Shown here: positions 1 to 64,000 of the stretch, one piece after another | How the letters are laid out: each line of letters starts with the position of its first letter | How positions within the stretch are numbered: position 1 is the first letter of the stretch | IMG/VR virus record: IMGVR_UViG_3300030099_008235 | Coordinates: 1-64,000 of that record | Direction: 5' to 3' (one strand) | Length of the DNA: 64,000 bases | From: a virus | Translations under genes and position numbers: made by a program | Notes under the pieces: model-generated | Seen by the model: the letters and a program-made list of their open reading frames with translations, nothing else | Told to the model about the DNA's origin: nothing | Databases searched by the model: none

Positions 1-2355
1 CTAAGTGCACTTAGCTCTGCAGAGGCTAGCTTTTGTCCAATGAATATTGAATTAGATCAATTTCCTAGGACATTTAATGGCGGTTTTAAGATAAATTTCA
101 TACAGGCTCTTTCAGGTGCGCAAAGCTTTAAGAATTTAAACTATACAAATTTTTATCTTACAGATAATGTACTGTTAGATAGTGTTACTACTTATAATGC
201 GCCAAAAATAAAACCCGATAAATATACAACAACGTTAAATTTTGGATTTAGTGCTTCTGCTTTTTGCAAATTTAAACAAGCTTCTTTAAGTACGTTTAAA
301 ATAGAAAATAAAATTTTTGAAGCTGAAAACTACGGTACAGCATCAATTGATTCAGTTAGTGGTGATATTTTTGAAATAGAATTGATTGATGATTTTAATT
401 GTAGGGTTGCAACTCGTGTTAATAATATAAGATATTTTCTCGTTGTTGAAGATGATAACGAAGCAGGATTTAAAGATACTCGAGATGTTTTATTTGTTTC
501 AGAAAGTCAATTACCTCTTTCAGGATTTAATTTAAATTACAACTTATGTAAATATACTTCAATAAGTTATCTTAATTTATATTCAACAAAGCAGAAGGGC
601 AGTACGCGTATAGTTTATGCTTTAACTAGTAACGGTAATAAAGTTGTTGCTACAAAACTTGACCCATCAAAAAATTATAATGAGTTTGTAGTTACAAATT
701 TTAGTATAAGGCTTGATCAAGAATTAAACTTAACCATACCATCGCCTTACAATACATCTTATATAACATATAACGAAAGTGGTAAAATAAGAGATACAAA
801 AAGTGATTTTAATTTACCATCAAATTATTTGCTGTTTAGTTCAAGTGATAATGATAAGCAAGTTTTTGATTTTCTTACTTTAAAGAATATAGTTAATACA
901 CAAGATTCTTTTACATCATCAAATAATTTATTATCTACTTCTGAAACACCTATATTCGCGCAAAATTTAAGAACATATACGAGTATCTTTACTGATATTG
1001 ATAGTGAAAAAAATGAAACTTTAGCATTAAATTATGTTTATAATAATTATGACTTAGTTATTAAACCTGGAACAACACATTTTACTACGCCTTCGTCTCT
1101 TCAACCTTTTGATAAAATTAATATTAATGATACTAAATTTGCAGATTGTGGATCATTTTCATTTATTGCACCAGATTTATCTGACCGTGTATATAATTTA
1201 GATGATGATACCGTACAAAGTGAAGATGTAACTTATCTTTGCACTTGGTTATCGGGCGGTATAGGTACTCGTGGAACGTGGGTTGATAGATATTATTACC
1301 CTGATTTAGTTTCTAAAGAAACAGCCTTAGGTGGAGTTGCTTCATTTAATATAACATATGATCAAGCAGTTGAAAACTTAATAATGACTAATTCTAGTCT
1401 TAAGAGTTCTGTTACACAAAAATATTATTTTGATAAAAGAAGTGATCTTGTTTTTGAGCCATCAAAAAGATACAAGTATGTTAGAATTGCAAAAGAAAAT
1501 TTTGCTATGAAGACACCTACTAATTTTTGTGATATATCAATTATAGATGAAAAAATTAATAATTATTTTTCTTCAATAAATGAAAACGGTGGTTTTGGTT
1601 TAGGGTTTACGATACAAAATGATACAGATGATTTTTATTTAGAATCAGAATTTAATTCAATACACGGTGGTATATATTTTGAAAAGAGTGGTAAAAATTG
1701 TAAGTTAATTTATAGACTATTTGATAATAGTACTGAAGGTATAAGCTTATCAGCAAGAATAGATCAAACTACATATGAATATGCTTTTGAAATAGATTTA
1801 TTCGAACAAAATAATATCTTTATATCTTTTGATGCTGTTTTAGGTGAATTTAGATTATATTTAAATTCGAATGAATTATATACATTTGAAATTAATGCTT
1901 TTCAAATGTTTACAAAGCGATTGCTTTTTGGAGATATTTTTATCTATTATAATGATAATAATAATGTGCAGCAGAATATTGAAATATTGCGTAATGCAGC
2001 TAGTGATCCAGAAGATAGAATTGCAATAGATAATTTATATCTTTCTTTAGAACCATTAAATGAAAATGAAAGATTAGCATTTTTGTTTAGTACAAATATT
2101 AATAATATACAAGATATAACTTTATCACTACCATGTGGTCAGAGAAATTTAACAGATAATATTCAATTAGTTAATTCTATTAATACTAATCTTAAACATA
2201 AGAGTAATGAAGTGGATATTAATATTAAAAATTTAAATATATCAGATAAAGATATTCGGGAAGAAGTAAAAAATATAGTTATAACTAATATTAAAAACTC
2301 TATACCGGAAACAGCTAATATTAATGAGATTAAATTTATAGATTATAAAAAATGA
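1..2355 (+). CDS. Virion structural protein, 5'-truncated
   Basis: The frame is already open at base 1, and the first ATG (40) has no ribosome binding site in front of it, so the real start lies outside the window. The visible part is Asn/Ser/Thr/Asp-rich with alternating short hydrophobic strands, like phage baseplate or fibre proteins. A segment at roughly residues 500-630 counted from that ATG resembles a concanavalin/LamG-like beta-sandwich; this is inference only. It overlaps the next gene by an ATGA junction and opens a run of plus-strand tail genes. I do not recognise a named family. Confidence 0.7.
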   Translation, partial: LSALSSAEASFCPMNIELDQFPRTFNGGFKINFIQALSGAQSFKNLNYTNFYLTDNVLLDSVTTYNAPKIKPDKYTTTLNFGFSASAFCKFKQASLSTFKIENKIFEAENYGTASIDSVSGDIFEIELIDDFNCRVATRVNNIRYFLVVEDDNEAGFKDTRDVLFVSESQLPLSGFNLNYNLCKYTSISYLNLYSTKQKGSTRIVYALTSNGNKVVATKLDPSKNYNEFVVTNFSIRLDQELNLTIPSPYNTSYITYNESGKIRDTKSDFNLPSNYLLFSSSDNDKQVFDFLTLKNIVNTQDSFTSSNNLLSTSETPIFAQNLRTYTSIFTDIDSEKNETLALNYVYNNYDLVIKPGTTHFTTPSSLQPFDKININDTKFADCGSFSFIAPDLSDRVYNLDDDTVQSEDVTYLCTWLSGGIGTRGTWVDRYYYPDLVSKETALGGVASFNITYDQAVENLIMTNSSLKSSVTQKYYFDKRSDLVFEPSKRYKYVRIAKENFAMKTPTNFCDISIIDEKINNYFSSINENGGFGLGFTIQNDTDDFYLESEFNSIHGGIYFEKSGKNCKLIYRLFDNSTEGISLSARIDQTTYEYAFEIDLFEQNNIFISFDAVLGEFRLYLNSNELYTFEINAFQMFTKRLLFGDIFIYYNDNNNVQQNIEILRNAASDPEDRIAIDNLYLSLEPLNENERLAFLFSTNINNIQDITLSLPCGQRNLTDNIQLVNSINTNLKHKSNEVDINIKNLNISDKDIREEVKNIVITNIKNSIPETANINEIKFIDYKK

Positions 2356-4385
2356 TTGAATATTTTAAATATACAGCAGCTGGATCGTTTACATTAAGTG
2401 GAGCTTCGTATTCTGGTTTTGTAAACGTTAGAGATGGCGTAGCATATACCGGTAAAACTTTTACTCAAAATTCTAGTATTTTACAATCTTTAAATACGTT
2501 TTTTGCAAATAGTGTTTTAAATAAATTAGAATTTGATAGAACAACGACACCAACAAATGAAAGAGATATATTAACTAAACCGGTTGTATCGCCTAGAAGC
2601 GTAATAGATCAATCTTTCGTTGATACAAACTTAGGTATTTTAAATAAAAATAATTTAAATTTATATGCATTAAATATTACTTCGCGTAATGATTTATTAA
2701 ACTTTAAAAATTCAGCAAAAAATGGTGATGCATACTTTTTAGGATTATCTAGTGGTAAAAATGATATACGAAACAACGATACGAAGCAAGCAAAAGATAA
2801 TTTGTTTCCTATTCAAATTGACCCATTTAGTTTTATTGATAAGGTACCTGGTGTAAGTGTATTAGATGATACAATTGATAGTACTTTGTTTGTATACAAC
2901 GATGAGACATATTTTTATTTTACTACTACACCTACAACGTCACATACTTTCTCAGGCAGCTTTACCAAAAATAGTAGTTTAGTACCAATAACACCTGATG
3001 AAGATACAGGTGAAACATTATTTAAAGGTGGTACGAGATTTACATATGATAACTCAACAGATATTTTATATAGTTTATCAGCTGGTACAAATGAAATTGA
3101 TCTGAATCTTTATGATAACAGTTTTATTAATCCGTGTGGTAAATTAAAACTTGTTGATAAAATAACATTAGAAGAAAATATTATAGATGAAACTGTTAAG
3201 ATAGGAAAAAATTTACTAGGTTATCGATATAATGAAGTAGATAGTGAAGAGGGTATCGATACTACGTTTATTTCTATAAGAAATAAATATTCTAATAAAT
3301 TAATTAAAACAATAACGACAATAGAGGATGAAGATATAATTGCTTTCGATATTAGGGACTCAGATGATTCAATATTAGTTATAACTGAGCCTGGACAAGC
3401 TCCTCCGGATATAATTGAGCAAAGTACAAGCAGTGAAGGTATATTTTATTTATATCAATTAGATGCAGAAAGAATAGTTGATTTAGGCCCTGAATTAAAT
3501 CCGAAAATTATTTATAGACATAGACCTTCATATGATTTTACATCAGTAAATGAAGATGATATTGATATCTTCTTTTCACAAAATGATTCAAATATTTTTA
3601 TTATTAACGATAGGGGATTTATAACAACAAGATTTATTTCTAATCCAGCAGAAGTTTCAGGATTTGCAGATCCGAATAATTTGCAATATCTATCTGATAT
3701 GTATTTTGATAATACAAGTGAGCGTTTTAATCTAATCGAAAAGAAATTTAATTCTAATATACTTAGATCAAACTATTTTAATTATATAAACTATATAGTA
3801 GCAAAAAATGATACAGATTTATTCTTTTTATTACATAATATAGGTCGTATATATTTGTTTAAAGAAAGTAGTTTATTATATCAAAATTTTGTACCTTTAG
3901 ATCTTAAAAATTTATATGAAAAAATTATAAGTTGTGAATCAAGCTTAGGAAGTTCTTTGAATAGTGAGATACAAAATATTGTTAAAGATACTGTAAATAT
4001 ATTTTTGAGCCTTAGTCTTATACCAGCTCCGGCATTAATAGATAATATACCTATACTAAGAAATTATATAACATATAAAGGGTTAGATATTAATTTTAGA
4101 GATATAGAGTTTCATGAAAATGAAGCAGTAGACTATAATGTTATTTCTCGTGTAATAAATGAACTTTTTGAACTTCAGCAACAAGTTTTAAATAGTATAG
4201 TAGATAAATCTGTAGTATTAGAAGAAGAACCAGAAGATGACTTTGCTGGTGAAATTGTTATAGGTGAGGTTGATTTTAGTGAGTTAAATCCTGCTAGTAC
4301 AGGGTCAAGTAATACGACACCTCCCCCGCCGCCTCCACAGAGTCCGCAGAACTTCCGACCTAGTAGTGGTTCTACTGGTTACTAG
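2352..4385 (+). CDS. Virion structural protein, baseplate or fibre associated
   Basis: 677 residues, translationally coupled to the previous gene through a 4-nt ATGA overlap. It is rich in Asn, Asp, Ser and beta-branched residues. The last 60 residues are an acidic stretch followed by a Pro-rich, Ser/Gly-rich tail (six consecutive Pro), which looks like a flexible linker. There are no Cys-rich or catalytic motifs. Position among collar-type fibre genes supports a virion role. The family is not recognised, and a baseplate wedge or fibre-connector role is a guess. Confidence 0.65.
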   Translation: MIEYFKYTAAGSFTLSGASYSGFVNVRDGVAYTGKTFTQNSSILQSLNTFFANSVLNKLEFDRTTTPTNERDILTKPVVSPRSVIDQSFVDTNLGILNKNNLNLYALNITSRNDLLNFKNSAKNGDAYFLGLSSGKNDIRNNDTKQAKDNLFPIQIDPFSFIDKVPGVSVLDDTIDSTLFVYNDETYFYFTTTPTTSHTFSGSFTKNSSLVPITPDEDTGETLFKGGTRFTYDNSTDILYSLSAGTNEIDLNLYDNSFINPCGKLKLVDKITLEENIIDETVKIGKNLLGYRYNEVDSEEGIDTTFISIRNKYSNKLIKTITTIEDEDIIAFDIRDSDDSILVITEPGQAPPDIIEQSTSSEGIFYLYQLDAERIVDLGPELNPKIIYRHRPSYDFTSVNEDDIDIFFSQNDSNIFIINDRGFITTRFISNPAEVSGFADPNNLQYLSDMYFDNTSERFNLIEKKFNSNILRSNYFNYINYIVAKNDTDLFFLLHNIGRIYLFKESSLLYQNFVPLDLKNLYEKIISCESSLGSSLNSEIQNIVKDTVNIFLSLSLIPAPALIDNIPILRNYITYKGLDINFRDIEFHENEAVDYNVISRVINELFELQQQVLNSIVDKSVVLEEEPEDDFAGEIVIGEVDFSELNPASTGSSNTTPPPPPPQSPQNFRPSSGSTGY

Positions 4386-4391
4386 GATAAA

Positions 4392-4399
4392 TATAAATA
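4392..4399 (+). promoter_or_regulatory. Late-promoter-like box TATAAATA
   Basis: TATAAATA directly abutting the ATG of the fibre/adhesin gene at 4400. Confidence 0.4.
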
Positions 4400-7222
4400 A
4401 TGCCTGAGAGTCTTACACAGCAACGTATATCAGATCAATATACATCATTACTACATGTAAGTGGTGGTGATATTAGTTCTTCGGATCAGCGTAGTATAGG
4501 TGGTGAAGCAAAAATTGCAAAAGTGTATGATGGTGCGGGTAACGTTACTGGTATATCTTTAAGTTCAGTAGATGATAGATTTGTAATTAATAATTATGCT
4601 GAACCAGTTGGTTTCTCATATCAAACAGAATGGTTAGATGCTTTTTTTCCTATAAACGTCATAATAATGACAACAAATTTTGAGAATCCAGAAAAGAGAA
4701 TAAAGGGAACGAAATGGATTTTACAATCTGAAGGGTTATTTGCAGTAGGCGCAGGAACTCATACAGATAAAAATGAAGATACATTTACGTTTACACCTGG
4801 AGGCATAAAACAAAAAGATCCAGAAAATTTAAAAAATGGGGATTTAGCAGGAGAATATAGAGCTGGTATAAAGTTAGAAGATTTACCTAACCATACACAT
4901 AGTACAGATACTAGAACAGAAATAGTACCTGAAGGAAAAGAAGGTGAAGGTACTAATGTAGGTTTTATATTTTATTTTGGTGATAGTATTAACCCGCAAC
5001 AATTAATAGGTGATGATGCGCGTTATTTAGATAGTGATGCAATTGTTGCATTTCAAAATAATACTAGATATAAAGATATACTTAATTATCGTGATCATAT
5101 AATTAGGGAAAATCACAATGCTGGAAAAGTATATACAGATGCTGATTTTGATCCAAAATACGGAAGTCAAAGCTTGAGAGGGTGGGCTCAACCATCAGCA
5201 GGCGGTCCTGGGTGGGGCGGAATACTTAATGTTTCTGGGAAGTTTATTGGTAATAGTCCAAGGCCGGTGGGTGTTAGATGGGTGTTTCAAGATACAGAAT
5301 ATTTTATTACTCAAGCTATATTTGACCCACGTACACAAAGTAGAGTACACCCAGGTCGTTTTTCTGATGCAGATCTAATTAAAGCTCGAGATTTTATTAT
5401 AGGTGTTCTTGGTGTTGAAGAAGCTCAAAAAGCTTTAAGTTCGGTAAATAGATTAATAGAATTAAATGCATTGCCAGAGCAAGCTGAATTTGGTGAAAAT
5501 TTATACTATGGATTAGTTCCGGGTTCAAGGATTGTACAATCAACAACAACAGGTCAATATGTAGGTCATAATAATATACCACCTAGCTTTCCAGTATATT
5601 TCTGGAGGCGCGTTCCTTTAGATTTTGTTGGTAATATTCCTCCTGTAGAACGACCTCGTGCTGACTTACCTTTAGAACTTATCATAACAACAAATCAAAA
5701 GTCTACTAAAGATAATATTTTTAATTTAAATGCATGGGCTATTGATAATGGATGGGATGGGCAATCACCGTGTAGGATTATTATAGATGAGGGTGTTTAT
5801 ATATATTCTGATGATCCAGATAACGTTAAAGTACCGGGTATGCTAATTGATCAATTTCCTGGAGGTTTAACGCTAATAAATAACGGATTTATTATGGGCA
5901 GAGGTGGTAACGGTGGTTCATTTTATGCTGATGGACAAGACGGGGGTGATGCTATACATGTTATAGGGAATACTGAAATTATTATCGATAATACTAACGG
6001 TGCTATCGGTGGCGGTGGTGGTGGTGGTTCTGCTTCAAAAGAAGGCGAATCAGGAGGAGGTGGTGGCGCTGGTGGTGGTTGGGGCGGTACAGCGTCAATT
6101 TTTCAATTTCCAGAATATAATTTTGGTGATGGAGATGGAAGTATAGTAGATGTGAGTTTACAAAGAGGCACTATGGTTGGTAGTGGAAGAGGTCGCAACG
6201 ATATATGGAGAGCTACTGCAGCTGGTGGAGCTGGGGGTGAGCCTGGACAGTTAGGTGGACATGGCCGATGGTATAATAAATTTACTAGTTCGTACTCATT
6301 ACAATTATTTAAAGCTGCTGGTGATGTAGTAACTATTGGCTGGGGTCCACTATTTCCTTTATTACCAGGAGTTGGTGGTGAAGCTGGAGGAAGCGGTGCG
6401 CATGGAAGAAGTAGAAACGGTATTGATGATCAAGGATCAGGTGGTGGTGGAGGTCGTATATTAACATCTACTGCTTTTGGTGGTGGTACGGGAGGCATGC
6501 CAGGTGAACCTTTTGGAGCTATAGATGCAGACGGTAATTTAAGAACTACAGGACCAGAGTGGAATAATATTGCGCCGGCAAATAACGGTTCAGTAAATGT
6601 TGAAACTATACCGAGACCGGGTAGATCTAGACCTAGAATAATTGAAACGTATATAACAGCATATAATAGTAGTCAGCCATTTGTTGGTTGGAACTCAGGT
6701 TACACTTTAACTAACAGAAATGGATTTGGGTCTGGACCAAATCGTGCTATTGGTCCACACTGGCATGCGGATGGGGTGGGTGGTTTAAGGGGTATACCTT
6801 TCATTACAGCTGGTGTAAATAAGCCGGGGAGAGGTTCACATACATCACAGCGTGTAACTACCTTTTTAGACTACAATGGATTTTCTTATCTTTCACCAAC
6901 TGGTTGGGATGGATTTAATCATAGATCCGCTCTCGTAAGAGGCGGTAGTACTAATCTTCCTGGTGTATATGAACTAGCTCCAGAGCGTTATGTTGGTGGT
7001 AGATCCAAAAAGTTTGATCTTCATAATGATCGTTGGGCAGAAGAAGTTAGTGCAGGAGGTGGAGGCTGGGGCGCACCGGGCGGTCAAGCGTATGGTGTAA
7101 GTAATCCAAGAAAACCTGGAGCTGGTGGTCTTTCTATAAAAGCTACAGCTGGTAAAGTTACGATAATGAACGGATTAATATATGGTAATGTTGAAGGAAA
7201 TGTAAATGTAATGCGCACATGA
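4400..7222 (+). CDS. Tail fibre/adhesin with collar-like and polyglycine domains
   Basis: 940 residues. Residues 1-65 (MPESLTQQRISDQYTSLLHV onward) form an attachment module shared with the next gene. Residues ~75-400 are collar-like, with WLDAFFP, a GTKW strand, HTH-containing NHTHS, and a closing HNNIPPSFPVYFWRR. Residues ~490-930 are a glycine-rich region with several runs of 5-7 Gly, like the polyglycine-II sandwich of T-even gp38 adhesins (known family; assignment here is inference). It is a likely receptor-binding subunit. A TATAAATA box abuts the ATG. Confidence 0.75.
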   Translation: MPESLTQQRISDQYTSLLHVSGGDISSSDQRSIGGEAKIAKVYDGAGNVTGISLSSVDDRFVINNYAEPVGFSYQTEWLDAFFPINVIIMTTNFENPEKRIKGTKWILQSEGLFAVGAGTHTDKNEDTFTFTPGGIKQKDPENLKNGDLAGEYRAGIKLEDLPNHTHSTDTRTEIVPEGKEGEGTNVGFIFYFGDSINPQQLIGDDARYLDSDAIVAFQNNTRYKDILNYRDHIIRENHNAGKVYTDADFDPKYGSQSLRGWAQPSAGGPGWGGILNVSGKFIGNSPRPVGVRWVFQDTEYFITQAIFDPRTQSRVHPGRFSDADLIKARDFIIGVLGVEEAQKALSSVNRLIELNALPEQAEFGENLYYGLVPGSRIVQSTTTGQYVGHNNIPPSFPVYFWRRVPLDFVGNIPPVERPRADLPLELIITTNQKSTKDNIFNLNAWAIDNGWDGQSPCRIIIDEGVYIYSDDPDNVKVPGMLIDQFPGGLTLINNGFIMGRGGNGGSFYADGQDGGDAIHVIGNTEIIIDNTNGAIGGGGGGGSASKEGESGGGGGAGGGWGGTASIFQFPEYNFGDGDGSIVDVSLQRGTMVGSGRGRNDIWRATAAGGAGGEPGQLGGHGRWYNKFTSSYSLQLFKAAGDVVTIGWGPLFPLLPGVGGEAGGSGAHGRSRNGIDDQGSGGGGGRILTSTAFGGGTGGMPGEPFGAIDADGNLRTTGPEWNNIAPANNGSVNVETIPRPGRSRPRIIETYITAYNSSQPFVGWNSGYTLTNRNGFGSGPNRAIGPHWHADGVGGLRGIPFITAGVNKPGRGSHTSQRVTTFLDYNGFSYLSPTGWDGFNHRSALVRGGSTNLPGVYELAPERYVGGRSKKFDLHNDRWAEEVSAGGGGWGAPGGQAYGVSNPRKPGAGGLSIKATAGKVTIMNGLIYGNVEGNVNVMRT

Positions 7223-7247
7223 TTTAGATAGTATTTTCAAATTGTGA

Positions 7248-7255
7248 CATAAATA
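7248..7255 (+). promoter_or_regulatory. Late-promoter-like box CATAAATA
   Basis: CATAAATA 8 nt before the ATG at 7264, in the 41-nt gap after the adhesin gene. Confidence 0.55.
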
Positions 7256-7263
7256 ATAGTAAT

Positions 7264-8349
7264 ATGCCAGAGAGTTTAACAAATCAATTTATATCTGATT
7301 TTTATACTTCTTTACTCCATTTAAGCGGAGCAGAGTTAGGAAATACTTTGAATAAAGTTTACGATGGTGTAGGTAACTCTACCGGTTTAGCTTTAAGTGG
7401 TAATCGCGTTGTAATTAATAATTACATATATCCTGAAGGTCCATTAGCAGAACCAACAGATTGGTTAGATGCTTTCTTTCCTGTAGGTTGTATCCAGTTA
7501 ACATTTGATAATATTAATCCTCAAACTAGAATAGCTGGAACTGTATGGGAAATAGTTGCTGAAGGTAGATTTTTAGTGGGTGTTGGAGGACATACAGATA
7601 AAAATAATGATTTTCGAAAATTTTGTGATGAAGATGCACCTAATTATCCAGAATCAGGTAATTTAGCAGGTGAATATTTAACAGAGCTTGGTATTGTAAA
7701 TATGCCAGCACATACCCACACTACAAATGTAGGCTCAAATGACGTTTTTGTATCTACTGGTACATCTGTTGGTAATGGTCAACCTTTTTTTGCTACTGGT
7801 GTTGGTTTAGTTAACTCTACACAATCATTTACTGAACAACAACGTTCAAGAAATGCTTTAGGAGCTGCTAGTGGATGGAACTGGTTAAATTCGTTTGGTA
7901 ATAGAACAGCAAATAATAATGACCCTCAAGATATTATGAGAAGATCACTTGATCTTAATTTCCAATTAGGGTCTGCAGCAGCTTATAGTGCTACATTGAG
8001 AGCATTTTATTTAGAAAATACACAATTTCAATTTAAAGAAGTAGTTGGATTATGGAATGGTGAAACGCGTTTTGTCGCTAGTAAAGCACCATTAGGAGAT
8101 GGTAGGGAATGGGAATTTAACGCATATAATTTTTGCTTGGAACGAGGCGCAGTAGATGTAGGTGTTGCACAAGCGGGTCAATTTGCTAATGAGGCTAACC
8201 CTGTAAGTACGTTATCAAGAAATAACCAACAAATTAATTTTAATGAAGGATCCTCTAGTATAAGACAAACAACCGCAGTCGGTGAGGGAAAATCACATAA
8301 TAACATACCTCCGTCTTATGGAGCGTATGTATGGAAAAGAATAGCATAA
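7264..8349 (+). CDS. Collar-domain tail fibre protein, short paralogue of the 4400 gene
   Basis: 361 residues. The N-terminus (MPESLTNQFISDFYTSLLHL) and the collar-like block (WLDAFFP, HTDKN, MPAHTHT, closing HNNIPPSYGAYVWKR) align with the preceding protein, but the glycine-rich adhesin domain is absent. This looks like a tandem duplication in which one copy gained or lost the tip. The start is set by conservation with its paralogue, and a CATAAATA box lies 8 nt upstream. Confidence 0.75.
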   Translation: MPESLTNQFISDFYTSLLHLSGAELGNTLNKVYDGVGNSTGLALSGNRVVINNYIYPEGPLAEPTDWLDAFFPVGCIQLTFDNINPQTRIAGTVWEIVAEGRFLVGVGGHTDKNNDFRKFCDEDAPNYPESGNLAGEYLTELGIVNMPAHTHTTNVGSNDVFVSTGTSVGNGQPFFATGVGLVNSTQSFTEQQRSRNALGAASGWNWLNSFGNRTANNNDPQDIMRRSLDLNFQLGSAAAYSATLRAFYLENTQFQFKEVVGLWNGETRFVASKAPLGDGREWEFNAYNFCLERGAVDVGVAQAGQFANEANPVSTLSRNNQQINFNEGSSSIRQTTAVGEGKSHNNIPPSYGAYVWKRIA

Positions 8350-8356
8350 AAAAATC

Positions 8357-9922
8357 ATGGCAAATATTACTATAGTAAAATTAAAAGTTAGAAGGGGCAC
8401 TGATGGTCAACGGCAAGATATTGTATTAGATCAAGGTGAAGTTGGTTATACTCTAGATTCAAAAAGATTATTTGTTGGTGATGGTTCAACATTTGGCGGT
8501 ACAGTAGCAGGAATAAAAGCAGTTGGACCTTTTGCTGCTGTAGAAAGCTTAGGACCAGCTGTAAGTGAGTCACCGTTTTTACAAATAGGTGATATTGGAT
8601 ATGCAGATAGTAGATTGTTTATATTAACTGGAGCTAGTTCTACTGGTAAAGCATATACAAATGCGTTGTCTGGGTGGGCATATATTGGTACAGTACCTGA
8701 TGATACAACAATTGAATTTGATTCTAATAATAAATTTACTGTTAAAAGACAAAGTTTAGATGCACAGAATTTAGGTACAACATTTTTTGGAGAAGGATTA
8801 CTATCATCTAATACAGTAGCTGGAGAAGCAAATGTAGCCTATAATGCTGATTATATAGAATTATCTAGCTCACCTGGTACAAAAGGTCGACTAACATTAA
8901 AACAAAATTCTATAACAAATCGGGAAATAAAAGCTTTGTTTCCATCTGCGAGTGGGTTAAAAGGTGGTAATGGTGAAGAATTAGCTCTTAGCGTTAATGA
9001 AGATCAATTTAAATTTGATGCAAATAATAAATTAGAGTTAAAAGGAGTGGGTTCAATAACTGTGCCATTATCTACTTGGGCTGGTCCAGGTGATGGTACT
9101 TCAACAACAGACGGTAAACTTGGTGGTGGTTTAACAATAAATACAGCAACAAATAGACTTCAAGCTTCTTTACAATCTGTAGATGGTGATTTATTAATAA
9201 ATGACAACGGTGTAGTTACATTAAATGGTAGTACTTCAGCATTTCAAGAAATGCCTTTTGTTAATGTTCAAAAAGGGTTAGTTACAGAAATAAAAAGTTC
9301 TATATTTGATGTAGTAACAGCAACTGGTTTATCTGGTGCTGGGGCAGGCGACGGTGTACCTATTGGTTCAATTTTACCGCATGCGCAAGCATTTACAACA
9401 CCTCCAGCTGGATATGTTTTATGTAATGGAGCAGCATATAATGCTAGTACTGATACACAATACAGAGAATTATTTGATAAAATAGGTACCGTGTATGGTG
9501 GAACCGGTATGACTAATTTTAGAGTTCCAAACTTAACTGGGGGTGATGTACTTTTATATGGTTCGGAAGGCGCGATTACTGGTAGTACAAAGACACTATT
9601 TTTAAGTGCTACAAAATCGCATTTATCAGGTCCAAAAACAGGAGCTGGGGGACCATCAACCTTAAGTGCTTTTGGTGTTAACTTTATTATTAAGTTTGCT
9701 GAAGATCCAGTTTTAAATATTTTTAATGGAGCACCAAATCAAGTTGAGCGTAATTTTGGTGGTAAATATACTCAACAAATATGTAATGGACTTGACTCGG
9801 GTGGTCAAGTGCTTAGTTTAAGTTCTGCAGGATTTATTACTATGGCATTATCTGGTAATGTACGCAATAGTGATAGTAATGAAACGTATGATAGATTTGC
9901 AATACCGGTTTATAGCTACTAA
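8357..9922 (+). CDS. Tail fibre protein with C-terminal phage tail collar domain
   Basis: 521 residues. Residues 1-50 are a beta-rich head module containing KLKVRRGTDGQRQDIVLDQG and FVGDG, the fold seen at the N-terminus of many fibre and tropism proteins. A collar domain sits at ~330-400: PIGSILPHA, PPAGYVLCNGAAY, YRELFDKIGTVYGG, FRVPNLTG (PF07484 pattern). The remainder is Ser/Gly/Asn-rich repeat-like shaft. It starts 7 nt after the previous stop. Paralogous to the following gene. Confidence 0.8.
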   Translation: MANITIVKLKVRRGTDGQRQDIVLDQGEVGYTLDSKRLFVGDGSTFGGTVAGIKAVGPFAAVESLGPAVSESPFLQIGDIGYADSRLFILTGASSTGKAYTNALSGWAYIGTVPDDTTIEFDSNNKFTVKRQSLDAQNLGTTFFGEGLLSSNTVAGEANVAYNADYIELSSSPGTKGRLTLKQNSITNREIKALFPSASGLKGGNGEELALSVNEDQFKFDANNKLELKGVGSITVPLSTWAGPGDGTSTTDGKLGGGLTINTATNRLQASLQSVDGDLLINDNGVVTLNGSTSAFQEMPFVNVQKGLVTEIKSSIFDVVTATGLSGAGAGDGVPIGSILPHAQAFTTPPAGYVLCNGAAYNASTDTQYRELFDKIGTVYGGTGMTNFRVPNLTGGDVLLYGSEGAITGSTKTLFLSATKSHLSGPKTGAGGPSTLSAFGVNFIIKFAEDPVLNIFNGAPNQVERNFGGKYTQQICNGLDSGGQVLSLSSAGFITMALSGNVRNSDSNETYDRFAIPVYSY

Positions 9923-9925
9923 ATA
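9918..9925 (+). promoter_or_regulatory. Late-promoter-like box ACTAAATA
   Basis: ACTAAATA overlapping the stop of the upstream fibre gene, 10 nt before the ATG at 9936. Confidence 0.35.
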
Positions 9926-9935
9926 TTAAAAACAC

Positions 9936-11597
9936 ATGGCCATACAAATTTTAGAAAACACTTTATTAAAACTTCTAGTTAGAAGGGGTTCTGATTTTGA
10001 TAGAAAACAAATTACTCTAGAAACAGGTGAATTAGGTTATTCAACTGATAATAAAAGATTATACATTGGTGACGGTGTAACCAAAGGGGGTATTATAGTT
10101 GGTAATAAGTGGGCAGGAAATGCAGCAGATTTAACTAGCTTAGCTCCTGCTGCAAGTGGTGATTTTGCCTATGATACTGATAATCGTTGTTTTAAAATTC
10201 TAACTAAAGGAACCGGTAGTGTAGCAGCAGATTGGGTAACAGTTGCAACATTTTTAAGTGCTTTTAATACATCAATTACAATAGATGCTAATAATAGAAT
10301 ATCTGTTGGAACATTATCTGCAGGTAATTTTTCTCTAAATGCTATTGGCAGTTCTTTAACTATAGATGGTTCCGAAAAAATAGCATTAAGCTCTACTATT
10401 AGTGTAGATAATATTACTCAAAGATCCACTGGATTAACTGATTACTTAACATTACCAGCTAAATTAAAAATTAATACTGTTGATTATACTTTTCCTGTTA
10501 CTAGTCCACAACCTGAAACATTTTTAGGTTATAGTACAAACGATGATGCAGGGAAGGCAAAATTAGCTTGGCAAGTTCCAAAAGTAGTATTTTCGGCTGT
10601 TGCGCCAACAACAGCTGCTTTAATTCCTGTTGGTTCTATTCAACCATTTGCTGGTCCTTTATCAGGCGCGCCATTTGGTTGGCTTAATTGTAACGGTCAA
10701 GCTGTTGATGCAGTAACATATTCAGAACTTCTTACTGCTATTGGTGGTCAATTTGGCCGTAACTTTACTAATAATACATTTAATGTTCCAAACTTAAGTT
10801 CAACGTTTATTCATGGCTTTGATTCAACATCTAGCAGCTTAGGCGCACAATTTCCTGCTCGTGGTGTAGGCTTATCAGCACAAAAAACTACACTCTCAGC
10901 AGTTGGAATGAATTTTATTATTAAAGCATTCGGTGGTGTAACTAATCCAACTTTAACAGTAGGTAAGAATTTATCTGCTACTATTACATCACCATCTAAT
11001 GTAACTGTAAATACAACTGATGCTGCATTTAACCCTCTTAGCGGTGCAATAAAAATAACTAAGCCGCAGCCTGGTATGCAGATTTTTGATACGCCTGGTA
11101 TAACGCATACATTTAAAATGCCTGGAGGAATATCTTATGTTAAGTTTTACGTAACGGGGTCTGGATCTCCGGGTAGAAATCAAAGTGGTAATGCTGGATC
11201 TACAGCAATCGGTTATCTATCTGCACCTCCAGGAACAGAATTTCCTGTTGTTGTTGCTGCAGCTCCTGTTGGTAATACTAGTGGTCAATCAAGTCAAATA
11301 TTTGAACCCACTGCAGATGGTAACGATCCGATAGTTACTGCACCTGGTGGTGCGTTTGGTTCTATAGGTGCTGCATCTCCAACAATTGCTGAAAGTGTTT
11401 ATCTACCAACAGAAACATTAAAGATTTTAGGTGGAGTTGGATTTATTGATACAGACGATGGTGGTGACGAAGAAGATGTTGGAGGAGCTGGATTTTACGG
11501 ACACTCACCTGCTTATGGTGGTGGTGGTGGATCCCATGCTCACAGACCTGCAAGTGCTCCAGTTTCTACCGGTGTTGTTGTGTTTGAATGGAACTAG
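9936..11597 (+). CDS. Tail fibre protein with collar domain and glycine-rich tip
   Basis: 553 residues, paralogue of the preceding gene. The same N-terminal module is present (LLVRRGSDFDRKQITLETGE, YIGDG). A collar domain at ~225-300 shows PVGSIQPFAG, PFGWLNCNGQAV, YSELLTAIGGQFG and FNVPNL. It adds a C-terminal ~190-residue domain with beta strands (SYVKFYVTGSGSPG) and a GGGGG motif near the end, probably a distal receptor-binding or capping domain. An ACTAAATA box overlaps the previous stop. Confidence 0.8.
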   Translation: MAIQILENTLLKLLVRRGSDFDRKQITLETGELGYSTDNKRLYIGDGVTKGGIIVGNKWAGNAADLTSLAPAASGDFAYDTDNRCFKILTKGTGSVAADWVTVATFLSAFNTSITIDANNRISVGTLSAGNFSLNAIGSSLTIDGSEKIALSSTISVDNITQRSTGLTDYLTLPAKLKINTVDYTFPVTSPQPETFLGYSTNDDAGKAKLAWQVPKVVFSAVAPTTAALIPVGSIQPFAGPLSGAPFGWLNCNGQAVDAVTYSELLTAIGGQFGRNFTNNTFNVPNLSSTFIHGFDSTSSSLGAQFPARGVGLSAQKTTLSAVGMNFIIKAFGGVTNPTLTVGKNLSATITSPSNVTVNTTDAAFNPLSGAIKITKPQPGMQIFDTPGITHTFKMPGGISYVKFYVTGSGSPGRNQSGNAGSTAIGYLSAPPGTEFPVVVAAAPVGNTSGQSSQIFEPTADGNDPIVTAPGGAFGSIGAASPTIAESVYLPTETLKILGGVGFIDTDDGGDEEDVGGAGFYGHSPAYGGGGGSHAHRPASAPVSTGVVVFEWN

Positions 11598-11629
11598 TTG
11601 CTTTATAGCATAGAGAATATAACTACAAT

Positions 11630-11797
11630 ATGGAAGAAGTTATAGTTGAGGGTCTTAATTTTGAAGATTTTGTAACTCTAAAAGAAATTTTATCTAATAA
11701 TACTAGCTTTAAATATAGTGAAAGTCAATTGCATGCTGACGCGAGTATTTTAATTGAAAAGATAGATAAAATTCTTCAAGTCTTTGATGATGAATAA
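11630..11797 (+). CDS. Small acidic protein, unknown
   Basis: 55 residues (MEEVIVEGLNFEDFVTLKEI...), acidic and predicted mostly helical. It fills the gap between a fibre gene and the next small gene. The start is an ATG after an A/T-rich leader with no Shine-Dalgarno. Its TAA stop is part of the AATAAATA box of the following gene. Function is unknown; a small chaperone or connector for the neighbouring tail proteins is possible but unsupported. Confidence 0.55.
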   Translation: MEEVIVEGLNFEDFVTLKEILSNNTSFKYSESQLHADASILIEKIDKILQVFDDE

Positions 11798-11800
11798 ATA
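11793..11800 (+). promoter_or_regulatory. Late-promoter-like box AATAAATA
   Basis: AATAAATA containing the stop of the 55-residue gene, 5 nt before the ATG at 11806. Confidence 0.5.
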
Positions 11801-11805
11801 CTTGT

Positions 11806-12018
11806 ATGAATACAAGTGTTTGCAGAGCTAATGCACTCTGTGAAGAATTTTCTGATTACGTTATCTACGATAGCGAATTTGAAAGTATTTTATTCAATGT
11901 ACCATATGAGCACTTTAAAACAGTACATTTAGAGTTATCAAAACTAGGTTTTATCTTAGTATTTAAAACTCGTATTAAGAAAACAAATTCTCTAACCTGT
12001 ACTTTTATAAAGGAATGA
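11806..12018 (+). CDS. Small protein, unknown
   Basis: 70 residues with two Cys near the N-terminus (VCRANALC) and a basic C-terminus. The start is supported by an AATAAATA box ending exactly 5 nt before the ATG, the spacing seen repeatedly in this genome. It lies between tail genes on the same strand. No family recognised. Confidence 0.55.
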   Translation: MNTSVCRANALCEEFSDYVIYDSEFESILFNVPYEHFKTVHLELSKLGFILVFKTRIKKTNSLTCTFIKE

Positions 12019-12021
12019 GTA

Positions 12022-12029
12022 ATTAAATA
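12022..12029 (+). promoter_or_regulatory. Late-promoter-like box ATTAAATA
   Basis: ATTAAATA 5 nt before the ATG at 12035. Confidence 0.4.
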
Positions 12030-12034
12030 TATAT

Positions 12035-12934
12035 ATGGCAGCATTAGCAGGATTTCCAACAGATATATCATTACCCGCGGAAGCTAGATATTATACTCTC
12101 GTGGAAATTGGTAAATCCTTTAATTCAAATTACGATATAACTTGGTCTTTTCAGTATAAATTACCAAGTACAAGTTTTGGATCAACAGCAAAATTTGATA
12201 ATTACCAATTAGGGTTTTCAACTTTTTTAACAAATTTACCCAAACCGTTATCTTGCTTACCTGGGCAATATCTTGGTGATCAAGATCCAGAATTTGTACT
12301 ATCAGCAAGTGCATTATTAACAGAAGATGCAAAAGTGTTAAAAACCCAAGACAGTTCTACAATTTTACTTGAAGGCGCTGTACTTAGTGGTATGTTAGTT
12401 AAAGTAGCATTTGACTCTACAGGTAAATATGCACTAACTGGAAGAGATTCACGACCTGGGGTTAAACCACATCAAGTATTAAGAGAGTCAATGGTAGTTC
12501 GAGATTTCTTACATAATGTACTTGCTTACAATCATCTTTCTGCTGTTTCAACTACATTTAATACTATATCTACAGATTCGTATAGAACCTTAAGATTTAG
12601 ATACGTTAACCTAGGTCAAACGTTATTTATTGATTTTCGTGAAAGTAATACTACAGCATACAGTTTACTTACAGCAATCAATTTAGGTTCTAGATATAGA
12701 ACTTTATCAAACATAGAAAATGTTTATGTTGGTTTTGCTTTTTCTACTCCTATTTCTTCAACTACGCCAGCAGCTGCAGGGGGATATTCATTAAGTGCAA
12801 AAGACTTTTTCTTAAGAAATCTACATGTTGAAGGATATGAAGGTAGTAACGTACTTACTGAAACTATACGTACCCCATCGTTAAGTACAGTACCAAATCT
12901 ACCATTTACAACTGTTACTAACATTACTGCATAA
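12035..12934 (+). CDS. Virion structural protein, unknown
   Basis: 299 residues, beta-rich, Ser/Thr/Ala-rich, no Cys-rich or enzymatic motif apart from one isolated Cys near residue 75. An ATTAAATA box ends 5 nt before the ATG. The stop overlaps the start of the next gene (TAATG). Composition and position fit a tail or fibre accessory protein of beta-sandwich type. It has no obvious resemblance to the collar proteins upstream. Confidence 0.6.
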   Translation: MAALAGFPTDISLPAEARYYTLVEIGKSFNSNYDITWSFQYKLPSTSFGSTAKFDNYQLGFSTFLTNLPKPLSCLPGQYLGDQDPEFVLSASALLTEDAKVLKTQDSSTILLEGAVLSGMLVKVAFDSTGKYALTGRDSRPGVKPHQVLRESMVVRDFLHNVLAYNHLSAVSTTFNTISTDSYRTLRFRYVNLGQTLFIDFRESNTTAYSLLTAINLGSRYRTLSNIENVYVGFAFSTPISSTTPAAAGGYSLSAKDFFLRNLHVEGYEGSNVLTETIRTPSLSTVPNLPFTTVTNITA

Positions 12935-15195
12935 TGGAAACAACACCAGGACCAGACCCTTTTGATACGACGCCAGATCCAATGGATTTGTCTTCTGGTA
13001 CTCCCGAACCAGCTGCTATAAATTTAGGTAATCCAGATGTACAAATAGAAGATATTTTTGTAACAGTAAAGTCATATCCACAAATAGGTACGGGAGGTGT
13101 ACAAGGTTCTTTTGATAATACAGCTGGTGTTGTTACTGTCGATTACATTACGTTAAGTCAACCTGTTGATGGTGATATTGAATTTTTTATTGAAGACTTT
13201 AATAGCAAGACTGAGCTTGAAGACGGTGTTACAACTCGTGGTGGTAAAAGCACTAAAATCCTTAATATTAATGCATTTAATTTACCTTTTGTTGCTGATG
13301 AAGTCGCAAAAGACGGTAGTATGGATGTTACTGTTTCGCTTCAACAAATTGTAGAAGTAAAAGGTATACCGCGACCATTTGTAAAATCACAAACAATAAA
13401 TATACCTAACCCAGCTTATAATCCTGCTGGAAGTGTCGATACAACACCACCCGCTAGTGCTGGTGTCGATACAACACCGCCGCCAACAATGGTGGCACGT
13501 GGTGATATATATTCAGATAGAAGTGGTACAGAACCTAGACGAACTACAACTCCATTACAACCATCTCAACCGGTAGTTACGGTTACTACTAGCACATCTC
13601 CAAGACCTTTGATAATTGATGATACAAGGTCAGCAGCAAGTGATGGGGTTGATACAACGCCGCCTCCTAGTGACGGGCAAGATTATACAGATACAAATTT
13701 TAGTGACATAGATATTGGAATTGATACAACTCCTCCGGCTGAGGATACAACGCCTCCTGGACCTTCGCAAGAAGAAATAAGAAAAAGAGAAGAACTAAGA
13801 AATGCTAAAATTAGTGCTATAGATGTATTAGGTAATGATATACTTCCATATTATGAAAGACAGGTATATGTTGATTTAATTAATGGAGCTACAAGTATAG
13901 AAGAGATACAAAGAGTTATACGAGACGCTGCAATAGATAGGCTTGAAGCCCAAGAACGACGTACTAATGATGCAATACGTGAAGCAGAAGCTCGAGCACG
14001 AGGATTAGCTGAAGAAGCAGAGCGAAGAAGATTAGAACAAGAAGCTGCAGAAGAAGAAAGAAGAGCGCGGCTAGAACAAAATGAAGAACGAATAAGATTA
14101 GCACAAGAAAGAAGAGATGCTCTTAGACAAGAGCAGTTACAAGCTAGAATAACACGGCTATCTCTCTTAGAAGTTAATAGACTTTTAGATGAAGCGCGTA
14201 TACGACTTGATAATGTAACCTTTCAAAATGATCCAATTGGTCAAAAAGAAAGATGGGCAAGACAAGATATTGAAACTTTAGAAAAATATATAGAAGATAA
14301 TCTTGATCCTAATAACCCTTTTCCATCAGCAGATGTATTTACTCCGCACTTTATGTATGATGAGGGTGGTAATGCTTTTTTTGCAGAAACATATGAAGAA
14401 CATGAAACATTTCGAAGATTAGGCTATACTCACGAAGCCCCAGAAGGAGTTGATACAACACCGCCAGCGCAAGATACAACTCCACCAGTACAAGATACAA
14501 CTCCACCAGTACAAGATACAACACCACCACCATGTCCATCGGGTATGGAGAGAGTTAATGGTGTATGTGTAGATAAATGTCCAGATGGTTTTATAAGAGG
14601 GTCAGATGGAGAATGTTATGATCCTACCGCTGGTGATACTGATGAAGAAGATCTTCTCGACAGTGGAGTTATTGATTTTCCAACAATTATACAAGGACCA
14701 TTAGGTTCTGGAGGAAGTCCGGATCCTAATCTAGATTATACTATATATGAAGATCCAACAACACAACCACCTCCTATAACGACACCTCCGTATACAACAC
14801 CACCGTATACGACCCCGCCTTATACGACCCCGCCTTATACTACTCCACCATATACTACACCGCCGCCGTATACTACACCTCCGCCACCATGCACAACTAT
14901 TCCACCGTTTATAGTTCCTCCCAGCGGGGGCGATCCACCAGATCCACGAGAGCCTATAATAGTCTTACCACCCGAACCGCCTGAGCCTCCAGAACCACCA
15001 GAGCCGCCAGAGCCGCCTACATTTATATACCCAGCTCCCATTTTACCGCTAGCAAGACCGTTTCTAATAGACGTTGTAACAACTACAACCACTACTACTA
15101 CTACAACGACAACTACTACTCCGGCGCCTATTGTACAAGTAACTACTACAACAATATGTCCAGAGGATCCAGATTGCAATAATTTACAGTTTTAG
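12934..15195 (+). CDS. Large Thr/Pro-repeat (mucin-like) virion protein with coiled coil
   Basis: 753 residues in distinct blocks. Residues 1-160 are a beta-rich head. From ~165 there are scattered DTTPP motifs. About 275-430 is a charged coiled coil (many Glu/Arg, e.g. ERRRLEQEAAEEERRARLEQ). Then follow an array of DTTPP units, a small Cys motif (CPSGMERVNGVCVDKCPDG), a YTTPP array, an EPP array, a run of 14 Thr and a short Cys-containing tail. Such Thr/Pro stretches are extended and, in other proteins, O-glycosylated. A glycosyltransferase gene follows 11 nt downstream. It is probably a long flexible fibre or virion surface decoration. Confidence 0.65.
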   Translation: METTPGPDPFDTTPDPMDLSSGTPEPAAINLGNPDVQIEDIFVTVKSYPQIGTGGVQGSFDNTAGVVTVDYITLSQPVDGDIEFFIEDFNSKTELEDGVTTRGGKSTKILNINAFNLPFVADEVAKDGSMDVTVSLQQIVEVKGIPRPFVKSQTINIPNPAYNPAGSVDTTPPASAGVDTTPPPTMVARGDIYSDRSGTEPRRTTTPLQPSQPVVTVTTSTSPRPLIIDDTRSAASDGVDTTPPPSDGQDYTDTNFSDIDIGIDTTPPAEDTTPPGPSQEEIRKREELRNAKISAIDVLGNDILPYYERQVYVDLINGATSIEEIQRVIRDAAIDRLEAQERRTNDAIREAEARARGLAEEAERRRLEQEAAEEERRARLEQNEERIRLAQERRDALRQEQLQARITRLSLLEVNRLLDEARIRLDNVTFQNDPIGQKERWARQDIETLEKYIEDNLDPNNPFPSADVFTPHFMYDEGGNAFFAETYEEHETFRRLGYTHEAPEGVDTTPPAQDTTPPVQDTTPPVQDTTPPPCPSGMERVNGVCVDKCPDGFIRGSDGECYDPTAGDTDEEDLLDSGVIDFPTIIQGPLGSGGSPDPNLDYTIYEDPTTQPPPITTPPYTTPPYTTPPYTTPPYTTPPYTTPPPYTTPPPPCTTIPPFIVPPSGGDPPDPREPIIVLPPEPPEPPEPPEPPEPPTFIYPAPILPLARPFLIDVVTTTTTTTTTTTTTTPAPIVQVTTTTICPEDPDCNNLQF
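14452..14531 (+). repeat. DTTPP-encoding direct repeat array
   Basis: Near-identical units of gatacaactccaccagtacaa encode DTTPPVQ repeats within the mucin-like protein. At least two adjacent 21-nt units are identical apart from edges, a substrate for slippage or recombination. Confidence 0.8.
14791..14884 (+). repeat. YTTPP-encoding direct repeat array
   Basis: Tandem 15-nt units (tatacgaccccgcct and variants) encode successive YTTPP motifs, the last ones with an extra Pro. They are codon-varied, which suggests the repeat has been kept at protein level. Confidence 0.8.
14971..15019 (+). repeat. EPP-encoding repeat
   Basis: Tandem 9-nt units (gagccgcca and variants) encode consecutive Pro-Pro-Glu motifs, part of the stalk-like C-terminus of the Thr/Pro-repeat protein. 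Confidence 0.75.
15079..15120 (+). repeat. Poly-threonine codon run
   Basis: Fourteen consecutive Thr codons written with mixed ACA/ACC/ACT/ACG, so selected at protein level rather than a simple trinucleotide expansion. Confidence 0.8.
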
Positions 15196-15206
15196 TAAGT
15201 ATTATT

Positions 15207-16034
15207 GTGGGAAAGCTAACTATTGGAACTTGTGTTTATGATGATTACGAAGGTCTATATTTTACAATTCAATCTTTAAGGCTACATCATAAAGAAATAT
15301 TAGATAGATTAGAATTTGTTATTATTAATAATAATCCTAAATCTTTACAAGGACGCGAGGTACATAAATTTGTAGAATGGATTAAAGAGCCTGTAACATA
15401 TGTTGAATTTGATGGTTTTTCCGCAACATCTTTAAGAGATAAAATATTTGGTCTAGCTAATACAGAATATGTTTTAGTAATGGATTGCCACGTACTATTA
15501 GATCCAGGTTGCTTAAAAAAGCTTTTAGACTTTTATGATAGTAAAAAAGATCATAGAAATTTACTACAAGGTCCGTTACTATATGATGATATGGTAAATG
15601 TAAGTACTCATTTTAATTTAGATAAATGGGGTAGTGATATGTGGGGAATGTGGGATACGGATAAAAGAGGTACAAATCCTGATAATAAACCTTTCGAAAT
15701 ACCAGCACAGGGATTAGGTGTCTTTACGTGTAGAAAAGATAGCTGGTTAGGATTTAATAAAAAGTTTAGAGGCTTTGGTGGCGAAGAAGGGTATATACAT
15801 GAAAAGTATAGATTAGCAGGTCGTAAAGTTGTCTGTTTACCGTTTTTAAGATGGTTACATCGTTTTGGTCGACCTGCTGGTGCACCTTACCGCCCAACAA
15901 AAGAAGATAGATTCCGTAACTATATGATTGGATTCCAAGAAATTGGAAAAGATACAAATGAAATCATAGCTAGATTTAAAAATATTGTATCAAAAGAACA
16001 TATTGAAGCAGTAAAGAAAGAACTTGATCTATAG
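15207..16034 (+). CDS. GT-A family glycosyltransferase
   Basis: 275 residues. The N-terminus has the GT2-like nucleotide-sugar fold: TIGTCVYDDYEGLYFTIQSL, VIINNNP, then YVLVMDCHVLLDPG near residue 95, where DCH replaces the usual DxD metal motif. A later GFGGEEGYIHEKYRLAG block matches the acceptor/catalytic region of GT-A enzymes. The GTG start follows 11 nt after the Thr/Pro-repeat virion gene, suggesting that protein, or a host glycan, as acceptor (inference). Its stop overlaps the convergent gene on the minus strand. Confidence 0.75.
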   Translation: MGKLTIGTCVYDDYEGLYFTIQSLRLHHKEILDRLEFVIINNNPKSLQGREVHKFVEWIKEPVTYVEFDGFSATSLRDKIFGLANTEYVLVMDCHVLLDPGCLKKLLDFYDSKKDHRNLLQGPLLYDDMVNVSTHFNLDKWGSDMWGMWDTDKRGTNPDNKPFEIPAQGLGVFTCRKDSWLGFNKKFRGFGGEEGYIHEKYRLAGRKVVCLPFLRWLHRFGRPAGAPYRPTKEDRFRNYMIGFQEIGKDTNEIIARFKNIVSKEHIEAVKKELDL

Positions 16035-16262
16035 ATTACCTAAAGTAGCTTCTACTTTAAGATCATGCTTCATAGAATGAAATCTCTCATCAATATATTT
16101 TTGAAAAGCTAGCGGCTTAATCCAATTATTACTTTCAATATCGATATCCTCTTTTCCTCCTACTACTTCTAGAGCTTCAATTAAGCATGCCCAGCGAACT
16201 AGTTCGTCAAAATCCATAGTTTTAGTCGAACCGTCTTTTAGTTTAAATTCATGTTTATTCAT
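16029..16262 (-). CDS. Small conserved-looking protein, unknown
   Basis: 77 residues, mixed charge and helical, starting MNKHEFKLKDGSTKTMDFDE. The stop overlaps the end of the convergent glycosyltransferase gene in the palindrome CTATAG. Upstream DNA is A/T only with no Shine-Dalgarno. Function unknown. Confidence 0.55.
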   Translation of the reverse strand: MNKHEFKLKDGSTKTMDFDELVRWACLIEALEVVGGKEDIDIESNNWIKPLAFQKYIDERFHSMKHDLKVEATLGNL

Positions 16263-16274
16263 AATATAATTATA

Positions 16275-16721
16275 TTATAGTTCCGTTCCTGGCTTGTAAT
16301 CAGATGTTATCTCTATATCTTTTACCTCTTTGGTAAGTTCGGAAAATGCTTTATTAACATCAACTGTTTCTGTAAGAAGAGTTGGTACTAAATTAATATC
16401 TACTCTATATGTATTATTGCATTTCTCGCAAGTATACGTATTTTCCATATTAACAAAAATATTTTCTTGAAAAGTATAATTATTACAAGGACATACTATT
16501 GCAGCTTCACTAAGATCAAGCAATTGCTGTATTTCATTTTCAAATTCTCCTGTAAGTGTATCAACTTTATTAATTTTAAAAGATGAAACAATAAAAGAGA
16601 CTAAAAACTGACAAACAAAAGCAAGAACTACAGTTTCCCAAAAACCAATTATATTACGTAATCCAAAGCCCAGAGCAACAGATACAATTAAAGTAATAAC
16701 TAAAGACCTTAAGATAGTCAT
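16275..16721 (-). CDS. Membrane protein with zinc-ribbon-like cysteines
   Basis: 148 residues. Two hydrophobic helices at ~3-22 and ~27-46 are followed by a soluble domain. That domain has two Cys pairs, CPC near residue 78 and CEKC near residue 98, spaced like a rubredoxin/zinc-ribbon knuckle. Topology predicts a membrane hairpin with a cytoplasmic metal-binding domain. The start overlaps the previous gene by 4 nt (ATGA-type). Function unknown; a host membrane-directed early protein is possible. Confidence 0.6.
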   Translation of the reverse strand: MTILRSLVITLIVSVALGFGLRNIIGFWETVVLAFVCQFLVSFIVSSFKINKVDTLTGEFENEIQQLLDLSEAAIVCPCNNYTFQENIFVNMENTYTCEKCNNTYRVDINLVPTLLTETVDVNKAFSELTKEVKDIEITSDYKPGTEL

Positions 16722-17044
16722 ATAGCTATTTTAGCCAAGTCTTCGGGAATATCAAGTATAAGTTCGTTAATTTGATCAATTTTACTATTTATTGCATCAA
16801 CAGCTCCACTTGATACATTTTCACTACCTTTGGCTGTTGTTAACATATTTCTTATTTCTACTAAATTTGTAAACGTGTCACCTAAAAGCTGCGTCATTTG
16901 TTGTAAATGATAAGGTAAAATAGGAGGTGCTTTCTGATGCTTTTCATTATCCTTATACATAGAAAGTTGATCTGCTGCATTCATATGAAAATTTATAGGG
17001 TTGCGTTCTGGCCCTACGCTATAAGGAAATTCTGGTCCATCCAT
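16718..17044 (-). CDS. Hypothetical protein, helical
   Basis: 108 residues with a polar N-terminus (MDGPEFPYSVGPERNPINFH) and helical C-terminal half. The start is fixed by a CATAAATA box on the minus strand (17050-17057) 5 nt before the ATG, which faces the divergent gene at 17077. The end overlaps the membrane protein gene. No family recognised. Confidence 0.6.
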   Translation of the reverse strand: MDGPEFPYSVGPERNPINFHMNAADQLSMYKDNEKHQKAPPILPYHLQQMTQLLGDTFTNLVEIRNMLTTAKGSENVSSGAVDAINSKIDQINELILDIPEDLAKIAI

Positions 17045-17049
17045 GTAAT

Positions 17050-17057
17050 TATTTATG
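17050..17057 (-). promoter_or_regulatory. Late-promoter-like box CATAAATA
   Basis: Minus-strand CATAAATA, 5 nt before the ATG at 17044, back to back with a plus-strand box 7 nt away. Confidence 0.55.
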
Positions 17058-17063
17058 CTAGAG

Positions 17064-17071
17064 ACTAAATA
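17064..17071 (+). promoter_or_regulatory. Late-promoter-like box ACTAAATA
   Basis: Plus-strand ACTAAATA, 5 nt before the ATG at 17077. Together with the minus box it forms a very short divergent promoter region. Confidence 0.5.
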
Positions 17072-17076
17072 ATTTT

Positions 17077-17511
17077 ATGACCAAATTTGAAAGACGTTTT
17101 TTAAAATCCCTTTTAGAGCAATCAGAAGAAAGAGAAGCTTTTGAAGCGGAATTAGATGAAACAACAGATGCGGGTGATTTTGATGTAGATGTAGATGTTG
17201 ATGAAGTTACAGTAAAGGAAGATCCAGCTATTAAAGCTGCTGCAGCAGTAAATGAGCGTAATGAAGCTATGAAGGAAGATCTTAGAAGTTGGATTAAAGC
17301 AATGGAAGGATTTTTAGATTACTTAAATGGTGAAGAACCTACTTCTATTCAACAACAACTAGCTAATGCTGAACCTGATACTATTTTTGATAGAATGAAA
17401 GCCTCTGAGCAACGTAAAATTGCGAGAGTTGCAACTGAGTTAGCCGGTGTTACAGAGTCGTTTAAAGGCTACTTAGCGCAAACTTCTAATTCTCAATTTA
17501 AATACGTCTGA
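17077..17511 (+). CDS. Capsid-targeted-type small acidic protein, unknown
   Basis: 144 residues. The N-terminus MTKFERRFLKSLLEQSEE resembles the short capsid-targeting helix of T4 internal proteins, with a possible LLE cleavage site. An Asp/Val repeat (FDVDVDVDEV) and helical segments follow. It is a lone plus-strand gene inside the minus-strand replication block and has its own late-type box and a terminator beyond its stop. Its 3' end overlaps the primase gene by 19 nt. The internal head protein role is inference. Confidence 0.6.
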   Translation: MTKFERRFLKSLLEQSEEREAFEAELDETTDAGDFDVDVDVDEVTVKEDPAIKAAAAVNERNEAMKEDLRSWIKAMEGFLDYLNGEEPTSIQQQLANAEPDTIFDRMKASEQRKIARVATELAGVTESFKGYLAQTSNSQFKYV

Positions 17512-18551
17512 TTTCTATATTTTTTAATTTGAGATAATTTAACAATACCTTCGAGACTATCGAAGGTATTTTTTTCTATAAAATCCCACTTAATTTCATC
17601 TATTTTACAAGCCATTGCTATATCGTTAAAATCTTTAAAACGTTTTCCAAACTTTTCAGGCCATATAAATACACGTTCATTTTGTTTAAGCAAAACCTCT
17701 GATTTTACTAAGGAAGCCTGATCAACCCACTGAGAATCAAGTATCCACACCTTATCATACCATTTTAAAGAGTTCAGCTGCTGCTCTTGTCTTTGAGTAA
17801 ATGATCTACCTCGTTCAGTAATACCAGCTACAGCTATAGAGTTTTTAGTAAAGAAGGCATTCAAAGGTCCTTCAAAAATATAAACTTTATCATGATCGCT
17901 CGATACTCTATCAATATTAAACAGAGTTTTTTCTGCTTGTACTTTACCTAAGTACTTAGGTTTAGTTTTATTATCTTTATTTAAGACAGTACGAGTTTGA
18001 TAAAACTCTATCTCCTTATTCTCATTAATAAAAGGTATAACTAATCTATTTTTATGTACCCTATCAGTTAATGATACATATAAGTTATCTGGTTTATTTA
18101 CTGCAGTATCTAATCTACGTTCCTTAACCAAATATCTAGCAGCCGTAATAACAGAGTTGCTACTATAATAGTTAAGCTGAAACTCATCAGACAGATTAAT
18201 GCTATCTTTAGGTAAGGTTTCGACTTGAAAAGTCTCTCTAATTTTTTCTCCATTTGCTGACAGATCTTTTGCATCAGGTACATATTCTTTTAGTTCATTA
18301 ATTATATCTGTATCTGTACAACTTGATACTTCTTTTATCCACCGTAAAGGCTTACCCGACCAACCGCAGTTATGACAGAATATATTTTCATTTTTAGGAA
18401 TATAATAGCATCTTCTTTTTTTACCTAACGATTTACCTTCTCTACAAATAGGACAACTACATTGATATACGTTATTAAATTTATTATACTTAGGATAAAA
18501 GCCTAATTCAAAAAATTTAAGTATAACAAAATCCTCAGGAAGCGATATCAT
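17493..18551 (-). CDS. 61: DNA primase (T4 gp61-like)
   Basis: 352 residues, close to T4 gp61 (342). It synthesises RNA primers with the gp41 helicase. An N-terminal zinc-binding domain is visible: CSCPIC at ~31-36 and CHNC at ~59-62. A TOPRIM domain contains VYIFEGPLNAFF (~222-234, the catalytic Glu) and WILDSQWVDQA (acidic motif). The start overlaps the RNase H gene by 17 nt, consistent with one early transcript. The 3' end carries a terminator for the opposite strand. Confidence 0.85.
   Translation of the reverse strand: MISLPEDFVILKFFELGFYPKYNKFNNVYQCSCPICREGKSLGKKRRCYYIPKNENIFCHNCGWSGKPLRWIKEVSSCTDTDIINELKEYVPDAKDLSANGEKIRETFQVETLPKDSINLSDEFQLNYYSSNSVITAARYLVKERRLDTAVNKPDNLYVSLTDRVHKNRLVIPFINENKEIEFYQTRTVLNKDNKTKPKYLGKVQAEKTLFNIDRVSSDHDKVYIFEGPLNAFFTKNSIAVAGITERGRSFTQRQEQQLNSLKWYDKVWILDSQWVDQASLVKSEVLLKQNERVFIWPEKFGKRFKDFNDIAMACKIDEIKWDFIEKNTFDSLEGIVKLSQIKKYRNQTYLN
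17544..17576 (+). terminator. Rho-independent terminator embedded in the primase gene
   Basis: A perfect 11-bp stem, AATACCTTCGA at 17544-17554 and TCGAAGGTATT at 17560-17570, with a 5-nt loop and then a T run to 17575. It lies 33 nt after the plus-strand gene ending at 17511 and inside the antisense primase coding sequence. Confidence 0.8.
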
Positions 18552-19416
18552 TTAGTTTATTATAAAGGCTTTTCATAAAAAACAAACTATGCCAGCTTTC
18601 TTTATTATCTAGAATCCTCTTAAAGGAATACTCTTCACAATACTCTAAAAATACTTTATAAGAAGGATTAACTTGAATTGCTAGTTGATCTCTATAATAT
18701 TCTTTTTCATTTCTATAATCTTCGTATAGATTTAATCTAAAGATATGTTTATTAGATTCATAAATCTGGTTTTCATCTTCAGTTAATTCAATTTCACCTT
18801 TTAGATATTTTTCTACTTTAACCTTACCAAATTTAGGTATACCAGCAATATTATCTGATTTATCACCTGTTAAGCATTTAGCAATAAACCACTCATCAAC
18901 ATTTTTAAATCCTGTTTGCTCTTCAAAATTACTTTCTTCAAAAAATTTCTTACGAATAGGATCATATAAAGTGCACTCAGAATTAACTAATTGAAGAAAG
19001 TCCTTATCTACAGAAACTATAACTTTTGATCCATCATGTTCATTACATATATAAGCAACAATATCATCTGCTTCAAGTTCACGTGGAAAAATAGAATTAA
19101 TTCCCATTGAATATAAAATAGATTTAATTATTTCATTATTTTGATGAGGTGATGAATCTTTAGATCTATTACCTTTATATTCAGTTAGAATACTTTTACG
19201 AATATTAGGTTTATAATCTTGTTTTTCGTCCCACACAAATACTGTAGTATCGGGAAGAAACTGCTTCACGTAGGAGCTAACAGCATTAAGCGTAAAGTAT
19301 ATATGAAAATTACTTACTTGGTAATCTGAGTGAGTCTTGGTCTTCTTTGACTGTACTTTCGCTGTATGATACGTTCGGTGTATTAAATTGTTGCCGTCTA
19401 TGATCAGTGTTTTCAT
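18535..19416 (-). CDS. rnh: RNase H / 5'-3' exonuclease (FEN-like)
   Basis: 293 residues from the ATG at 19416, which precedes the conserved MKTLIIDGNNLIHRTYH, the first acidic motif of FEN/RNase H nucleases. Further motifs are FVWDEK, ELEADDIVAYI, VIVSVDKDFLQL and LTGDKSDNIAGIPKFG, the last being the metal-site/helix-hairpin-helix block. It removes Okazaki primers. T4 RNase H is 305 residues. Its N-terminal coding overlaps 107 nt of the upstream gene in another frame. Confidence 0.85.
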   Translation of the reverse strand: MKTLIIDGNNLIHRTYHTAKVQSKKTKTHSDYQVSNFHIYFTLNAVSSYVKQFLPDTTVFVWDEKQDYKPNIRKSILTEYKGNRSKDSSPHQNNEIIKSILYSMGINSIFPRELEADDIVAYICNEHDGSKVIVSVDKDFLQLVNSECTLYDPIRKKFFEESNFEEQTGFKNVDEWFIAKCLTGDKSDNIAGIPKFGKVKVEKYLKGEIELTEDENQIYESNKHIFRLNLYEDYRNEKEYYRDQLAIQVNPSYKVFLEYCEEYSFKRILDNKESWHSLFFMKSLYNKLNDIAS

Positions 19417-19651
19417 TTTTCTTATATTGAGCCTCAATAACTGAATAAACGTTTCTAGGAAGCTTCTCTACAAACTTAATTATATCATTGTTCCTTCCGA
19501 TATCAAATGATTCTTTAGGTACATCTATATTTTCCATTTGTGGTAAAATAAGACAACCAATAGTATCTTGTTTAAGATCAACTATTGCAAACATTTTACC
19601 TACATAATCGCCTGTCTGTACAGCGTATATATCTCTTTTACGATATTTCAT
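19310..19651 (-). CDS. Conserved T4-like phage protein, unknown
   Basis: 113 residues starting MKYRKRDIYAVQTGDYVGKM. The ATG at 19651 is preferred over a TTG nine bases upstream. The first ~90 residues look like a compact beta-rich domain; the last ~35 are polar and are encoded entirely within the start of the RNase H gene. It overlaps the previous gene by 14 nt. The position is near that of T4 regA, but the sequence does not resemble RegA. Confidence 0.6.
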   Translation of the reverse strand: MKYRKRDIYAVQTGDYVGKMFAIVDLKQDTIGCLILPQMENIDVPKESFDIGRNNDIIKFVEKLPRNVYSVIEAQYKKNENTDHRRQQFNTPNVSYSESTVKEDQDSLRLPSK

Positions 19652-19967
19652 CTGGACCAAATCCGTGTCCTTTTAAATGGTGCATTTCTGATGCAAAATA
19701 TTTTAGTAAAAAGGAATTAAGTGCTTCAGTTTGTTGTGGTGTTTTTGATGCTTTTATATCAACATGTCTACCTTCAAAATCGTATCCAAGTATAATATAA
19801 CAATCTAAATATTCACTAATAATATTACATAGCCTATGAGCTAAATCCTGTCTTCTTTTAAATGTTTTCTTTTCAACAATACTTTGCTTAAGAGCTCTTT
19901 CGACCATCTCTCTTAATTCCTCATCGTTATCAAAATCTTCGGAATCTTCCTCTGGTTCGTTGCTCAT
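19638..19967 (-). CDS. Conserved phage protein, unknown
   Basis: 109 residues: an acidic N-terminus (MSNEPEEDSEDFDNDEELRE), a helical basic region, then a mixed alpha/beta domain (YIILGYDFEGRHVDIKASKT). An AATAAATA box ends 5 nt before the ATG. It lies in the early block between clamp and RNase H. Family not recognised. Confidence 0.6.
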   Translation of the reverse strand: MSNEPEEDSEDFDNDEELREMVERALKQSIVEKKTFKRRQDLAHRLCNIISEYLDCYIILGYDFEGRHVDIKASKTPQQTEALNSFLLKYFASEMHHLKGHGFGPDEIS

Positions 19968-19971
19968 GCTA

Positions 19972-20310
19972 TTATTTATTCAAAAAATCATTCTTATCCT
20001 TTTGCCGAACTCCTGATTTTAATAACTTACTAACAACAACTTCAATAGAATCTGTTTTTAAACTAAAATTATTGTTAAACAATTGATTACCATCATTAAA
20101 GCTAAATAAATATTCACCTTTAAAAGGAGTATTCTCAAAGCAGGTAATGTATACTGAAGCACCAGTAGGATCAACTAGTACAGTCCATTTACGAGGATCA
20201 GATTTACTATACTTATCAAATATTCGTAAAGTAACAAAATCATTGTCCTTTAATCTTTTAATAAAGTAGCCTGCAGTTTTAAGTTTATTTTTCTTGTGAT
20301 GCATTATCAT
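19972..20310 (-). CDS. Conserved phage protein, unknown
   Basis: 112 residues (or 110 from the second in-frame ATG), basic at the N-terminus, with a central DPRKWTVLVDPTGASVYITC segment that looks like a beta-rich fold. The start is coupled to the clamp stop by ATGA overlap. In T4 the gene after 45 is 44, but this protein has no Walker motif and is too short to be a clamp loader. Function unknown. Confidence 0.6.
   Translation of the reverse strand: MIMHHKKNKLKTAGYFIKRLKDNDFVTLRIFDKYSKSDPRKWTVLVDPTGASVYITCFENTPFKGEYLFSFNDGNQLFNNNFSLKTDSIEVVVSKLLKSGVRQKDKNDFLNK
19973..19980 (-). promoter_or_regulatory. Late-promoter-like box AATAAATA
   Basis: Minus-strand AATAAATA, 5 nt before the ATG at 19967. 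It overlaps the stop region of the upstream gene. Confidence 0.45.
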
Positions 20311-21035
20311 TGAGTTAAAGCTGATATAATATATTTTAATTTAATATCTTTATCTTCAATATCAAATATAACAACACCAAATTCAGTATTTACCTTAACA
20401 TTAAATTCATCATTTATAATAGAAAGTAATCTAATATTATCTAAATTTACTGGAGTAGGTTTAAGGTTAATATCAGTTTTACCTAAACTTAGAGTAAAGT
20501 TATCAGTATTATGTCTAGATCTATCAGTAAGTTCTGCCATTAAGTTATCGCCTTCAGTATAAAAATATATTTTATTAGTTTCAGATGCAAAAGTACTACC
20601 TTTAAATAATCTCTGCAACGTATTTTTATTGAGCTTAAACTCAACATCATACTTAAACGCATTTATTTTTTCAAGATTAATATTAGGTCTAGTTATAAAG
20701 CCCTCTTCAAATAAATGATATTTAAACTTAACACTACTACCTTTATACTCTAAATTATTCGAATTAATATCTAGAGATATATCAGTATCCTCAATCGTAT
20801 CTAGTACATTACGTAATTTTTTTACGTCAGGTATATTTAACGAACTTTCAAAAGAATAAAGATTAGTCTTATATTCAGAACAAAGAATTAAAGTACTATC
20901 AACGCTAGATACTAAACTAGTAATCTTATCTTTTTTTAAATCTAGGATAACTCCACTATCGTTTATCTTAGAAATAGCGTCTAATAACTTTAAAAATTCA
21001 GCTTTGTTTGCGACTTTTAGTTGTCTTTTTTCCAT
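20307..21035 (-). CDS. 45: DNA polymerase sliding clamp (gp45)
   Basis: 242 residues, versus 228 in T4. It has the alternating beta-strand pattern of the clamp fold: DSGVILDLKKDKITSLVSSV, the central FKYHLFEEGFI and NIRLLSIINDEFNVKV. The trimeric ring tethers gp43 to DNA and, in T4, also activates late transcription with gp55. The start overlaps the upstream gene by 38 nt. No clamp-loader genes follow it, unlike T4. Confidence 0.75.
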   Translation of the reverse strand: MEKRQLKVANKAEFLKLLDAISKINDSGVILDLKKDKITSLVSSVDSTLILCSEYKTNLYSFESSLNIPDVKKLRNVLDTIEDTDISLDINSNNLEYKGSSVKFKYHLFEEGFITRPNINLEKINAFKYDVEFKLNKNTLQRLFKGSTFASETNKIYFYTEGDNLMAELTDRSRHNTDNFTLSLGKTDINLKPTPVNLDNIRLLSIINDEFNVKVNTEFGVVIFDIEDKDIKLKYIISALTQ

Positions 21036-21465
21036 TATCTAATTTTAAGCTAATTTCTTTCAATAGCAAATTTTGCTCTTCTAATAGATCAAGCAACTTA
21101 TCTGTTACCGTTGGCTCAGAGAAATCAAACTCACCTTGATTATCAACTGCTGCTGGTGCAACAGGAGGTTCAACTTCTATTACTTCTGGAGGTGCTTGCT
21201 GTAATTCCATAGCAGCTTGTTCAGGTGTAATTTGTTGCACTGGTGCTTGTGGAGCTTGTTGTTGTGGAGGTGGTTGCGGTGGTCTTTGAGGATGAATAGT
21301 AGGAGAATGTGCAGTTTGCTCAAACACTTGCTTCATTTCTGCTGACTTTGGTTTTAAATTACCAGCTGAACCAATAATATTTTGATCTTGTTGATGTAGT
21401 TGGCCATATGTTTGACCCATAAACTGCATAACAATAGCTTTTTCTTGTGGAGTCATTCCTTCCAT
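20998..21465 (-). CDS. Pro/Gln-rich hypothetical protein between gp32 and gp45
   Basis: 155 residues. A helical N-terminus (MEGMTPQEKAIVMQFMGQTY) is followed by a Pro/Gln-rich low-complexity middle (~70-115) and a Leu-rich helix (DKLLDLLEEQNLLLKEISLKL), probably an oligomerising coiled coil, then a basic tail. It starts immediately after the gp32 stop and overlaps the clamp start. The layout suggests a flexible linker protein of the replication machinery; function unknown. Confidence 0.6.
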   Translation of the reverse strand: MEGMTPQEKAIVMQFMGQTYGQLHQQDQNIIGSAGNLKPKSAEMKQVFEQTAHSPTIHPQRPPQPPPQQQAPQAPVQQITPEQAAMELQQAPPEVIEVEPPVAPAAVDNQGEFDFSEPTVTDKLLDLLEEQNLLLKEISLKLDNGKKTTKSRKQS

Positions 21466-21466
21466 T

Positions 21467-22303
21467 TTACAGATCTTTTAAGAGGTCATCAATATCTTCT
21501 TCTACACTATCGTTAGTAACAACAGCCGGCTCAGGCTCTACGGGAGTAGGAATACTATCCGGAACCGGAGCAGAAGTAGTAGGAGCTTTTTCTTCAGCTT
21601 TACAGAAGTAATGCTCATTAAGCATATCTTTAAGCTCGTCATACGTCTTTTGCGTAAATACATCAGTTAAATCAAAAGCGCCTTCATAGATTTCTTTCTG
21701 CTTATCATCAGAAATATCAATCTTACCAGCAGTAGTAAATCTTGATGAAACGTACGTAGGAAAATCACCTTGCTGCTCAACTTTAATCTTAAAGTTAACT
21801 CCTTCATTACCGAGATCAAAAATTCGCGGACCGAACTCTTCAGCATCTTCACCTTCGATAGCCTCAGTAATAATTTTTTGAAGCTGCTTACCATATCGAA
21901 GAATTTTTACTTTACCGTTATTATCAGGATTAACCGGATCATCGATAACGTATACATTAACTAACCATTTCTCTAAACGACGAACAGCAGTCATTTTTTC
22001 TTTTTCTTCTTCACTACCTGTCCGAAGAACTTTAAATCTCTCTTCAGCAATAGGATCTCTTTCACCGAATGTCTGAGGACTTAAAGCCTGAACATATTGC
22101 CCAGTAGCAAACGAATTCCATCCATGATTATAATAATGAAAAAACGTTTTACTAGGGTCTTTAGCATAAGGTAAAAGTCTTACCGTATACGTATTACCTA
22201 CTTTAGTAGGCATAATTTCGTTAAATGTAGCAGAACCCTTACTATCAGAGCTTGCTAACGCGTCTTTAATTGATTGAAACATTGAAGTATTAAAAGTACT
22301 CAT
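21467..22303 (-). CDS. 32: Single-stranded DNA-binding protein (gp32)
   Basis: 278 residues (T4: 301). The basic/aromatic core has FNEIMPTKVGNTYTVRLLPY and FFHYYNHGWNSF. The acidic, flexible C-terminus (EEDIDDLLKDL) is the usual partner-recruiting tail. Only one Cys is present, in the C-terminal part, so the zinc site of T4 gp32 (His64, Cys77, Cys87, Cys90) is missing. It coats ssDNA in replication and recombination. The leader contains a small hairpin at 22337-22354. Confidence 0.85.
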   Translation of the reverse strand: MSTFNTSMFQSIKDALASSDSKGSATFNEIMPTKVGNTYTVRLLPYAKDPSKTFFHYYNHGWNSFATGQYVQALSPQTFGERDPIAEERFKVLRTGSEEEKEKMTAVRRLEKWLVNVYVIDDPVNPDNNGKVKILRYGKQLQKIITEAIEGEDAEEFGPRIFDLGNEGVNFKIKVEQQGDFPTYVSSRFTTAGKIDISDDKQKEIYEGAFDLTDVFTQKTYDELKDMLNEHYFCKAEEKAPTTSAPVPDSIPTPVEPEPAVVTNDSVEEDIDDLLKDL

Positions 22304-22344
22304 GCCATAATTATATAACCTATAGAGAGGATATCAACAGTTTT

Positions 22345-22644
22345 TTATAACTGTATATTTGAATTTGAATTAAGGAACTTAGTAATATATTTTGACTTTG
22401 TTATTGCTGGTTCAAAGTCAATAAAGAGCTTTACTATATCAAAATTTGTCTCTATTGTTAATAGTTCCTTTAGTATATTTCTCAATCTTTCTTCTTGTAA
22501 TACAAGTATAAAAATATTTTGCAGAGATAATTTTTTACCTTTTAGCATTGAACAAAACGTACAAAAGCAAAGTAGTAGATGCTCTGTTTCATCTTTAATT
22601 AAAGTTTTAGAGGGATTTGGTGATATATTTGAAGTTGTTAGCAC
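22345..22644 (-). CDS. Hypothetical protein upstream of gp32
   Basis: 99 residues with probable GTG start overlapping the stop of the DHH phosphoesterase gene. It is helical, with a Cys-containing hydrophobic patch (HLLLCFCTFCSML). In T4 the genes near 32 are 33 and 59; this protein shows no clear similarity to either. Function unknown. Confidence 0.5.
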   Translation of the reverse strand: MLTTSNISPNPSKTLIKDETEHLLLCFCTFCSMLKGKKLSLQNIFILVLQEERLRNILKELLTIETNFDIVKLFIDFEPAITKSKYITKFLNSNSNIQL

Positions 22645-23525
22645 GGTGCGAATGTTTTGGTTAAGTTTGCAAATTGTTGAGTTAACTTACCTCCTGCTGC
22701 TGCAGCGTGGCCTCCTCCATTACATAATTTTGTAGCTAATATACTAACATCAACATCAGTTTTTTTGGAGCGTCTAAACGAAACAGTTTTTGCTTGAGTA
22801 TTTACAATAATACTAATATCAGTATTATATTTTTTAAGTAAAAAATGTGCTAGCTCATTAATCGCATAATTAGCAAATGTAGCTACTATAGTGTAGTCTT
22901 TTATCATACCTGTAAAGACCTGTGCACTATCTATTTGATCTTTAAATTTTTTGAAATATAATTTTATAGCATTTTTTTCATGTATAGTAAATTCTCTAAA
23001 TCCTTCAGAAAATGCATCAATAAATTTTTCTGTTTTTGGAGAATTCAAATTATAATATATAGCATTTAGTTTAAGTGATTCTTTATACTGTGTATTATAC
23101 CAGTCATATGTACCAATGTACTCAATCAATAATAATTGTGAATCGGTTAAATGTGATAAGTGATCACCAAACTTATCATAAATTAGGTCTAAAGTTGATC
23201 TATAACCTTTTTCTGGCCCACTTTCTAGTATAGCTTTTGCTTTACTATATAGATGTTTATTATTAATATGATTTTTATGAGTATCTACAACAACTACATT
23301 TTTTCTATCAACTAATTTAATTTGTTCCGGCGTTAAATCTAAATCAACAATAAAAACTCTATCATAATGATCTAGTGTTTGTAATGATCCTTTAAATCTT
23401 CCAGTAATGGTTGATTCTGTTACATCATTTATACTAAATGTATCAGCATCTTTATATAACCACTTTAACACTAACGCTGACCCAGCGCCATGTAAATCGG
23501 TATCAGTCCATACTTGGATATTCAC
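22638..23525 (-). CDS. DHH-family phosphoesterase
   Basis: 295 residues, GTG start. N-terminal metal motifs are visible: WTDTDLHGAGSAL (DxD motif), VFIVDLDL, and VVDTHKNH where DTH replaces the canonical DHH. A C-terminal DHHA1 domain ends in CNGGGHAAAAGGKL, the substrate-phosphate loop. Known relatives are RecJ-like nucleases and oligoribonucleases/cyclic-dinucleotide phosphodiesterases. The compact size fits a nanoRNase-type enzyme more than RecJ. It lies between helicase and gp32 genes, so a nucleic-acid turnover role is likely. Confidence 0.75.
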   Translation of the reverse strand: MNIQVWTDTDLHGAGSALVLKWLYKDADTFSINDVTESTITGRFKGSLQTLDHYDRVFIVDLDLTPEQIKLVDRKNVVVVDTHKNHINNKHLYSKAKAILESGPEKGYRSTLDLIYDKFGDHLSHLTDSQLLLIEYIGTYDWYNTQYKESLKLNAIYYNLNSPKTEKFIDAFSEGFREFTIHEKNAIKLYFKKFKDQIDSAQVFTGMIKDYTIVATFANYAINELAHFLLKKYNTDISIIVNTQAKTVSFRRSKKTDVDVSILATKLCNGGGHAAAAGGKLTQQFANLTKTFAPC

Positions 23526-23548
23526 TGTATATATTTACAAAGAGTTCC

Positions 23549-24856
23549 TTATTGTGCAAGTCCTGCTAATATATTAAGTGTATCATCCATATCCTCGCCT
23601 ATTTCAACATCATCAGCTTGTTCAATAGTAAGAGTAGAATAGTCAATTCTCATTGCTTGAGTTATACCTCTCGGCCCATATCTATTTTTCATCATACCTA
23701 AGCGTATAACTCCTATTCCTCTATCTTCTTCATTCTGAAAAATAGAAACAATAGCATCAGCAGTAGCTGCTAGACCTATAGACTCAGAGATAGTTGCTAA
23801 GTCAGGATTATCAGTATCGAATCCAGCTCTATTTAACTGCGTAGCTGAAATAATAGGACAGTTAAACAGATAACTCATAGCTCGTACTTGCTCAGTAACA
23901 TGCTTTATCCGTTCATAAGAATTATTACCAACAGTAGAATGCATTAGGTTAAGATAATCTAATACTATTGCATCGAGTTTAATACCTTGCTCTTCAAATT
24001 TCTTAATAAACGCTTTAAGTTGATTAGCTGTAATAGTAGCAGGAGGAAACTCTTTAATAAAAATTTTACCACCTTGATTATGCATACCTTGTTTAATACT
24101 AGCAGAGTTTTGAGCTAGTTCTTTCATTGGAATCTTAGTAACATTACTACATATACGTCTAGCATAAAGTAATTCAGACATCTCTAAGGTAACTAACAAA
24201 ACATTTTTACCTTCTTCAGCTATATTACTAGCAATATTACCAAGAAAAATAGATTTACCAATATTAGTTTCACCAGCGAAAACATATAAAGCTTTACCAG
24301 CTTCTAAAAAGCCTCCCCCTAGACAATTATCTAACCACTCCCATTTACTAGGAACATATCTTTCTACAGAATTAAGATCATCAATAAGTCTATCAACGTC
24401 ACCATAAAAATCTAAACCAAGATCAGTTACAAGATTAATATTACAAGACTTTTCAAATTTATCTAATACTACTGATGTATCTACTTTACCATTTGATACA
24501 TCTTCAGCTACATTTAGCATAGTATGATAAACAGCTTTTTCTTTAAGGAACTGTTCAGTATTATCATATAGCTCATCTTTATCTAAAGAGTTATCAATAT
24601 CAGTAAATGACTTAACTAGTTCCTTAAAAGACTCTTTTTGCTCATCTGAAACAAGATACGATTTTATTTCAGTAGTAGTAGGTAACTTATTTCTCTTTTC
24701 AGAAAAGTCTTTTATAATATTAAAGATACTTGCAATCGATTTATTTTTAAAGTATTCAGGTTTAACAAAATCAGCAATAGAAGCTAAGTAACCACTATCA
24801 GTAAGAGACTTATAAATAAGAATATTTTCGAAATAATCTAAGTCTAATTTACTCAC
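23549..24856 (-). CDS. 41: Replicative DNA helicase (gp41, DnaB family)
   Basis: 435 residues (T4: 475), GTG start. An N-terminal helical domain is followed by a RecA-type motor: Walker A AGETNIGKS at ~194-202, Walker B LDAIVLDYLNLM near 295, and the SATQLNR motif. The hexameric helicase unwinds the fork and works with the gp61 primase encoded downstream. Acidic C-terminus. High confidence in family. Confidence 0.9.
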   Translation of the reverse strand: MSKLDLDYFENILIYKSLTDSGYLASIADFVKPEYFKNKSIASIFNIIKDFSEKRNKLPTTTEIKSYLVSDEQKESFKELVKSFTDIDNSLDKDELYDNTEQFLKEKAVYHTMLNVAEDVSNGKVDTSVVLDKFEKSCNINLVTDLGLDFYGDVDRLIDDLNSVERYVPSKWEWLDNCLGGGFLEAGKALYVFAGETNIGKSIFLGNIASNIAEEGKNVLLVTLEMSELLYARRICSNVTKIPMKELAQNSASIKQGMHNQGGKIFIKEFPPATITANQLKAFIKKFEEQGIKLDAIVLDYLNLMHSTVGNNSYERIKHVTEQVRAMSYLFNCPIISATQLNRAGFDTDNPDLATISESIGLAATADAIVSIFQNEEDRGIGVIRLGMMKNRYGPRGITQAMRIDYSTLTIEQADDVEIGEDMDDTLNILAGLAQ

Positions 24857-24875
24857 AATTTAATAGTATAATAAT

Positions 24876-25532
24876 TTATTGCGTTTTCCACTTATCAAGA
24901 AACCAGTCTTCGCCCTTTTGAAATTCTTCTGTAAAATTAGTAAGCCCGGGAGATTTATGCGTTATAATAAAATCTCCAACACCTACTTTAAATCCTGCTT
25001 TATGACATTGCATAGAGTAGTCTAAATCGTAAAAATGCCACTTTGATGGGCATGTTTCATCAAAACGAATCTTTTCAAATACTTTTCTTTTTATAACTAA
25101 AAATACACCATCGATTAGAATAGCTCTATTAGGATAAAATCCAAATCCCCCCATATGCTTTTGTCCTTCAGTACCATGAGCTACGGCTCCAACTAAATGA
25201 CCTCCTTCAAAACCACCGCCTAGCAAATGCCATAATACAGGTTTTTTAAGTGTAACTTTATTACACCCAGCAACCCCCACGATATCAAATTTTTCAAAAT
25301 TACGTTCTATCCTTTTTTCAGAATATGCTTCTAATATTACATCGTCGTGAACTAAAACTAAATTATCAACACGTTCTTTTATTGCAAAGTCTATTGCTTT
25401 ATTGTAAGTTTTTTGCAAAGATTCTTGATTATGCTCTTTTATAAAAACATCAATACCTTCATCTCTACATGTATTATAGAGCATTGAATCTTCTTTTTTA
25501 CCAGCTGTAGCAGAAAAAATAAACGTTTTCAT
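24876..25532 (-). CDS. GT-A-like glycosyltransferase
   Basis: 218 residues. It has a Rossmann-like start (MKTFIFSATAGKKEDSMLYN), the NKAIDFAIKE helix, and the metal motif LVLVHDDVILEAY with HDD near residue 82. A C-terminal FYDLDYSMQCHKAGFKVGVG is typical of GT2 acceptor domains. The start overlaps the amidotransferase gene (ATGA). Its placement within the replication operon is unusual and might mean modification of DNA or a host target; acceptor unknown. Confidence 0.65.
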   Translation of the reverse strand: MKTFIFSATAGKKEDSMLYNTCRDEGIDVFIKEHNQESLQKTYNKAIDFAIKERVDNLVLVHDDVILEAYSEKRIERNFEKFDIVGVAGCNKVTLKKPVLWHLLGGGFEGGHLVGAVAHGTEGQKHMGGFGFYPNRAILIDGVFLVIKRKVFEKIRFDETCPSKWHFYDLDYSMQCHKAGFKVGVGDFIITHKSPGLTNFTEEFQKGEDWFLDKWKTQ

Positions 25533-26191
25533 ATAAACATAAACGGTGATTTGGTTTTAAAGATACCAGCTTTATTCCATCGCTTAGTTCTTTTATTTAA
25601 CTTCATAATAACTCCTTCTGGAAGCATTCTATAATCTGTTCCAGGCATTGTTGTATAACTTCCTTTATTATTATAATGTAACAAAGAACCTACTCTTGCA
25701 ATATATACATCGTTCGTTTCACAATTTACAATACTTAAAGCAAAAGAACCTTCTAACATTTCTAATACTTGCTTTATAACTTTAATAGGCTTCTTATTTG
25801 TTTGAGAAAATTTTTCCAAAAGTTCAACGATTACAGCAGTATCAACAGGATTTTCTACATATTTAAGATGCTTTCTTCTTAATTTTTTATCGTTAGTTAA
25901 TACACCGTTATGACTAACTAACCACGTCATAGATTCAAAAGGATGCGAAGTATTATAATTCCACGATCTTTTAGCAGATGTAGGAGCTTGAACATGACCT
26001 AAAACATATTGTATGTCATCTCTATCTGCATAATTAAATTTATCAAAATTTATATCACCTTCATATTTAGCAATAAATTGATCATCGTCTGATAAGCATA
26101 CAACACTACTAGCAAAGTTACCACGTTCTTTATTTGCTTCATATAAAATTTCTAACATCGTTTTATCAAACGATCCAAAAATAGCGCACAT
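25529..26191 (-). CDS. Class II glutamine amidotransferase (Ntn hydrolase)
   Basis: 220 residues. Cys2 directly after Met is the N-terminal nucleophile (MCAIFGSF). VLGHVQAPTS, SHNGVLTN and VDTAVIVELLE match the GATase-II fold of GlmS/PurF/AsnB. No synthase domain is attached, so the protein must donate ammonia to a separate partner or act as a stand-alone hydrolase. QueC is encoded on the same strand 1.9 kb away, and GAT-QueC fusions exist in archaeosine biosynthesis (known); partnership here is inference. Confidence 0.8.
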   Translation of the reverse strand: MCAIFGSFDKTMLEILYEANKERGNFASSVVCLSDDDQFIAKYEGDINFDKFNYADRDDIQYVLGHVQAPTSAKRSWNYNTSHPFESMTWLVSHNGVLTNDKKLRRKHLKYVENPVDTAVIVELLEKFSQTNKKPIKVIKQVLEMLEGSFALSIVNCETNDVYIARVGSLLHYNNKGSYTTMPGTDYRMLPEGVIMKLNKRTKRWNKAGIFKTKSPFMFI

Positions 26192-26220
26192 ATCTTATAT
26201 TAATATATTTTGTAAAGTAA

Positions 26221-26673
26221 TCAATCTTCCCAATCAAACTTAAATCCAGGTTTCCACATATAAGAATTATCTACATAGCGGCTAGATGGACCGTTGGGTC
26301 CTTCATCTCTAATTCGCTCGCAAATTTTTCTTAGCCTTAATACATGCGCACTAGGTGATGCTACAGGCCTTCTACGTTCTTGCGGTATTCTCCAAAACAG
26401 ATCAATATTACCATACTTACTATCTTTAGCTAAACTATAATCCGGGTAATCGACACCATCAATAGTAAACCATTTTTTCTTTTTCTTTTTAGTTTTTTCG
26501 ATTCCTAGATTCTTAAGTGTCTTTTTACCTAGACCCTTTACCTTAAACAGATCGTCATTGTTTCTAAAAGGTCTAAAGCCTACAATACGTTTAACTGTAG
26601 TTTTACCCACCCCGGGTAATTTACACAATTCTTTATCTGTCATCTTATTAAAATCCTTATAATTTAGCTTCAT
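26221..26673 (-). CDS. Helix-hairpin-helix DNA-binding protein
   Basis: 150 residues. Residues ~10-60 hold two HhH motifs: LCKLPGVGKTTVKRIVGFRP and LFKVKGLGKKTLKNLG, as in ComEA/PolX-type domains. A lysine run follows, then a C-terminal Trp/Arg-rich domain (DLFWRIPQERRRP). It probably binds duplex or branched DNA nonspecifically. It lies divergently from the plus-strand gene at 26691. Confidence 0.7.
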   Translation of the reverse strand: MKLNYKDFNKMTDKELCKLPGVGKTTVKRIVGFRPFRNNDDLFKVKGLGKKTLKNLGIEKTKKKKKKWFTIDGVDYPDYSLAKDSKYGNIDLFWRIPQERRRPVASPSAHVLRLRKICERIRDEGPNGPSSRYVDNSYMWKPGFKFDWED

Positions 26674-26676
26674 AGG

Positions 26677-26684
26677 TATAAATA
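26677..26684 (+). promoter_or_regulatory. Late-promoter-like box TATAAATA
   Basis: Perfect T4 late consensus TATAAATA, 6 nt before the ATG at 26691, in the 17-nt gap to the divergent HhH gene. Confidence 0.65.
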
Positions 26685-26690
26685 TATTAT

Positions 26691-28058
26691 ATGAGTTCCT
26701 TCGATTTCGCCGATAATTTTAGTGGCTTTAATGATTTATTCCAGAGGGCAGAATTTCTTACAGAAGCTAAGAAATCACCTTATGCTAAATACCACCCATC
26801 TTTTGGTGGTGTCACTAAAGATTTAAGATCTGCAGGATTTAGTTCTGCTCCATTAGATACAATTAACTTTATTAGAACAGCACTATATAACTTAGAGCTC
26901 ATAAGTGACGATGAATTAGCTGCAGCTAAAAAAGGAACCGGGTTTGCTGCAAAAAAGAAAAATCTTTTAGCTCTACTAGATTCTAAAGAAGATGTTATTG
27001 AGCAAAATAAAGATAAAATAGCTAAAGAAATTGCAGATGGTCTTGCCCGTTATATTAATAGAGCAACAACTGATAGAGGTAAAGAAGAAAAATATGCAGC
27101 GCAAAAAGCTGCTTTAGAGTTAGCTAAAGATATTAAAGCAGGTGAAGATATGGGTGATGCTGTTGAAGATGCCGTTGGTCAACTTGATGCTGCAGAATCG
27201 GAATTAGCTGACAGTTTGCAAATGTCAAAAGAAGATCCAACTACATTTATTGAGATTAAAATTAGAGATGCAGAGCGAACTGACGATGTTAGTAAGATAG
27301 TTTCAAAATATGCTAATGAAGATGGGGTAGATATTAGCGGAGATACAGTTCAATTTTCAGTTGATCCAAATACCCCTCTCGCTAGTGCTGTTGCTAGACA
27401 TGGTATTGATAAAATTGAAACAGCTTTAAAAAGAGATGTTGATAGAATTAGTGATAGTGTTGTTATTGTAATGGCTCCAGATGAAGATTATGAAGAAGGT
27501 CCCGCGCCTATAGAACCAGAAGGTCCTGCTAATGAGTATGAAGAAAATATTAATGAAGTAGAAGATGCAGAAGATCTTAGCGCTAAGAAAGCTAGGGCAG
27601 GAAAAGATATCGGTAAACCGGGAAAGAATTTTTCTAAAATAGCTAAAAGCGCTGGTAAAAAGTATGGCTCGAAAGCAGCTGGAGAAAGAGTAGCTGGTGC
27701 TGTATTAGCTAAGATGAGAGGTAATTATGAGGGTGCAGAAGAGTTTGATGACTTTGATATTGGACCACAGTCTGATGAAAATATACCTGATGATTATGAA
27801 GAAGTTTTAGCTGCTTTAATTGATGATGATAAGAAAAAGCACGCAATGAAGCAACTTAACGGTGAAGATGAAGAAGAAGCTATAGTAATGCAACCAATGC
27901 TTGAGTCACATAAGACAGATACATCTGCATACCTTACAGAGCAATCAGCTTCAGACAAACGTAATAAGAAAACGGAGATTAAACCTCAATCCTTTAAGGA
28001 AAAATATAAGCCAAAGACATCTTGGCAGTTAGAAGAGCTTAGACGCTACGGTCTTTAA
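26691..28058 (+). CDS. Capsid core/internal protein candidate
   Basis: 455 residues, strongly acidic with Ala/Lys/Glu-rich helices, like T4 scaffold or internal core proteins. The N-terminus (MSSFDFADNFSGFNDLFQRA) ends in FLTE-AKK, matching the prohead protease rule (hydrophobic-x-Glu before a small residue). Acidic DE-rich stretches alternate with a basic patch (AKSAGKKYGSKAAGERVAGA). A lone late-type plus gene within the early minus block, with a perfect TATAAATA. The exact role is not known. Confidence 0.6.
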   Translation: MSSFDFADNFSGFNDLFQRAEFLTEAKKSPYAKYHPSFGGVTKDLRSAGFSSAPLDTINFIRTALYNLELISDDELAAAKKGTGFAAKKKNLLALLDSKEDVIEQNKDKIAKEIADGLARYINRATTDRGKEEKYAAQKAALELAKDIKAGEDMGDAVEDAVGQLDAAESELADSLQMSKEDPTTFIEIKIRDAERTDDVSKIVSKYANEDGVDISGDTVQFSVDPNTPLASAVARHGIDKIETALKRDVDRISDSVVIVMAPDEDYEEGPAPIEPEGPANEYEENINEVEDAEDLSAKKARAGKDIGKPGKNFSKIAKSAGKKYGSKAAGERVAGAVLAKMRGNYEGAEEFDDFDIGPQSDENIPDDYEEVLAALIDDDKKKHAMKQLNGEDEEEAIVMQPMLESHKTDTSAYLTEQSASDKRNKKTEIKPQSFKEKYKPKTSWQLEELRRYGL

Positions 28059-28804
28059 GCGCATTTTTTACAATTATTTTCTTCGTATAGCTTATCCAAC
28101 TTTTCCTGTTGGATATAAGTGATAGGGTCTTTTAAACCAGCATCCACAAATCCTTTTACTCTCATACTACTCGACGGTGTAGTAGCATCTGCTAGTTTAT
28201 CTTTTCTATCTGAATAACAAGTCCAAGTATCTTTAAATTTAACACCAAGTCTAGCACCCTCTTTAATAATTTCAGCTTTAGACATAACAAGTAAAGGGGC
28301 TTCAATTTTAACTCTATTTTCTCTATTAAGTTCTGTCACTTTATTTACCGTATCTACGAACTCTTCACTACCATCCCAGTAGCCTGCTAACGAATCAACT
28401 TGAGCAGCGCCATACCATACTGTATCTGCATCTACACTTTCAGCATAAGCAGAACAAATAGATAAAAACATTAAGTTTCTAAACGGTACATAAGATACAG
28501 GTTGAGCATCTCCTGCTATTTTACTAATATCAGGATTATCAATATCAGTATTAGTTAAAGAAGATGTAGGAGCTATATCTTTAATATAGTTTACATCTAA
28601 AACTTTATTAGTTACTTCAATATTCTTATATTTTTCTATAAAGTTAGTAATCTGCTTATCAACGCATTTAAGTTCACGTCTATGTCTTTGACCGTAATCA
28701 AAGGTCAATGTATGTATTTCATCATACCCTCTATCTTGCGCCATATATAACAGCACAGATGAGTCCATTCCACCACTAAGAGTCAGTACTAATTTTTTCA
28801 TCAT
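28055..28804 (-). CDS. queC: 7-cyano-7-deazaguanine synthase (QueC)
   Basis: 249 residues. The PP-loop ATP motif LTLSGGMDSSVLLY is at the N-terminus, followed by TFDYGQRHRREL and VPFRNLMFLS, all QueC hallmarks. The C-terminus has WTCYSDRKD and ENNCKKCA, giving three Cys of the zinc site. It converts 7-carboxy-7-deazaguanine to preQ0 with ATP and ammonia. It works with FolE, QueD and QueE genes of this window. It overlaps the uvsX gene by 29 nt. Confidence 0.9.
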   Translation of the reverse strand: MMKKLVLTLSGGMDSSVLLYMAQDRGYDEIHTLTFDYGQRHRRELKCVDKQITNFIEKYKNIEVTNKVLDVNYIKDIAPTSSLTNTDIDNPDISKIAGDAQPVSYVPFRNLMFLSICSAYAESVDADTVWYGAAQVDSLAGYWDGSEEFVDTVNKVTELNRENRVKIEAPLLVMSKAEIIKEGARLGVKFKDTWTCYSDRKDKLADATTPSSSMRVKGFVDAGLKDPITYIQQEKLDKLYEENNCKKCA

Positions 28805-29903
28805 TAATTAAATCTTCTAATTCAAGTTCATCGGGGATATCTTCTTCGTTATTGCTATAGGACCATTCCTTACCAATACGTTCTTCAACTTTAGGTAAGA
28901 TAGTTTCTTCCCAAAGCTTAGTATCCTTTCTCCAATTTTTATAATAACCTAACTTAGTACCATCTTCAAGCTGATAAGTTGCGCCAGTTTGAATTACAGC
29001 ACCTACACCTACAGCCAGATCAACTAAACCATAATATCTATCTAATCCAGAAGAGAAAGATAAATACATTTCCCCTTCTAAGTATTGCTTAATAAATCTA
29101 TTCTTACGTGTGAGAGCTCTAATAATAATACCGGAGTATTTTTTCTGACCTACAGCTAACTCACCATCAACAGTTTTACCGCCATCAGACTTCATAGGCT
29201 TACGTGCAAGTTGTACAGTTACTGACGGTAAATAAATACAAGATTTACCTCCTGGCATATTTTTTTCAATAGAAGGAAATAAAGCAGTAGGATCATCATA
29301 AACATGATTAGTACATAAGATGGTAGTTTGAGTTACAGAACCTAAATTAGTACAAGTTTGCATTAATGTTTTCATAGCTCGAGCTTTTGTACCCATATCT
29401 GATGAAGTACTATCTTTATTCATACGATTAAGCTCTAACTCTGATTGTAGGTTAGCTAAAGAATCAATAGCTACAATAAATTTACCTTCAAGTCCCTTTT
29501 CTTTAACGGAAGTAAGGAATTTATAAAGGGAGTTCCTAGCTTGTTCAATACTAGTACAAGGAACATATTTTACTTTACTAATATCTAAACCTAGTCTTTC
29601 CGCACCACCTGGATCGATAGCATTTTCAGTATCAAAGATAACTGGAATAAGTCCTTCTTCTTGAGCTTTAGCTAGAATCTTTTGAACAAATAAAGACTTA
29701 CCAGTCATAGATTCACCAGCAAGCATAGTTACTCTTCCTTTAGGAATACCGCCATTAATAGAACCAGAAATGATAGCATTCAGTACATATGACCCTGTAT
29801 CAATCCACTCACCGACATGACTTAACGTATTATTATCAAGGTAAGTAGCGAAAGGGTTAACTTTATCGATAGCGTCTAAAGCACTAGTAATATCTTTATC
29901 CAT
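28776..29903 (-). CDS. uvsX: UvsX recombinase (RecA/Rad51 family)
   Basis: 375 residues (T4: 393). Walker A GESMTGKS at 63-70, VIFDTENAIDP, Walker B-like FIVAIDSLANLQ, and the L2 region with TTILCTNHVYDD. It forms the presynaptic filament for strand exchange and recombination-dependent replication, loaded by UvsY through gp32. The acidic C-terminus is typical. Confidence 0.9.
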   Translation of the reverse strand: MDKDITSALDAIDKVNPFATYLDNNTLSHVGEWIDTGSYVLNAIISGSINGGIPKGRVTMLAGESMTGKSLFVQKILAKAQEEGLIPVIFDTENAIDPGGAERLGLDISKVKYVPCTSIEQARNSLYKFLTSVKEKGLEGKFIVAIDSLANLQSELELNRMNKDSTSSDMGTKARAMKTLMQTCTNLGSVTQTTILCTNHVYDDPTALFPSIEKNMPGGKSCIYLPSVTVQLARKPMKSDGGKTVDGELAVGQKKYSGIIIRALTRKNRFIKQYLEGEMYLSFSSGLDRYYGLVDLAVGVGAVIQTGATYQLEDGTKLGYYKNWRKDTKLWEETILPKVEERIGKEWSYSNNEEDIPDELELEDLINDEKISTDS

Positions 29904-29911
29904 ATATAAGA

Positions 29912-30229
29912 TTATATTTTCTTATATATACTTTTCAACTGTTTAATTTGTTCCAAAAGATCTAATACATTAGTAACTTTTATTGTATCAGTTTGTATTG
30001 TCATGGGATAGTTTAACTGTGTATCAATACGTATACCTTCAACATCACATTCTGGAGTTACCATATCATCAACAAAGTCATATAAACCTTGACTCTTAAG
30101 ATTTTTATAATGGTAATCAATTAACGGTTTAGTTGTTTCAACTACAACATTAGCATCAGCCATCATTGTTAAATACCTAAAGTATAGCCCTTCATTTGTT
30201 GTTAAATCTGCTATAACTATTAAGTTCAC
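29912..30229 (-). CDS. Small protein, unknown
   Basis: 105 residues from a GTG at 30229 (MNLIVIADLTTNEGLYFRYL). That start is chosen because a CATAAATA box ends 5 nt before it, and any upstream start would read through the terminator at 30243-30269. The first strand with an Asp (VIADLTT) loosely recalls HAD-type folds, but the later motifs are not convincing. Function unknown. Confidence 0.6.
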   Translation of the reverse strand: MNLIVIADLTTNEGLYFRYLTMMADANVVVETTKPLIDYHYKNLKSQGLYDFVDDMVTPECDVEGIRIDTQLNYPMTIQTDTIKVTNVLDLLEQIKQLKSIYKKI

Positions 30230-30234
30230 ATAAT

Positions 30235-30242
30235 TATTTATG
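30235..30242 (-). promoter_or_regulatory. Late-promoter-like box CATAAATA
   Basis: Minus-strand CATAAATA, 5 nt before the GTG at 30229 and directly behind a terminator, so it can supply fresh transcription of the downstream gene. Confidence 0.6.
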
Positions 30243-30269
30243 CATAAAAAAAGCCCCTTACGGGGCTTT
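30243..30269 (-). terminator. Rho-independent terminator, minus strand
   Basis: On the minus strand AAAGCCCC-GTAA-GGGGCTTT forms an 8-bp stem (30250-30269) followed by a T run. It ends transcription arriving from hsp20 and the GC-richer region 30270-30470. Confidence 0.85.
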
Positions 30270-30465
30270 AAAAGGTGGGTGAGAGGATTTTCTGGTAACC
30301 TCCAACTTTCAGTGAGCAAGATGCAGTTTCATCTTTTTACCTACTTGTGCCCTGCTTTTTTACACTTAATAGTCAGTTGACCCTCCATGTACGTTACAGT
30401 CCCTTTAACACTCTTGCTTAAAATGTTTATTCAGGCACACCCGGGGTTGGGCTAGCTAGGCCCAT
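30243..30465 (-). ncRNA. Candidate structured RNA or long hsp20 3' UTR
   Basis: About 220 bases without a convincing ORF in an otherwise gapless genome, visibly more GC-rich than its flanks, ending in a strong terminator. On the minus strand the 5' end has a GGGC/GCCC hairpin (30449-30463). A long-range GTGCC/GGCAC pairing joins 30432-30438 to 30347-30354, and AGATG/CATCT forms a hairpin at 30319-30334. A TATAAT at 30473-30478 overlaps the hsp20 stop and could be a promoter; no clear -35. It is not a tRNA or tmRNA by eye. Confidence 0.4.
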
Positions 30466-30473
30466 ATAAATTA

Positions 30474-30884
30474 TTATACCTTATAAGTTTTAATGTATTC
30501 TTCTTTTTTTCTTCGAGGTACATCTACCTCGAGAACTCCATTAACGTAAGAAAATTTAATCTTATTAAGGTCAAACTCTCTCCCTACTGAGAACGATCTA
30601 TTATAAGTCTGTTCTTTTGCCCCGTCGTGAGTTTTAATTTTGCGTTTAGCTTTAATATAAACTTCACGTTGATCTGTATCTGTAGAAAGATTTAGATCTT
30701 CTTTTATAACTCCCGGTAGATCAATTTGTACACTTAATGTATTTTCGTCTTGCGAAAAACGAACTTGATCTCCGGTTTTATATACTTCTTCCAGCTGGTG
30801 GAAGACTGGTGTCAGATTAAAAAAACCATCAAAGGCTTTTTCGATTTCTGCGATTGGATTATGTGTGTATCTAGTTAGTTTCAT
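30474..30884 (-). CDS. hsp20: Small heat shock protein (Hsp20/IbpA family)
   Basis: 136 residues with an alpha-crystallin domain: SVQIDLPGVIKEDLNLSTD, VYIKAKRK and YVNGVLEVDVPRRK, the last carrying the conserved G-x-L strand. The C-terminus is short and lacks a clear IxI motif. Hsp20 holdases are frequent in marine T4-like phages, where a role in virion assembly or host stress is presumed. An AATAAATA box lies 8 nt upstream of the start. Confidence 0.88.
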   Translation of the reverse strand: MKLTRYTHNPIAEIEKAFDGFFNLTPVFHQLEEVYKTGDQVRFSQDENTLSVQIDLPGVIKEDLNLSTDTDQREVYIKAKRKIKTHDGAKEQTYNRSFSVGREFDLNKIKFSYVNGVLEVDVPRRKKEEYIKTYKV

Positions 30885-30892
30885 AGTAAAAA

Positions 30893-30900
30893 TATTTATT
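30893..30900 (-). promoter_or_regulatory. Late-promoter-like box AATAAATA
   Basis: Minus-strand AATAAATA ending 8 nt before the hsp20 ATG. Confidence 0.4.
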
Positions 30901-30922
30901 ACACATTATGTATTTTTTTAAA

Positions 30923-31294
30923 TTAATCGTCAAAAAGCTTAATTACTTCAGGCTCTTCTTCTTGAGCTGGTTGCTCTTGAATAGGAGGTTGTGGATTATT
31001 AATATTTTCATACTGAGTAATAATCCTATCGTCAAGATCAACGTCTGAAGTACTAATAGCACTCTTAGTAAAGGTCCAATTATTTTTTTCTTTATCTTTT
31101 AGAAACTCCATAAAGATATATGGGAAAGATTGAACTTGTAATTGTCCTGACTGTGCATCTGGCTGTACGTGAATAATTACAGGGTTAAATAAAGTAACTG
31201 TTTTTGCATCTTCTTTAGAAACAGTCCCTACAACGGTACGTCCAATATGATCGATAATGGTCGTAATTTTTGGTTTTGGTTTTTTATCTGCCAT
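30923..31294 (-). CDS. Conserved phage protein with clamp-binding-like tail
   Basis: 123 residues. A basic N-terminus (MADKKPKPKITTIIDHIGRT) leads into a small beta-barrel-like region (VVGTVSKEDAKTVTLFNPVIIHV). An acidic Pro/Gln linker follows, ending in EVIKLFDD. The final hydrophobic/acidic motif resembles short clamp-binding tails of T4 proteins (inference). It lies between hsp20 and DNA polymerase genes. Function unknown. Confidence 0.6.
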   Translation of the reverse strand: MADKKPKPKITTIIDHIGRTVVGTVSKEDAKTVTLFNPVIIHVQPDAQSGQLQVQSFPYIFMEFLKDKEKNNWTFTKSAISTSDVDLDDRIITQYENINNPQPPIQEQPAQEEEPEVIKLFDD

Positions 31295-31328
31295 AATAAT
31301 ATATTAAATTAAATTTTGTAATAATCCA

Positions 31329-31646
31329 CTAACCTTTTTGATAAATTAGAGTATTTGCTACTTTAATTGCTTCATCAAGTGCTTCTTTTGCCTGCTTAGA
31401 AAGATATGTAGATTTATCTGATGCATGTTCTAAAGCATCTCTTAAGAGAAAAACAGATCTTCTAATTTTTTCAATCTCAGGAGAATTGATAGTTCCGGAA
31501 CCATTATCAGCTCCTGTAATAACATCTTTAAAAATTGCTAATGTTTCTAAAATACCAGCAATTTTACCTCGCTTAAAAGCAGGGTGTGCGTTAATGGTAT
31601 TATCGTCTTGTGGTCTATCTAGATAGCCTCCCGGTTGTACTGCCAT
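31329..31646 (-). CDS. Small helical protein adjacent to DNA polymerase gene
   Basis: 105 residues from the ATG at 31646 (MAVQPGGYLDRPQDDNTINA), mostly helical, no catalytic motif. The longer frame starting within gene 43 is less likely. Start lies 7 nt after the polymerase stop. Unknown function. Confidence 0.6.
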   Translation of the reverse strand: MAVQPGGYLDRPQDDNTINAHPAFKRGKIAGILETLAIFKDVITGADNGSGTINSPEIEKIRRSVFLLRDALEHASDKSTYLSKQAKEALDEAIKVANTLIYQKG

Positions 31647-31653
31647 AATAAGC

Positions 31654-34230
31654 TTATTTACTAAACAAGTCAAATAATTCAACCTGTACATTATCAGCTG
31701 GTTTTCTAATACTCCAGCCTACACAATCGTAAAATCTTTCTATGCCTTGAAATAAGATCTTTTCAAACATTTTATCATAATTAATTTTAAACGTTTGTTT
31801 AAACTCCGAAGGGTATTCATACTTAAAACCAATACTATCTAATCCGTATTTATTAGGCTTTTCAACATACATATAACGAACTTTATCACCTGATCCTAAA
31901 GATTCATACTTGTTACCTGTATTAAGTTTATCTAATAGCAAATTATAAAAATAAGCTGACTTAACATGAATAGGCATACTCTTAACAGTATTAAACTCCC
32001 TACAATCTACAGCATACTTTTCATAACCTTTTACACCCATAACAAAAGCAAGTTCTTCAGGACTTAATTCTTTAAAAATATCATAAGTTTCATTAAGCAC
32101 TTTATTAGTTTCAGTTAAAGACTGAGTACTTAACATAGTTTCAATAATTTTTTTAGCGTACGGCTTAATTGCGTTAGGCATAGTAGTTCGAACTACTTCA
32201 ACACCTGTATACTTAAATTTATTTTCCTTAATACCTTCATCGTCTAAGATATGCATTACATATCGTTTTTTCTGTAAGAAGACACCAACGTCAGCAATAC
32301 ATTCACGTTTAAATACAAAGCGACTATCTTTAGATAATAGAGATTTTTTAGCCCAATCTTGTACCCCGGCATTTAGATAGTCTTCAATTTCTTGTATTTT
32401 ATTATGAGTATCTTGATGGATATCTTCACCATCTAAAAAGTTCAATCCTTTTTCAACAAGAGGAGTAATCGATACATATGAAGAGTCGGTATCGTTATAA
32501 ACAATACATTCTTCTAATTCTTTATCAGATATATCAGGTATTTCCTTTTTAATAAACTCTTTAATAAGTTCATTCGAATACTTAATAACAGCTTGACCAG
32601 TTAACGTTACAGATGAGGCAATATCGTCATCACCAATAGGAGCGTTTTTATTGCCCATATATCCATAACAAGAATTAATAAGAATCTTAATAACCATCTG
32701 CGAAGTATTAAGTCGTTCTACTTCATATTTAGCTTCAATATATTCCGGAGTATCTTTCTTAAGTTTCTTAAGTTTAGTTTTAGCTTTAAAGAGATCTTCT
32801 TTAATCTTTACTCGTTGATTATAGTAATGTTCGAGAAACTCAGGTATAATACCTTTTTTCTTTTGTGTAAAAAGGAACCCAGCTTTTGATAACGCACATT
32901 CTTCATCTTTAAGAAATTTTACAAATGCAGGTTTATCTAACTCAAATACTTTACCGGCTACATGTTGTATAACAATCTTATCATCAGTAGTTTTTTCAAC
33001 TCTACCTACTTTAGTTTCCGGCGAAGTATTAAGAGATATCATCACATTAGGATATAGGGAGTTAGCATCAAAAGATACTATATGATTCTTAAATCCTTGT
33101 TTAGGTTCAGCAACATAAGCACCCGGATTCTTTCCAGTATCAGCATTACGTAAAAACGTTGCAATTATCTCCCCTCTTTGTCTACCTCTAATACATAATG
33201 CACCGTTAATAACACCAATAGTACCCATAGCACCTTCAAGCGTAGTTAAGCCTACGTAAGATAACTTTCGCAATAAAGGAAAATATTGCAGTTTATCTTC
33301 TAATCGAACGAGCAAATTAACATCTTGAATATTATAGTCAATAAAAGTATCCCAATCATCTTCCGATAAAGAAGCAAGATTAGTATCACCGTAATCAATC
33401 TTTCGTTGCCCGAGCTCTACTTCACCAATAGCGTCAAGTTTATAAGACTCTCTTAACTTTAAACAAAACCGTTTATAAACATCTAAATAATCTAAACAAG
33501 CTACACCATCAATATAGTAACGTTTTTGATCTTGACCAAACTTACCTTTAATAGCTCTAAAATGAACTCTACCCAAAGGCGAAAGTCTATTAACATAATC
33601 CTGACCTAAGATTCTTTCAATACGGTTAATAATATAAGGTATATCGAAAAACTCAGAGTTCCAACCACTCAATATATCCGGATAGTCTCTTTCAAGATAT
33701 TCAATAAATCTAATAAACATCTCACGTTCATCTTTACAATAAACATAATTAAGATTATCAACGCCCTTGCCGTTATATGGTTTAATACCAAATGTATGAA
33801 ACTTTTTACTAAAATTATCGTAACAAGTTATTACGTTAACAGTATGAGTAGGATTTTCAGGATCAGGAAACGTATCGGGAGAGTAAGTTTCAATATCTAA
33901 TAAACACGTTTTAAGAGGATGAGTACTAAATTCCTTTTCTTCATTTTGCTCCCAATATAAATCTAGTAAAAATTGTTGAGCCGGCGGCATATTTTCAAAT
34001 ACACGCTTTATATTAGAATCGCGTACGAATCTAGATCTATCAAAACTAGTATTAAATTTACGTTTTTTAACTTTAGTACCATAGATAGACGTTTTATCAC
34101 CGGCTGCATTTTCAATATATAGATAAGGTTCAAAAGAACACTCATGCATTACCCTCTTACCTTCTGTATCCCAGGTAAATAAATTAACACAACGGTTTCT
34201 ACCGTTATACACTACATTACGATACGACAT
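31654..34230 (-). CDS. 43: Family B DNA polymerase (gp43)
   Basis: 858 residues (T4: 898), intact in one frame. Exonuclease motifs are LLDIETYSPD, LSGWNSEFFDIPYI and FIDYNIQDVNLL. Polymerase motifs are VSFDANSLYPNVM (A), KILINSCYGYMG (B) and YNDTDSSYVS (C). The C-terminal VELFDLFSK resembles the clamp-interacting tail of T4/RB69 polymerase. It replicates the phage genome with gp45. An inverted repeat directly before the ATG (34232-34250) may serve translational autoregulation, as in T4. Confidence 0.95.
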   Translation of the reverse strand: MSYRNVVYNGRNRCVNLFTWDTEGKRVMHECSFEPYLYIENAAGDKTSIYGTKVKKRKFNTSFDRSRFVRDSNIKRVFENMPPAQQFLLDLYWEQNEEKEFSTHPLKTCLLDIETYSPDTFPDPENPTHTVNVITCYDNFSKKFHTFGIKPYNGKGVDNLNYVYCKDEREMFIRFIEYLERDYPDILSGWNSEFFDIPYIINRIERILGQDYVNRLSPLGRVHFRAIKGKFGQDQKRYYIDGVACLDYLDVYKRFCLKLRESYKLDAIGEVELGQRKIDYGDTNLASLSEDDWDTFIDYNIQDVNLLVRLEDKLQYFPLLRKLSYVGLTTLEGAMGTIGVINGALCIRGRQRGEIIATFLRNADTGKNPGAYVAEPKQGFKNHIVSFDANSLYPNVMISLNTSPETKVGRVEKTTDDKIVIQHVAGKVFELDKPAFVKFLKDEECALSKAGFLFTQKKKGIIPEFLEHYYNQRVKIKEDLFKAKTKLKKLKKDTPEYIEAKYEVERLNTSQMVIKILINSCYGYMGNKNAPIGDDDIASSVTLTGQAVIKYSNELIKEFIKKEIPDISDKELEECIVYNDTDSSYVSITPLVEKGLNFLDGEDIHQDTHNKIQEIEDYLNAGVQDWAKKSLLSKDSRFVFKRECIADVGVFLQKKRYVMHILDDEGIKENKFKYTGVEVVRTTMPNAIKPYAKKIIETMLSTQSLTETNKVLNETYDIFKELSPEELAFVMGVKGYEKYAVDCREFNTVKSMPIHVKSAYFYNLLLDKLNTGNKYESLGSGDKVRYMYVEKPNKYGLDSIGFKYEYPSEFKQTFKINYDKMFEKILFQGIERFYDCVGWSIRKPADNVQVELFDLFSK

Positions 34231-34231
34231 C

Positions 34232-34250
34232 TACTACTATTATAGTAGTA
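34232..34250 (-). promoter_or_regulatory. Inverted repeat at the gene 43 translation start
   Basis: Perfect TACTACTAT/ATAGTAGTA arms around one base, ending 1 nt before the gene 43 ATG. As RNA it can form a 7-bp hairpin with a 3-nt loop. A GGAA lies just upstream. T4 gp43 represses its own mRNA through a hairpin at this position; equivalence is inferred. Confidence 0.5.
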
Positions 34251-34256
34251 TAGTTC

Positions 34257-35489
34257 CTAATTCCACTCTTTAAGGAAACGTCTTTCGGAACTTCCATATG
34301 GTGTATTTAAAGCTTCAAGATGCGCTCCAATATTAGGATCTAGTTCTAAAATTCTTTTTTCGCCTATAGCACGAAGTTTATGTACATTTTGCATGTACTT
34401 ATTTTTCTTATTGGGTCTTAAAATACGTTCTATTTTATCTTCAAATTCTTCTACTGAACTAAATTTTAAATGATCTGGTGCATTACTATATGTTTCCATA
34501 TCTTGACATAGACATGGTATACCCAATATACAGCCTTCAATATATTTAATATCTGATTTTGATCTATTAAAATCATTAACTTGTAATGGTGCCACCATTA
34601 ATTGTGCTCTTAAACTATTAATAAAATATGGGTATTTTAATAAAGTTTGCCAGCCATAAAACTCAATTTTTTGCTGTTGTACTAAATCAGCTAACTGCGG
34701 AGGAAACGCCCCTACAAAAATCCATTGATATTTGTCAACCGTCTTTCGAATAAAGTCTCGAACTTCTGATAAATCATCCTTACCACCGGTTTTATTATCA
34801 ACATCATAATGTGCACCAGATCCTGTATAAAGTATACGTGGCTTCTTTTTATTTTGATCATAATTTCTTTCTATCTCTCTCGAATTAAAAAGCTGACCCA
34901 TCCACCCATGAGGTATAAAGTTTGGAATAACAGTAATATTTTGCTGTCCAGTTTTTTCTTGATATAGCTTTCTCATAAAGTCACAAGTTACAGTAACTTC
35001 ATCTACCAAATTAATTATATCAACACAATTTTGTCTAATTTCGTCTGTATCAAAAGCGAATTTAAATTTATTGTAGTCTGGAATAACTTCTTTAAATACT
35101 ACATCATCAACTTCATATATAATTTTAAAACCATACTCTTGCTGTACTTGTTTGAGAAATTTAATAAACGCTAATTGATGTGAAGAAGCTTGTCGTTGTA
35201 CTTTTACTGTCTTAACTCCTTGATACCATTTAGGATCTGCTACCATAGCTGTAGTAGATTGTGACATACCATCGCCTCTAGCGTTAATTGTTGCTTCAGG
35301 CCAAAGAATTCTCCAATGACCACAACCAGAATAGTCTGCTAGATAATTAACATATCTAGGCATATCTGCTTCTGATGGCGCTGGTAGCTTAGGTGTTAAA
35401 GGTACACCTGGCATTTGTCCCATAGGGCTAGTAACTGGTGCAGCTTGCGGTGTAACTATCGGTTGCGGATATGGTGATGGTGATATCAT
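34257..35489 (-). CDS. GT-B-type glycosyltransferase
   Basis: 410 residues. A Pro-rich N-terminal extension (~1-40) is followed by a two-domain GT-B fold. The first domain holds IIYEVDDVV and VTVTCDFMRKLYQEKTG. The second starts at KPRILYTGSGAHYD and includes YQWIFVGAFPPQL, IEFYGW and the donor-site-like KSDIKYIEGCILGIPCLCQ. It lies between gene 43 and gene 46. Acceptor unknown; DNA, virion protein or host glycan are all possible. A TATAAATA box is 2 nt from the ATG. Confidence 0.7.
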   Translation of the reverse strand: MISPSPYPQPIVTPQAAPVTSPMGQMPGVPLTPKLPAPSEADMPRYVNYLADYSGCGHWRILWPEATINARGDGMSQSTTAMVADPKWYQGVKTVKVQRQASSHQLAFIKFLKQVQQEYGFKIIYEVDDVVFKEVIPDYNKFKFAFDTDEIRQNCVDIINLVDEVTVTCDFMRKLYQEKTGQQNITVIPNFIPHGWMGQLFNSREIERNYDQNKKKPRILYTGSGAHYDVDNKTGGKDDLSEVRDFIRKTVDKYQWIFVGAFPPQLADLVQQQKIEFYGWQTLLKYPYFINSLRAQLMVAPLQVNDFNRSKSDIKYIEGCILGIPCLCQDMETYSNAPDHLKFSSVEEFEDKIERILRPNKKNKYMQNVHKLRAIGEKRILELDPNIGAHLEALNTPYGSSERRFLKEWN

Positions 35490-35491
35490 CT

Positions 35492-35499
35492 TATTTATA
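35492..35499 (-). promoter_or_regulatory. Late-promoter-like box TATAAATA
   Basis: Minus-strand TATAAATA ending 2 nt before the ATG at 35489, in the 14-nt gap after gene 46. Confidence 0.45.
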
Positions 35500-35503
35500 T
35501 AGT

Positions 35504-37309
35504 TTAAAGTTCTATATAATCTACCCGCTTAGTAATTCCATTCTTTTTCTCAAGATATACAACATCGCCGGTTACTGCTTTAATAGATTCTTTACGATGA
35601 GATATAACTATTGAACACTCATTTAACTCTTCAACTCTATCTTGCAATATTTGTGTAATTAGTTCAATTCCTTTTTCATCAAATGATGAATCAAACAACT
35701 CATCATATATCGCAATATTATATTGAACACCACCTTGCAATCTTCTTATATCTGAAAAAGTAAATAAGCATGCTAAATCAATAGACTTACGCTCTGCTCC
35801 AGAAAAATTAAAATATGAACATACTTTATTTTTTTCATTTAGTATTTCTTCTTCAAAATATTCATTGAAGATACAAATAGAATTCGAATCTAGTCTTTTA
35901 AGATAATGCAATAATTTGCTATTTAAAAGTTCCAAAAGCTTATTTACAATATAAGATTTAACCCCTTCTTCAGATACAATATACTTAACTATATCAAGCT
36001 TAGCTAATTCTTTTCTATATTCTTTAACTCTACCTTGAAGGTTATCAACACGCTTTTTAGTTTCAACAATAAGCGTATCAAAGTCTGTTTCTGTTGACTC
36101 TATAGCTTCAAGATCACCTTCAAGTTCAACTTGCCACTTATCTAATTGCTCTAGTCTTTGCTCAATATTAACTTTATTTTGTTCTTGTAGTTTTCCTTCT
36201 GATATTCTATTACGACATTCACCAACTGCTTTTAAAAATCTATTTTTTCTAACTCTTAATTCTTTAAGTCCGTCGGAGTAATATTTAATATCCTCAACTG
36301 CTTCATGAATTGCTGCTTTAAGTTTTTCTTTTTCTTGAGCTATTAATTCAGCATCATGTCCTTCCATAGGTCGAAGACATACAGGGCATTTTTCTTCTTC
36401 TGTACCCATTTTCTTATATCTTTCTTTCCTCCCAGCAGCTAAAGCTTTATTACGAGCAACCGCTTCTAGATTACTTTCAATTTTTATATCTTGATCTAAA
36501 ACTGCTTCTTCTAATGCAGATATTTGACTTTCAACCTTATTAGTATCTATATCTTCTATTTCATCTAACTGCTCTTCTAACTTTTCTTTTTCAAGATTAT
36601 TATCTTTTTTGCGACCTAAATATTTTTCTTTTTTATCTTTTCTAGTCTGTAAGATTTTTTCTTTTTGATCGTTGTAATTTTTATAAGCTTTATCTATTTC
36701 TTCTAATTTAGTTAATTGAGTATCATGCTCTCTAGATATCTCATTATACTCATTTCTTAAAGTAGCAAGCATTGTACTAAATACCTCCATTCCAAAAATA
36801 TCCTCAATAAACTTTCGTTTTTCGATTTTATTTTTAGCCATAAAAGGAACTGCATTATTTACAGTCATAATAACGCAGTTTTGAAATATAGAAGGTGAAG
36901 CACTTAATACACTATTGATATAAGCTGTTGTATTTTTAATGCTATCACGCGTTCTATCAACGCCGTCTTTAAAAATTAAAACCTTTGAAGGAGATAATGT
37001 ACGTATAATTTTATAGCTATTAGTACCTTTAGATGAATCAAGTTCAAAGTCTAATTCAATATGAGTCTTACCGTTTGTTAAGTTGTTAGGTATAAGGTCT
37101 TTTTTTAACTCGCGCAATGTTTCACCAAAAATAGCAAAATATAATGCATCAGCTATAGTACTTTTTCCAATAGCATTTCTACGATCTGGTTTATCTCTAT
37201 TTTTACCAGTAATAACATGAAGCCCTTTACTAAACTCAACAGTAACGGGCTCTTCACCTACAGATAAAAAATTGACTATACTAAGCTTTTTAAAGTTTAC
37301 TTTTTTCAT
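35504..37309 (-). CDS. 46: Recombination exonuclease subunit gp46 (Rad50/SbcC-like)
   Basis: 601 residues (T4: 560). An N-terminal ABC ATPase half has GLHVITGKNRD and the Walker A region RRNAIGKSTIADA. A long coiled coil carries the zinc hook CPVC at ~310. The C-terminal half has the signature NFSGAERKSIDLACL and Walker B YNIAIYDELFDSSFDEKG. With gp47 it resects DNA ends for UvsX. The start overlaps gene 47 by 20 nt. Confidence 0.9.
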   Translation of the reverse strand: MKKVNFKKLSIVNFLSVGEEPVTVEFSKGLHVITGKNRDKPDRRNAIGKSTIADALYFAIFGETLRELKKDLIPNNLTNGKTHIELDFELDSSKGTNSYKIIRTLSPSKVLIFKDGVDRTRDSIKNTTAYINSVLSASPSIFQNCVIMTVNNAVPFMAKNKIEKRKFIEDIFGMEVFSTMLATLRNEYNEISREHDTQLTKLEEIDKAYKNYNDQKEKILQTRKDKKEKYLGRKKDNNLEKEKLEEQLDEIEDIDTNKVESQISALEEAVLDQDIKIESNLEAVARNKALAAGRKERYKKMGTEEEKCPVCLRPMEGHDAELIAQEKEKLKAAIHEAVEDIKYYSDGLKELRVRKNRFLKAVGECRNRISEGKLQEQNKVNIEQRLEQLDKWQVELEGDLEAIESTETDFDTLIVETKKRVDNLQGRVKEYRKELAKLDIVKYIVSEEGVKSYIVNKLLELLNSKLLHYLKRLDSNSICIFNEYFEEEILNEKNKVCSYFNFSGAERKSIDLACLFTFSDIRRLQGGVQYNIAIYDELFDSSFDEKGIELITQILQDRVEELNECSIVISHRKESIKAVTGDVVYLEKKNGITKRVDYIEL

Positions 37310-38339
37310 ATAAGCTGAGAGTATATTTTATTATCTCTTTTTTATTTTTGATTTCAAGTAAATTTACAAACTCTTCAATAGCTTGAGGTATATCAATACC
37401 AGAAAGATCTTCTTTATCTTCAGTATCATCAAGCAGTCTATTAAAATTTATATCATAATCTACTGTTAATACTTCAGGTTTAAGTAATGTTAACTTTTTA
37501 ATTAATATATCCATATCAGCTTGAGATATGTTCATATCAACTTTTAATTTTGTAATATTACCTGAAAAGTTGTTTATTACTTCATGAGTAAATTTTTCTT
37601 CTCTTACTAACTCACTAAGAGCTATTTTTTTATATGACGGTGATATTGTATTAGGCGTAAACTCATATTCTAAAGTATCTAGATCTAAAATATAATACCC
37701 TTTATCGTTACCAGCATCACCAAAATCCATTTGAAAAGGATTACCAACGTACAATATTGTGCCTTTACCGAACTTCTTTTCATGTCTAGTATGAAAATGA
37801 CCAGAAATAACTAAAGAACTTTTTTTCAATAAATCTTTAACTTTTAGTCCTTCTTCACAAACCTTATAAGTATTCATTTTGAAAGTTTCTATTTCAAAAT
37901 GGCCAAAAATAATATCACTTTCAGGTATATCTTTTACTTTAGTGTTCCAAGGACAAAAGGTAATAGTACGATCAAAAGCTTCAACAGTATCAAAAGTATC
38001 TAAAATTGTAACATTTTGTCTTTTCTTAAAAATAGATAATGAATTAACATCTGTTCTATGCTTATAGTAAATATCATGATTTCCAGTAATCGCTATAATA
38101 TTAAAATCGCATAATATATCTAATATATCTGCAGATACTTGTAACGTATTAACTGATATCTCACTTCTGTTATGATGCCAATCACCACAAAAGATTATAT
38201 CTTTGATATTTTTCTTTTTACACTCGTCCTTAAACCAATGAGCCCATTCTACAGCATAATTATGCCAGTCTGAACTATTTGTATGAACACCGAGATGCAA
38301 ATCAGAAAAAATAGCAACTCTTGGTTTATTAATCTTCAA
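37290..38339 (-). CDS. 47: Recombination nuclease subunit gp47 (Mre11/SbcD-like)
   Basis: 349 residues (T4: 339). Metallophosphoesterase motifs in order: IFSDLHLGVH, FCGDWHHN, ITGNHDIYY, IFGHFEIE and VISGHFHTRH. A C-terminal capping region binds gp46. It is the endo/exonuclease of the recombination complex. The start overlaps gene 55 by 11 nt. Confidence 0.92.
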   Translation of the reverse strand: MKINKPRVAIFSDLHLGVHTNSSDWHNYAVEWAHWFKDECKKKNIKDIIFCGDWHHNRSEISVNTLQVSADILDILCDFNIIAITGNHDIYYKHRTDVNSLSIFKKRQNVTILDTFDTVEAFDRTITFCPWNTKVKDIPESDIIFGHFEIETFKMNTYKVCEEGLKVKDLLKKSSLVISGHFHTRHEKKFGKGTILYVGNPFQMDFGDAGNDKGYYILDLDTLEYEFTPNTISPSYKKIALSELVREEKFTHEVINNFSGNITKLKVDMNISQADMDILIKKLTLLKPEVLTVDYDINFNRLLDDTEDKEDLSGIDIPQAIEEFVNLLEIKNKKEIIKYTLSLYEKSKL

Positions 38340-38766
38340 AGGAATTTTCTTCGTCAGGGGGTTTCACATAAACATGTCCATGTGTATTTTCTGGATTTGA
38401 CATATAATCTTCATATACACGCTCTCTATATTTTGTAACAGCTTCGTGATGCTTTTTCTCTTTTTTAATTCTATTTATAAACGCATGATATGCAATAGTT
38501 GTAAAATATGAAAACGGATTAGTAGCTTTTTCAAAGTTAAATTTTTTATGCTTTAACGCTGAGTACATTTTTATTAATGCATCACCAATCATATCGTCTT
38601 TGTACGTATAATTAATAAATGATGCATTATAACTTAATCCGTAGGCTATTTTTTTAATATTTTCAGCTAAATCATCTGTAAGAATATCAGTATCATAGTA
38701 TTTTTGTAATGATTCCTTAAAGACTTTAGGTTCTATATAATACGGTTTTTTCTCTTTCGCGGCCAT
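38329..38766 (-). CDS. 55: Late-transcription sigma factor (gp55)
   Basis: 145 residues, shorter than T4 gp55 (185). It has the sigma region 2-like core YKDDMIGDALIKMYSALKHKKFNFEKATNPFSYFTT (split here as a description: DDMIGDALIKMYSALK then NPFSYFTTIAYHAFINRIKK). It directs host RNA polymerase to TATAAATA late promoters, which are abundant in this window. A Shine-Dalgarno (AAAGGAA) is visible just before the ATG. The order 46-47-55 is as in T4. Confidence 0.85.
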   Translation of the reverse strand: MAAKEKKPYYIEPKVFKESLQKYYDTDILTDDLAENIKKIAYGLSYNASFINYTYKDDMIGDALIKMYSALKHKKFNFEKATNPFSYFTTIAYHAFINRIKKEKKHHEAVTKYRERVYEDYMSNPENTHGHVYVKPPDEENSFED

Positions 38767-38792
38767 TTCCTTTTAATTATATTAACATATTA

Positions 38793-40214
38793 CTATTTTT
38801 CAACAATATTAGTTTCACTATACTTTATCTTTTCGGTATTATAGATTTCTTTGCGCTTTTCACAATGTCTTATACCATATCTTAATCTATCGCAAAGATC
38901 AAATATTATTAACTTAGATTTAAGATTATGTTTTCTTAATCCACGACCAATTGACTGAACAGTACGTATAAATGACTTACCTCCTGAAGCAAAAATAATA
39001 TTATGTAAATTTTTAATGTTAATACCTGTAGAAAAAATAGCACTTATTGCAATACATACAACATTTGTATCTTTTTCCATTATTTTTTTAATTTTATCTC
39101 GTTCTTCTACATCTACCTCACCTCTAATAAAATAAACTTGCTTGTCTGCTATATTATCTAGATATTCTTTTAGTAATTCTCCATGTTTAATATGATTAAC
39201 TAATATTAGCGTATTATTATTCAATTTATTACAAAGTTTTGCTAAAAAATCATTTCGAAAATTACTTTCATAGATAAAATCTAACTCTTCTCTATAATAA
39301 TTGTCACTATTATATGTCGGTGATATACGATAATCTAAGTTTAATATTTTAACATTTACATTAGCGAGATAATCTTCTATTCTTAGCTCATAGCTCGTCT
39401 TTTCATATATGACAGGGCCTAATTTACCTATAATTGACCATTTATCTAAATTATTTTCAGGCAGGGTACCTGTAAATCCATATTTGTTAGGAGTTCTTAT
39501 TCTAGATACAATTTTACTAATCTTATTAGATGATTTTATCTTATGACACTCATCAACTATAAGTAAATCAATATGTTTTAACCAGTCATTTTGTTCAAAT
39601 CGACTTTGAACAATACCAATATTACAAATAATAACATTTGCAGTTAAGTCCGGTTTAATCTTACCAGTCCATTTAGTTATTTTAAAAGTAGTACCACAGT
39701 TTAAAAACTCATCGTACGTTTGAGTTACAAGTCCTAAGTCAGGAACCAATACTACACACTTAAATGTATCTTTATCCTTACTATCTCTAAAGTAATTTTC
39801 AATTAAAGCTGCTGTTGTAAAGGTTTTTCCCGCACCAGTACCTAAAACACAAGTACCAGTACCAAGTTTGAGAGCTTTTTTAACAACTTCTTCCTGATAT
39901 TCTCTTAAATTAAACGCAAAGTCTTTATAAAGCTCTATATCTTTACCAACTTTTAATACTTTTTGTAGTTTATCTGTAGTTTCTGTATCTTTCTTAGTTA
40001 AAAACTTTTTAATTTCCCAATATAGACCAACTTCACACGCACCAGCTGGAGTTATAGCATATTTTCTTTGAGGTATATACCGACCATAACGCCTACCAAA
40101 GCGCGCCGCATCATTAATAATACTAAAATGCTTTCTTATATCATTAAAAAGATCTAAATCTTCTGTTTTTAATAGAAGCTTACGAGTTGATGGATTGTAA
40201 TCAAAAGTTACCAT
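38793..40214 (-). CDS. uvsW: UvsW-type DNA/RNA helicase
   Basis: 473 residues (T4: 503). SF2 motifs: VLGTGAGKTFTTAALIE (Walker A), VVLVPDLGLVTQ (Ia), LLIVDECHK (DEAH-like box), YGFTGTLPEN (III) and VQSIGRGLRKH (VI). It branch-migrates recombination intermediates and unwinds R-loops at origins, switching replication to the recombination mode. The start directly abuts the UvsY-like gene by 1-nt overlap. Confidence 0.9.
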   Translation of the reverse strand: MVTFDYNPSTRKLLLKTEDLDLFNDIRKHFSIINDAARFGRRYGRYIPQRKYAITPAGACEVGLYWEIKKFLTKKDTETTDKLQKVLKVGKDIELYKDFAFNLREYQEEVVKKALKLGTGTCVLGTGAGKTFTTAALIENYFRDSKDKDTFKCVVLVPDLGLVTQTYDEFLNCGTTFKITKWTGKIKPDLTANVIICNIGIVQSRFEQNDWLKHIDLLIVDECHKIKSSNKISKIVSRIRTPNKYGFTGTLPENNLDKWSIIGKLGPVIYEKTSYELRIEDYLANVNVKILNLDYRISPTYNSDNYYREELDFIYESNFRNDFLAKLCNKLNNNTLILVNHIKHGELLKEYLDNIADKQVYFIRGEVDVEERDKIKKIMEKDTNVVCIAISAIFSTGINIKNLHNIIFASGGKSFIRTVQSIGRGLRKHNLKSKLIIFDLCDRLRYGIRHCEKRKEIYNTEKIKYSETNIVEK

Positions 40215-40609
40215 TAGTATTGCTCCATTTTATTCATATCAATAACATTTTTAATCTCCCAATGCATATTACTGAGTATTTTTTCTACTTTCTCAAGGTA
40301 TTCTATAATAGTATCTTGCTCTTTTATGTTATTATTAAGTTTAACAACAGATTCGTACTTTTCAGCAGCAGATTCTGCAGAAGTTTGATTAATACGTACA
40401 GGAGAATCAGCAATTACCTTCTTAACTAAGTCTTTTTTAAGCTTACTCTTTTGAGCAATCAGTTTATTGCGTAGAATTTTTGCTTCTATAAGTCTACCAA
40501 CCCAAAAATGCTTACGAGCTGGAAGTCTTTGTTGCTGTTGTTTAAGATTAAGATCATTTAGTACAAGATCTTCACCAATTTCTTGCATATACTTTTTTAG
40601 CAATTCCAC
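40214..40609 (-). CDS. uvsY: UvsY-like recombination mediator
   Basis: 131 residues (T4 UvsY: 137), probable GTG start. Largely helical and basic, with a middle segment HFWVGRLIEAKILRNKLIAQ and a C-terminal IKNVIDMNKMEQY that resembles the end of T4 UvsY (IK-x2-x-DM pattern). Adjacency to uvsW is as in T4. UvsY loads UvsX onto gp32-coated DNA. The call rests on weak sequence similarity plus synteny. Confidence 0.6.
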   Translation of the reverse strand: MELLKKYMQEIGEDLVLNDLNLKQQQQRLPARKHFWVGRLIEAKILRNKLIAQKSKLKKDLVKKVIADSPVRINQTSAESAAEKYESVVKLNNNIKEQDTIIEYLEKVEKILSNMHWEIKNVIDMNKMEQY

Positions 40610-40617
40610 ACAATTAT

Positions 40618-40625
40618 TATAAATA
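40618..40625 (+). promoter_or_regulatory. Late-promoter-like box TATAAATA
   Basis: Perfect TATAAATA 8 nt before the ATG at 40634, at the head of the plus-strand internal-protein cassette, in the 24-nt gap to the divergent uvsY gene. Confidence 0.65.
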
Positions 40626-40633
40626 TAAGTATA

Positions 40634-41023
40634 ATGGAATCAAGTGGCAAATTTGAACGTATCTTTTTAAAAATGTTAAAAGAAGAGATGACTGCTGGTG
40701 CTGGAGGGGCGCTTGGTGGTGGTTCTTCGTATAACCCGCCGGGTGATATAAGTTCTGGTGATACATACGCTCCAGGCGACGCTAGATTACCTAAGGCTCT
40801 TGGAGCTGTCCAAACGCGTAAAGGTACAGTAAATAAAAAGAAGAAAAAGAAAGCAAAAGAAGAAAACGAAGAAAATTTTCCAGAAGAAGATGCAGAAAAG
40901 AAGAAGAAAGCTGATAGGTGTAAGCGTAGAGCTGATTCTGTTTATGGTAAGAAAACTTCTGCTTACAAATCCGGGGCTATTGTAAGGTGTAGACAAGGAA
41001 AAATTTGGAAAAAGAAAAAATGA
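40634..41023 (+). CDS. Lys-rich internal-type head protein candidate
   Basis: 129 residues. The N-terminus MESSGKFERIFLKMLKEE resembles a capsid-targeting helix. A Gly/Pro-rich linker follows, then a KKKKKKAK run, an EEDAE motif, and a basic Cys-containing C-terminus (DRCKRRADSVYGKKTSAYKS, RCRQGKIWKKKK). The pI must be very high, as expected for a DNA-associated internal protein. The stop overlaps the next start (ATGA). Confidence 0.6.
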   Translation: MESSGKFERIFLKMLKEEMTAGAGGALGGGSSYNPPGDISSGDTYAPGDARLPKALGAVQTRKGTVNKKKKKKAKEENEENFPEEDAEKKKKADRCKRRADSVYGKKTSAYKSGAIVRCRQGKIWKKKK

Positions 41024-41775
41024 CCCAGAAAGAGATATTAGAAGCTAGCGACTCACTACGTCAATGGTTTAAACGTGGTGGTACTGATCCTAAAACTGGT
41101 AAAAAGTTTAAAGGGTGGGTAAATTGTAAGACTGGTGGTCCTTGTGGTCGTAAATCAAAAAAGTCTGGTGGTAGTTACCCGGCTTGTCGACCAACTAAAG
41201 CGGCTTGTAAAAGTATTAAGGGTAAAATGTATAAAAAGAAGGGTCCAAAGCGTGTTAATTGGAAGAAGAAAAAAACTAAAAGCGAGAATGCTGAAGAACC
41301 TAAAAAGGGTACCGGTAAAAAACCTAAAGGTTCAAGCAGAAGGTTGTATACTGATGAAAATCCAAAAGATACAGTAAGCGTAAAATATAGTACTGTGGGT
41401 GATATACGTGAAACGTTAAATAAAGCTTCATTTAAAAGTAAATCGCATGCCAGACAGTCGCAAATTATTAATTTAATTCATCAAAGAGTAAGAGCTGCTC
41501 GTGGTAGAGTAAAAGATCCTAAAAAGAAAAAAAGTTTAGCTGCCGCTTACAAATATATTACTAATAAAAAAGAAGCTAGTAAGCGTAAAACAAAACGAAT
41601 GCGTGAAGAAGATGCAGAAAAGAAAAATGTTCATAAACCTGTTAAGCCAGGTATACTTAAAAAGCGATTAGGTAATCTGTCTTGTAGTAAAGTAAGAGGT
41701 GCTAAAAGTAAGCTTAAGAATAAAGGTACTCATTATGCTAAAGCATTACAACGCTATTTAAATTATCATTGTTAA
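41020..41775 (+). CDS. Basic Cys-rich protein (DUF5872-like), internal-protein candidate
   Basis: 251 residues from the ATG at 41020. MTQKEILE-ASD fits a prohead protease site after Glu8. Residues ~10-85 carry the Gly/Cys/Lys motif FKGWVNCKTGGPCGRKSKK, YPACRPTKAACKS, KKKGPKRVNWKKKK, which I associate with DUF5872. The remainder is Lys/Arg-rich helices with a second EEDAE motif and a closing C-x22-C region. Likely packaged and DNA-binding (inference). Confidence 0.6.
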   Translation: MTQKEILEASDSLRQWFKRGGTDPKTGKKFKGWVNCKTGGPCGRKSKKSGGSYPACRPTKAACKSIKGKMYKKKGPKRVNWKKKKTKSENAEEPKKGTGKKPKGSSRRLYTDENPKDTVSVKYSTVGDIRETLNKASFKSKSHARQSQIINLIHQRVRAARGRVKDPKKKKSLAAAYKYITNKKEASKRKTKRMREEDAEKKNVHKPVKPGILKKRLGNLSCSKVRGAKSKLKNKGTHYAKALQRYLNYHC

Positions 41776-41782
41776 ATAAATA
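41775..41782 (+). promoter_or_regulatory. Late-promoter-like box AATAAATA
   Basis: AATAAATA 5 nt before the ATG at 41788, directly at the stop codon of the preceding gene. Confidence 0.5.
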
Positions 41783-41787
41783 TTAAT

Positions 41788-42258
41788 ATGAAGTCATTTA
41801 AATATTATTTTTTTGAAGCTAAAGAAGCTCCTAAAGGAAAACATTATGATTCAGCTGGTAGATTAAGATCTGGTGACGCTGATGCTGATGGTAGAGGAGG
41901 ACCTAAGTATAGGTCTGATCCTACGTATAAAAATCCTAATGAAAATAATGAAGATGATCTTGAAGATGAAGAAGCACCTGAAGAGGATGCAGAATATAGA
42001 GGAAGGAAAGTAAAACTTAACAAACCCATGAGAGGGGACGTTAAGAAGTTTAAAGTGTACGTTAAGGATCCTAAAACTGGTAATGTAAAGAAAGTAAATT
42101 TTGGTCATGGGGGTACTTCTGCTAAAAGAAAAGGTGAGAAGACTATGAAAATTCGTAAAAATAATCCAAAAGCTCGTAAATCGTTTAGAGCTAGACATAA
42201 TTGTGATAACCCCGGGCCAAAGACTAAAGCCAGGTATTGGTCTTGTAGAAAGTGGTAG
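41788..42258 (+). CDS. Capsid-targeted basic protein with conserved Cys C-terminus
   Basis: 156 residues. The N-terminus MKSFKYYFFE-AKEAPKG fits the targeting-plus-cleavage pattern. Then come an acidic linker with EEDAE and a basic domain: KKFKVYVKDPKTGNVKKVNF and the C-terminal RARHNCDNPGPKTKARYWSC. The latter block recurs in T4-like marine phage proteins of unknown function (from memory). Likely an internal or head-associated protein. Confidence 0.6.
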   Translation: MKSFKYYFFEAKEAPKGKHYDSAGRLRSGDADADGRGGPKYRSDPTYKNPNENNEDDLEDEEAPEEDAEYRGRKVKLNKPMRGDVKKFKVYVKDPKTGNVKKVNFGHGGTSAKRKGEKTMKIRKNNPKARKSFRARHNCDNPGPKTKARYWSCRKW

Positions 42259-42650
42259 ATTTAGGTCATTGGGAGGGGATTCTAGAAGAAAGTACGGATC
42301 TACCTTACGGTTTCATTTATAAGATAACAAATCTTACTAATGATAAAAAGTATATTGGTAAAAAGCAGTGCCAGTCAATAAGAAAACGTCCCCCCTTAAA
42401 GGGTAAAAAGAATAAACGTCATGAAAAAATAGAAACTGACTGGAAGACCTATACTTCTTCATCAAATGAACTTAACCAACATATAGAAACACTTGGAAAG
42501 AATAATTTTAAGTTTGAAATCCTTAGGTGGTGTGATTCAAAGTGGGAGTTGAGTTATCATGAAACTAGATTACAATTTGAAAAAGAAGTATTACTAAGAG
42601 ATGACTACTACAACGGAATTATTAACGTCAGAATTGGAAGGCGTAAATGA
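42252..42650 (+). CDS. GIY-YIG family nuclease
   Basis: 132 residues with probable GTG start overlapping the previous stop. The catalytic N-terminal strands are FIYKITNLTNDKKYIGKKQC (GIY variant IYK and YIG). A downstream Arg/Lys helix and ETLGKNNFKFEIL, with Glu residues suited to the metal site, follow. It is similar to SegE-like phage GIY-YIG proteins. It could be a homing or repair-type endonuclease; no intron is visible around it. Confidence 0.7.
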   Translation: MVDLGHWEGILEESTDLPYGFIYKITNLTNDKKYIGKKQCQSIRKRPPLKGKKNKRHEKIETDWKTYTSSSNELNQHIETLGKNNFKFEILRWCDSKWELSYHETRLQFEKEVLLRDDYYNGIINVRIGRRK

Positions 42651-43095
42651 TACGGTACGTGGTTTTGAGTTTATTAATCTTAATAAATGCTTAGCTAGAT
42701 CTTTTAATGAATATCTATTGTATATAACTGAAAACGAGCTTAAATTAACAAGAAAAGATAAAAACAAGCTTGGTATTCATTTTATTATTAAAGAAATAAT
42801 TAAAGTTTGTAAGAATACTAATAGTAAAAAATGGTTTTATTATAAAACAAACGGTAAATCAATAGAACATACACTTGTTAAACGTATTTTTAACGCTATA
42901 CCCACAAATATTACGTATAGTAAAGATAGCTTTGAAATATTTTTAGAAGAAAGAGACTACATGTCTTTCCAAAAAAAAGATACTTCAACTATTTCATTTT
43001 ATAAATTTAGATTATTTCTTCGAAGGTATGAGTTGCAGCAAATAGAAAAGGAGTTTCTAACTAATATAAATATAAAACTCTCGTTGCTTCCATAA
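42601..43095 (+). CDS. Hypothetical protein
   Basis: 164 residues, start overlapping the GIY-YIG gene by 50 nt in another frame. Lys-rich, helical, with aromatic patches (KKWFYYKTNGKSIEHTLVKR) that suggest nucleic-acid contact. No family recognised. The long overlap and the absence of a Shine-Dalgarno leave the exact start uncertain. Confidence 0.5.
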   Translation: MTTTTELLTSELEGVNDTVRGFEFINLNKCLARSFNEYLLYITENELKLTRKDKNKLGIHFIIKEIIKVCKNTNSKKWFYYKTNGKSIEHTLVKRIFNAIPTNITYSKDSFEIFLEERDYMSFQKKDTSTISFYKFRLFLRRYELQQIEKEFLTNINIKLSLLP

Positions 43096-43098
43096 ATA
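43091..43098 (+). promoter_or_regulatory. Late-promoter-like box CATAAATA
   Basis: CATAAATA 5 nt before the ATG at 43104; its TAA is the stop codon of the preceding gene. Confidence 0.55.
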
Positions 43099-43103
43099 TA
43101 TAC

Positions 43104-43517
43104 ATGAATAAGTTTCTTAAACTTGTAGAAGAGAATCGACCAGGTCAAGACAAGTATACTATTGAGTTAAGAGATTCAAACGGCAAAGTTGTTGATTCTT
43201 TTGATATGTTTGGTGTAAGCAGTCCTTTCGATATCTTTGATAGCTTTAAACGCGAGTATGCTCCAGATGGTTCAGTAGAAGATCAAGAAGTTGCTATGGG
43301 TAGTAATAAACCATATGATGTTGAAAAAGAGGTTAATAAGTTAGCAAATCAAGCTAAAGGTGGTGTAATGGGTAAGATTGCAGGGGCTATGGGAACAGCA
43401 CCACAAGAAGCTAAAAAAGCAGTAAAAATGAGAGCAGACCTTGCAAAAAAAGCTGTAGATCTATATAACCAACAAACAGGTAAGTTATCTAATGCTATAG
43501 ATGCCGCGAAAGGATAA
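43104..43517 (+). CDS. Capsid-targeted-type small protein, unknown
   Basis: 137 residues. The N-terminus MNKFLKLVE-ENRPGQ fits the targeting/cleavage pattern. A short beta domain (YTIELRDSNGKVVDSFDMFG) and an Ala/Lys-rich helical C-terminus follow. Member of the internal-protein cassette. Function unknown. Confidence 0.55.
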   Translation: MNKFLKLVEENRPGQDKYTIELRDSNGKVVDSFDMFGVSSPFDIFDSFKREYAPDGSVEDQEVAMGSNKPYDVEKEVNKLANQAKGGVMGKIAGAMGTAPQEAKKAVKMRADLAKKAVDLYNQQTGKLSNAIDAAKG

Positions 43518-43522
43518 AAATC

Positions 43523-43861
43523 ATGAAAAAAACAATACAATTATTTGAAAAATATAAAAAGCTCTATTCTGAACAAGAAGAAATAGATGTTAATGTTGAT
43601 GTTGAAGCAGATGCTACTGATGTAGAAGATATTCCTCCAGAGCCAACTGGTATTTCACCAGAAGGGGAAGTATTTATTGCAGATTTACTAACTAATGCCT
43701 TTATATATGCTCCAAAAATGCAGGATATTAATATTGCTGCACAGGTAAACAAACAATTTGGTAGAACGCAGCCTAGAAAAGTTATTGAAACAATTGAAAG
43801 ATTAATCGAATTTTCAAACGAAGAGGTTGAACAAGAACTTGAAGACTTAGACGCACAATAA
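43523..43861 (+). CDS. Capsid-targeted-type small acidic protein, unknown
   Basis: 112 residues. The N-terminus MKKTIQLFEKYKKLYSE-QEE resembles the targeting helix. An acidic Asp/Val repeat follows (DVNVDVEADATDVED), similar in style to the protein at 17077, then a helical domain. An AGGA lies 8 nt upstream of the start as Shine-Dalgarno. Function unknown. Confidence 0.55.
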   Translation: MKKTIQLFEKYKKLYSEQEEIDVNVDVEADATDVEDIPPEPTGISPEGEVFIADLLTNAFIYAPKMQDINIAAQVNKQFGRTQPRKVIETIERLIEFSNEEVEQELEDLDAQ

Positions 43862-43862
43862 C

Positions 43863-44957
43863 ATGCAGTGGTCATTAGAAGATATCTATAAAAAGCAGGT
43901 ACGTGGTAATATTCCACCACGCAGACACCTTCGTGTGCTAGGTGAAGAGGTAGATCTTTATACTAAGCAAAATGATGAATATTCATATGTTGGTCAAGTT
44001 TCAGATGAAAATTTTGATAAGATAAGTCGTATCGCAACAGGAGGAGATGCGTTAGCGTCAATTACCAAGTATTTAGAAGGTAAAAAATATACAAGAAACT
44101 CTTTTAAGAACGAATACGACTATGATAGTTTAGTTGATATGTTAGATAGAGGTGAATTTGAGAAATATATTAGCAGTGAAGAAAAACCGTCACTATCGAT
44201 TAATGAAACGGGAAATGTTGTACAGTTAGTTACAAGTAAAGGGTTTAACGAAAAAACAGCAATGAGAACTTCTGCTTTTACTCCTATTGATGAAGGTGGT
44301 AGCAATGTTGGACCTTGCGAAATACTTCTCGCTTTAGCATTCAGCAACGTAACTAATTCAACCGAAGGGGGTGATTTAATGATAGATGGTGAAAAACTTG
44401 AAGTTAAAGGCCAAGGCGGTAGATTTGGTCAACAAGGCGGAAGAGGAGGACCAGCCTTATCTCCATCAACCCTTCTAAAAGGGTTAGAAGCAGATAATGT
44501 TAAGGTAGTTGAAAGTGTTGAATCAAATATTATTGGTGCGTATCGTGCTTTCGAGCAAATTGGAAAAATAGATCTATTTTTATCAAACTTACATGATTTA
44601 CTTAAAATAGCATATCCGGGAGGTGATGTTGCAAAGTTTTTTACCAATGATATTAATTATATAGATCCAACATCAAGAAAAAGAGGGGCGCCACAAAGTC
44701 AAATTAGAAAACAATTAGCAAAGCTTAATCTACAGCAATATTCTACAAAGTATGATCTACAAAACATAATATTTGCAAAAGGACCACAACAAAAAAAGCC
44801 TACACCGGGTCGTTTAGGTGATTTTGCTTCATTTACGGTTAATGACGCTATTAAGGAGGGTGGTTTAATTGATAGAGGTATTTTACGTGCAAATTCTTTT
44901 ACAATGGCCGGTCTCTATCCAAACTTTTTCTATATGTTTTCCAATGAATCTAAATAA
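43863..44957 (+). CDS. PD-(D/E)XK-like nuclease candidate
   Basis: 364 residues, start 2 nt after the previous stop. The central block (~150-200) reads GPCEILLALAF, then GGDLMIDGEKLEVKGQGGRFGQ: Glu153, Asp171 and Glu180-x-Lys182 fit the E...D...ExK core of restriction-like nucleases. The flanks are helical. No targeting-like N-terminus is visible, although all neighbours have one. It could be a packaged or packaging-linked nuclease. The fold call is by motif only. Confidence 0.5.
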   Translation: MQWSLEDIYKKQVRGNIPPRRHLRVLGEEVDLYTKQNDEYSYVGQVSDENFDKISRIATGGDALASITKYLEGKKYTRNSFKNEYDYDSLVDMLDRGEFEKYISSEEKPSLSINETGNVVQLVTSKGFNEKTAMRTSAFTPIDEGGSNVGPCEILLALAFSNVTNSTEGGDLMIDGEKLEVKGQGGRFGQQGGRGGPALSPSTLLKGLEADNVKVVESVESNIIGAYRAFEQIGKIDLFLSNLHDLLKIAYPGGDVAKFFTNDINYIDPTSRKRGAPQSQIRKQLAKLNLQQYSTKYDLQNIIFAKGPQQKKPTPGRLGDFASFTVNDAIKEGGLIDRGILRANSFTMAGLYPNFFYMFSNESK

Positions 44958-44960
44958 ACT

Positions 44961-46172
44961 ATGAAGACTTTTAAGCTATATTTTGAACAATACGAGCTTC
45001 TAAATGAAGCTAAAGCTAATACACACCTTACACATTTAGAGGAGCTTATTCTTACTAAAGGAGAGGGTGGATATAAGACTGCAAGGGGATTTATAACCGA
45101 TTTGCTTTCACATTTACAGGGTAAGAGTAAAAGAAAAGTAAATACATCAGTCAAATGGGATGGTGCACCTGCTATTTTTGCTGGTAAGCATCCAGAAACT
45201 GGTAAATTCTTTGTAGGTACTAAATCTATATTCAATAGAGAGCCTAAAATTAATTATACAGATAATGACGTTGAGATGAATCATGGTCATGCTCCTGGTT
45301 TAGCCGATAAATTAAAGAAAGCTCTTAAGTATCTTCCTAAGCTGGGTATTAAAGGTATACTTCAAGGTGATTTTATGTTTGATTCATCATCTGTTAACAG
45401 AGAGATTATTGATGGTGTGGAGCATTTTACATTTAAACCCAACACAATTAAGTATGCAGTTGAAAAAGATTCTAAATTGGGTAGAGAAATAGCTAATTCG
45501 GTATTTGGTATAGTATTTCATACAGGATATGCTGATTTAGATAGCTCCCCACAATATGGTATTAATGTAAAAGGACTTAAAAAAGTTCCAGGAGTGTGGG
45601 TTGATGATGCTATATTTACTGATTCAACTGGAACAGTTACTCTTACTACTGATGAGGCTAAGCAGGTGAGAGATTATGTAAAGACAGCAGATTCTATTAA
45701 AGTAGATTATCGAGATCTACCTCTAGACTTACTAAACATTTATGCTAACTCTGAAATTCAAAAAGGTCAGTTTTTAGAAGATCCTGAAGTTTCATTTAAT
45801 AACTTTGTTGATTGGTTCAAAGGTAGAATGACTAAAGAAATAGAAAAGAGAAAGTCTAAAGCCGGTAAACTTAAGGTAGAAGAAAGCTTTAAAAAGAAAA
45901 TGGCTGAATTTAATCAACAAAAAGATGATATAGTAAATATCTTTAAAGTAAGTAAGCTACTTTCTCAAGCCAAACAGATCTTTATTAACAAGTATAATAA
46001 TGCTGTATATAATACTAAGCATTTCTTAGATGCAGAAGACGGTACGTTAAAGGTAACATCTCCGGAGGGTTATGTAAGCGTATCTAAAGCTGGTGATGCA
46101 GTTAAGTTAGTAGATAGATTAGAATTTAGCCGTGCTAATTTTAGTGGAGGTCAAACAAGTACAAAAAAATGA
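44961..46172 (+). CDS. Capsid-targeted ligase-like nucleotidyltransferase candidate
   Basis: 403 residues. The N-terminus MKTFKLYFEQYELLNE-AKA has a targeting helix and a good cleavage site after Glu16. Residues 65-68 are KWDG, matching ligase/capping-enzyme motif I (KxDG) with Lys65 as possible adenylated residue. GKFFVGTKSIFN, ILQGDFMFD and FGIVFHTGY could be motifs III, IIIa and IV. I recall relatives as DUF6267. A polynucleotide ligase or other covalent nucleotidyl transfer is plausible but unproven. Confidence 0.5.
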   Translation: MKTFKLYFEQYELLNEAKANTHLTHLEELILTKGEGGYKTARGFITDLLSHLQGKSKRKVNTSVKWDGAPAIFAGKHPETGKFFVGTKSIFNREPKINYTDNDVEMNHGHAPGLADKLKKALKYLPKLGIKGILQGDFMFDSSSVNREIIDGVEHFTFKPNTIKYAVEKDSKLGREIANSVFGIVFHTGYADLDSSPQYGINVKGLKKVPGVWVDDAIFTDSTGTVTLTTDEAKQVRDYVKTADSIKVDYRDLPLDLLNIYANSEIQKGQFLEDPEVSFNNFVDWFKGRMTKEIEKRKSKAGKLKVEESFKKKMAEFNQQKDDIVNIFKVSKLLSQAKQIFINKYNNAVYNTKHFLDAEDGTLKVTSPEGYVSVSKAGDAVKLVDRLEFSRANFSGGQTSTKK

Positions 46173-46672
46173 AAACATTTAGAGAATATTTTGAAGAAAA
46201 CAAAGCGATAGATTCCTTAAGAGGATGGGAGCATGATGATGCTAGAGATTACGCAATAAAACTTATAAAGAAATTCGGTGAACCAGATGAAGTAACTGAA
46301 AATATGTTACTTTGGAATAATATTGAACCGCCTTTTGAATCAGTTTATATAAAAGATGAAAGTATACCTCATGAGTTTCCTTCCTCCCATAGAGATTATG
46401 TTTATTCTACTATGAATATTGATGTACCTGCTGAAATGTTAGATACATTAGGATATGTTACTGGTAGTATTATATACGACGGTCTTAAAAAAGAAGTTAC
46501 TGCAAGATGTGGTGACTTATATGCTAATGCAGCTACATTAGGTTTTGTAAAAGATATGGTTGATGGTAAGGTTACTACAGATTTTGAAGAGGCAAAAAAA
46601 GAATATGCTAATAGAATACAAAAGGCACCTTTACCTGATTGGTATCCTAACAGTATGGAAGAAGGAGATTAA
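46169..46672 (+). CDS. Capsid-targeted protein, unknown
   Basis: 167 residues. The N-terminus MKTFREYFE-ENKAIDS is almost identical to that of the next gene, also at DNA level. The rest is a mixed alpha/beta domain rich in acidic and aromatic residues. The start overlaps the previous gene by ATGA. Function unknown. Confidence 0.6.
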   Translation: MKTFREYFEENKAIDSLRGWEHDDARDYAIKLIKKFGEPDEVTENMLLWNNIEPPFESVYIKDESIPHEFPSSHRDYVYSTMNIDVPAEMLDTLGYVTGSIIYDGLKKEVTARCGDLYANAATLGFVKDMVDGKVTTDFEEAKKEYANRIQKAPLPDWYPNSMEEGD

Positions 46673-46674
46673 AA

Positions 46675-47214
46675 ATGAGAACCTTTAGAGAATATTTTGA
46701 AGATATGGAGACAAGAGTTGAGCGAATCGCTCTTCTCCCCGGTGGTTTTAAGCCACCTACAAAGGGTCACTTTAATGCTTTAAGATATTTGCTTGATGAT
46801 GCAGATAAAGGTATTGTTTTTATTGGTGGGAAGGCACGTGAAGGCATTACACCTGAGCAATCAGAAAAGATATGGAACATATATGCGAAATATTTTGATA
46901 AGCCTGTAAAGGTTGTGTATGTACCGAATCCGGTAAGGGCAGTTTATGACTTTGCTGATGAAAATTTAGACACGACGTTGCTTGTTGGTGCTGGTGAAAA
47001 GGATGAAGATGTTAAACGTTACAAATATTTTATAGATAATGTGGAAAAATATCCATATGTTAATGTAGTTAAAATACCAATGCAAGAAGGTGGTATATCT
47101 GGTAGTCAAACAAGAGAAATGATACAAAAAAATATAGATGAGTCGTTGGATTATTTTGTACCAGATGAAATATCTATTGAAGATAGAGATCAAATAAAAG
47201 CAATATTAGTATAA
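46675..47214 (+). CDS. Capsid-targeted cytidylyltransferase-like (NMNAT-type) protein
   Basis: 179 residues. The targeting-like MRTFREYFE-DMETRV is followed by a nucleotidyltransferase domain: LLPGGFKPPTKGHFNALRYL, where TKGH (29-32) stands for HxGH, and ISGSQTR (141-147) for the ISSTxxR signature. The fold activates NMN, pantetheine phosphate or similar substrates by nucleotidyl transfer. A GGAG Shine-Dalgarno is present. A virion-carried cofactor enzyme is an inference from the N-terminus. Confidence 0.65.
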   Translation: MRTFREYFEDMETRVERIALLPGGFKPPTKGHFNALRYLLDDADKGIVFIGGKAREGITPEQSEKIWNIYAKYFDKPVKVVYVPNPVRAVYDFADENLDTTLLVGAGEKDEDVKRYKYFIDNVEKYPYVNVVKIPMQEGGISGSQTREMIQKNIDESLDYFVPDEISIEDRDQIKAILV

Positions 47215-47217
47215 ATA
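47210..47217 (+). promoter_or_regulatory. Late-promoter-like box TATAAATA
   Basis: Perfect TATAAATA 5 nt before the ATG at 47223, with its TAA being the stop codon of the preceding gene. Confidence 0.6.
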
Positions 47218-47222
47218 ATATT

Positions 47223-47639
47223 ATGAGAGATAAGAAACGTAAAGAAAGAGCTATGCTTCAGGAAGCATATCAAAAGGTTAACGAAATGTTAGGACCGCAT
47301 AATAACCCTTATCCTCAAAAAATGGCAGTAGCTGTTCCTGTACCATCAGAAGATGAAAGCTGTGGAGAGTATGATCAATCTGAAATTGATATGGCAGGTA
47401 GGGATCTTCTTAAAGCGCAAGAATATGCTACAAAATTAAGTATGATGGTGCCAAAGTTACCTGGTTTGGATGGATGGGTAGCTTCAAAAATTACAAAAGC
47501 TGCAGATTATCTCTCATCTGTATTTCATTATCTTGATTATGAAATGCAACAACATGATGAAGTTGTAGTGGATGTTGAAGAAATACAAGCACCAGTAGAA
47601 GTTTTTAATGTAGGGTATGAGGATACAGAAAATACTTGA
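47223..47639 (+). CDS. Internal-protein candidate, unknown
   Basis: 138 residues. A basic N-terminus with AMLQE-AYQ (cleavage-like after Glu14) precedes a helical region and an acidic Val-rich C-terminus. No enzymatic motif. It belongs to the same cassette. Confidence 0.55.
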   Translation: MRDKKRKERAMLQEAYQKVNEMLGPHNNPYPQKMAVAVPVPSEDESCGEYDQSEIDMAGRDLLKAQEYATKLSMMVPKLPGLDGWVASKITKAADYLSSVFHYLDYEMQQHDEVVVDVEEIQAPVEVFNVGYEDTENT

Positions 47640-47662
47640 CCACACCGTTAATAGCAGTTGCT

Positions 47663-48112
47663 ATGAAGAAGTTTAAACATTTTTTTATTGAAAAACAAGT
47701 TCTTGGACTTATAGAGTTCTTTGACGTAGATGGTGTTGGTAAAATACCATCTAAACTTGATTCAGGTAACGGTGCTTTTAACGTTATTCATGGAGAGGAT
47801 ATACAAATACAAGGTAATAAAGTTCTCTTTAAAACAGTTAACAATAAACATCTTATAAAAGATAAAGTAGATGATATTTCTATTAATGTCGGAGCTGGTA
47901 ATATAGAAGAAAGACCTGTTGTTAACTTTGATCTGAAAATTGGTAATAAAGAGTTTAAAGATATACCTTTTTCTGTAGGTAATAGAACTAGTAACTTATT
48001 TAAAATATTAGTAAGTAAAGACTTTATAGAAAAAGAGCTTGATGCTCTTATTGATGTTAGTCGAGAAAATATTGCTGATAAAGAGCTTGATGCTACTTTT
48101 AATACCAAGTAG
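47663..48112 (+). CDS. Capsid-targeted retropepsin-like protein candidate
   Basis: 149 residues from the ATG at 47663; the N-terminus MKKFKHFFIE-KQV fits the targeting pattern and decides the start. The body resembles the small retropepsin-like fold of RimK-associated proteases: KIPSKLDSGNGAFNVIHG (DSG at 33-35, for DTG), RPVVNFDLKIGNKEFKDIPF, and a closing hydrophobic VSKDFIEKELDALIDV. It overlaps the convergent gene by 14 nt. Activity is unproven. Confidence 0.5.
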   Translation: MKKFKHFFIEKQVLGLIEFFDVDGVGKIPSKLDSGNGAFNVIHGEDIQIQGNKVLFKTVNNKHLIKDKVDDISINVGAGNIEERPVVNFDLKIGNKEFKDIPFSVGNRTSNLFKILVSKDFIEKELDALIDVSRENIADKELDATFNTK

Positions 48113-48629
48113 GCTTCCAACGTAACGTCCAAGTAGCAAAATCTTTATCGTGACGAATATACTCTCTGTATTTGTCAATAGTAGATAAATTATCAAAATC
48201 TTCTATTTTTCTGCAATCACAATCTTCGCCAATAGCTACTGCGTAATTAGTTAAGCCAGTTTTACTCATAATAGTATTATGAATATTTTGACCACACCAC
48301 TCAATAAATGTCTTAGTAAAATGTTCTTTTGATTCGGGCCACCTATACATACGTTCATTAAACATTTCTAAGGTATGATCAACTAACCATTTAAAGTTAT
48401 CTTTAGTTTCTCTTGCCCATATAGAACATTGATGATTAAAATAACCTTTACCTCTCCTACGAGGTTTACCGGTAGAAGTTCTTGGAGTAGATTTATGATC
48501 TAATACTTCTTGAGGAAACGCATGCGCTAGCATAATAGCTCCTTCAATTTGCATTTTTGATCTTACATGTTGATCACAGAGGTTATAAGTAGAAATTACA
48601 GGATCGTCGTCAGTTACAAATATATTCAT
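48099..48629 (-). CDS. Conserved phage protein, unknown
   Basis: 176 residues (MNIFVTDDDPVISTYNLCDQ). Motifs HVRSKMQIEGAIMLAHAF, NHQCSIWARETKDNFKWLVDH and MFNERMYRW recur in a widespread phage family that I know only as uncharacterised. It has several conserved His, Trp and Arg, so enzymatic activity is conceivable. C-terminal RWKPTWY recalls endonuclease V in a superficial way only. Confidence 0.6.
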   Translation of the reverse strand: MNIFVTDDDPVISTYNLCDQHVRSKMQIEGAIMLAHAFPQEVLDHKSTPRTSTGKPRRRGKGYFNHQCSIWARETKDNFKWLVDHTLEMFNERMYRWPESKEHFTKTFIEWCGQNIHNTIMSKTGLTNYAVAIGEDCDCRKIEDFDNLSTIDKYREYIRHDKDFATWTLRWKPTWY

Positions 48630-48631
48630 AA

Positions 48632-48718
48632 TTAAAACTCAGTAAAGGATATAGTAGCTAATAGAATACCAAATATTCCAAATACAAATCCCCACCATAA
48701 AATATCAGCTATAGGCAT
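48632..48718 (-). CDS. Very small single-helix membrane peptide
   Basis: 28 residues: polar ends around a hydrophobic helix (ILWWGFVFGIFGILLATI). It exactly fills the gap between folE (13 nt upstream) and the following gene (2 nt downstream) on the same strand. This fits a real small membrane protein rather than a chance ORF, though with no homology support. Confidence 0.5.
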   Translation of the reverse strand: MPIADILWWGFVFGIFGILLATISFTEF

Positions 48719-48731
48719 TTTTAAATTATGT

Positions 48732-49382
48732 TTAAGTTCCTTTCATATTAGAAACAAATTGATAAAATTCATTCCTAGTAGCAATTTCATCTAAAAAGTC
48801 GCTACTTAATCTTGCAGTTTTCATCTCACAACCATCATGTTTAACTCCTCTTAAGCAAGCACAAGTATGTGTAGCAGAAATCATTACTGCAACTCCTTTA
48901 TTACCCTCACAAATCTCATTAATAGCATCATGAATTTGCATAGTTAAACCTTCTTGAATTTGAGGTCTTCTAGCAAAATGTTCTACAATACGATTAAGTT
49001 TACTTAATCCAATAACTTTACCACTTTTAGAAGGAATATAAGCTACATGAGCTCTACCAGAGAAAGGTAAGTGATGATGAGAGCATAATGACTTAACAGG
49101 TATACCTCCTTGAAATACCATTCCATCATAGCCATCAGAAGGAAATGCAGTTACATTAGGTAACTCATCATAACAACCTGCTGCTAAATCTCTTACAAAT
49201 GACTTAGCTACTCTATTAGGAGTATTGTCACTATTAGGATCACTACGCCAGTCGATGCGTAAGGCATCTAAAAATTTTTCATACGCTTTAGCAGCGTCCT
49301 CCATAACTTCGAGTTTTTCTTCTTCAGTTAAGGGCATATTTCCGTTAGCAGTAGGTAATTTAGTAATTTTAGTACGATCCAT
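48732..49382 (-). CDS. folE: GTP cyclohydrolase I (FolE)
   Basis: 216 residues. The zinc and catalytic motifs are CSHHHLPFSGRAHVAYIPS and TCACLRGVKHDGCEMKT. It makes dihydroneopterin triphosphate from GTP, the first step toward preQ0 and folate. Together with QueD, QueE and QueC in this window it completes the preQ0 pathway. Near-complete length for the family. Confidence 0.92.
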   Translation of the reverse strand: MDRTKITKLPTANGNMPLTEEEKLEVMEDAAKAYEKFLDALRIDWRSDPNSDNTPNRVAKSFVRDLAAGCYDELPNVTAFPSDGYDGMVFQGGIPVKSLCSHHHLPFSGRAHVAYIPSKSGKVIGLSKLNRIVEHFARRPQIQEGLTMQIHDAINEICEGNKGVAVMISATHTCACLRGVKHDGCEMKTARLSSDFLDEIATRNEFYQFVSNMKGT

Positions 49383-49417
49383 ATATCTTATTATAGATAT
49401 AAATAATTTATTTCAAG

Positions 49418-49425
49418 ACTAAATA
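49418..49425 (+). promoter_or_regulatory. Late-promoter-like box ACTAAATA
   Basis: ACTAAATA 6 nt before the ATG at 49432. Confidence 0.45.
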
Positions 49426-49431
49426 TTGTAT

Positions 49432-50784
49432 ATGGCTAGAATATCCCAAAAAGAGCTACTTGAAGAAGGGTTTTCAGATAAAATACGTGGTATAGCAAAA
49501 GCCACAGCAGCAGGTATTAAGCAAGCTGCACAGCAAGGAATAAATTTAGATACTGGTCAATTAGCTAAAGGAATGTATAAGTCTTATAAAGGTGAGCAAC
49601 CAATTGCATTTCTTAAAAAAGCTCTAGAAAATGATAAGGATATTGAAATAGTTAAAATTGATAAGAGCAATATTAAAAAACAACAGGCAAGTGGTAAAAA
49701 AGGTTATTTAAGTCGAATTGTTGGTCCAAAGACAATAACCTTAATTCCATTTGAAGGTGTTTTATATAATAGAAAAGAGAGACGTTATGAAGGGCCTGGA
49801 GCAGGTACATCACCACCACCTGACGCTGTAAATGAAAAAACAGCATATATGGGTGATTCAAGAGATAAAAAAGGTAAGTATAAGCCTGTTAGTGAAAAAG
49901 GATCTGTAAAAAAACAACTAAAAGGAGCATTAACTAAGATAGGTATAGATGATCAATCAGCAAAAGAGTTTGCTTTATATTTAAGTAAAAACTTGAAACC
50001 GTTTCTTGCAAGGGTACAAGAAACAAGAGCTGGACGTGGTTATGATTTTACATATGACCCTGATGCAGTACTTGGTGTAGTTAAGCAAACAAAAGCAAAT
50101 ATTCCTAAATCTAAAGGTAAGAAAAAAAAATTAATTATACCAGAGCATTTTTCTATAAGAGATACAATTAAATTTTCCAAAAATGTTTTAATTTTAGAGC
50201 AACCAGACGATGATTTTTCAGAATATACAAAAATGGGCCCAGTAAAATTTATTGAAAATTTATCTGATGAGCAAATGGAATCTTTGTTAAAAAATATTCA
50301 AAAGATACAGCCTGGATTAAACGTACAATTTAAATTAAAGGCATCACAAAAATATATTGATAGAAAAGAGCGAGAAGAAAAAGGACCTAAATCAGACTTT
50401 GAAAGTGAAACGGGAATGTTTGTAGCAGAAATATTTAGAACAAAGGATGGGTTGCAACTAGGTGATATATTTAGACGTGAAGATCCGACAGATATAATAA
50501 GAGGTATGCAACAAAGTAAAAAGAAAGAGGAGGTTAAACTGTCCCCGTTTGATAAAGCAGTACAAATCTTAAATACAAAAAATAATCTTACAGCTGCTAC
50601 ATTAGCTCCAGCTCTTAATATAAAAGACGTTAATATTATAACAGATATTACTAATAAAGATGTAGGAGCGATGCTATCTGATAAAGATATAGTAAAAATT
50701 AAAGGTGAGTTAATAAAGAAAAAAATTATTAAAGAACACTGTTCGCAAAAAAATATGCTATTGCAGTTGACTTTACTTTCTTAA
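49432..50784 (+). CDS. Capsid-targeted-type protein with possible -1 frameshift extension
   Basis: 450 residues in the zero frame. The ATG at 49432 (MARISQKELLEE-GFSDK, a cleavage-like site) is preferred over an upstream TTG. Lys-rich helical N- and C-terminal regions flank a central domain with beta strands (GPKTITLIPFEGVLYNRKER). At the 3' end a seven-A run contains A-AAA-AAT (50748-50754). A shift of -1 there continues for 27 protein-like residues (YAIAVDFTFLIDNYPRPEEG...) to a stop at 50837. Either programmed shifting or a lost base. Function unknown. Confidence 0.6.
   Translation: MARISQKELLEEGFSDKIRGIAKATAAGIKQAAQQGINLDTGQLAKGMYKSYKGEQPIAFLKKALENDKDIEIVKIDKSNIKKQQASGKKGYLSRIVGPKTITLIPFEGVLYNRKERRYEGPGAGTSPPPDAVNEKTAYMGDSRDKKGKYKPVSEKGSVKKQLKGALTKIGIDDQSAKEFALYLSKNLKPFLARVQETRAGRGYDFTYDPDAVLGVVKQTKANIPKSKGKKKKLIIPEHFSIRDTIKFSKNVLILEQPDDDFSEYTKMGPVKFIENLSDEQMESLLKNIQKIQPGLNVQFKLKASQKYIDRKEREEKGPKSDFESETGMFVAEIFRTKDGLQLGDIFRREDPTDIIRGMQQSKKKEEVKLSPFDKAVQILNTKNNLTAATLAPALNIKDVNIITDITNKDVGAMLSDKDIVKIKGELIKKKIIKEHCSQKNMLLQLTLLS
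50748..50754 (+). promoter_or_regulatory. Candidate -1 ribosomal frameshift heptamer A AAA AAT
   Basis: Zero-frame codons AAA AAT preceded by A fit the X XXY YYZ rule. Slipping back one base moves into the downstream open frame ending at 50837. Confidence 0.4.
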
Positions 50785-50871
50785 TAGATAATTATCCGAG
50801 ACCAGAGGAGGGAGAGCCTTTTAAATTTGATCATTAGTTGATTTATTTTTAAAATTGCTTATAATAATATT

Positions 50872-51567
50872 ATGATTTATACGTCTTCAAAAAGAATTGA
50901 ACTTGGATCAACTGCTTTTCGTCAACCTAATGCTGACTCGCATTGCAAGTTTATACATGGATATCAGCTTAATGCAGAAATAACTTTCGGTTGTAGTAAG
51001 TTAGATGACAATAATTGGGTTTATGATTTTGGTGGTTTAAAAGAACTTAAAGATATTTTTAATAATCAATTTGATCATACATTAGTAATTGCAGGTAATG
51101 ATATTCATAGAGATAAATTTATTGCTCTAAATGAAGTAGGAGCTGCAGATGTTAGAATTATGGAAGGTGGTGTTGGTATTGAAAAGTTTGCTGAGTGGGT
51201 ATTTAAAACAGCTGATACATATATTGATGAAGTTACTGAAGGTCGGGTATGGGTAGAAAATGTTACTGTATATGAACATGGTAATAATTCGGCTTCATGT
51301 TCAAGACCTGTTAAGGAAAGTAATTTACATAAGGATGAAGAAGGTAAAGCGACTTACGTATCTCATGAAGAGTTTGAAAGATCTTGGAAAGAGTGGTCAG
51401 AAAAAGGTAAGATTCCAGTTGTAGAGGAACAAGAACCGGTAGTTACAACTACAGTTCCCCCTGTAGAGGAACCTCCAGCAGATAATCCTAGAGCAGCAAA
51501 TGTTGGTCCTGCAGAAAAGACTAATAATTTTAGTAACCCGTTTAAAGGTACTTCTTGGGGTGCTTAA
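50872..51567 (+). CDS. queD: 6-carboxy-5,6,7,8-tetrahydropterin synthase (QueD) with C-terminal extension
   Basis: 231 residues. The QueD core (~1-145) shows the zinc ligands SHCKFIHGYQL and FDHTLVIAG, plus VENVTVYEH near its end. The family is usually ~120-150 residues, so ~80 extra residues (Pro/Glu-rich, ending SNPFKGTSWGA) form a phage-specific tail. It makes carboxytetrahydropterin for QueE. The stop lies in a palindrome shared with the convergent phoH gene. Confidence 0.85.
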   Translation: MIYTSSKRIELGSTAFRQPNADSHCKFIHGYQLNAEITFGCSKLDDNNWVYDFGGLKELKDIFNNQFDHTLVIAGNDIHRDKFIALNEVGAADVRIMEGGVGIEKFAEWVFKTADTYIDEVTEGRVWVENVTVYEHGNNSASCSRPVKESNLHKDEEGKATYVSHEEFERSWKEWSEKGKIPVVEEQEPVVTTTVPPVEEPPADNPRAANVGPAEKTNNFSNPFKGTSWGA

Positions 51568-51572
51568 GCACC
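51559..51572. other. Palindrome spanning two convergent stop codons
   Basis: GGTGCTTAAGCACC is a perfect 14-nt palindrome. Read in either direction it encodes Gly-Ala-stop, ending both QueD (plus) and PhoH (minus). It could form a 5-bp hairpin in either transcript. Confidence 0.8.
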
Positions 51573-52292
51573 GAGTATTTTACAAATAAATCTTAGTATT
51601 TTACTTCTCACAATTTCAGAATTACCAAATCTAAACGAACTTATTCCGTTTTCTATACAATCTACAGAAGAAAATTTTTGAAATACTTCACTAAATCCGG
51701 ATTTATTAATATCTGATTGATGAGTATCACCACAAACAATATATTTTGTTCTTCTTCCAAAACGCGTTAAAATAGTAGTAAGTTCGCCTTTAGTTAAATT
51801 TTGTGCTTCATCAACAATAACTACACAATCATTAAAAGTTAAACCTCTTACAAAATTAACCGGTATAGCTTCTATCATACCTTTATTTTTAAGTATACCG
51901 CAAGTGCTGTCGCTAGTAATTTCTCTTACCTTTTCAATTAAAGGCATTGCGTAAGGTAAAAACTTATCATCTACTTCACCCGGTAAAGAACCTAAGCTTT
52001 TAGCTGCAGATTCAATTACAGATCTAATATATATTACCTTTTCAACTTTTTCTTCTTTAAGCTCTTGAAGGGCTGCATATATTGCAATATATGTTTTAGC
52101 TGAACCAGCAGGACCGTCTACTAATACCATATTAGTATTTGTATTACGGATTTGCGAGTAAAACTCTTTGTGATTATGGTTAAGATAAAAAGGCCTTTTG
52201 ATTTTAAAGTCGAGTAAAAAGTTATCTTTCATTTGTTCTTCAATATCTTCCAACTGCGTTTCGCGACCTTGTCGCGTAGCTTTTTTTCTCAT
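51564..52292 (-). CDS. phoH: PhoH-like P-loop ATPase
   Basis: 242 residues. Walker A MVLVDGPAGSAKTYIA, VIYIRSVIESA, LPGEVDDKFLPY and Walker B CVVIVDEAQNLT, followed by GDTHQSD, define PhoH. It is common in marine phages. Biochemical role is unsettled; an RNA-related ATPase or helicase is proposed. An ACTAAATA box lies 8 nt before the start. Confidence 0.9.
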   Translation of the reverse strand: MRKKATRQGRETQLEDIEEQMKDNFLLDFKIKRPFYLNHNHKEFYSQIRNTNTNMVLVDGPAGSAKTYIAIYAALQELKEEKVEKVIYIRSVIESAAKSLGSLPGEVDDKFLPYAMPLIEKVREITSDSTCGILKNKGMIEAIPVNFVRGLTFNDCVVIVDEAQNLTKGELTTILTRFGRRTKYIVCGDTHQSDINKSGFSEVFQKFSSVDCIENGISSFRFGNSEIVRSKILRFICKILGA

Positions 52293-52300
52293 ATTATTAA

Positions 52301-52308
52301 TATTTAGT
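52301..52308 (-). promoter_or_regulatory. Late-promoter-like box ACTAAATA
   Basis: Minus-strand ACTAAATA ending 8 nt before the phoH ATG at 52292, in the gap to the divergent queE gene. Confidence 0.4.
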
Positions 52309-52344
52309 TGAAAAAAACATCAAAACAAATATAATTATATATAT

Positions 52345-53103
52345 ATGTCTATTGATTGTGATAAAGAAACGTTGCTAATATCTGATGATAAAGCATTTTA
52401 TACTCTTGAAGGTGAAGGCGAATATGTAGGAATGCCTTCTGTCTTTTTTAGAATGGCTATGTGTAATTTAACATGTGAAGGTTTTGCATCTGAATCATCT
52501 CCGCATGGTTGCGATTCATATGTTTCTTGGTCAATAAAGAATAAAATGACTTTTAATGAGATATTTGAATATTTTGAAGAGCATAATTTAATAGATAAAT
52601 TAAAAGCAGGTGCTATTTTTAAATTAACCGGTGGGGAGCCTATGATTCAGCAAAGAGCTTTACTTAAATTTATAGAAGCTTTTATTGAAAAGTATGATTT
52701 TACTCCTATTATAGATTTTGAAACTAACTCTACTATAAAACCTGATGAAAGATGGGTAAAAGATTATAGGGCTACATTTACTACTTCACCTAAGCTTACT
52801 ACAAATGGTGATCCTGAGAAAAAAACTTATAAACCTGAAGTATTAAAATGGCATAAAGAAAACGGATCTGGATTTAAGTTTGTTATTAACGCTTCAGAAG
52901 ATATAGATGAAATTTGGCGTAAGTATGTAGATGACGATAATGTTAAATTACCTAAAGAAAGGATATGGTTTATGCCTTGTAGTGGGAGTAGAGAAGAGCA
53001 TGTAAAAAATGCTCCTGCTGTAGCTGAGTATGCTAAAGCTATGAATGTTAATTTTTCGCCTAGACTGCACTTGCTTATATGGGATATGGCATTAAAGGTT
53101 TAA
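52345..53103 (+). CDS. queE: 7-carboxy-7-deazaguanine synthase (QueE), radical SAM
   Basis: 252 residues. TLEGEGEYVGMPSVFFRMAM precedes the cluster-binding cysteines in CNLTCEGFASESSPHGCDS: spacing C-x3-C-x11-C differs from the usual radical SAM CxxxCxxC and matches the expanded type of some QueE proteins. GGEPMIQQ is the SAM motif. It rearranges carboxytetrahydropterin to 7-carboxy-7-deazaguanine, the QueC substrate. Confidence 0.88.
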   Translation: MSIDCDKETLLISDDKAFYTLEGEGEYVGMPSVFFRMAMCNLTCEGFASESSPHGCDSYVSWSIKNKMTFNEIFEYFEEHNLIDKLKAGAIFKLTGGEPMIQQRALLKFIEAFIEKYDFTPIIDFETNSTIKPDERWVKDYRATFTTSPKLTTNGDPEKKTYKPEVLKWHKENGSGFKFVINASEDIDEIWRKYVDDDNVKLPKERIWFMPCSGSREEHVKNAPAVAEYAKAMNVNFSPRLHLLIWDMALKV

Positions 53104-53118
53104 TTTGATATATATAGT

Positions 53119-53877
53119 ATGAGAATTGCATTTTCCGGAACTGGAAATAGTGGTAAGACTACTCTTTTAAAAAGTTTTCTTTATACCTGGACAAATTATA
53201 CAACTCCAAAAGATACTTATAGAGATGTATTAAGAGAAGAAAATTTACCACATTCCTCAAAACTAACAACCAGTACACAAGAGCTTATACTTAATTTTTT
53301 AATTGATCAAGTTCAGTCAAAAGATAAAGATGATAAAGTTGTATATGATAGATGCCCATTAGATGCTATAGCTTATTCCATGTGGGCTCACGGTAAAAAA
53401 ATTGAAGGGTTTACTAAAGATTTTGTTACAAAACAAATTAATTTAATGAAAGAGTCAATGAGATCTCTTGATATTATATTTTTATGTAGATTTGATTCTA
53501 GTCAAACTGTACAAGATGATGGATTTAGAGATACAGATAAAAATTTTATTATAGAAGTAGATAATATTTTTTATTCTCTTTATCGTCAATATACAGAACA
53601 CCCAGAAGCTGATGTTTTTTTCCCGAAAGGTGATTCACCTTGTATAATTCTTTTACCTGATAAAGGTCAAGAACGAATAGATTTAATTAGTGAATATGTA
53701 ACTCCTGAAGGGGCAATGTATGGAGATGAATCTTCTATTTTTAATTCACAAAATATTAATCAACTTGAGAGTTTAATTAAGCAGCAGCAAAATGCACATA
53801 AAGCAGAAGAAAAAGAAAAGGAACTTAAGAAAAAGTTTGGTTTACCAGATGATGGCCGGCCACCGGTATCGATATGA
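53119..53877 (+). CDS. P-loop kinase-like NTPase (NadR/thymidylate kinase-like)
   Basis: 252 residues. N-terminal Walker A RIAFSGTGNSGKTTLLKSF, a DRCPLDAIAYSMW motif typical of nucleoside/NadR-type kinases, and a central FLCRFDSSQTVQDDGFRDTD region. The C-terminus is a charged helix ending in KKFGLPDDG. Substrate cannot be told from sequence; a nucleotide or nicotinamide-riboside kinase is possible. Stop overlaps the next start (ATGA). Confidence 0.65.
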   Translation: MRIAFSGTGNSGKTTLLKSFLYTWTNYTTPKDTYRDVLREENLPHSSKLTTSTQELILNFLIDQVQSKDKDDKVVYDRCPLDAIAYSMWAHGKKIEGFTKDFVTKQINLMKESMRSLDIIFLCRFDSSQTVQDDGFRDTDKNFIIEVDNIFYSLYRQYTEHPEADVFFPKGDSPCIILLPDKGQERIDLISEYVTPEGAMYGDESSIFNSQNINQLESLIKQQQNAHKAEEKEKELKKKFGLPDDGRPPVSI

Positions 53878-54671
53878 ACAAAGTTGGAGTAGGTATTATT
53901 ACATGTAATAGGATTGACATGTATAAAAAATGTTGCGACTCAATACAAGAGAGTTGGTATAATGAACTAGTTACTGTAAACGATGGTGAGCAGAGTATAG
54001 TTTGCCGTGTTGGTGATTATGTAGAAACTACAGGTGGGGAAGGTGTAGGTAAAGCTAAGAATAAAGCTATAAAGCATTTGCTTGAAAAGGGTTGTGATTA
54101 TATTGTTCTTGTAGAAGATGATATGTTGTTTAAAGGTAACCTTTTTGAACAATATATTAAAGCTCATAGAGAGACAGGCATACATCACTTTATGTTTGCA
54201 TACCATGGACCAGCAAATAAAGCTGGAATAAGTGGAGGTAAACCTGTTCCGCGTAAAATTATTGATTATGGTAATGTTAAAATTGCTTTAAATCAACACT
54301 GTGTTGGTGCTGTTTGTTTTTATACGCGGCAAAGTTTAAAAGAGATAGGATTATACGATGAAACTTATACTAATGCATTTGAGCACGTAGACCATTCATA
54401 TGAATTAGCAAAAGCTAATTATAGCACTCCCTATTGGTGGTGGGCTGATATTGAGAATAGTTTAGACTTTGTAGAGGAGCAAGCTTGTTCAGAAAATAAC
54501 TCTGCAATTCGTCCACGACCAGATTGGCAATCAAATATACAGAAAGCTTCTCTTAAATTTTTACAAAAACACGGAACATATCCAGTACAAGTAGCTGATA
54601 CACCCGTAAATGAAGTTATTAACAAACTTAAACAAATTAAAAATGAAAATAGACCTGTTTTGTCCAAGTAG
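53874..54671 (+). CDS. GT2-family glycosyltransferase
   Basis: 265 residues. VGVGIITCNRIDMYKKCCDS, GVGKAKNKAIKHLLE, and the metal motif YIVLVEDDMLFKG (DD near residue 82) define a GT-A enzyme. CVGAVCFYTRQSL and FEHVDHSYELAKA are the acceptor half. First gene of a run of overlapping glycan genes. Donor and acceptor unknown. Confidence 0.75.
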   Translation: MNKVGVGIITCNRIDMYKKCCDSIQESWYNELVTVNDGEQSIVCRVGDYVETTGGEGVGKAKNKAIKHLLEKGCDYIVLVEDDMLFKGNLFEQYIKAHRETGIHHFMFAYHGPANKAGISGGKPVPRKIIDYGNVKIALNQHCVGAVCFYTRQSLKEIGLYDETYTNAFEHVDHSYELAKANYSTPYWWWADIENSLDFVEEQACSENNSAIRPRPDWQSNIQKASLKFLQKHGTYPVQVADTPVNEVINKLKQIKNENRPVLSK

Positions 54672-55371
54672 AGAAAGAATTAATAAAGTATTAACATTTA
54701 TATGTAGCATTGCAACAACAGCAAAAAATATTAATAATATTAATCTTGTTTTAGGTGTAGATAGCGATGATCCTAAACGTGACATATATTATAAAATTGC
54801 ACAAAATTTTTCTTTTATACAGTTAGTAAAATATCCTAAAGGGTTATTTAAAGAAAAAGGTCTTTCTGGATTATGGAATACTATGGCTGAACAAACAACG
54901 AATGATATTGTTGCTATGGTCGGTGATGATATGAAATTTGAAACTCCAGATTGGGATGAAAAAATTATTACAGAGTTTACAAATAAAGAAGATAATTTTT
55001 ATCTTATACATTGTAATGATGGTATGAGAGGACCTGGTAATAAGTATGTAAATGTTCCTCCTTTAGCAGTAAATTCTTTCTTACATCGTGAATATATAGA
55101 GACTATTGGTCGTTATGTTGAAGATGAAGAACCTAATACATTTCATGATACTTATCTAGATAAATTATTTGAAATTTTAAATAGAAAAATATATTTTCAT
55201 GACATAATTATAAGACATTTACATTTTTCAGAGTATGGTAGCAAGGATCAAACGTCTATTGAAATGGAAAAGGAAAGAGAAGGTGTATGGGATAACAATA
55301 ATTTATTTCAAGAAAAACTGTTACCTATAATATTAAAGGAAGTTGATATAATCAAAGCAAAAATATCATGA
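54643..55371 (+). CDS. GT-A-like glycosyltransferase
   Basis: 242 residues from the ATG at 54643 (MKIDLFCPSRERINKVLTFI), chosen because the first strand of the fold begins there. It has LVLGVDSDDP, GLWNTMAEQTTNDIVAMVGDD (the metal site) and HDTYLDKLFEIL. It overlaps the previous gene by 29 nt. Likely glycosyltransferase of GT-A fold; substrate unknown. Confidence 0.65.
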   Translation: MKIDLFCPSRERINKVLTFICSIATTAKNINNINLVLGVDSDDPKRDIYYKIAQNFSFIQLVKYPKGLFKEKGLSGLWNTMAEQTTNDIVAMVGDDMKFETPDWDEKIITEFTNKEDNFYLIHCNDGMRGPGNKYVNVPPLAVNSFLHREYIETIGRYVEDEEPNTFHDTYLDKLFEILNRKIYFHDIIIRHLHFSEYGSKDQTSIEMEKEREGVWDNNNLFQEKLLPIILKEVDIIKAKIS

Positions 55372-56030
55372 ATATATACACACACTATAGTGACTCTCAT
55401 AAAGAATTATATCAAGATTACTTTAAAGCAACTTTAAGAAAGCTTTACAGTAAAGATGAATTATCTATACGCGCAGCCTATCATAAGCAAACAACAAGTG
55501 AAGGTAAATTTATGGAAGAAGGGTGGCTTGATAGTATGAGATATAAATTACAAGTTATATTACAAGCTATTGAGGAAAATAAAAACGATTTTTTTATTTT
55601 TGCAGATACTGATATTGTTTTTTATAGAAAATTTATTGAAGATTTAAAAAACGAAATCGGAGATCATGATATTGCATGCCAAGAGGACTGTAATTCTTTA
55701 TGTGCAGGCTTTTTTATTGCACGTGGTAACGATAAAAATAAAATATTATTTACTGAAATATATAATAACTTTACTCAAATGGTAAACGATCAAGTAGCTT
55801 TAAACCATTTTAAAGATATGGTTAGTTATAAGTTTCTCGATAAAGAAAAATATTATACTATAGGTAATTTTTTTGATAATGCTGATGGTACGCATAGATG
55901 GGACGGACTTACAAATATTTTACCTCCAGAAAAAATGATGATACATCACGCCAACTATGTAGAAGGTGTTGAAGAAAAAATTAAACTAATTAGTTTAATT
56001 AAAAAGAACTATGAAAATTTGGTACAATAA
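55368..56030 (+). CDS. Putative nucleotide-diphospho-sugar transferase
   Basis: 220 residues. FFIFADTDIVFYRKF (DTD metal motif near 82), an internal CNSLCAGFFIARG, and MIHHANYVEG near the end match the DxD glycosyltransferase families related to GT77. Overlaps neighbours at both ends. Substrate unknown. Confidence 0.65.
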   Translation: MNIYTHYSDSHKELYQDYFKATLRKLYSKDELSIRAAYHKQTTSEGKFMEEGWLDSMRYKLQVILQAIEENKNDFFIFADTDIVFYRKFIEDLKNEIGDHDIACQEDCNSLCAGFFIARGNDKNKILFTEIYNNFTQMVNDQVALNHFKDMVSYKFLDKEKYYTIGNFFDNADGTHRWDGLTNILPPEKMMIHHANYVEGVEEKIKLISLIKKNYENLVQ

Positions 56031-56898
56031 AAATAAACTAAATTTAAATGAATTTAAGTCTGAAAAATTTTTATTCTTACCTTTATATGATAAAAAGGTA
56101 ATAAATCAAAATAATGATTTTAGTAATAATAACTGGTCGTCACAAATAAAAAATACTATAGAATATACATCTATAGATGAAGCAGACTATATTGTATATC
56201 ATGATAAATTAGATCAAGGAATTGTTGAATATTTACAATATACTAATAAACCAATTATAGCATTTTTTAATGATGATAGTTGTAAACCAATTAGCGATAA
56301 AATACCTACAAACATAAACGTTTTTAGAACATCAATTAATAAATCAAAACAAAAGCAAAATGAATATGCAATGCCGGCTTGGAGTGCAGATTTTTTATTT
56401 AATGGCACAGTACATAAAGTTACTAAACCGGTTATTAGCTTTTGTGGTGCTATAACAGATCCTATTAGAGAAAATTGCATAAACAAATTAGAAAATAATA
56501 AAAAGATACAAATAGATTTTATTATTAGAAGAGCATTTTGGGGAGGAAATCCACATAATTTAACATTACGACGTGAATATATTCAAAATATAAAAAATAG
56601 TGATATGGTTTTGTGTTGTAGAGGTGCAGGAAATTTTTCTTATAGACTTTACGAGACACTATCATGTGGTAAAATACCCATTATTGTAGATACAGATTTA
56701 TCGTTACCGTGTTCGGATAAAATTGATTGGAATAAATTTATTATAACAACACCGGACAAAATAAACGACGACGTTAATCAATGGTGGGCTAGTCATAATT
56801 CAGAGTCATATATGTCATTGCAGTCCTATAGTCGTTATATATACGATACATACTTAAGCCCTTCGGGTTTTGCTTACTATATATCTAACTTTTTCTAA
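56011..56898 (+). CDS. Exostosin/GT47-like glycosyltransferase
   Basis: 295 residues. The C-terminal half carries the exostosin signature: MVLCCRGAGNFSYRLYETLS, CGKIPIIVDTD and DWNKFIITTPD. N-terminal half Asn/Lys-rich. It starts inside the previous gene (20-nt overlap). Probably transfers a sugar in the same pathway as its neighbours. Confidence 0.7.
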   Translation: MKIWYNKNKLNLNEFKSEKFLFLPLYDKKVINQNNDFSNNNWSSQIKNTIEYTSIDEADYIVYHDKLDQGIVEYLQYTNKPIIAFFNDDSCKPISDKIPTNINVFRTSINKSKQKQNEYAMPAWSADFLFNGTVHKVTKPVISFCGAITDPIRENCINKLENNKKIQIDFIIRRAFWGGNPHNLTLRREYIQNIKNSDMVLCCRGAGNFSYRLYETLSCGKIPIIVDTDLSLPCSDKIDWNKFIITTPDKINDDVNQWWASHNSESYMSLQSYSRYIYDTYLSPSGFAYYISNFF

Positions 56899-56900
56899 AG

Positions 56901-57713
56901 ATGAAAATAATTAATCACGATATTTTATCTAAAGAAAAGTATTTTGACCCTGTAAAGACAGAGCAAAATATACAAGAAAGCTTGATTAATGTTATCAATG
57001 ATTTACCTAATAATTTTAATTATGTAAATATACCTTTAGCTCAAACTATTAACAAATATGGTATACATGTGGCACAACAAGCAATTGATGATATTGAAAA
57101 AAAATATAATGGTGTTAAAAAATTTGTATGCCAGCATATTTTAGTCAATAAATTAAATTTTTATGACAATATAGTTTTTACTCCTCATGCTATTTTTTCA
57201 GATAATAGAATATGTATACCACATTATAACAATTTTTTTGATAGAAAAGATGCTATAGATTATAATAAGCGAAAATATAAAACTAGTTTTATTGGGAGTT
57301 CTTCGACACATAATATACGTAAAGAATTATTTGAATTAAACAACAATAATGATATTATTGTAAGAGATACAGGTAATTGGTTTTATGAAAAACCATCTAA
57401 TGATAGAGGTAAATATTCGAATAAGTTTAAAGAATACTTATTAAGTAGTAAACTTAGTCTTTGTCCGCAAGGAACGGGCCCATCTACAATAAGATTATAC
57501 GAATCTATGGCTGTTGGGAGTATACCAATTATATTTAATGATGTAAAAGTTCCTACTGGTTTTGAAAAATATGTAATTAGATTAAACAGTGTTAATCAAG
57601 TTAATGATTTAAATGCAGAAAAATATATTGATCTGAGTAAGTCTTTACATATTGATTACTGGAATAAAATATCTAACTATAATGTATACAAAATACTAAT
57701 CAATCATGTGTAG
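56901..57713 (+). CDS. Exostosin-like glycosyltransferase
   Basis: 270 residues. The signature SKLSLCPQGTGPSTIRLYES, AVGSIPIIFNDVKVP places it in the exostosin-like GT-B group, like the preceding gene but divergent. TSFIGSSSTHNIRKELF matches the first GT-B strand. Overlaps the asparagine synthase-like gene by 8 nt. Confidence 0.68.
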   Translation: MKIINHDILSKEKYFDPVKTEQNIQESLINVINDLPNNFNYVNIPLAQTINKYGIHVAQQAIDDIEKKYNGVKKFVCQHILVNKLNFYDNIVFTPHAIFSDNRICIPHYNNFFDRKDAIDYNKRKYKTSFIGSSSTHNIRKELFELNNNNDIIVRDTGNWFYEKPSNDRGKYSNKFKEYLLSSKLSLCPQGTGPSTIRLYESMAVGSIPIIFNDVKVPTGFEKYVIRLNSVNQVNDLNAEKYIDLSKSLHIDYWNKISNYNVYKILINHV

Positions 57714-59019
57714 TATCTTAATGACAAATAAAAAAGTGTCAAATATAGAAGAAGCAAACTTCTATTTACAGCGACGCGGACCAGATAAAACTACCGTGAC
57801 AGAAATAGATAACTGGACATTAGTGCATAATCTTTTATCTATTACAGGCGACTTTACACCACAACCACTGTCCAAAAAAAATGTACATTTGATATATAAT
57901 GGTGAAATTTATAATATTCAAAATGAATCAAAAGAATATAAAAGTGATGGTTATTATATTTTAGATGCATATGATCAATATGGAGATAACTTTTTTAAAC
58001 ATCTTGATGGTGAGTTTGCAATAGCTTTATTAGATTTAGATAATAATAAGTTAATATTTGGCGGTGATCTATTTTTAACAAAGCCTCTTTTTATAGGTAA
58101 AGATGGTAATAATATTTGTATATCTTCATATAAATCTGCTGTTACATCATTAGGGTTCAATAAAATATTACGTGCAGAACCTAATATGTATTATATTGTT
58201 GATTTAAAAACATTTAAAGCACAAACGAGACAAACATATGAATGGAATCTTGATCAACATATCGATTCATATGAAGTATGGAAAGAAAATTTTTATAAAG
58301 CTCTTAAAAAGAGAGTAACAGGTATTAAAGATAATTTTTTAGTTCCAGTAAGTAGTGGGCACGATAGTGGTGGTATAATTTGCGGTTTAAAAGAACTTAA
58401 TATAGTCGATTTTATGACTTATTCTTTTACTGCTAATGAAGCTCCAGGAATAATTGAAGAGAGAGTTAAACATATTGATAATAAAATTCTTAAAGATGGT
58501 ATTACATTAGATGAAAATATTGCTATAAACAAATATAAAGAAAATTATGTAGAGCCATTTTTTTATGGACCAACGCCATATAATAAAACGCATGAAGGGT
58601 TCGAAGATAAAGGTGGTACAGGTCTTTTACACTTATTAAAATATTGTAGAAATAATCATAAAATAAAAGTACAGCTTTCAGGACAAGGAGCTGATGAAGT
58701 AATGACAACCATACAAACATATGGTTTTAATTCTCCTAATCCATATATATGGCCTGAAAATTTATCTGAAATATTTCCGTGGGGTAATTTTTACTACGGA
58801 GCTAATTGGAGTTATTTAAATAAAGAAGAATGTATTGCTGGTAGTGTTGGTATAGAAACAAGATACCCATTTTTAGATAAAAAGGTAGTACAAAGTTTTA
58901 TTAACTTAACTGCAAATTTAAAAAACAAATACTATAAAGCACCTCTACATTCTTTATTAACAGAGTGTAATTTTCCTTTTGTAGGTGCAAAAAGAGGTTT
59001 TGATTTAAAAATATCATGA
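57706..59019 (+). CDS. Asparagine synthase-like amidotransferase (AsnB family)
   Basis: 437 residues, shorter than AsnB (~550-600). An N-terminal Ntn amidotransferase domain starts with Cys2 (MCSILMTNKK) and contains RRGPDKT and YNGEIYN. The synthetase domain has the PP-loop VPVSSGHDSGG and SGQGADEVM. Within a glycan locus such proteins often amidate sugar acids or surface polysaccharides rather than make asparagine (known precedent; inference here). Confidence 0.85.
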   Translation: MCSILMTNKKVSNIEEANFYLQRRGPDKTTVTEIDNWTLVHNLLSITGDFTPQPLSKKNVHLIYNGEIYNIQNESKEYKSDGYYILDAYDQYGDNFFKHLDGEFAIALLDLDNNKLIFGGDLFLTKPLFIGKDGNNICISSYKSAVTSLGFNKILRAEPNMYYIVDLKTFKAQTRQTYEWNLDQHIDSYEVWKENFYKALKKRVTGIKDNFLVPVSSGHDSGGIICGLKELNIVDFMTYSFTANEAPGIIEERVKHIDNKILKDGITLDENIAINKYKENYVEPFFYGPTPYNKTHEGFEDKGGTGLLHLLKYCRNNHKIKVQLSGQGADEVMTTIQTYGFNSPNPYIWPENLSEIFPWGNFYYGANWSYLNKEECIAGSVGIETRYPFLDKKVVQSFINLTANLKNKYYKAPLHSLLTECNFPFVGAKRGFDLKIS

Positions 59020-59792
59020 GAGTAATAGTTGAATATGATCCGTACAATAGGCTAGGTAATAGAATGTTTCAATATGCATTTGGTTATATTGTAGCAAAGA
59101 AATATAATTGTGAATTATTTTGTAATGAAGGTTTGCCCAATTTTGGAATTAAACCTAATCCTATAAAAGATATTGATCCAAATGCTATGAGAACAAGATC
59201 TTTTGGAGAACAATATTTTGATATAGATTCTTTAGAAAACTTTACAGGAGATTTTATTGTTGATTTTTGGGCTCAAAAAGCTGCTCATTATATTGAGCAT
59301 CGCGAAGAATTAAGACAAGTTTTTGGTATTAGAGAACTTGATACTATTAATAAAAACGCATTAGTATTACATATTAGAGGTACTGATTATAACCAACTTG
59401 GTCAATTTTTAGGTTTAGATTTTTATAAAGATCTTATTCGTAATTCTAAATTTACAGAAGTTAAAATTGTTACTGACGATCCAAAATGTGAAACTGTTAC
59501 TAAATTAATAGAAGAAGGGTGTAAGTTAGAAACAGCCGGGCCTGGATCAGAGTTTAATATTCATGGTGATAGAAGTGCGATGGATGATATGAAGACATTA
59601 TTATATAGTGAAAATATAGCTATATCACAGTCCTCGTTTGCTTGGTGGCCAGCATTTTTAGGTACACATAAAAAAATTATTTTTCCATATAGTCTTACTA
59701 TTAACAAGCAAATGTGGCCTTTAGATCCAAAGCAAGATGACATTGACCTGTTTTTTGACTTTAATAATACTAGTCATAAGTACATAAAATGA
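59016..59792 (+). CDS. GT11-type alpha-1,2-fucosyltransferase-like enzyme
   Basis: 258 residues. RLGNRMFQYAFGYIVAKKY at the N-terminus, VLHIRGTDYN (the HxRxxD GDP-binding motif) and SQSSFAWWPAFLG at the C-terminus are the three GT11 motifs. Donors are GDP-L-fucose or related GDP-L-sugars. A GDP-mannose 3,5-epimerase-like gene in the same locus could provide GDP-L-galactose (inference). Confidence 0.85.
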   Translation: MRVIVEYDPYNRLGNRMFQYAFGYIVAKKYNCELFCNEGLPNFGIKPNPIKDIDPNAMRTRSFGEQYFDIDSLENFTGDFIVDFWAQKAAHYIEHREELRQVFGIRELDTINKNALVLHIRGTDYNQLGQFLGLDFYKDLIRNSKFTEVKIVTDDPKCETVTKLIEEGCKLETAGPGSEFNIHGDRSAMDDMKTLLYSENIAISQSSFAWWPAFLGTHKKIIFPYSLTINKQMWPLDPKQDDIDLFFDFNNTSHKYIK

Positions 59793-60703
59793 ATGTAGTT
59801 TTGTTTCATAGAGGAAACTATTTAGCACACCGCCCGGATATGTCCGGGTTGCCTAAGCATATAGAATATTGTATCAAACAAATACGACGTACAAGCCCGG
59901 AGTTAAAAATATATTTTTTAACTAATTTAGATATTGAACAACCGCCAGATAATAACATTGTAATTGTTAATATACGAGAGCTTGAAGTTCCTGATATAAC
60001 AAATTATTTTGCGCATGATATACCTGAACACGTTCAACTATGGCAAACAGCTGTATTACGATTATTTTATATTGAACAATTCTTAGAAAAATATAATATT
60101 AGTGATGCTGTTCATTTTGATAATGATGTTTTAATTTTTTCTAATTTAAAAGATTTACTAACTAAATTTAGAAAGTTTAATTTTCTTATTACAGCTCATT
60201 TTGAAACAGAATATGTATTTGGTTTTAGTTATATTAAAAATAGTAAATCTCTTACACCTATTAATAATAAGTTATTAGACTTAATTAATTTACCATTTTC
60301 AGAATTACAAGCTCGAGTTGATAGCGAATGCCCTCATGAAATGAGGCTTATTAATTACATTAATACATCAAATAATAGTAAGTATATAGATCACCTTCCT
60401 GTAGTTGTTGAAGGACCAGGAAGCGATAATTTTGATATATTTCAAACAATATTTGACCCTTCTTCCTACGGTAAGCATATTGCTGGTTCACATTGCCTAG
60501 GTCCGCATAATAAACATTATGTTAAGACGCCTGATTGGCATGGTACAGAATTACATCATTATGCCGGTAAACAGATAAGCGACGGAAAAATAAAAGTAAT
60601 TTTTGATGGTAAATATCCTTTTTTATCTTATAATGATAAGACGTATACGATAAACAACCTTCATATACATAATAAAAACCTAAAAGAATTTTCAATATTA
60701 TGA
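59789..60703 (+). CDS. Putative glycosyltransferase (DxD type)
   Basis: 304 residues. LKIYFLTNLD, HVQLWQTAVLRLFYIEQFLEK and AVHFDNDVLIFSNL (DND metal motif near 112) suggest a GT-A transferase acting on surface glycans. The C-terminus carries ELHHYAGKQ. Coupled by 4-nt overlap to the genes before and after. Confidence 0.65.
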   Translation: MNVVLFHRGNYLAHRPDMSGLPKHIEYCIKQIRRTSPELKIYFLTNLDIEQPPDNNIVIVNIRELEVPDITNYFAHDIPEHVQLWQTAVLRLFYIEQFLEKYNISDAVHFDNDVLIFSNLKDLLTKFRKFNFLITAHFETEYVFGFSYIKNSKSLTPINNKLLDLINLPFSELQARVDSECPHEMRLINYINTSNNSKYIDHLPVVVEGPGSDNFDIFQTIFDPSSYGKHIAGSHCLGPHNKHYVKTPDWHGTELHHYAGKQISDGKIKVIFDGKYPFLSYNDKTYTINNLHIHNKNLKEFSIL

Positions 60704-61326
60704 TGCTAGATTTCGATAACCTTATTAAAAAATACAATATGAAAATAACTGGTGTTATTCATATTGGTGGTCATATTGGTAAAGAATATGATGAATATCA
60801 AAAAATAAAGACTATAGAACATATGGTCTTTTATGAGCCAGATCCAGATAACTTTAAAAAATTAAAAGCGAGAGTAGGTCATGATGAGAGAGTTTTTTGT
60901 ATTAATCGCGCTTTAGGTCCTTTTTCTTGTGAAGCAGATTTACATAGAGAGTATAATAATAATGGACAATCTAATTCATTATTAGAGCCATTTAAACATA
61001 CGCATATATATCCGGATATTGTATTTAATGAAAAACTTAAAGTTAAAGTTGATCCTTTAGATAGATATAAAACATCTTCTAAATTTAATTTTATTAATAT
61101 GGATGTACAAGGGGCTGAATTAAACGTATTGCTTGGGGCTTCAAAAACTCTTCATAATATAGATTATATTATGACTGAAGTTAATAGAGATGAATTATAT
61201 AAAAACTGCGCATTAATTGAAGATATAGATTATTTTCTCTCAAAATATAATTTTGAGAGAGTAGAGGAAGAATGGGATAGAGATAACCCGGTATGGGGCG
61301 ATGCTTTTTATGTCAAGAAAAAATGA
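60700..61326 (+). CDS. FkbM-family SAM-dependent methyltransferase
   Basis: 208 residues. GVIHIGGHIGKEYDEY (SAM motif I), VFYEPDPDNFKKL and FINMDVQGAELNVLLGA are FkbM hallmarks. It O-methylates sugars or polyketides; in glycan loci it caps or decorates sugars. The stop overlaps the next start. Confidence 0.85.
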   Translation: MMLDFDNLIKKYNMKITGVIHIGGHIGKEYDEYQKIKTIEHMVFYEPDPDNFKKLKARVGHDERVFCINRALGPFSCEADLHREYNNNGQSNSLLEPFKHTHIYPDIVFNEKLKVKVDPLDRYKTSSKFNFINMDVQGAELNVLLGASKTLHNIDYIMTEVNRDELYKNCALIEDIDYFLSKYNFERVEEEWDRDNPVWGDAFYVKKK

Positions 61327-62186
61327 ATCTAATATCAGGAGAAAAGCTTCAAGAGCTAGCTGATTTAACTATTATTTTTGAAGACCAGCGTCATGAAGAT
61401 TTATGGAAGGTTCAAATTCAAAACATAATATGTAAATATATAATATTACGGCCTGGTGACGAGATTCCTAAATCAGTTTTTAAAGCTAAATCTATCTTTG
61501 TATATACACATGCTCTTCCTTTATTTTTTGAAAGAATATTTCCATCATTAACAAAGCCAATAATATTATTATCACATAATTCAGACCATGGTGTTGATAA
61601 TAATTTTATCAAATATCTTGAAAGTGATAAAATTTCTAAATGGTTCTGTCAAAATAGATTAATTGAACATCCTAAATTATTTTCTTTTCCAATAGGCGTT
61701 GCAAATAGTCAGTGGGATCATGGTAATCAAATTCTTTTAAAAAGCATTATTGAAAAGAATTTCGCAAAAGAATTTTTAGTATACAAAAATTTTGATATTA
61801 GTACTAATTCTTATGAACGTAATTTATGTCATGCTATTACACAACGCAATGGCATACCTATGAGCTCAAAAACTGATATATCACAATACTGGGAAATGTT
61901 AGCAAAAAGTGTTTTTGTAATATCACCACCCGGTGGAGGTATTGATTGTCACCGTATATGGGAAGCACTTTATTTTAAAACTATACCAGTTATTCAATAT
62001 CATTCAAGCTTTTCACAATTTAAACATTTACCTATATTATTTGTAGAGTCGTGGGAAGATATAACAATACAGTATTTACGTAATAAGGCTTATACATTAG
62101 ACGTAAATTGGGATATAGAAGAACTTAAACTTGAATTTTGGAAAAATAGTTTAGTTGAAAATTATAAAACAGAAAGTAAAATATAA
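61323..62186 (+). CDS. Exostosin-like glycosyltransferase
   Basis: 287 residues from the ATG at 61323, which overlaps the methyltransferase stop (ATGA); a longer frame upstream is not needed. The C-terminal half has VISPPGGGIDCHRIWEALYF, KTIPVIQYHSSF, typical of exostosin-like enzymes. Third such gene of the locus. Substrate unknown. Confidence 0.68.
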   Translation: MNLISGEKLQELADLTIIFEDQRHEDLWKVQIQNIICKYIILRPGDEIPKSVFKAKSIFVYTHALPLFFERIFPSLTKPIILLSHNSDHGVDNNFIKYLESDKISKWFCQNRLIEHPKLFSFPIGVANSQWDHGNQILLKSIIEKNFAKEFLVYKNFDISTNSYERNLCHAITQRNGIPMSSKTDISQYWEMLAKSVFVISPPGGGIDCHRIWEALYFKTIPVIQYHSSFSQFKHLPILFVESWEDITIQYLRNKAYTLDVNWDIEELKLEFWKNSLVENYKTESKI

Positions 62187-62189
62187 AGG

Positions 62190-62771
62190 ATGATTATTAA
62201 AGAAGGTGTTTATGATGGTAAGTTAATACATGAAAGATTTGCTTACAAATATTTTAGAAAGCAAGTCGCTCCCTATGGTAATATTGTTGCATTTAAAGCT
62301 CCGATGTATGTAAAAGAAGAGCTTATTGATCTTGAAGATTCTTTGAGTAATGATTTTATCCATAGTCAAGATGCTATTAACTTTTGCTGGGAAATTCCTA
62401 ATTTATGTCCTTTTGGAGCTGTTTCTTTTCAAAGACTTTTTAATACTGCTATAGCAAATATTTTATCTAATATTATTAAAAAGCCTATTTTAGTAGATGG
62501 AGATGATTTACTTGTGCAAGATGAATTCGTTGGTAGTGACGGTAAGGTTAGAAAATCTGGTAAAGTTAGTGTTTCTATTACCTATTCTAAAGATAATATT
62601 GCTGTAGGTCATACAGGTATTAATATTGTAGCTGGTGAAAAAGCTCCTGGATTTGCTTATTCGTCAGATTTAAATGAAGAAACTGCTAACGAGTTTATGG
62701 GTGCAGTAATTGATTATTTTAATAATGAAGTTGCAGATCAATTTATTGCTACTACTAAAGTAATTGTATGA
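62190..62771 (+). CDS. DUF366-family protein
   Basis: 193 residues. YDGKLIHERFAYKYF, NIVAFKAPMYVKEELIDLED, FQRLFNTAIANIL, VDGDDLLV, KVSVSITY and the final VADQFIATTKV follow the DUF366 pattern as I remember it. DUF366 is related in fold to biotin/lipoate protein ligases; its reaction is unknown to me. An AAAGG lies just before the ATG. Its presence in a phage sugar locus is unusual. Confidence 0.6.
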   Translation: MIIKEGVYDGKLIHERFAYKYFRKQVAPYGNIVAFKAPMYVKEELIDLEDSLSNDFIHSQDAINFCWEIPNLCPFGAVSFQRLFNTAIANILSNIIKKPILVDGDDLLVQDEFVGSDGKVRKSGKVSVSITYSKDNIAVGHTGINIVAGEKAPGFAYSSDLNEETANEFMGAVIDYFNNEVADQFIATTKVIV

Positions 62772-63130
62772 ATTTTTTTCAACTGCAAAATAAACTATTT
62801 TATTCTAAGAAAGATAATGCTCAATATTTAGACGCAGAAGGTGAGCAAGCGTTTGTACCTTTCTTGTTTAATAGATGGCTTTCGTTTTATAACAACGATA
62901 TGTCTGTTTTTACTAATGAGACGTTAAATCGCTTTAGTACTATATTTGAAAATAAGCAAGACGCTTATAAATTATATTACTATTTGATACCTCGACTTAA
63001 ATTTAAGAAAATATCTTATATTAAGAAAGTTAAAAAAGATAAGGATGAGGAGGAAAATTTAAACTTAATAGCTAAAAATAAAAATATTTCAGTTAGAGAG
63101 TTGAAAGAATATATTTCAAATTATGAGTAA
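62768..63130 (+). CDS. Conserved phage protein, unknown
   Basis: 120 residues (MNFFQLQNKLFYSKKDNAQY). Aromatic helices FLFNRWLSFYNNDMSVF and YKLYYYLIPRLKFKKISYIK, then a Lys/Glu-rich linker and a small helix. Overlaps both neighbours by 4-8 nt. It looks like a replication-type accessory protein of T4-like phages rather than a glycan enzyme. Not identified. Confidence 0.55.
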   Translation: MNFFQLQNKLFYSKKDNAQYLDAEGEQAFVPFLFNRWLSFYNNDMSVFTNETLNRFSTIFENKQDAYKLYYYLIPRLKFKKISYIKKVKKDKDEEENLNLIAKNKNISVRELKEYISNYE

Positions 63131-64000
63131 AACAGCATTAGTATTAGGAGCCGGTGGATTTATTGGTAATAGTTTAGTTTCGCGTTTAAAGCAGGAAGGG
63201 TATTGGGTAAGAGGTGTAGATCTTAAACTACCTGAATATAGTAAAACAGAAGCTGATGAATTTATTTCAGGTAACATTGGAGATTTAAGAAGTCAGTCAA
63301 ATTGTGCTAAGGTAGTAAAATTTGATGGCGCTACTAGTAATTTTCATGGAAGAGTTCCGGAACAGTATAAGGAAACGTTTGATGAAATCTATCAACTAGC
63401 TGCAGATATGGGAGGCGCTGGCTTTATTTTTACAGGTGACAATGATGCTGATATTATGCATAATTCTGCAACTATTAATCTTAATATTTTGAATGCCGTT
63501 AAACAAATAAATGAATATAAAGGCGTTAATAATACAAAGATATTTTATAGTAGTAGTGCTTGTATGTATCCTGAGCATAATCAACTAGATCCAGATAATC
63601 CTAATTGTGAAGAATCATCAGCATACCCTGCTGATCCCGATTCGGAATATGGATGGGAAAAGCTTTTTAGTGAACGTTTATTTTTAGCTTATAATAGAAA
63701 TTACGATATACCGGTAAGAATAGCGCGCTTTCATAATATATTTGGACCGTTAGGTACTTGGGATGGTGGTAGAGAAAAGGCACCTGCAGCTATATGTCGA
63801 AAAGTTATTGAAGCTGAAGATGAAATTGAAATATGGGGTGATGGAAAACAAACGAGAAGCTTTTTATATATTGATGAATGTGTAGAAGGAATTAGGCGAC
63901 TAGTAGAATCAGATTTTATTGGACCTGTAAATATAGGTTCCGATGAAATGGTAACAATTAATCAACTTGTTGATATTGCTTGTAGTATCGAAAATAAAAA
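63123..64000 (+). CDS. GDP-mannose 3,5-epimerase-like protein, 3'-truncated
   Basis: 292 residues visible, frame open to the window end. Short-chain dehydrogenase fold: NAD motif GAGGFIG, SSSACMYPE (catalytic Cys), YGWEK (YxxxK) and KAPAAICRK (Cys/Lys pair). The Cys and Lys residues in these contexts are specific for GDP-mannose 3,5-epimerase, which makes GDP-L-galactose. It starts inside the preceding gene (8-nt overlap). Confidence 0.85.
   Translation, partial: MSKTALVLGAGGFIGNSLVSRLKQEGYWVRGVDLKLPEYSKTEADEFISGNIGDLRSQSNCAKVVKFDGATSNFHGRVPEQYKETFDEIYQLAADMGGAGFIFTGDNDADIMHNSATINLNILNAVKQINEYKGVNNTKIFYSSSACMYPEHNQLDPDNPNCEESSAYPADPDSEYGWEKLFSERLFLAYNRNYDIPVRIARFHNIFGPLGTWDGGREKAPAAICRKVIEAEDEIEIWGDGKQTRSFLYIDECVEGIRRLVESDFIGPVNIGSDEMVTINQLVDIACSIENK

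Follow-up and report, generated by a model that had tools for sequence, protein, structure and literature searches.

A probable divergent manA RNA in the 3' untranslated region of the late hsp20 message of an uncultured T4-like marine phage

The hsp20 locus and its relatives

The minus strand of the window (the whole stretch of DNA analysed, 64,000 nucleotides) carried, in this order, hsp20, a spacer of 8 nt, a structured RNA, an intrinsic terminator, the element CATAAATA, a small ORF and uvsX, the genes 3' of the RNA being co-oriented with hsp20 (Table 1). The GC content was 44% from the hsp20 stop to the terminator (32% for the window). ORF inspection found no convincing gene in this interval, ARAGORN found neither a tRNA nor a tmRNA there, and single-base indels among homologues in the RNA alignment argued against a small coding frame. 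The initial annotation had described the interval as GC-rich, self-complementary and free of real ORFs, and this description was borne out; conservation, compensatory pairing and an invariant terminator (see below) supported a structured RNA. Its ranking as the largest gene-free interval depended on the ORF rule; at 60 aa, an AT-rich gap of 192 bp (11614-11805) was longer, as were two others near the right-hand limit of the window.

Table 1. Features of the hsp20 locus, listed along the minus strand (positions in the window).
Feature	Position	Strand	Evidence or remarks
Sm-like protein gene (predicted), one gene upstream of hsp20	30923-31294	-	AlphaFold2 fold
T4-type late promoter element AATAAATA (putative)	30893-30900	-	Directly 5' of the hsp20 ATG
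hsp20, 136 aa, Hsp20/alpha-crystallin	30474-30884	-	Pfam PF00011, E 1.1e-13; PHROG 432, E 1.4e-8
hsp20 stop codon	30474-30476	-	
Putative manA-like structured RNA, type A, whole element (~194 nt)	30272-30465	-	RF01745; cyanophage-only model, E 1.4e-4
P0 hairpin TGGGC/GCCCA	30448-30464	-	Paired in 18-19/19 homologues
P1 5' arm GGGTG, partner 30277-30281	30438-30442	-	29/30 pairs kept, six divergent groups
P2 5' arm CC, partner GG at 30402-30403; then conserved UGAAUAA	30434-30435	-	
AGATG/CATCT hairpin, at the manA inner P4 hairpin position	30319-30334	-	Invariant, 19/19; model alignment
P5 hairpin GGAGG/CCTCT, conserved GGU.A..AG.AAUCC motif	30282-30303	-	30/30 pairs, six groups
P1 3' arm CACCC	30277-30281	-	Same six-group comparison
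Intrinsic terminator AAAGCCCCGTAAGGGGCTTT plus T-run	30250-30269	-	23/23 distinct homologues; also in RNA-less relatives
Late-promoter-like element CATAAATA of the next gene	30235-30242	-	
Small downstream ORF, GTG start, only in some relatives	29912-30229	-	
uvsX sigma-70-type promoter TTGAAA-16-TATAAT	29911-29938	-	11/12 matches; similar element before uvsX in relatives

A search with Hsp20 gave 73 loci, and in 48 close relatives the DNA downstream could be read. These 48 were divided according to what followed hsp20: an RNA like that of the window (type A, 30 relatives), a second, strongly diverged RNA (type B; L011, L012, L043 and L051) or the terminator only (14 relatives). Another RNA, type C, was seen in three genomes (G037, G048 and G056); in the first two it lay behind a Sm-like gene, not hsp20, and was followed by a terminator and then by a promoter element. 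Types A, B and C were mutually divergent and shared the same replication locus, and the relatives carrying the RNA were uncultured T4-like marine phages. The gene after the type A RNA and its terminator was the small ORF (17 relatives), uvsX (11) or another gene (2), and the RNA stayed behind hsp20 whatever gene came next. The strong terminator reported initially lay directly after the RNA in all 23 distinct homologues (scan counting stems that run into the T-tract), and was also kept in relatives without the RNA. Since the RNA was missing in 14 of the 48 relatives, it is dispensable or replaceable. The mean identity of the type A RNA was about 94%, against 69% at the third codon positions of hsp20 in the same phages; this low divergence could stem in part from recent spread by recombination.

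DNA similarity to cultured phages was limited to terminator-like fragments and, for type B, to a 26-nt piece. The DNA polymerase (31654-34230, minus strand) and UvsX (28776-29903, minus strand) of the window showed only about 31-33% identity to the best-matching phage proteins of the annotated collection, and, judged from these sequences, the phage lineage appears to be far from the cultured T4-like phages. Several other observations were made around hsp20. One 17 kb contig, IMGVR_UViG_3300030107_007843 (L009, L100), had an RNA-less hsp20 site together with a type A RNA and terminator at its other end, possibly an assembly chimera or a repeated locus. A sister lineage (L055, L057-L064, L066 and L068) showed a different short conserved element directly after the hsp20 stop, containing the late motif TAAATA (AAACTGGCAGGTGAGTACGAATTATAAACTGGGGATGGTTGGTGGG, for example); in L066, an Rfam search with a limit of E 1 gave no match to it. 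An abiF RNA was present in L065 (2894-2929), and glutamine riboswitches were located near hsp20 in L058, L061, L066 and L068. Occurrences of the pattern GTGTGCCTGAATAAAC away from the hsp20 site were rejected as chance matches in apparently coding DNA.

Similarity to manA and conservation of pairing

The interval had been annotated initially as a candidate novel RNA, with an Rfam search proposed as a check. At the gathering thresholds this search gave no matches in the window, nor in the relatives at the hsp20 3' site. A permissive search of the interval, by contrast, gave a single outstanding match, the manA family (RF01745), matched over positions 1-192 of the 192 of the model (40.7 bits, E 2.8e-9; curated gathering cut-off, 55.2 bits), that is, end to end with one internal stretch unmatched. 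At the family level the RNA was thus not novel, but a putative sub-threshold homologue of manA. It was the sole manA match in the 96.6 kb record, and 14 control genomes gave no RF01745 match at E<=0.01. The intact type A and type B copies searched matched RF01745 in full length (37-49 bits) and type C scored 35-41 bits, within a graded series: 177-184 bits for Prochlorococcus phages, 64 for Pelagibacter phage Mosig, 35-49 for types A, B and C, and 25.9 for HTVC008M. An independent model, made only from 25 cyanophage-type manA RNAs, also found the window RNA, as well as type B (E 0.003-0.006); it found nothing in four RNA-less relatives and missed type C and the RNAs of the Pelagibacter phages.

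The manA RNAs were described in potential 5' UTRs, mostly from marine metagenomes and T4-like cyanophages and including those of ibpA chaperone genes (Weinberg et al. 2010, PMC2864571). Strong covariation was reported for the family in Rfam 14 (PMC7779021), and the 5'-UTR view was repeated in the S-CREM1 paper, which called the function unverified (PMC9964418). No manA ligand was reported in the papers found, and the open-access literature searched gave no description of a manA RNA in a 3' UTR or in the lineage of the window.

The window RNA shared with RF01745 the elements P0, P1, P2, P2b and P5, the position of the inner P4 hairpin, the motifs UGAAUAA, UAA(A/G)G and GGU.A..AG.AAUCC (with UGAAUAA and GGUA..AG.AAUCC present as manA motifs), a size of about 190 nt, a T4-like marine phage as host genome, and a neighbouring hsp20 (ibpA) as in some of the described cases. 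It differed from RF01745 in its score, in the divergence of P3 and the outer P4, in the lack of an own promoter, and in its location, which was not in a leader but behind a gene, with an intrinsic terminator immediately after it. The consensus P3 multi-branch and the outer P4 stem were unmatched or unpaired in the window RNA, and type A had its own stems in their place. Because the RNA scored below the Rfam cut-off, departed from the P3/P4 consensus and lay outside the 5'-UTR position typical of manA (a terminator and separate promoter elements stand before the next gene), it is best labelled, on sequence grounds, a manA-like variant: neither a new family nor a formal Rfam member. With this qualification, it is very probably a divergent manA homologue located in the 3' UTR of the late hsp20 mRNA.

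Pairing was compared among six divergent groups: P-SSM4, type A, type B, type C, HTVC008M and Mosig. Compensatory changes kept P1, P2 and P5 together paired at 71 of 72 positions, a count to be read with the origin of the arms in mind: they were taken from alignments to the manA model and so are not fully independent of it, although P1 and P5 adjoin sequence anchors. The arms of P1 were GGGAG/CUCCC, GGGUG/CACCC, GUGAG/CUCAC, AUAUA/UGUAU, GCUAC/GUAGC and UAUAG/CUAUU. When the 3' arms were re-dealt, only one of the 720 arrangements, the true one, reached 71/72, and the best full re-deal reached 49. Folded without constraints or an alignment, types A, B and C each showed P1 and P5. The initial annotation had named homologues without conserved pairing as the observation that would speak against a structured RNA; the homologues compared here, in fact, kept it. 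Two of the hairpins that it had listed also recurred: GGGC/GCCC, which corresponds to P0 and was found in 19/19 distinct homologues (18-19/19 pair), and AGATG/CATCT (Table 1).

The long-range GTGCC/GGCAC pairing, also listed initially, was present and paired in 92 of 95 cells, with pairing maintained solely by one-sided G-U changes; it competes with and excludes the supported P2, was left out of the RNAalifold consensus, and may represent an alternative pairing. Covariation within type A was minimal and uninformative, because the sequences of this type were 96% identical. The folding energy was ordinary (z -1.2 for 230 nt, with 27 of 200 shuffles folding as well; z -0.5 for the RNA alone), and the plus strand of the interval folded no better than shuffles. 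As the folding energy was not above chance, the evidence for structure is comparative. These ordinary energies and the sub-threshold score are what would be expected if the sequence were an unrelated RNA, or a plain GC-rich spacer, resembling manA by chance; this is highly improbable, however, given that the divergent types A, B and C match in full length at one locus, that the changes in P1 are compensatory, and that the scores are graded through Mosig (64 bits).

Transcriptional setting

In those close relatives that were inspected, the late element (A/T)ATAAATA stood before the ATG of hsp20. The T4 late promoter consensus is TATAAATA, and the element was considered a late promoter for this reason. 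The surroundings of the RNA were compared with those of 83 distinct cyanophage-type manA loci from IMG/VR, obtained with a search pattern that favoured cyanophage-type sequences. A sigma-70 promoter was located just upstream of manA in 76 of these 83 loci (9.6% at random positions), and a terminator within 80 nt downstream in only 7 (3% at random). The lineage of the window showed the opposite: no conserved own promoter among the 23 distinct homologues (a weak promoter-like match in 3 of them, at differing places) and the terminator in all, although the 23 copies are related and the contrast is really one of three types (A, B and C) against many cyanophage loci.

The same was seen for individual phages. 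The manA RNAs of the Prochlorococcus phages P-SSM4, P-SSM2 and P-TIM68, also T4-like, had the same architecture as the window RNA but, unlike it, were preceded by TTGACA-N16/17-TATAAT or a close variant. Those of the Pelagibacter phages Mosig and HTVC008M, of intermediate or greater divergence, kept the same P1, P2 and P5 pairing and, unlike the window RNA, had an own promoter and formed leaders before genes for rubrerythrin or a ssDNA-binding protein.

A TATAAT overlapping the hsp20 stop, noted initially, does exist in the window, 7 nt before the RNA, but was absent in most relatives and kept in very few. The own promoter that it implied was not supported, the scan giving no sigma-70 promoter. 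Transcription of a stand-alone small RNA from this point, for which the promoters of the cyanophage manA RNAs offer a precedent, is accordingly very unlikely: the window has no -35 element, and the 3 of 23 homologues that score do so weakly and at differing places.

The genes recognised next after the 83 cyanophage-type manA RNAs were presumably gp32 (18), talC (16), a Sm-like gene (10) and thyX (8). A tRNA gene, for tRNA-Asn or tRNA-Asp, followed directly in 7 of the 83 (L169, L188, L201, L232, L264, L274 and L279), so that translational control is impossible as the role of manA at those sites. Throughout this set (L168-L287), manA was nearly always preceded by TTGACA-N16-18-TATAAT a few nt upstream of P0, and the transcript would therefore start with the P0 hairpin. 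Twenty-one of the 83 loci (e.g. L186, L202 and L239) had a conserved hairpin-like element, GACCTAAGATGCAACTC..GAGTGGGGCAGATGGTC-TTTTT, downstream; that of L202 had no Rfam match. The annotated gene after manA in P-TIM68 (KM359505, 153049-153354) is on the minus strand and may be a misannotation, the plus-strand frame at this place resembling the ORFs that follow manA in L229 and L257.

Possible roles of the RNA

The late element before hsp20, the lack of a conserved own promoter, the invariant terminator and the separate promoter elements downstream support a single late unit of hsp20, RNA and terminator. As read from the sequence, this transcription unit would run from the late promoter (30900-30893) through hsp20 and the manA-like domain to the terminator (30269-30250), and the late hsp20 mRNA would carry the RNA as a self-contained domain at its 3' end.

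manA has been put forward as a candidate riboswitch (Weinberg et al. 2010, PMC2864571). This proposal, the adjacency of RNA and terminator in all copies and the co-orientation of the downstream genes would suit a ligand-sensing RNA that attenuates transcription, deciding whether polymerase passes the terminator and reaches the small ORF, uvsX and what follows. The terminator, however, does not overlap P1 and forms together with it (its pair probability next to P1 was 1.0 in L011, L014 and the window), is kept in RNA-less relatives and is followed by a small ORF and uvsX with promoter elements of their own, all of which makes this control less likely; nor was a conserved antiterminator seen, and attenuation by a riboswitch is considered unlikely. 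Slightly less likely still is processive antitermination of the put type, with the manA RNA making RNA polymerase ignore terminators. Such an activity would agree with the position of cyanophage manA just 3' of a strong promoter and before unrelated genes and tRNAs, and with that of the window RNA right before a terminator, but the RNA stands at the end of the unit in the lineage of the window, and separate promoter elements precede the genes that follow.

Our tentative preference is for a function of the 3'-end domain in the hsp20 message itself: it may stabilise the late hsp20 mRNA, or persist or be processed as a small RNA of about 220 nt, a 3'-UTR-derived form with which the arrangement of the unit is compatible. 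A Sm-like protein encoded by the phage itself could bind the RNA at its folded body and at the U-rich tail of the terminator. This partner, suggested by its neighbourhood only, is a rather doubtful part of the model. The product of the gene one position upstream of hsp20 (123 aa) had no Pfam or PHROG match and a conserved IKLFDD-type C-terminal tail; the best match of its AlphaFold2 model (pLDDT 80.5) was 3by7, a Sm/LSm-like structure of marine metagenomic origin (Foldseek E 2.7e-4; VIA Z 10.8, rmsd 2.6, 82 aligned), and a Sm/LSm-like fold is predicted. Sm-like genes also adjoin manA in some cyanophages, and one such gene has a weak sequence match to 3by7 (E 0.014).

Beyond this locus, manA might be a portable RNA domain, indifferent to its partner gene, and not a 5'-leader riboswitch; this broader reading, somewhat less probable than a role in the hsp20 message, would cover both its use as a leader before gp32, talC, thyX and tRNA genes in cyanophages and as a trailer behind hsp20 or a Sm-like gene here. 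Such a domain could, for example, shield against nucleases, act in antitermination or be a phage small RNA bound by the phage's Sm-like protein.

The manA family itself was already known; what appears to be new, from sequence comparison, is a previously unlisted distant relative at the tail of a gene and before its terminator. The Rfam cut-off for manA misses whole phage lineages, and their divergent sequences broaden the family for work on structure and ligand. The versions that are not leaders also limit the functions that can be considered: whatever manA does in general must be possible in a leader before mRNAs and tRNAs and, equally, in front of a terminator where a late message ends.

Follow-up and report, generated by a model that had tools for sequence, protein, structure and literature searches.

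Candidate T4-type capsid-targeting N-termini in a gene block of an uncultured marine T4-like virus, and a gp23-segment mimic resembling T4 gp61.1

Why do neighbouring genes of a single virus begin with similar short, basic and aromatic peptides? The question is raised by positions 40634 to 50784 of the window, the whole 64,000-nucleotide stretch analysed here, which comes from an uncultured marine T4-like virus. The block has 14 genes, all on the plus strand, and its comparison with phage records by megablast gave no match. A basic/aromatic tag opens seven of them: 41788..42258 (MKSFKYYFFE|A; the C-terminal part is phrog_7595, of unknown function), 43104..43517 (MNKFLKLVEE|N), 43523..43861 (MKKTIQLFE; acidic protein MKKTIQLFEKYKKLYSE), 44961..46172 (MKTFKLYFEQYELLNEA; a DUF6267 protein, PF19782, 2.9e-96, with the tag MKTFKLYFEQYELLNE|A), 46169..46672 (MKTFREYFEE|N; unknown body), 46675..47214 (MRTFREYFED; predicted nucleotidyltransferase) and 47663..48112 (MKKFKHFFIE|K; retropepsin-like), whose true ATG start lies inside the TTG ORF 47636. 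In a further five the N-terminus is of another kind but includes a hydrophobic-x-Glu site. These are 40634..41023 (..FLKMLKEE|M), 41020..41775 (Lys-rich; MTQKEILEA|S), 43863..44957 (PD-(D/E)XK-like; 28-aa tag MQWSLEDIYKKQVRGNIPPRRHLRVLGE, ending ..HLRVLGEE), 47223..47639 (..AMLQE|A; LIAEA/LLNEM in relatives) and 49432..50784 (MARISQKELLEE|G, with ..KELLEEG). Among the 14 genes inspected, neither kind of N-terminus is found in 42252..42650, a SegE-type GIY-YIG protein (PF19835, 3.4e-33), or in 42601..43095, an unknown protein. All of the N-termini quoted in the first-pass annotation are ORF starts, but its count of at least ten basic/aromatic tags is reduced to seven.

In T4 IPIII, mutants have identified positions 4 and 7 as the targeting residues and 8 and 10 as the processing residues (PMC9026906). 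A register fixed a priori from these mutants is matched by 4 of the 14 block genes and by 1 of 80 others (P=0.0015), the sole match outside the block being UvsY. Its targeting part with an acid or amide (E, D or Q) as residue 10, giving an aromatic at 4 and hydrophobic residues at 7 and 8, is present in 6/14 block genes and 0/80 others (P=3.7e-6). A strict tag expression built from the window sequences themselves finds 6/14 against 0/81 (P=3.5e-6), and a looser one 6/14 against 2/81 (P=8e-5). Across the 43 relative gene families with at least four members, the loose tag is present in at least half of the members in 8 and never present in 30. Positions 4, 7 and 8 are hydrophobic or aromatic throughout the families. 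For comparison, the N-terminus of T4 IPI is MKTFKEFTSTTTPVSTITEA.

An (L/I)-x-E site, after which cleavage would be expected, is present in part of the set: in the DUF6267 family (LLNE, LLTE, LINE; E16 invariant) and in 40634, 41020 and 43863. As their P3 residue, 43104, 41788 and 47663 have V or F, while 46169 and 46675 have an aromatic and are without the strict form (FREYFE). The protein encoded at 46675 also has D at position 10; in T4 IPIII this residue blocks processing and leaves targeting unaffected (PMC9026906). Comparison of the N-termini with those of homologues, which had been proposed as a check, shows sites that are kept as LLEA/ILEA/LNEA in homologues of 41020 and as [LI][VI]EEN in the family of 43104.

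The partners of such a system are encoded on the contig. A gp21-type protease was recognised by reading the contig and then by Pfam (PF03420, E=1.8e-32), and gp23 (PF07068, 1e-85) carries an I-x-E|A site of its own (..CIEE|ANTAG). Tagged proteins are also listed in the published virion proteomes of two related cyanophages. Of six S-CREM2 proteins with the strict T4 register, five are in its list (5 of 50 virion-detected ORFs against 1 of 157 others, P=0.0034), the tagged non-structural proteins being gp6, gp13, gp14, gp136 and gp154. S-SCSM1 has a virion NMNAT with the tag MKSFLQFLKEA. Virion lists may include contaminants (PMC10665884). The match in sequence and register, the protease, the cleavable gp23 and the tagged virion proteins of relatives favour the earlier suggestion and give good support to the identification of the block N-termini as T4-type capsid-targeting sequences.

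The bodies behind the tags are diverse. The PD-(D/E)XK-like family of 43863 has MQWSLEDIYKKQVRGNIPPRRHLRVLGE in common on bodies that are otherwise 15–25% identical; in some pairs body identity is 15–18% and tag identity 82–93%, and in the converse case (L042) the body is 80% and the tag 43% identical. The tags therefore behave as modules. E153, D171, E180 and K182 (E..D..ExK) are invariant in 26 sequences, and 43863 is accordingly described as PD-(D/E)XK-like, a putative nuclease on sequence grounds. Its model has a pLDDT of 82 and no PDB match below E=1, with DXO/Rai1/Dom3Z at E 5–9, and the body has no match in isolate phages. In the DUF6267 protein the tag is an add-on preceding the conserved body start; F4 and E16 are invariant in 23/23 relatives while neighbouring residues vary. 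The homologues in P-HM2, S-PM2 and S-CREM2 (gp87) are without the tag, and gp87 is absent from the S-CREM2 virion list. K65, D67-G68, E369-G370, V372 and K382 of the body are invariant, in the KxDG..EGxV..K order of nucleic acid ligase-like nucleotidyltransferases. The DUF6267 model is weak (pTM 0.52), with no fold or profile match, and the PDB profile search returned merely coiled-coil and spidroin noise.

The protein encoded at 46675 is predicted to be a HIGH-type nucleotidyltransferase. It contains GGFKPPTKGH, and the G-x-K-P-P-T-x-G-H motif is invariant in 23 relatives; fused homologues match PF01467 (6.8e-10), 46675 itself matches a cytidyltransferase PHROG weakly (E=8e-4), and the NMNAT-like query finds only Flavobacterium phages among isolates. 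The protein encoded at 47663 is predicted to be retropepsin-like, of the RimB type (RimB/Zn_protease, PF05618). All 24 family members match PF05618 (best 6.9e-7), 47663 itself scoring 23.3 bits, under the cut-off of 27. PDB 9g58 is matched at E=1.5e-6, and the catalytic-type D33-S34-G35 is invariant.

The position of TATAAATA ahead of cargo starts is suggestive. It precedes 5 of 14 cargo genes and 4 of 56 other genes (P=0.013), including 40634, where it is just upstream, 43104, 47223 and 49432, the last with CTAAATA in addition. In the window as a whole TATAAATA is not enriched, with 12 found against 21.6 expected. Two of the four non-cargo genes preceded by it are stray tagged ones. Two possible further internal head proteins are encoded outside the block, both on the plus strand: MTKFERRFLKSLLEQ at 17077..17511, with CTAAATA upstream and adjoining a primase-like gene (17493-18551; zinc-finger-like sequence, no Pfam match), and ..QRAEFLTEAKKS at 26691..28058, a lone plus-strand gene amid minus-strand genes, with TATAAATA upstream.

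The new element is mimicry of a gp23 segment by the first protein of the block, which is also seen in T4 gp61.1. After its tag (MESSGKFERIFLKMLKEE), 40634 copies the segment of gp23 just past the cleavage site, starting at the predicted gp21 site and running as far as DARLPKVL (40679..40801, plus strand; score 131, against 34 for the next ORF), followed by a Lys-rich tail (NKKKKKKAKEE...). The match to its own gp23 reaches 123–131 points and is confined to gp23 residues ~46–120; in T4 this segment is the capsid 'N-fist' (residues 66–91). In score matrices of self against cross comparisons, the observed trace was reached in 0/100,000 and 0/200,000 permutations; at the level of sequence, the copy is coupled to each phage's own gp23. 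T4 gp61.1 was retrieved with T4's own gp23 arm (E=3.2e-4), and proteins of this type are found from T4 to the cyanophages (Straboviridae and Kyanoviridae). Two of them, S-CREM2 gp160 and S-SCSM1 ORF97, appear in the published virion lists of these phages. No mimic was detected in S-PM2, and similarity is weak in HTVC008M (36 points; shuffled maximum 41) and Melnitz (41 points; shuffled maximum 33).

The 40634 protein belongs with T4 gp61.1, a 54-aa protein listed solely as hypothetical in the open literature searched. Both have a capsid-targeting-like N-terminus, a segment like the gp23 N-fist and a Lys-rich tail. The 40634 protein differs in its length (129 aa), its tag (KFERIFLKMLKEE) and an extra Cys/Lys-rich C-terminal region, and its gene adjoins UvsY/UvsW without a primase neighbour, unlike T4 gp61.1, which is next to gene 61. 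Adjacency to the gene 61 primase is a positional trait rather than a feature of the protein.

Beyond the tags, register, modularity and protease and capsid partners observed, we infer for this virus late expression, targeting, cleavage, ejection, the enzyme activities and the binding place of the mimic. The block would be a cassette of internal head proteins, expressed late. Each protein would dock in the prohead core by its short N-terminal capsid-targeting sequence and be cut after the Glu by the gp21-type protease, and the mature protein would be kept in the head beside the DNA, then probably ejected into the host. The tags would be swappable modules, and the bodies that carry them are unrelated to one another or change fast (retropepsin-like, nucleotidyltransferase, DUF6267, PD-(D/E)XK-like, Lys-rich). 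Cleaved 40634 would expose an N-terminus like the N-terminal segment of its own gp23*, and would therefore use the gp23 sites of the authentic N-fist, its basic tail thereby being tied to the inner wall or the portal vertex.

T4 IPI, IPII, IPIII and Alt resemble the block proteins in an N-terminal propeptide of ~10–20 aa in which residues 4 and 7 are aromatic, in the hydrophobic-x-Glu site, in the gp21-type protease encoded with them and in the diversity of their bodies (PMC9026906, PMC3012670). The block differs in that a dozen candidates lie together, the bodies are not homologous as far as searched, some sites have an aromatic P3 or D10, and the tags of the DUF6267 and PD-(D/E)XK families are longer. 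The virion-associated NMNAT-like proteins of cyanophages, S-SCSM1 ORF91 and S-CREM2 gp154, are HIGH-type nucleotidyltransferases with a capsid-targeting sequence like 46675; in several phages such proteins are joined to DUF6267 or encoded beside it, whereas 46675 is a short stand-alone copy. The ejection proteins of SPN3US/phiKZ (PMC5694885) and the Dar proteins of P1 (PMC12810830) are internal, protease-processed and injected, as the block proteins would be. In SPN3US/phiKZ the propeptides are longer and the sites have the form A-x-E or S/A-x-E. To our knowledge, neither of these systems includes an N-fist mimic.

The account as a whole, in which the block is a cassette expressed late for internal head proteins with exchangeable tags and 40634 groups with T4 gp61.1, is considered probable. 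The tags are short amphipathic helices, for which many partners exist, and T4 head assembly begins on the membrane (PMC9026906), so that they might address a baseplate, a neck or a membrane-bound portal initiation complex rather than the prohead core. This is improbable in view of the exact T4 register with its Glu site after it, the gp21 protease on the contig and the cargo-type enzymes in virions of relatives. Recombination at gene starts or shared ancestry, with no function at the protein level, would fit the adjacency of the genes and the near identity of some tags (46169 and 46675). Against it speak the invariance of DUF6267 Phe4 and Glu16 amid varying neighbours, the retention of tags on bodies 15–18% identical and the hydrophobic or aromatic character of positions 4, 7 and 8 across families, and it is given very little credence.

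For 40634 and gp61.1 there is a further alternative, with no binding to the capsid: they may have arisen by duplication of the 5' end of gp23 and then decayed, or may have the segment just as an additional substrate or a decoy for gp21. Because the cleavage site is where the similarity begins, the segment could serve protease recognition, and some mimics are labelled 'major capsid protein' by annotation pipelines. However, the match runs 25–40 residues beyond the site and includes the N-fist, a basic segment or tail accompanies it in nearly all cases, and it recurs in Straboviridae and Kyanoviridae. In addition, gp23 and mimic use the same codon at 35–58% of shared residues; synonymous codons are randomised, and the likeness is therefore kept at the protein level. 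The duplicate or decoy explanation is rather unlikely on this evidence. Recent gene conversion between gp23 and mimic was rejected on the same codon figure. A fuller role for the N-fist mimic is put forward tentatively, at somewhat less than even chances: a gp61.1-type protein general in T4-like phages, cut by gp21 and carrying a basic tail, may fill those N-fist pockets that are vacant or disordered at special positions of the capsid, such as the portal vertex or the gp24 vertices, and tie them to the DNA or gate expansion.

This would widen the few internal proteins of T4 into a cargo system that is addressed by tags and general among marine T4-like viruses, with its cargo named: a retropepsin-like protein, a nucleotidyltransferase, DUF6267 and variable PD-(D/E)XK-like proteins with one common tag. 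It would also give a concrete and testable role to gp61.1 of T4, the phage that has been studied most. A peptide that tracks its own capsid protein may be a new handle on T4-like head maturation and cargo anchoring.

The virus is T4-like. The window forms positions 1–64,000 of a 96,646-base IMG/VR virus record, and the remainder was covered in two pieces. The part of the contig beyond the window carries a T4-type portal gene (PF07230), a scaffold-like gene, a gp21-type prohead protease gene (74527–75192; PF03420, E=1.8e-32) and gp23 (76295–77860; PF07068, E=1e-85). The contig gp23 N-terminus, ..ENQEKWCIEE|ANTAGHGG, has an I-x-E|A site in the same place as the T4 gp23 cut. Two very large minus strand ORFs with short repeats such as NTTGCNNVAIG (2345 and 3397 aa; 79310–96563) are probably fibres. 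Most isolates with DUF6267 relatives are cyanophages; pelagiphage HTVC008M and Methylophilales phages are also represented.

There are 14 plus-strand genes between 40634 and 50784. A basic/aromatic N-terminal tag like the T4 capsid-targeting sequence (CTS) begins seven of these, and in a further five a different short N-terminus has hydrophobic-x-Glu at its end. Only 42252, a SegE-type GIY-YIG gene, and 42601 have neither. The first-pass annotation quoted its N-termini correctly, while its 'at least ten' tagged proteins lumps both kinds. The block starts MKTFKLY, MKTFREY and MRTFREY resemble that of T4 IPI, MKTFKEF. A strict tag expression matches 6/14 genes within the block and 0/81 elsewhere (P=3.5e-6), but it was derived post hoc from the window itself; a test drawn from T4 experiments is better. 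In T4 IPIII, targeting depends on residues 4 and 7, and processing on residues 8 and 10 (PMC9026906). The corresponding register, M..[FYL]..[FYL][LIVFM].E, is found in 4/14 block genes and 1/80 others (P=0.0015), the sole match beyond the block being UvsY. With E/D/Q at position 10 and F/Y at 4, residue classes of our own choice, the figures are 6/14 and 0/80 (P=3.7e-6).

Late-promoter-like motifs (TATAAATA/CTAAATA) lie upstream of 5/14 block genes and 4/56 others (P=0.013). Two of these four, 17077–17511 and 26691–28058, are lone plus strand genes amid minus strand genes, have tag-like N-termini, and are likely to encode additional head proteins.

The tags are modular. When proteins of 80 IMG/VR relatives of the DUF6267 gene were clustered on their bodies, minus the first 20 residues, the same tag was found on unrelated bodies. 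In DUF6267 (n=23), Phe4 and Glu16 are invariant and the intervening residues variable, with LLNE, LLTE, LINE, LLEE and LIEE as site variants. The tag is an add-on, since the DUF6267 proteins of P-HM2, S-PM2 and S-CREM2 lack it, the body beginning NTHLxHLED or similar, while it is present in those of the window clade and Melnitz. The pattern is clearest in the 43863 family, where the first 28 residues, ending in HLRVLGE, are 82–93% identical across bodies of 15–18% identity. The reverse is seen in one member (L042), with a body 80% identical and a different tag (43%). Across the alignment of 43863–44957 with its relatives (A1), one conserved tag precedes bodies 15–25% identical at the same locus, a constant head on a variable nuclease-like body.

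The 43863 family conserves E..D..ExK, the PD-(D/E)XK signature; the predicted model is fair (pLDDT 82) and had no significant match in the PDB. From its family, 47663 is predicted to be retropepsin-like, of the RimB/PF05618 kind: PF05618 matches 24/24 members, the profile matches PDB 9g58 at 1.5e-6, and DSG is invariant. Likewise, 46675 is a predicted HIGH-type nucleotidyltransferase, with GG.KPPTKGH invariant in its family. DUF6267 is functionally tied to this enzyme, because the two are fused as single ORFs in either order, nucleotidyltransferase first in L077, L079, L081 and L082 and DUF6267 first in L072, L074 and S-PM2 (L167:11947–13722). The conserved K-x-D-G, E-G-[YF]-V and subsequent Lys of DUF6267 recall nucleic-acid ligases, a likeness that structure and PDB profile searches did not support.

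Tagged proteins are present in virions of relatives. In S-CREM2 (OR473000; virion list from PMC10665884), the T4 register is found in 5/50 virion-detected ORFs and 1/157 others (P=0.0034). These five are the gp6 SAM hydrolase (MKDFDSFLEE), gp14 kinase (VKRFDAFLTEE), a cytidylyltransferase (MKNFSSFLTEA), gp13 and gp136. The gp12 Cas9-like nuclease, also found in the virion, has the CTS-like ..LRFASFMAEAA slightly inside its N-terminus, and the S-SCSM1 virion NMNAT starts MKSFLQFLKEA. The tag thus offers an explanation of how these virion enzymes come to be in the head. An injected anti-restriction role is plausible for the SAM hydrolase. The accessible sections of PMC10665884 propose capsid carriage for such proteins, caution on possible contamination, and make no mention of a targeting tag alongside the proposal. 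Searching the literature for 'capsid targeting sequence' with 'cyanophage' found nothing beyond a review.

The first block gene, 40634–41023, copies the virus's own gp23 from the cleavage site onward (KEEMTAGAGGALGGGSSYNPPGDISSGDTYAPGDARLPKAL in 40634, EEANTAGHGGSFGSGDSTTNIFNPPGTVGSADNYAPGDARLPKVL in gp23), followed by a Lys-rich tail. Its score against gp23 is 131, with the runner-up ORF at 34 (searched in positions 36001–50800 of the window). When successive 45-residue segments of gp23 were compared with the proteins predicted from the contig, a clear match appeared only for gp23 residues ~46–120. The same design, each with its own gp23 sequence, is found in P-HM2 (TNVGPINTQTTGKGAIMGFDPIL), S-CREM2 gp160 (GFTGAAAPEGPVAGYDPLM) and S-SCSM1 ORF97 (GFTGSSAAEGPTAGYDPLM), the latter two being in published virion protein lists. 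The C-terminal part of 40634 shares KADRC..A...Y...SAY(K/R)SGAIVRCR(Q/K)G with a Flavobacterium phage immuto protein (L238:6899–7369), which also has the CGR..YPACRPT motif of window 41020–41775.

A search of T4 with the arm of its own gp23 recovered gp61.1 (E=3.2e-4), a 54 aa protein adjoining the gene 61 primase. Its sequence, MKTFKEFIKE|DMVAGDSGGNPENISIGTTSGAVVNKGPEQIPKKKKEESKEKEE, has an IPI-type tag, with I8-x-E10 in the IPIII register, then a copy of the gp23* residues immediately past the cut and a Lys tail. The gp23-like segment and basic tail are also present in gp61.1 of RB49, a KVP40-type phage, Aeromonas PX29, Acinetobacter Maestro, Serratia WSPA and Klebsiella PTP25. Some records label gp61.1 'major capsid protein', and the openly accessible literature searched gave no account of its function. 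In KVP40-like, Aeromonas, Acinetobacter, Serratia and Klebsiella phages (L213–L217) the copy of the N-fist, as this gp23 segment is called in the T4 capsid, forms the C-terminus of a longer gp61.1, and the N-terminal domain of that protein is similar to separate genes in HTVC008M (L164:21482–22087) and Melnitz (L165:20712–21323).

Permuting mimic and gp23 partners reached the observed self-score sum in 0/100,000 trials with ten phages and 0/200,000 with eleven. This coupling signal is between groups, because within the closely related Straboviridae and within the window clade the arms are too alike for self and cross scores to be distinguished. The same codon is used at 35–58% of identical residues, so the likeness looks to be maintained by selection at the protein level and not by recent copying.

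The tags, the protease, the gp23 site and the virions of relatives bear out the kind of system first proposed, T4-type capsid-targeted internal proteins. Most likely, the tag would dock cargo within the prohead core, gp21 would cut it after Glu, and the cut cargo would stay with the DNA and then be ejected. The cut mimic would expose an N-fist-like N-terminus able to use N-fist sites on gp23, and its basic tail would contact DNA. In a published account of the T4 capsid, the N-fist is disordered in the five portal-facing subunits. The block is a richer form of the already known T4 internal-protein system, and the link between gp61.1 and the N-fist is its most surprising element.
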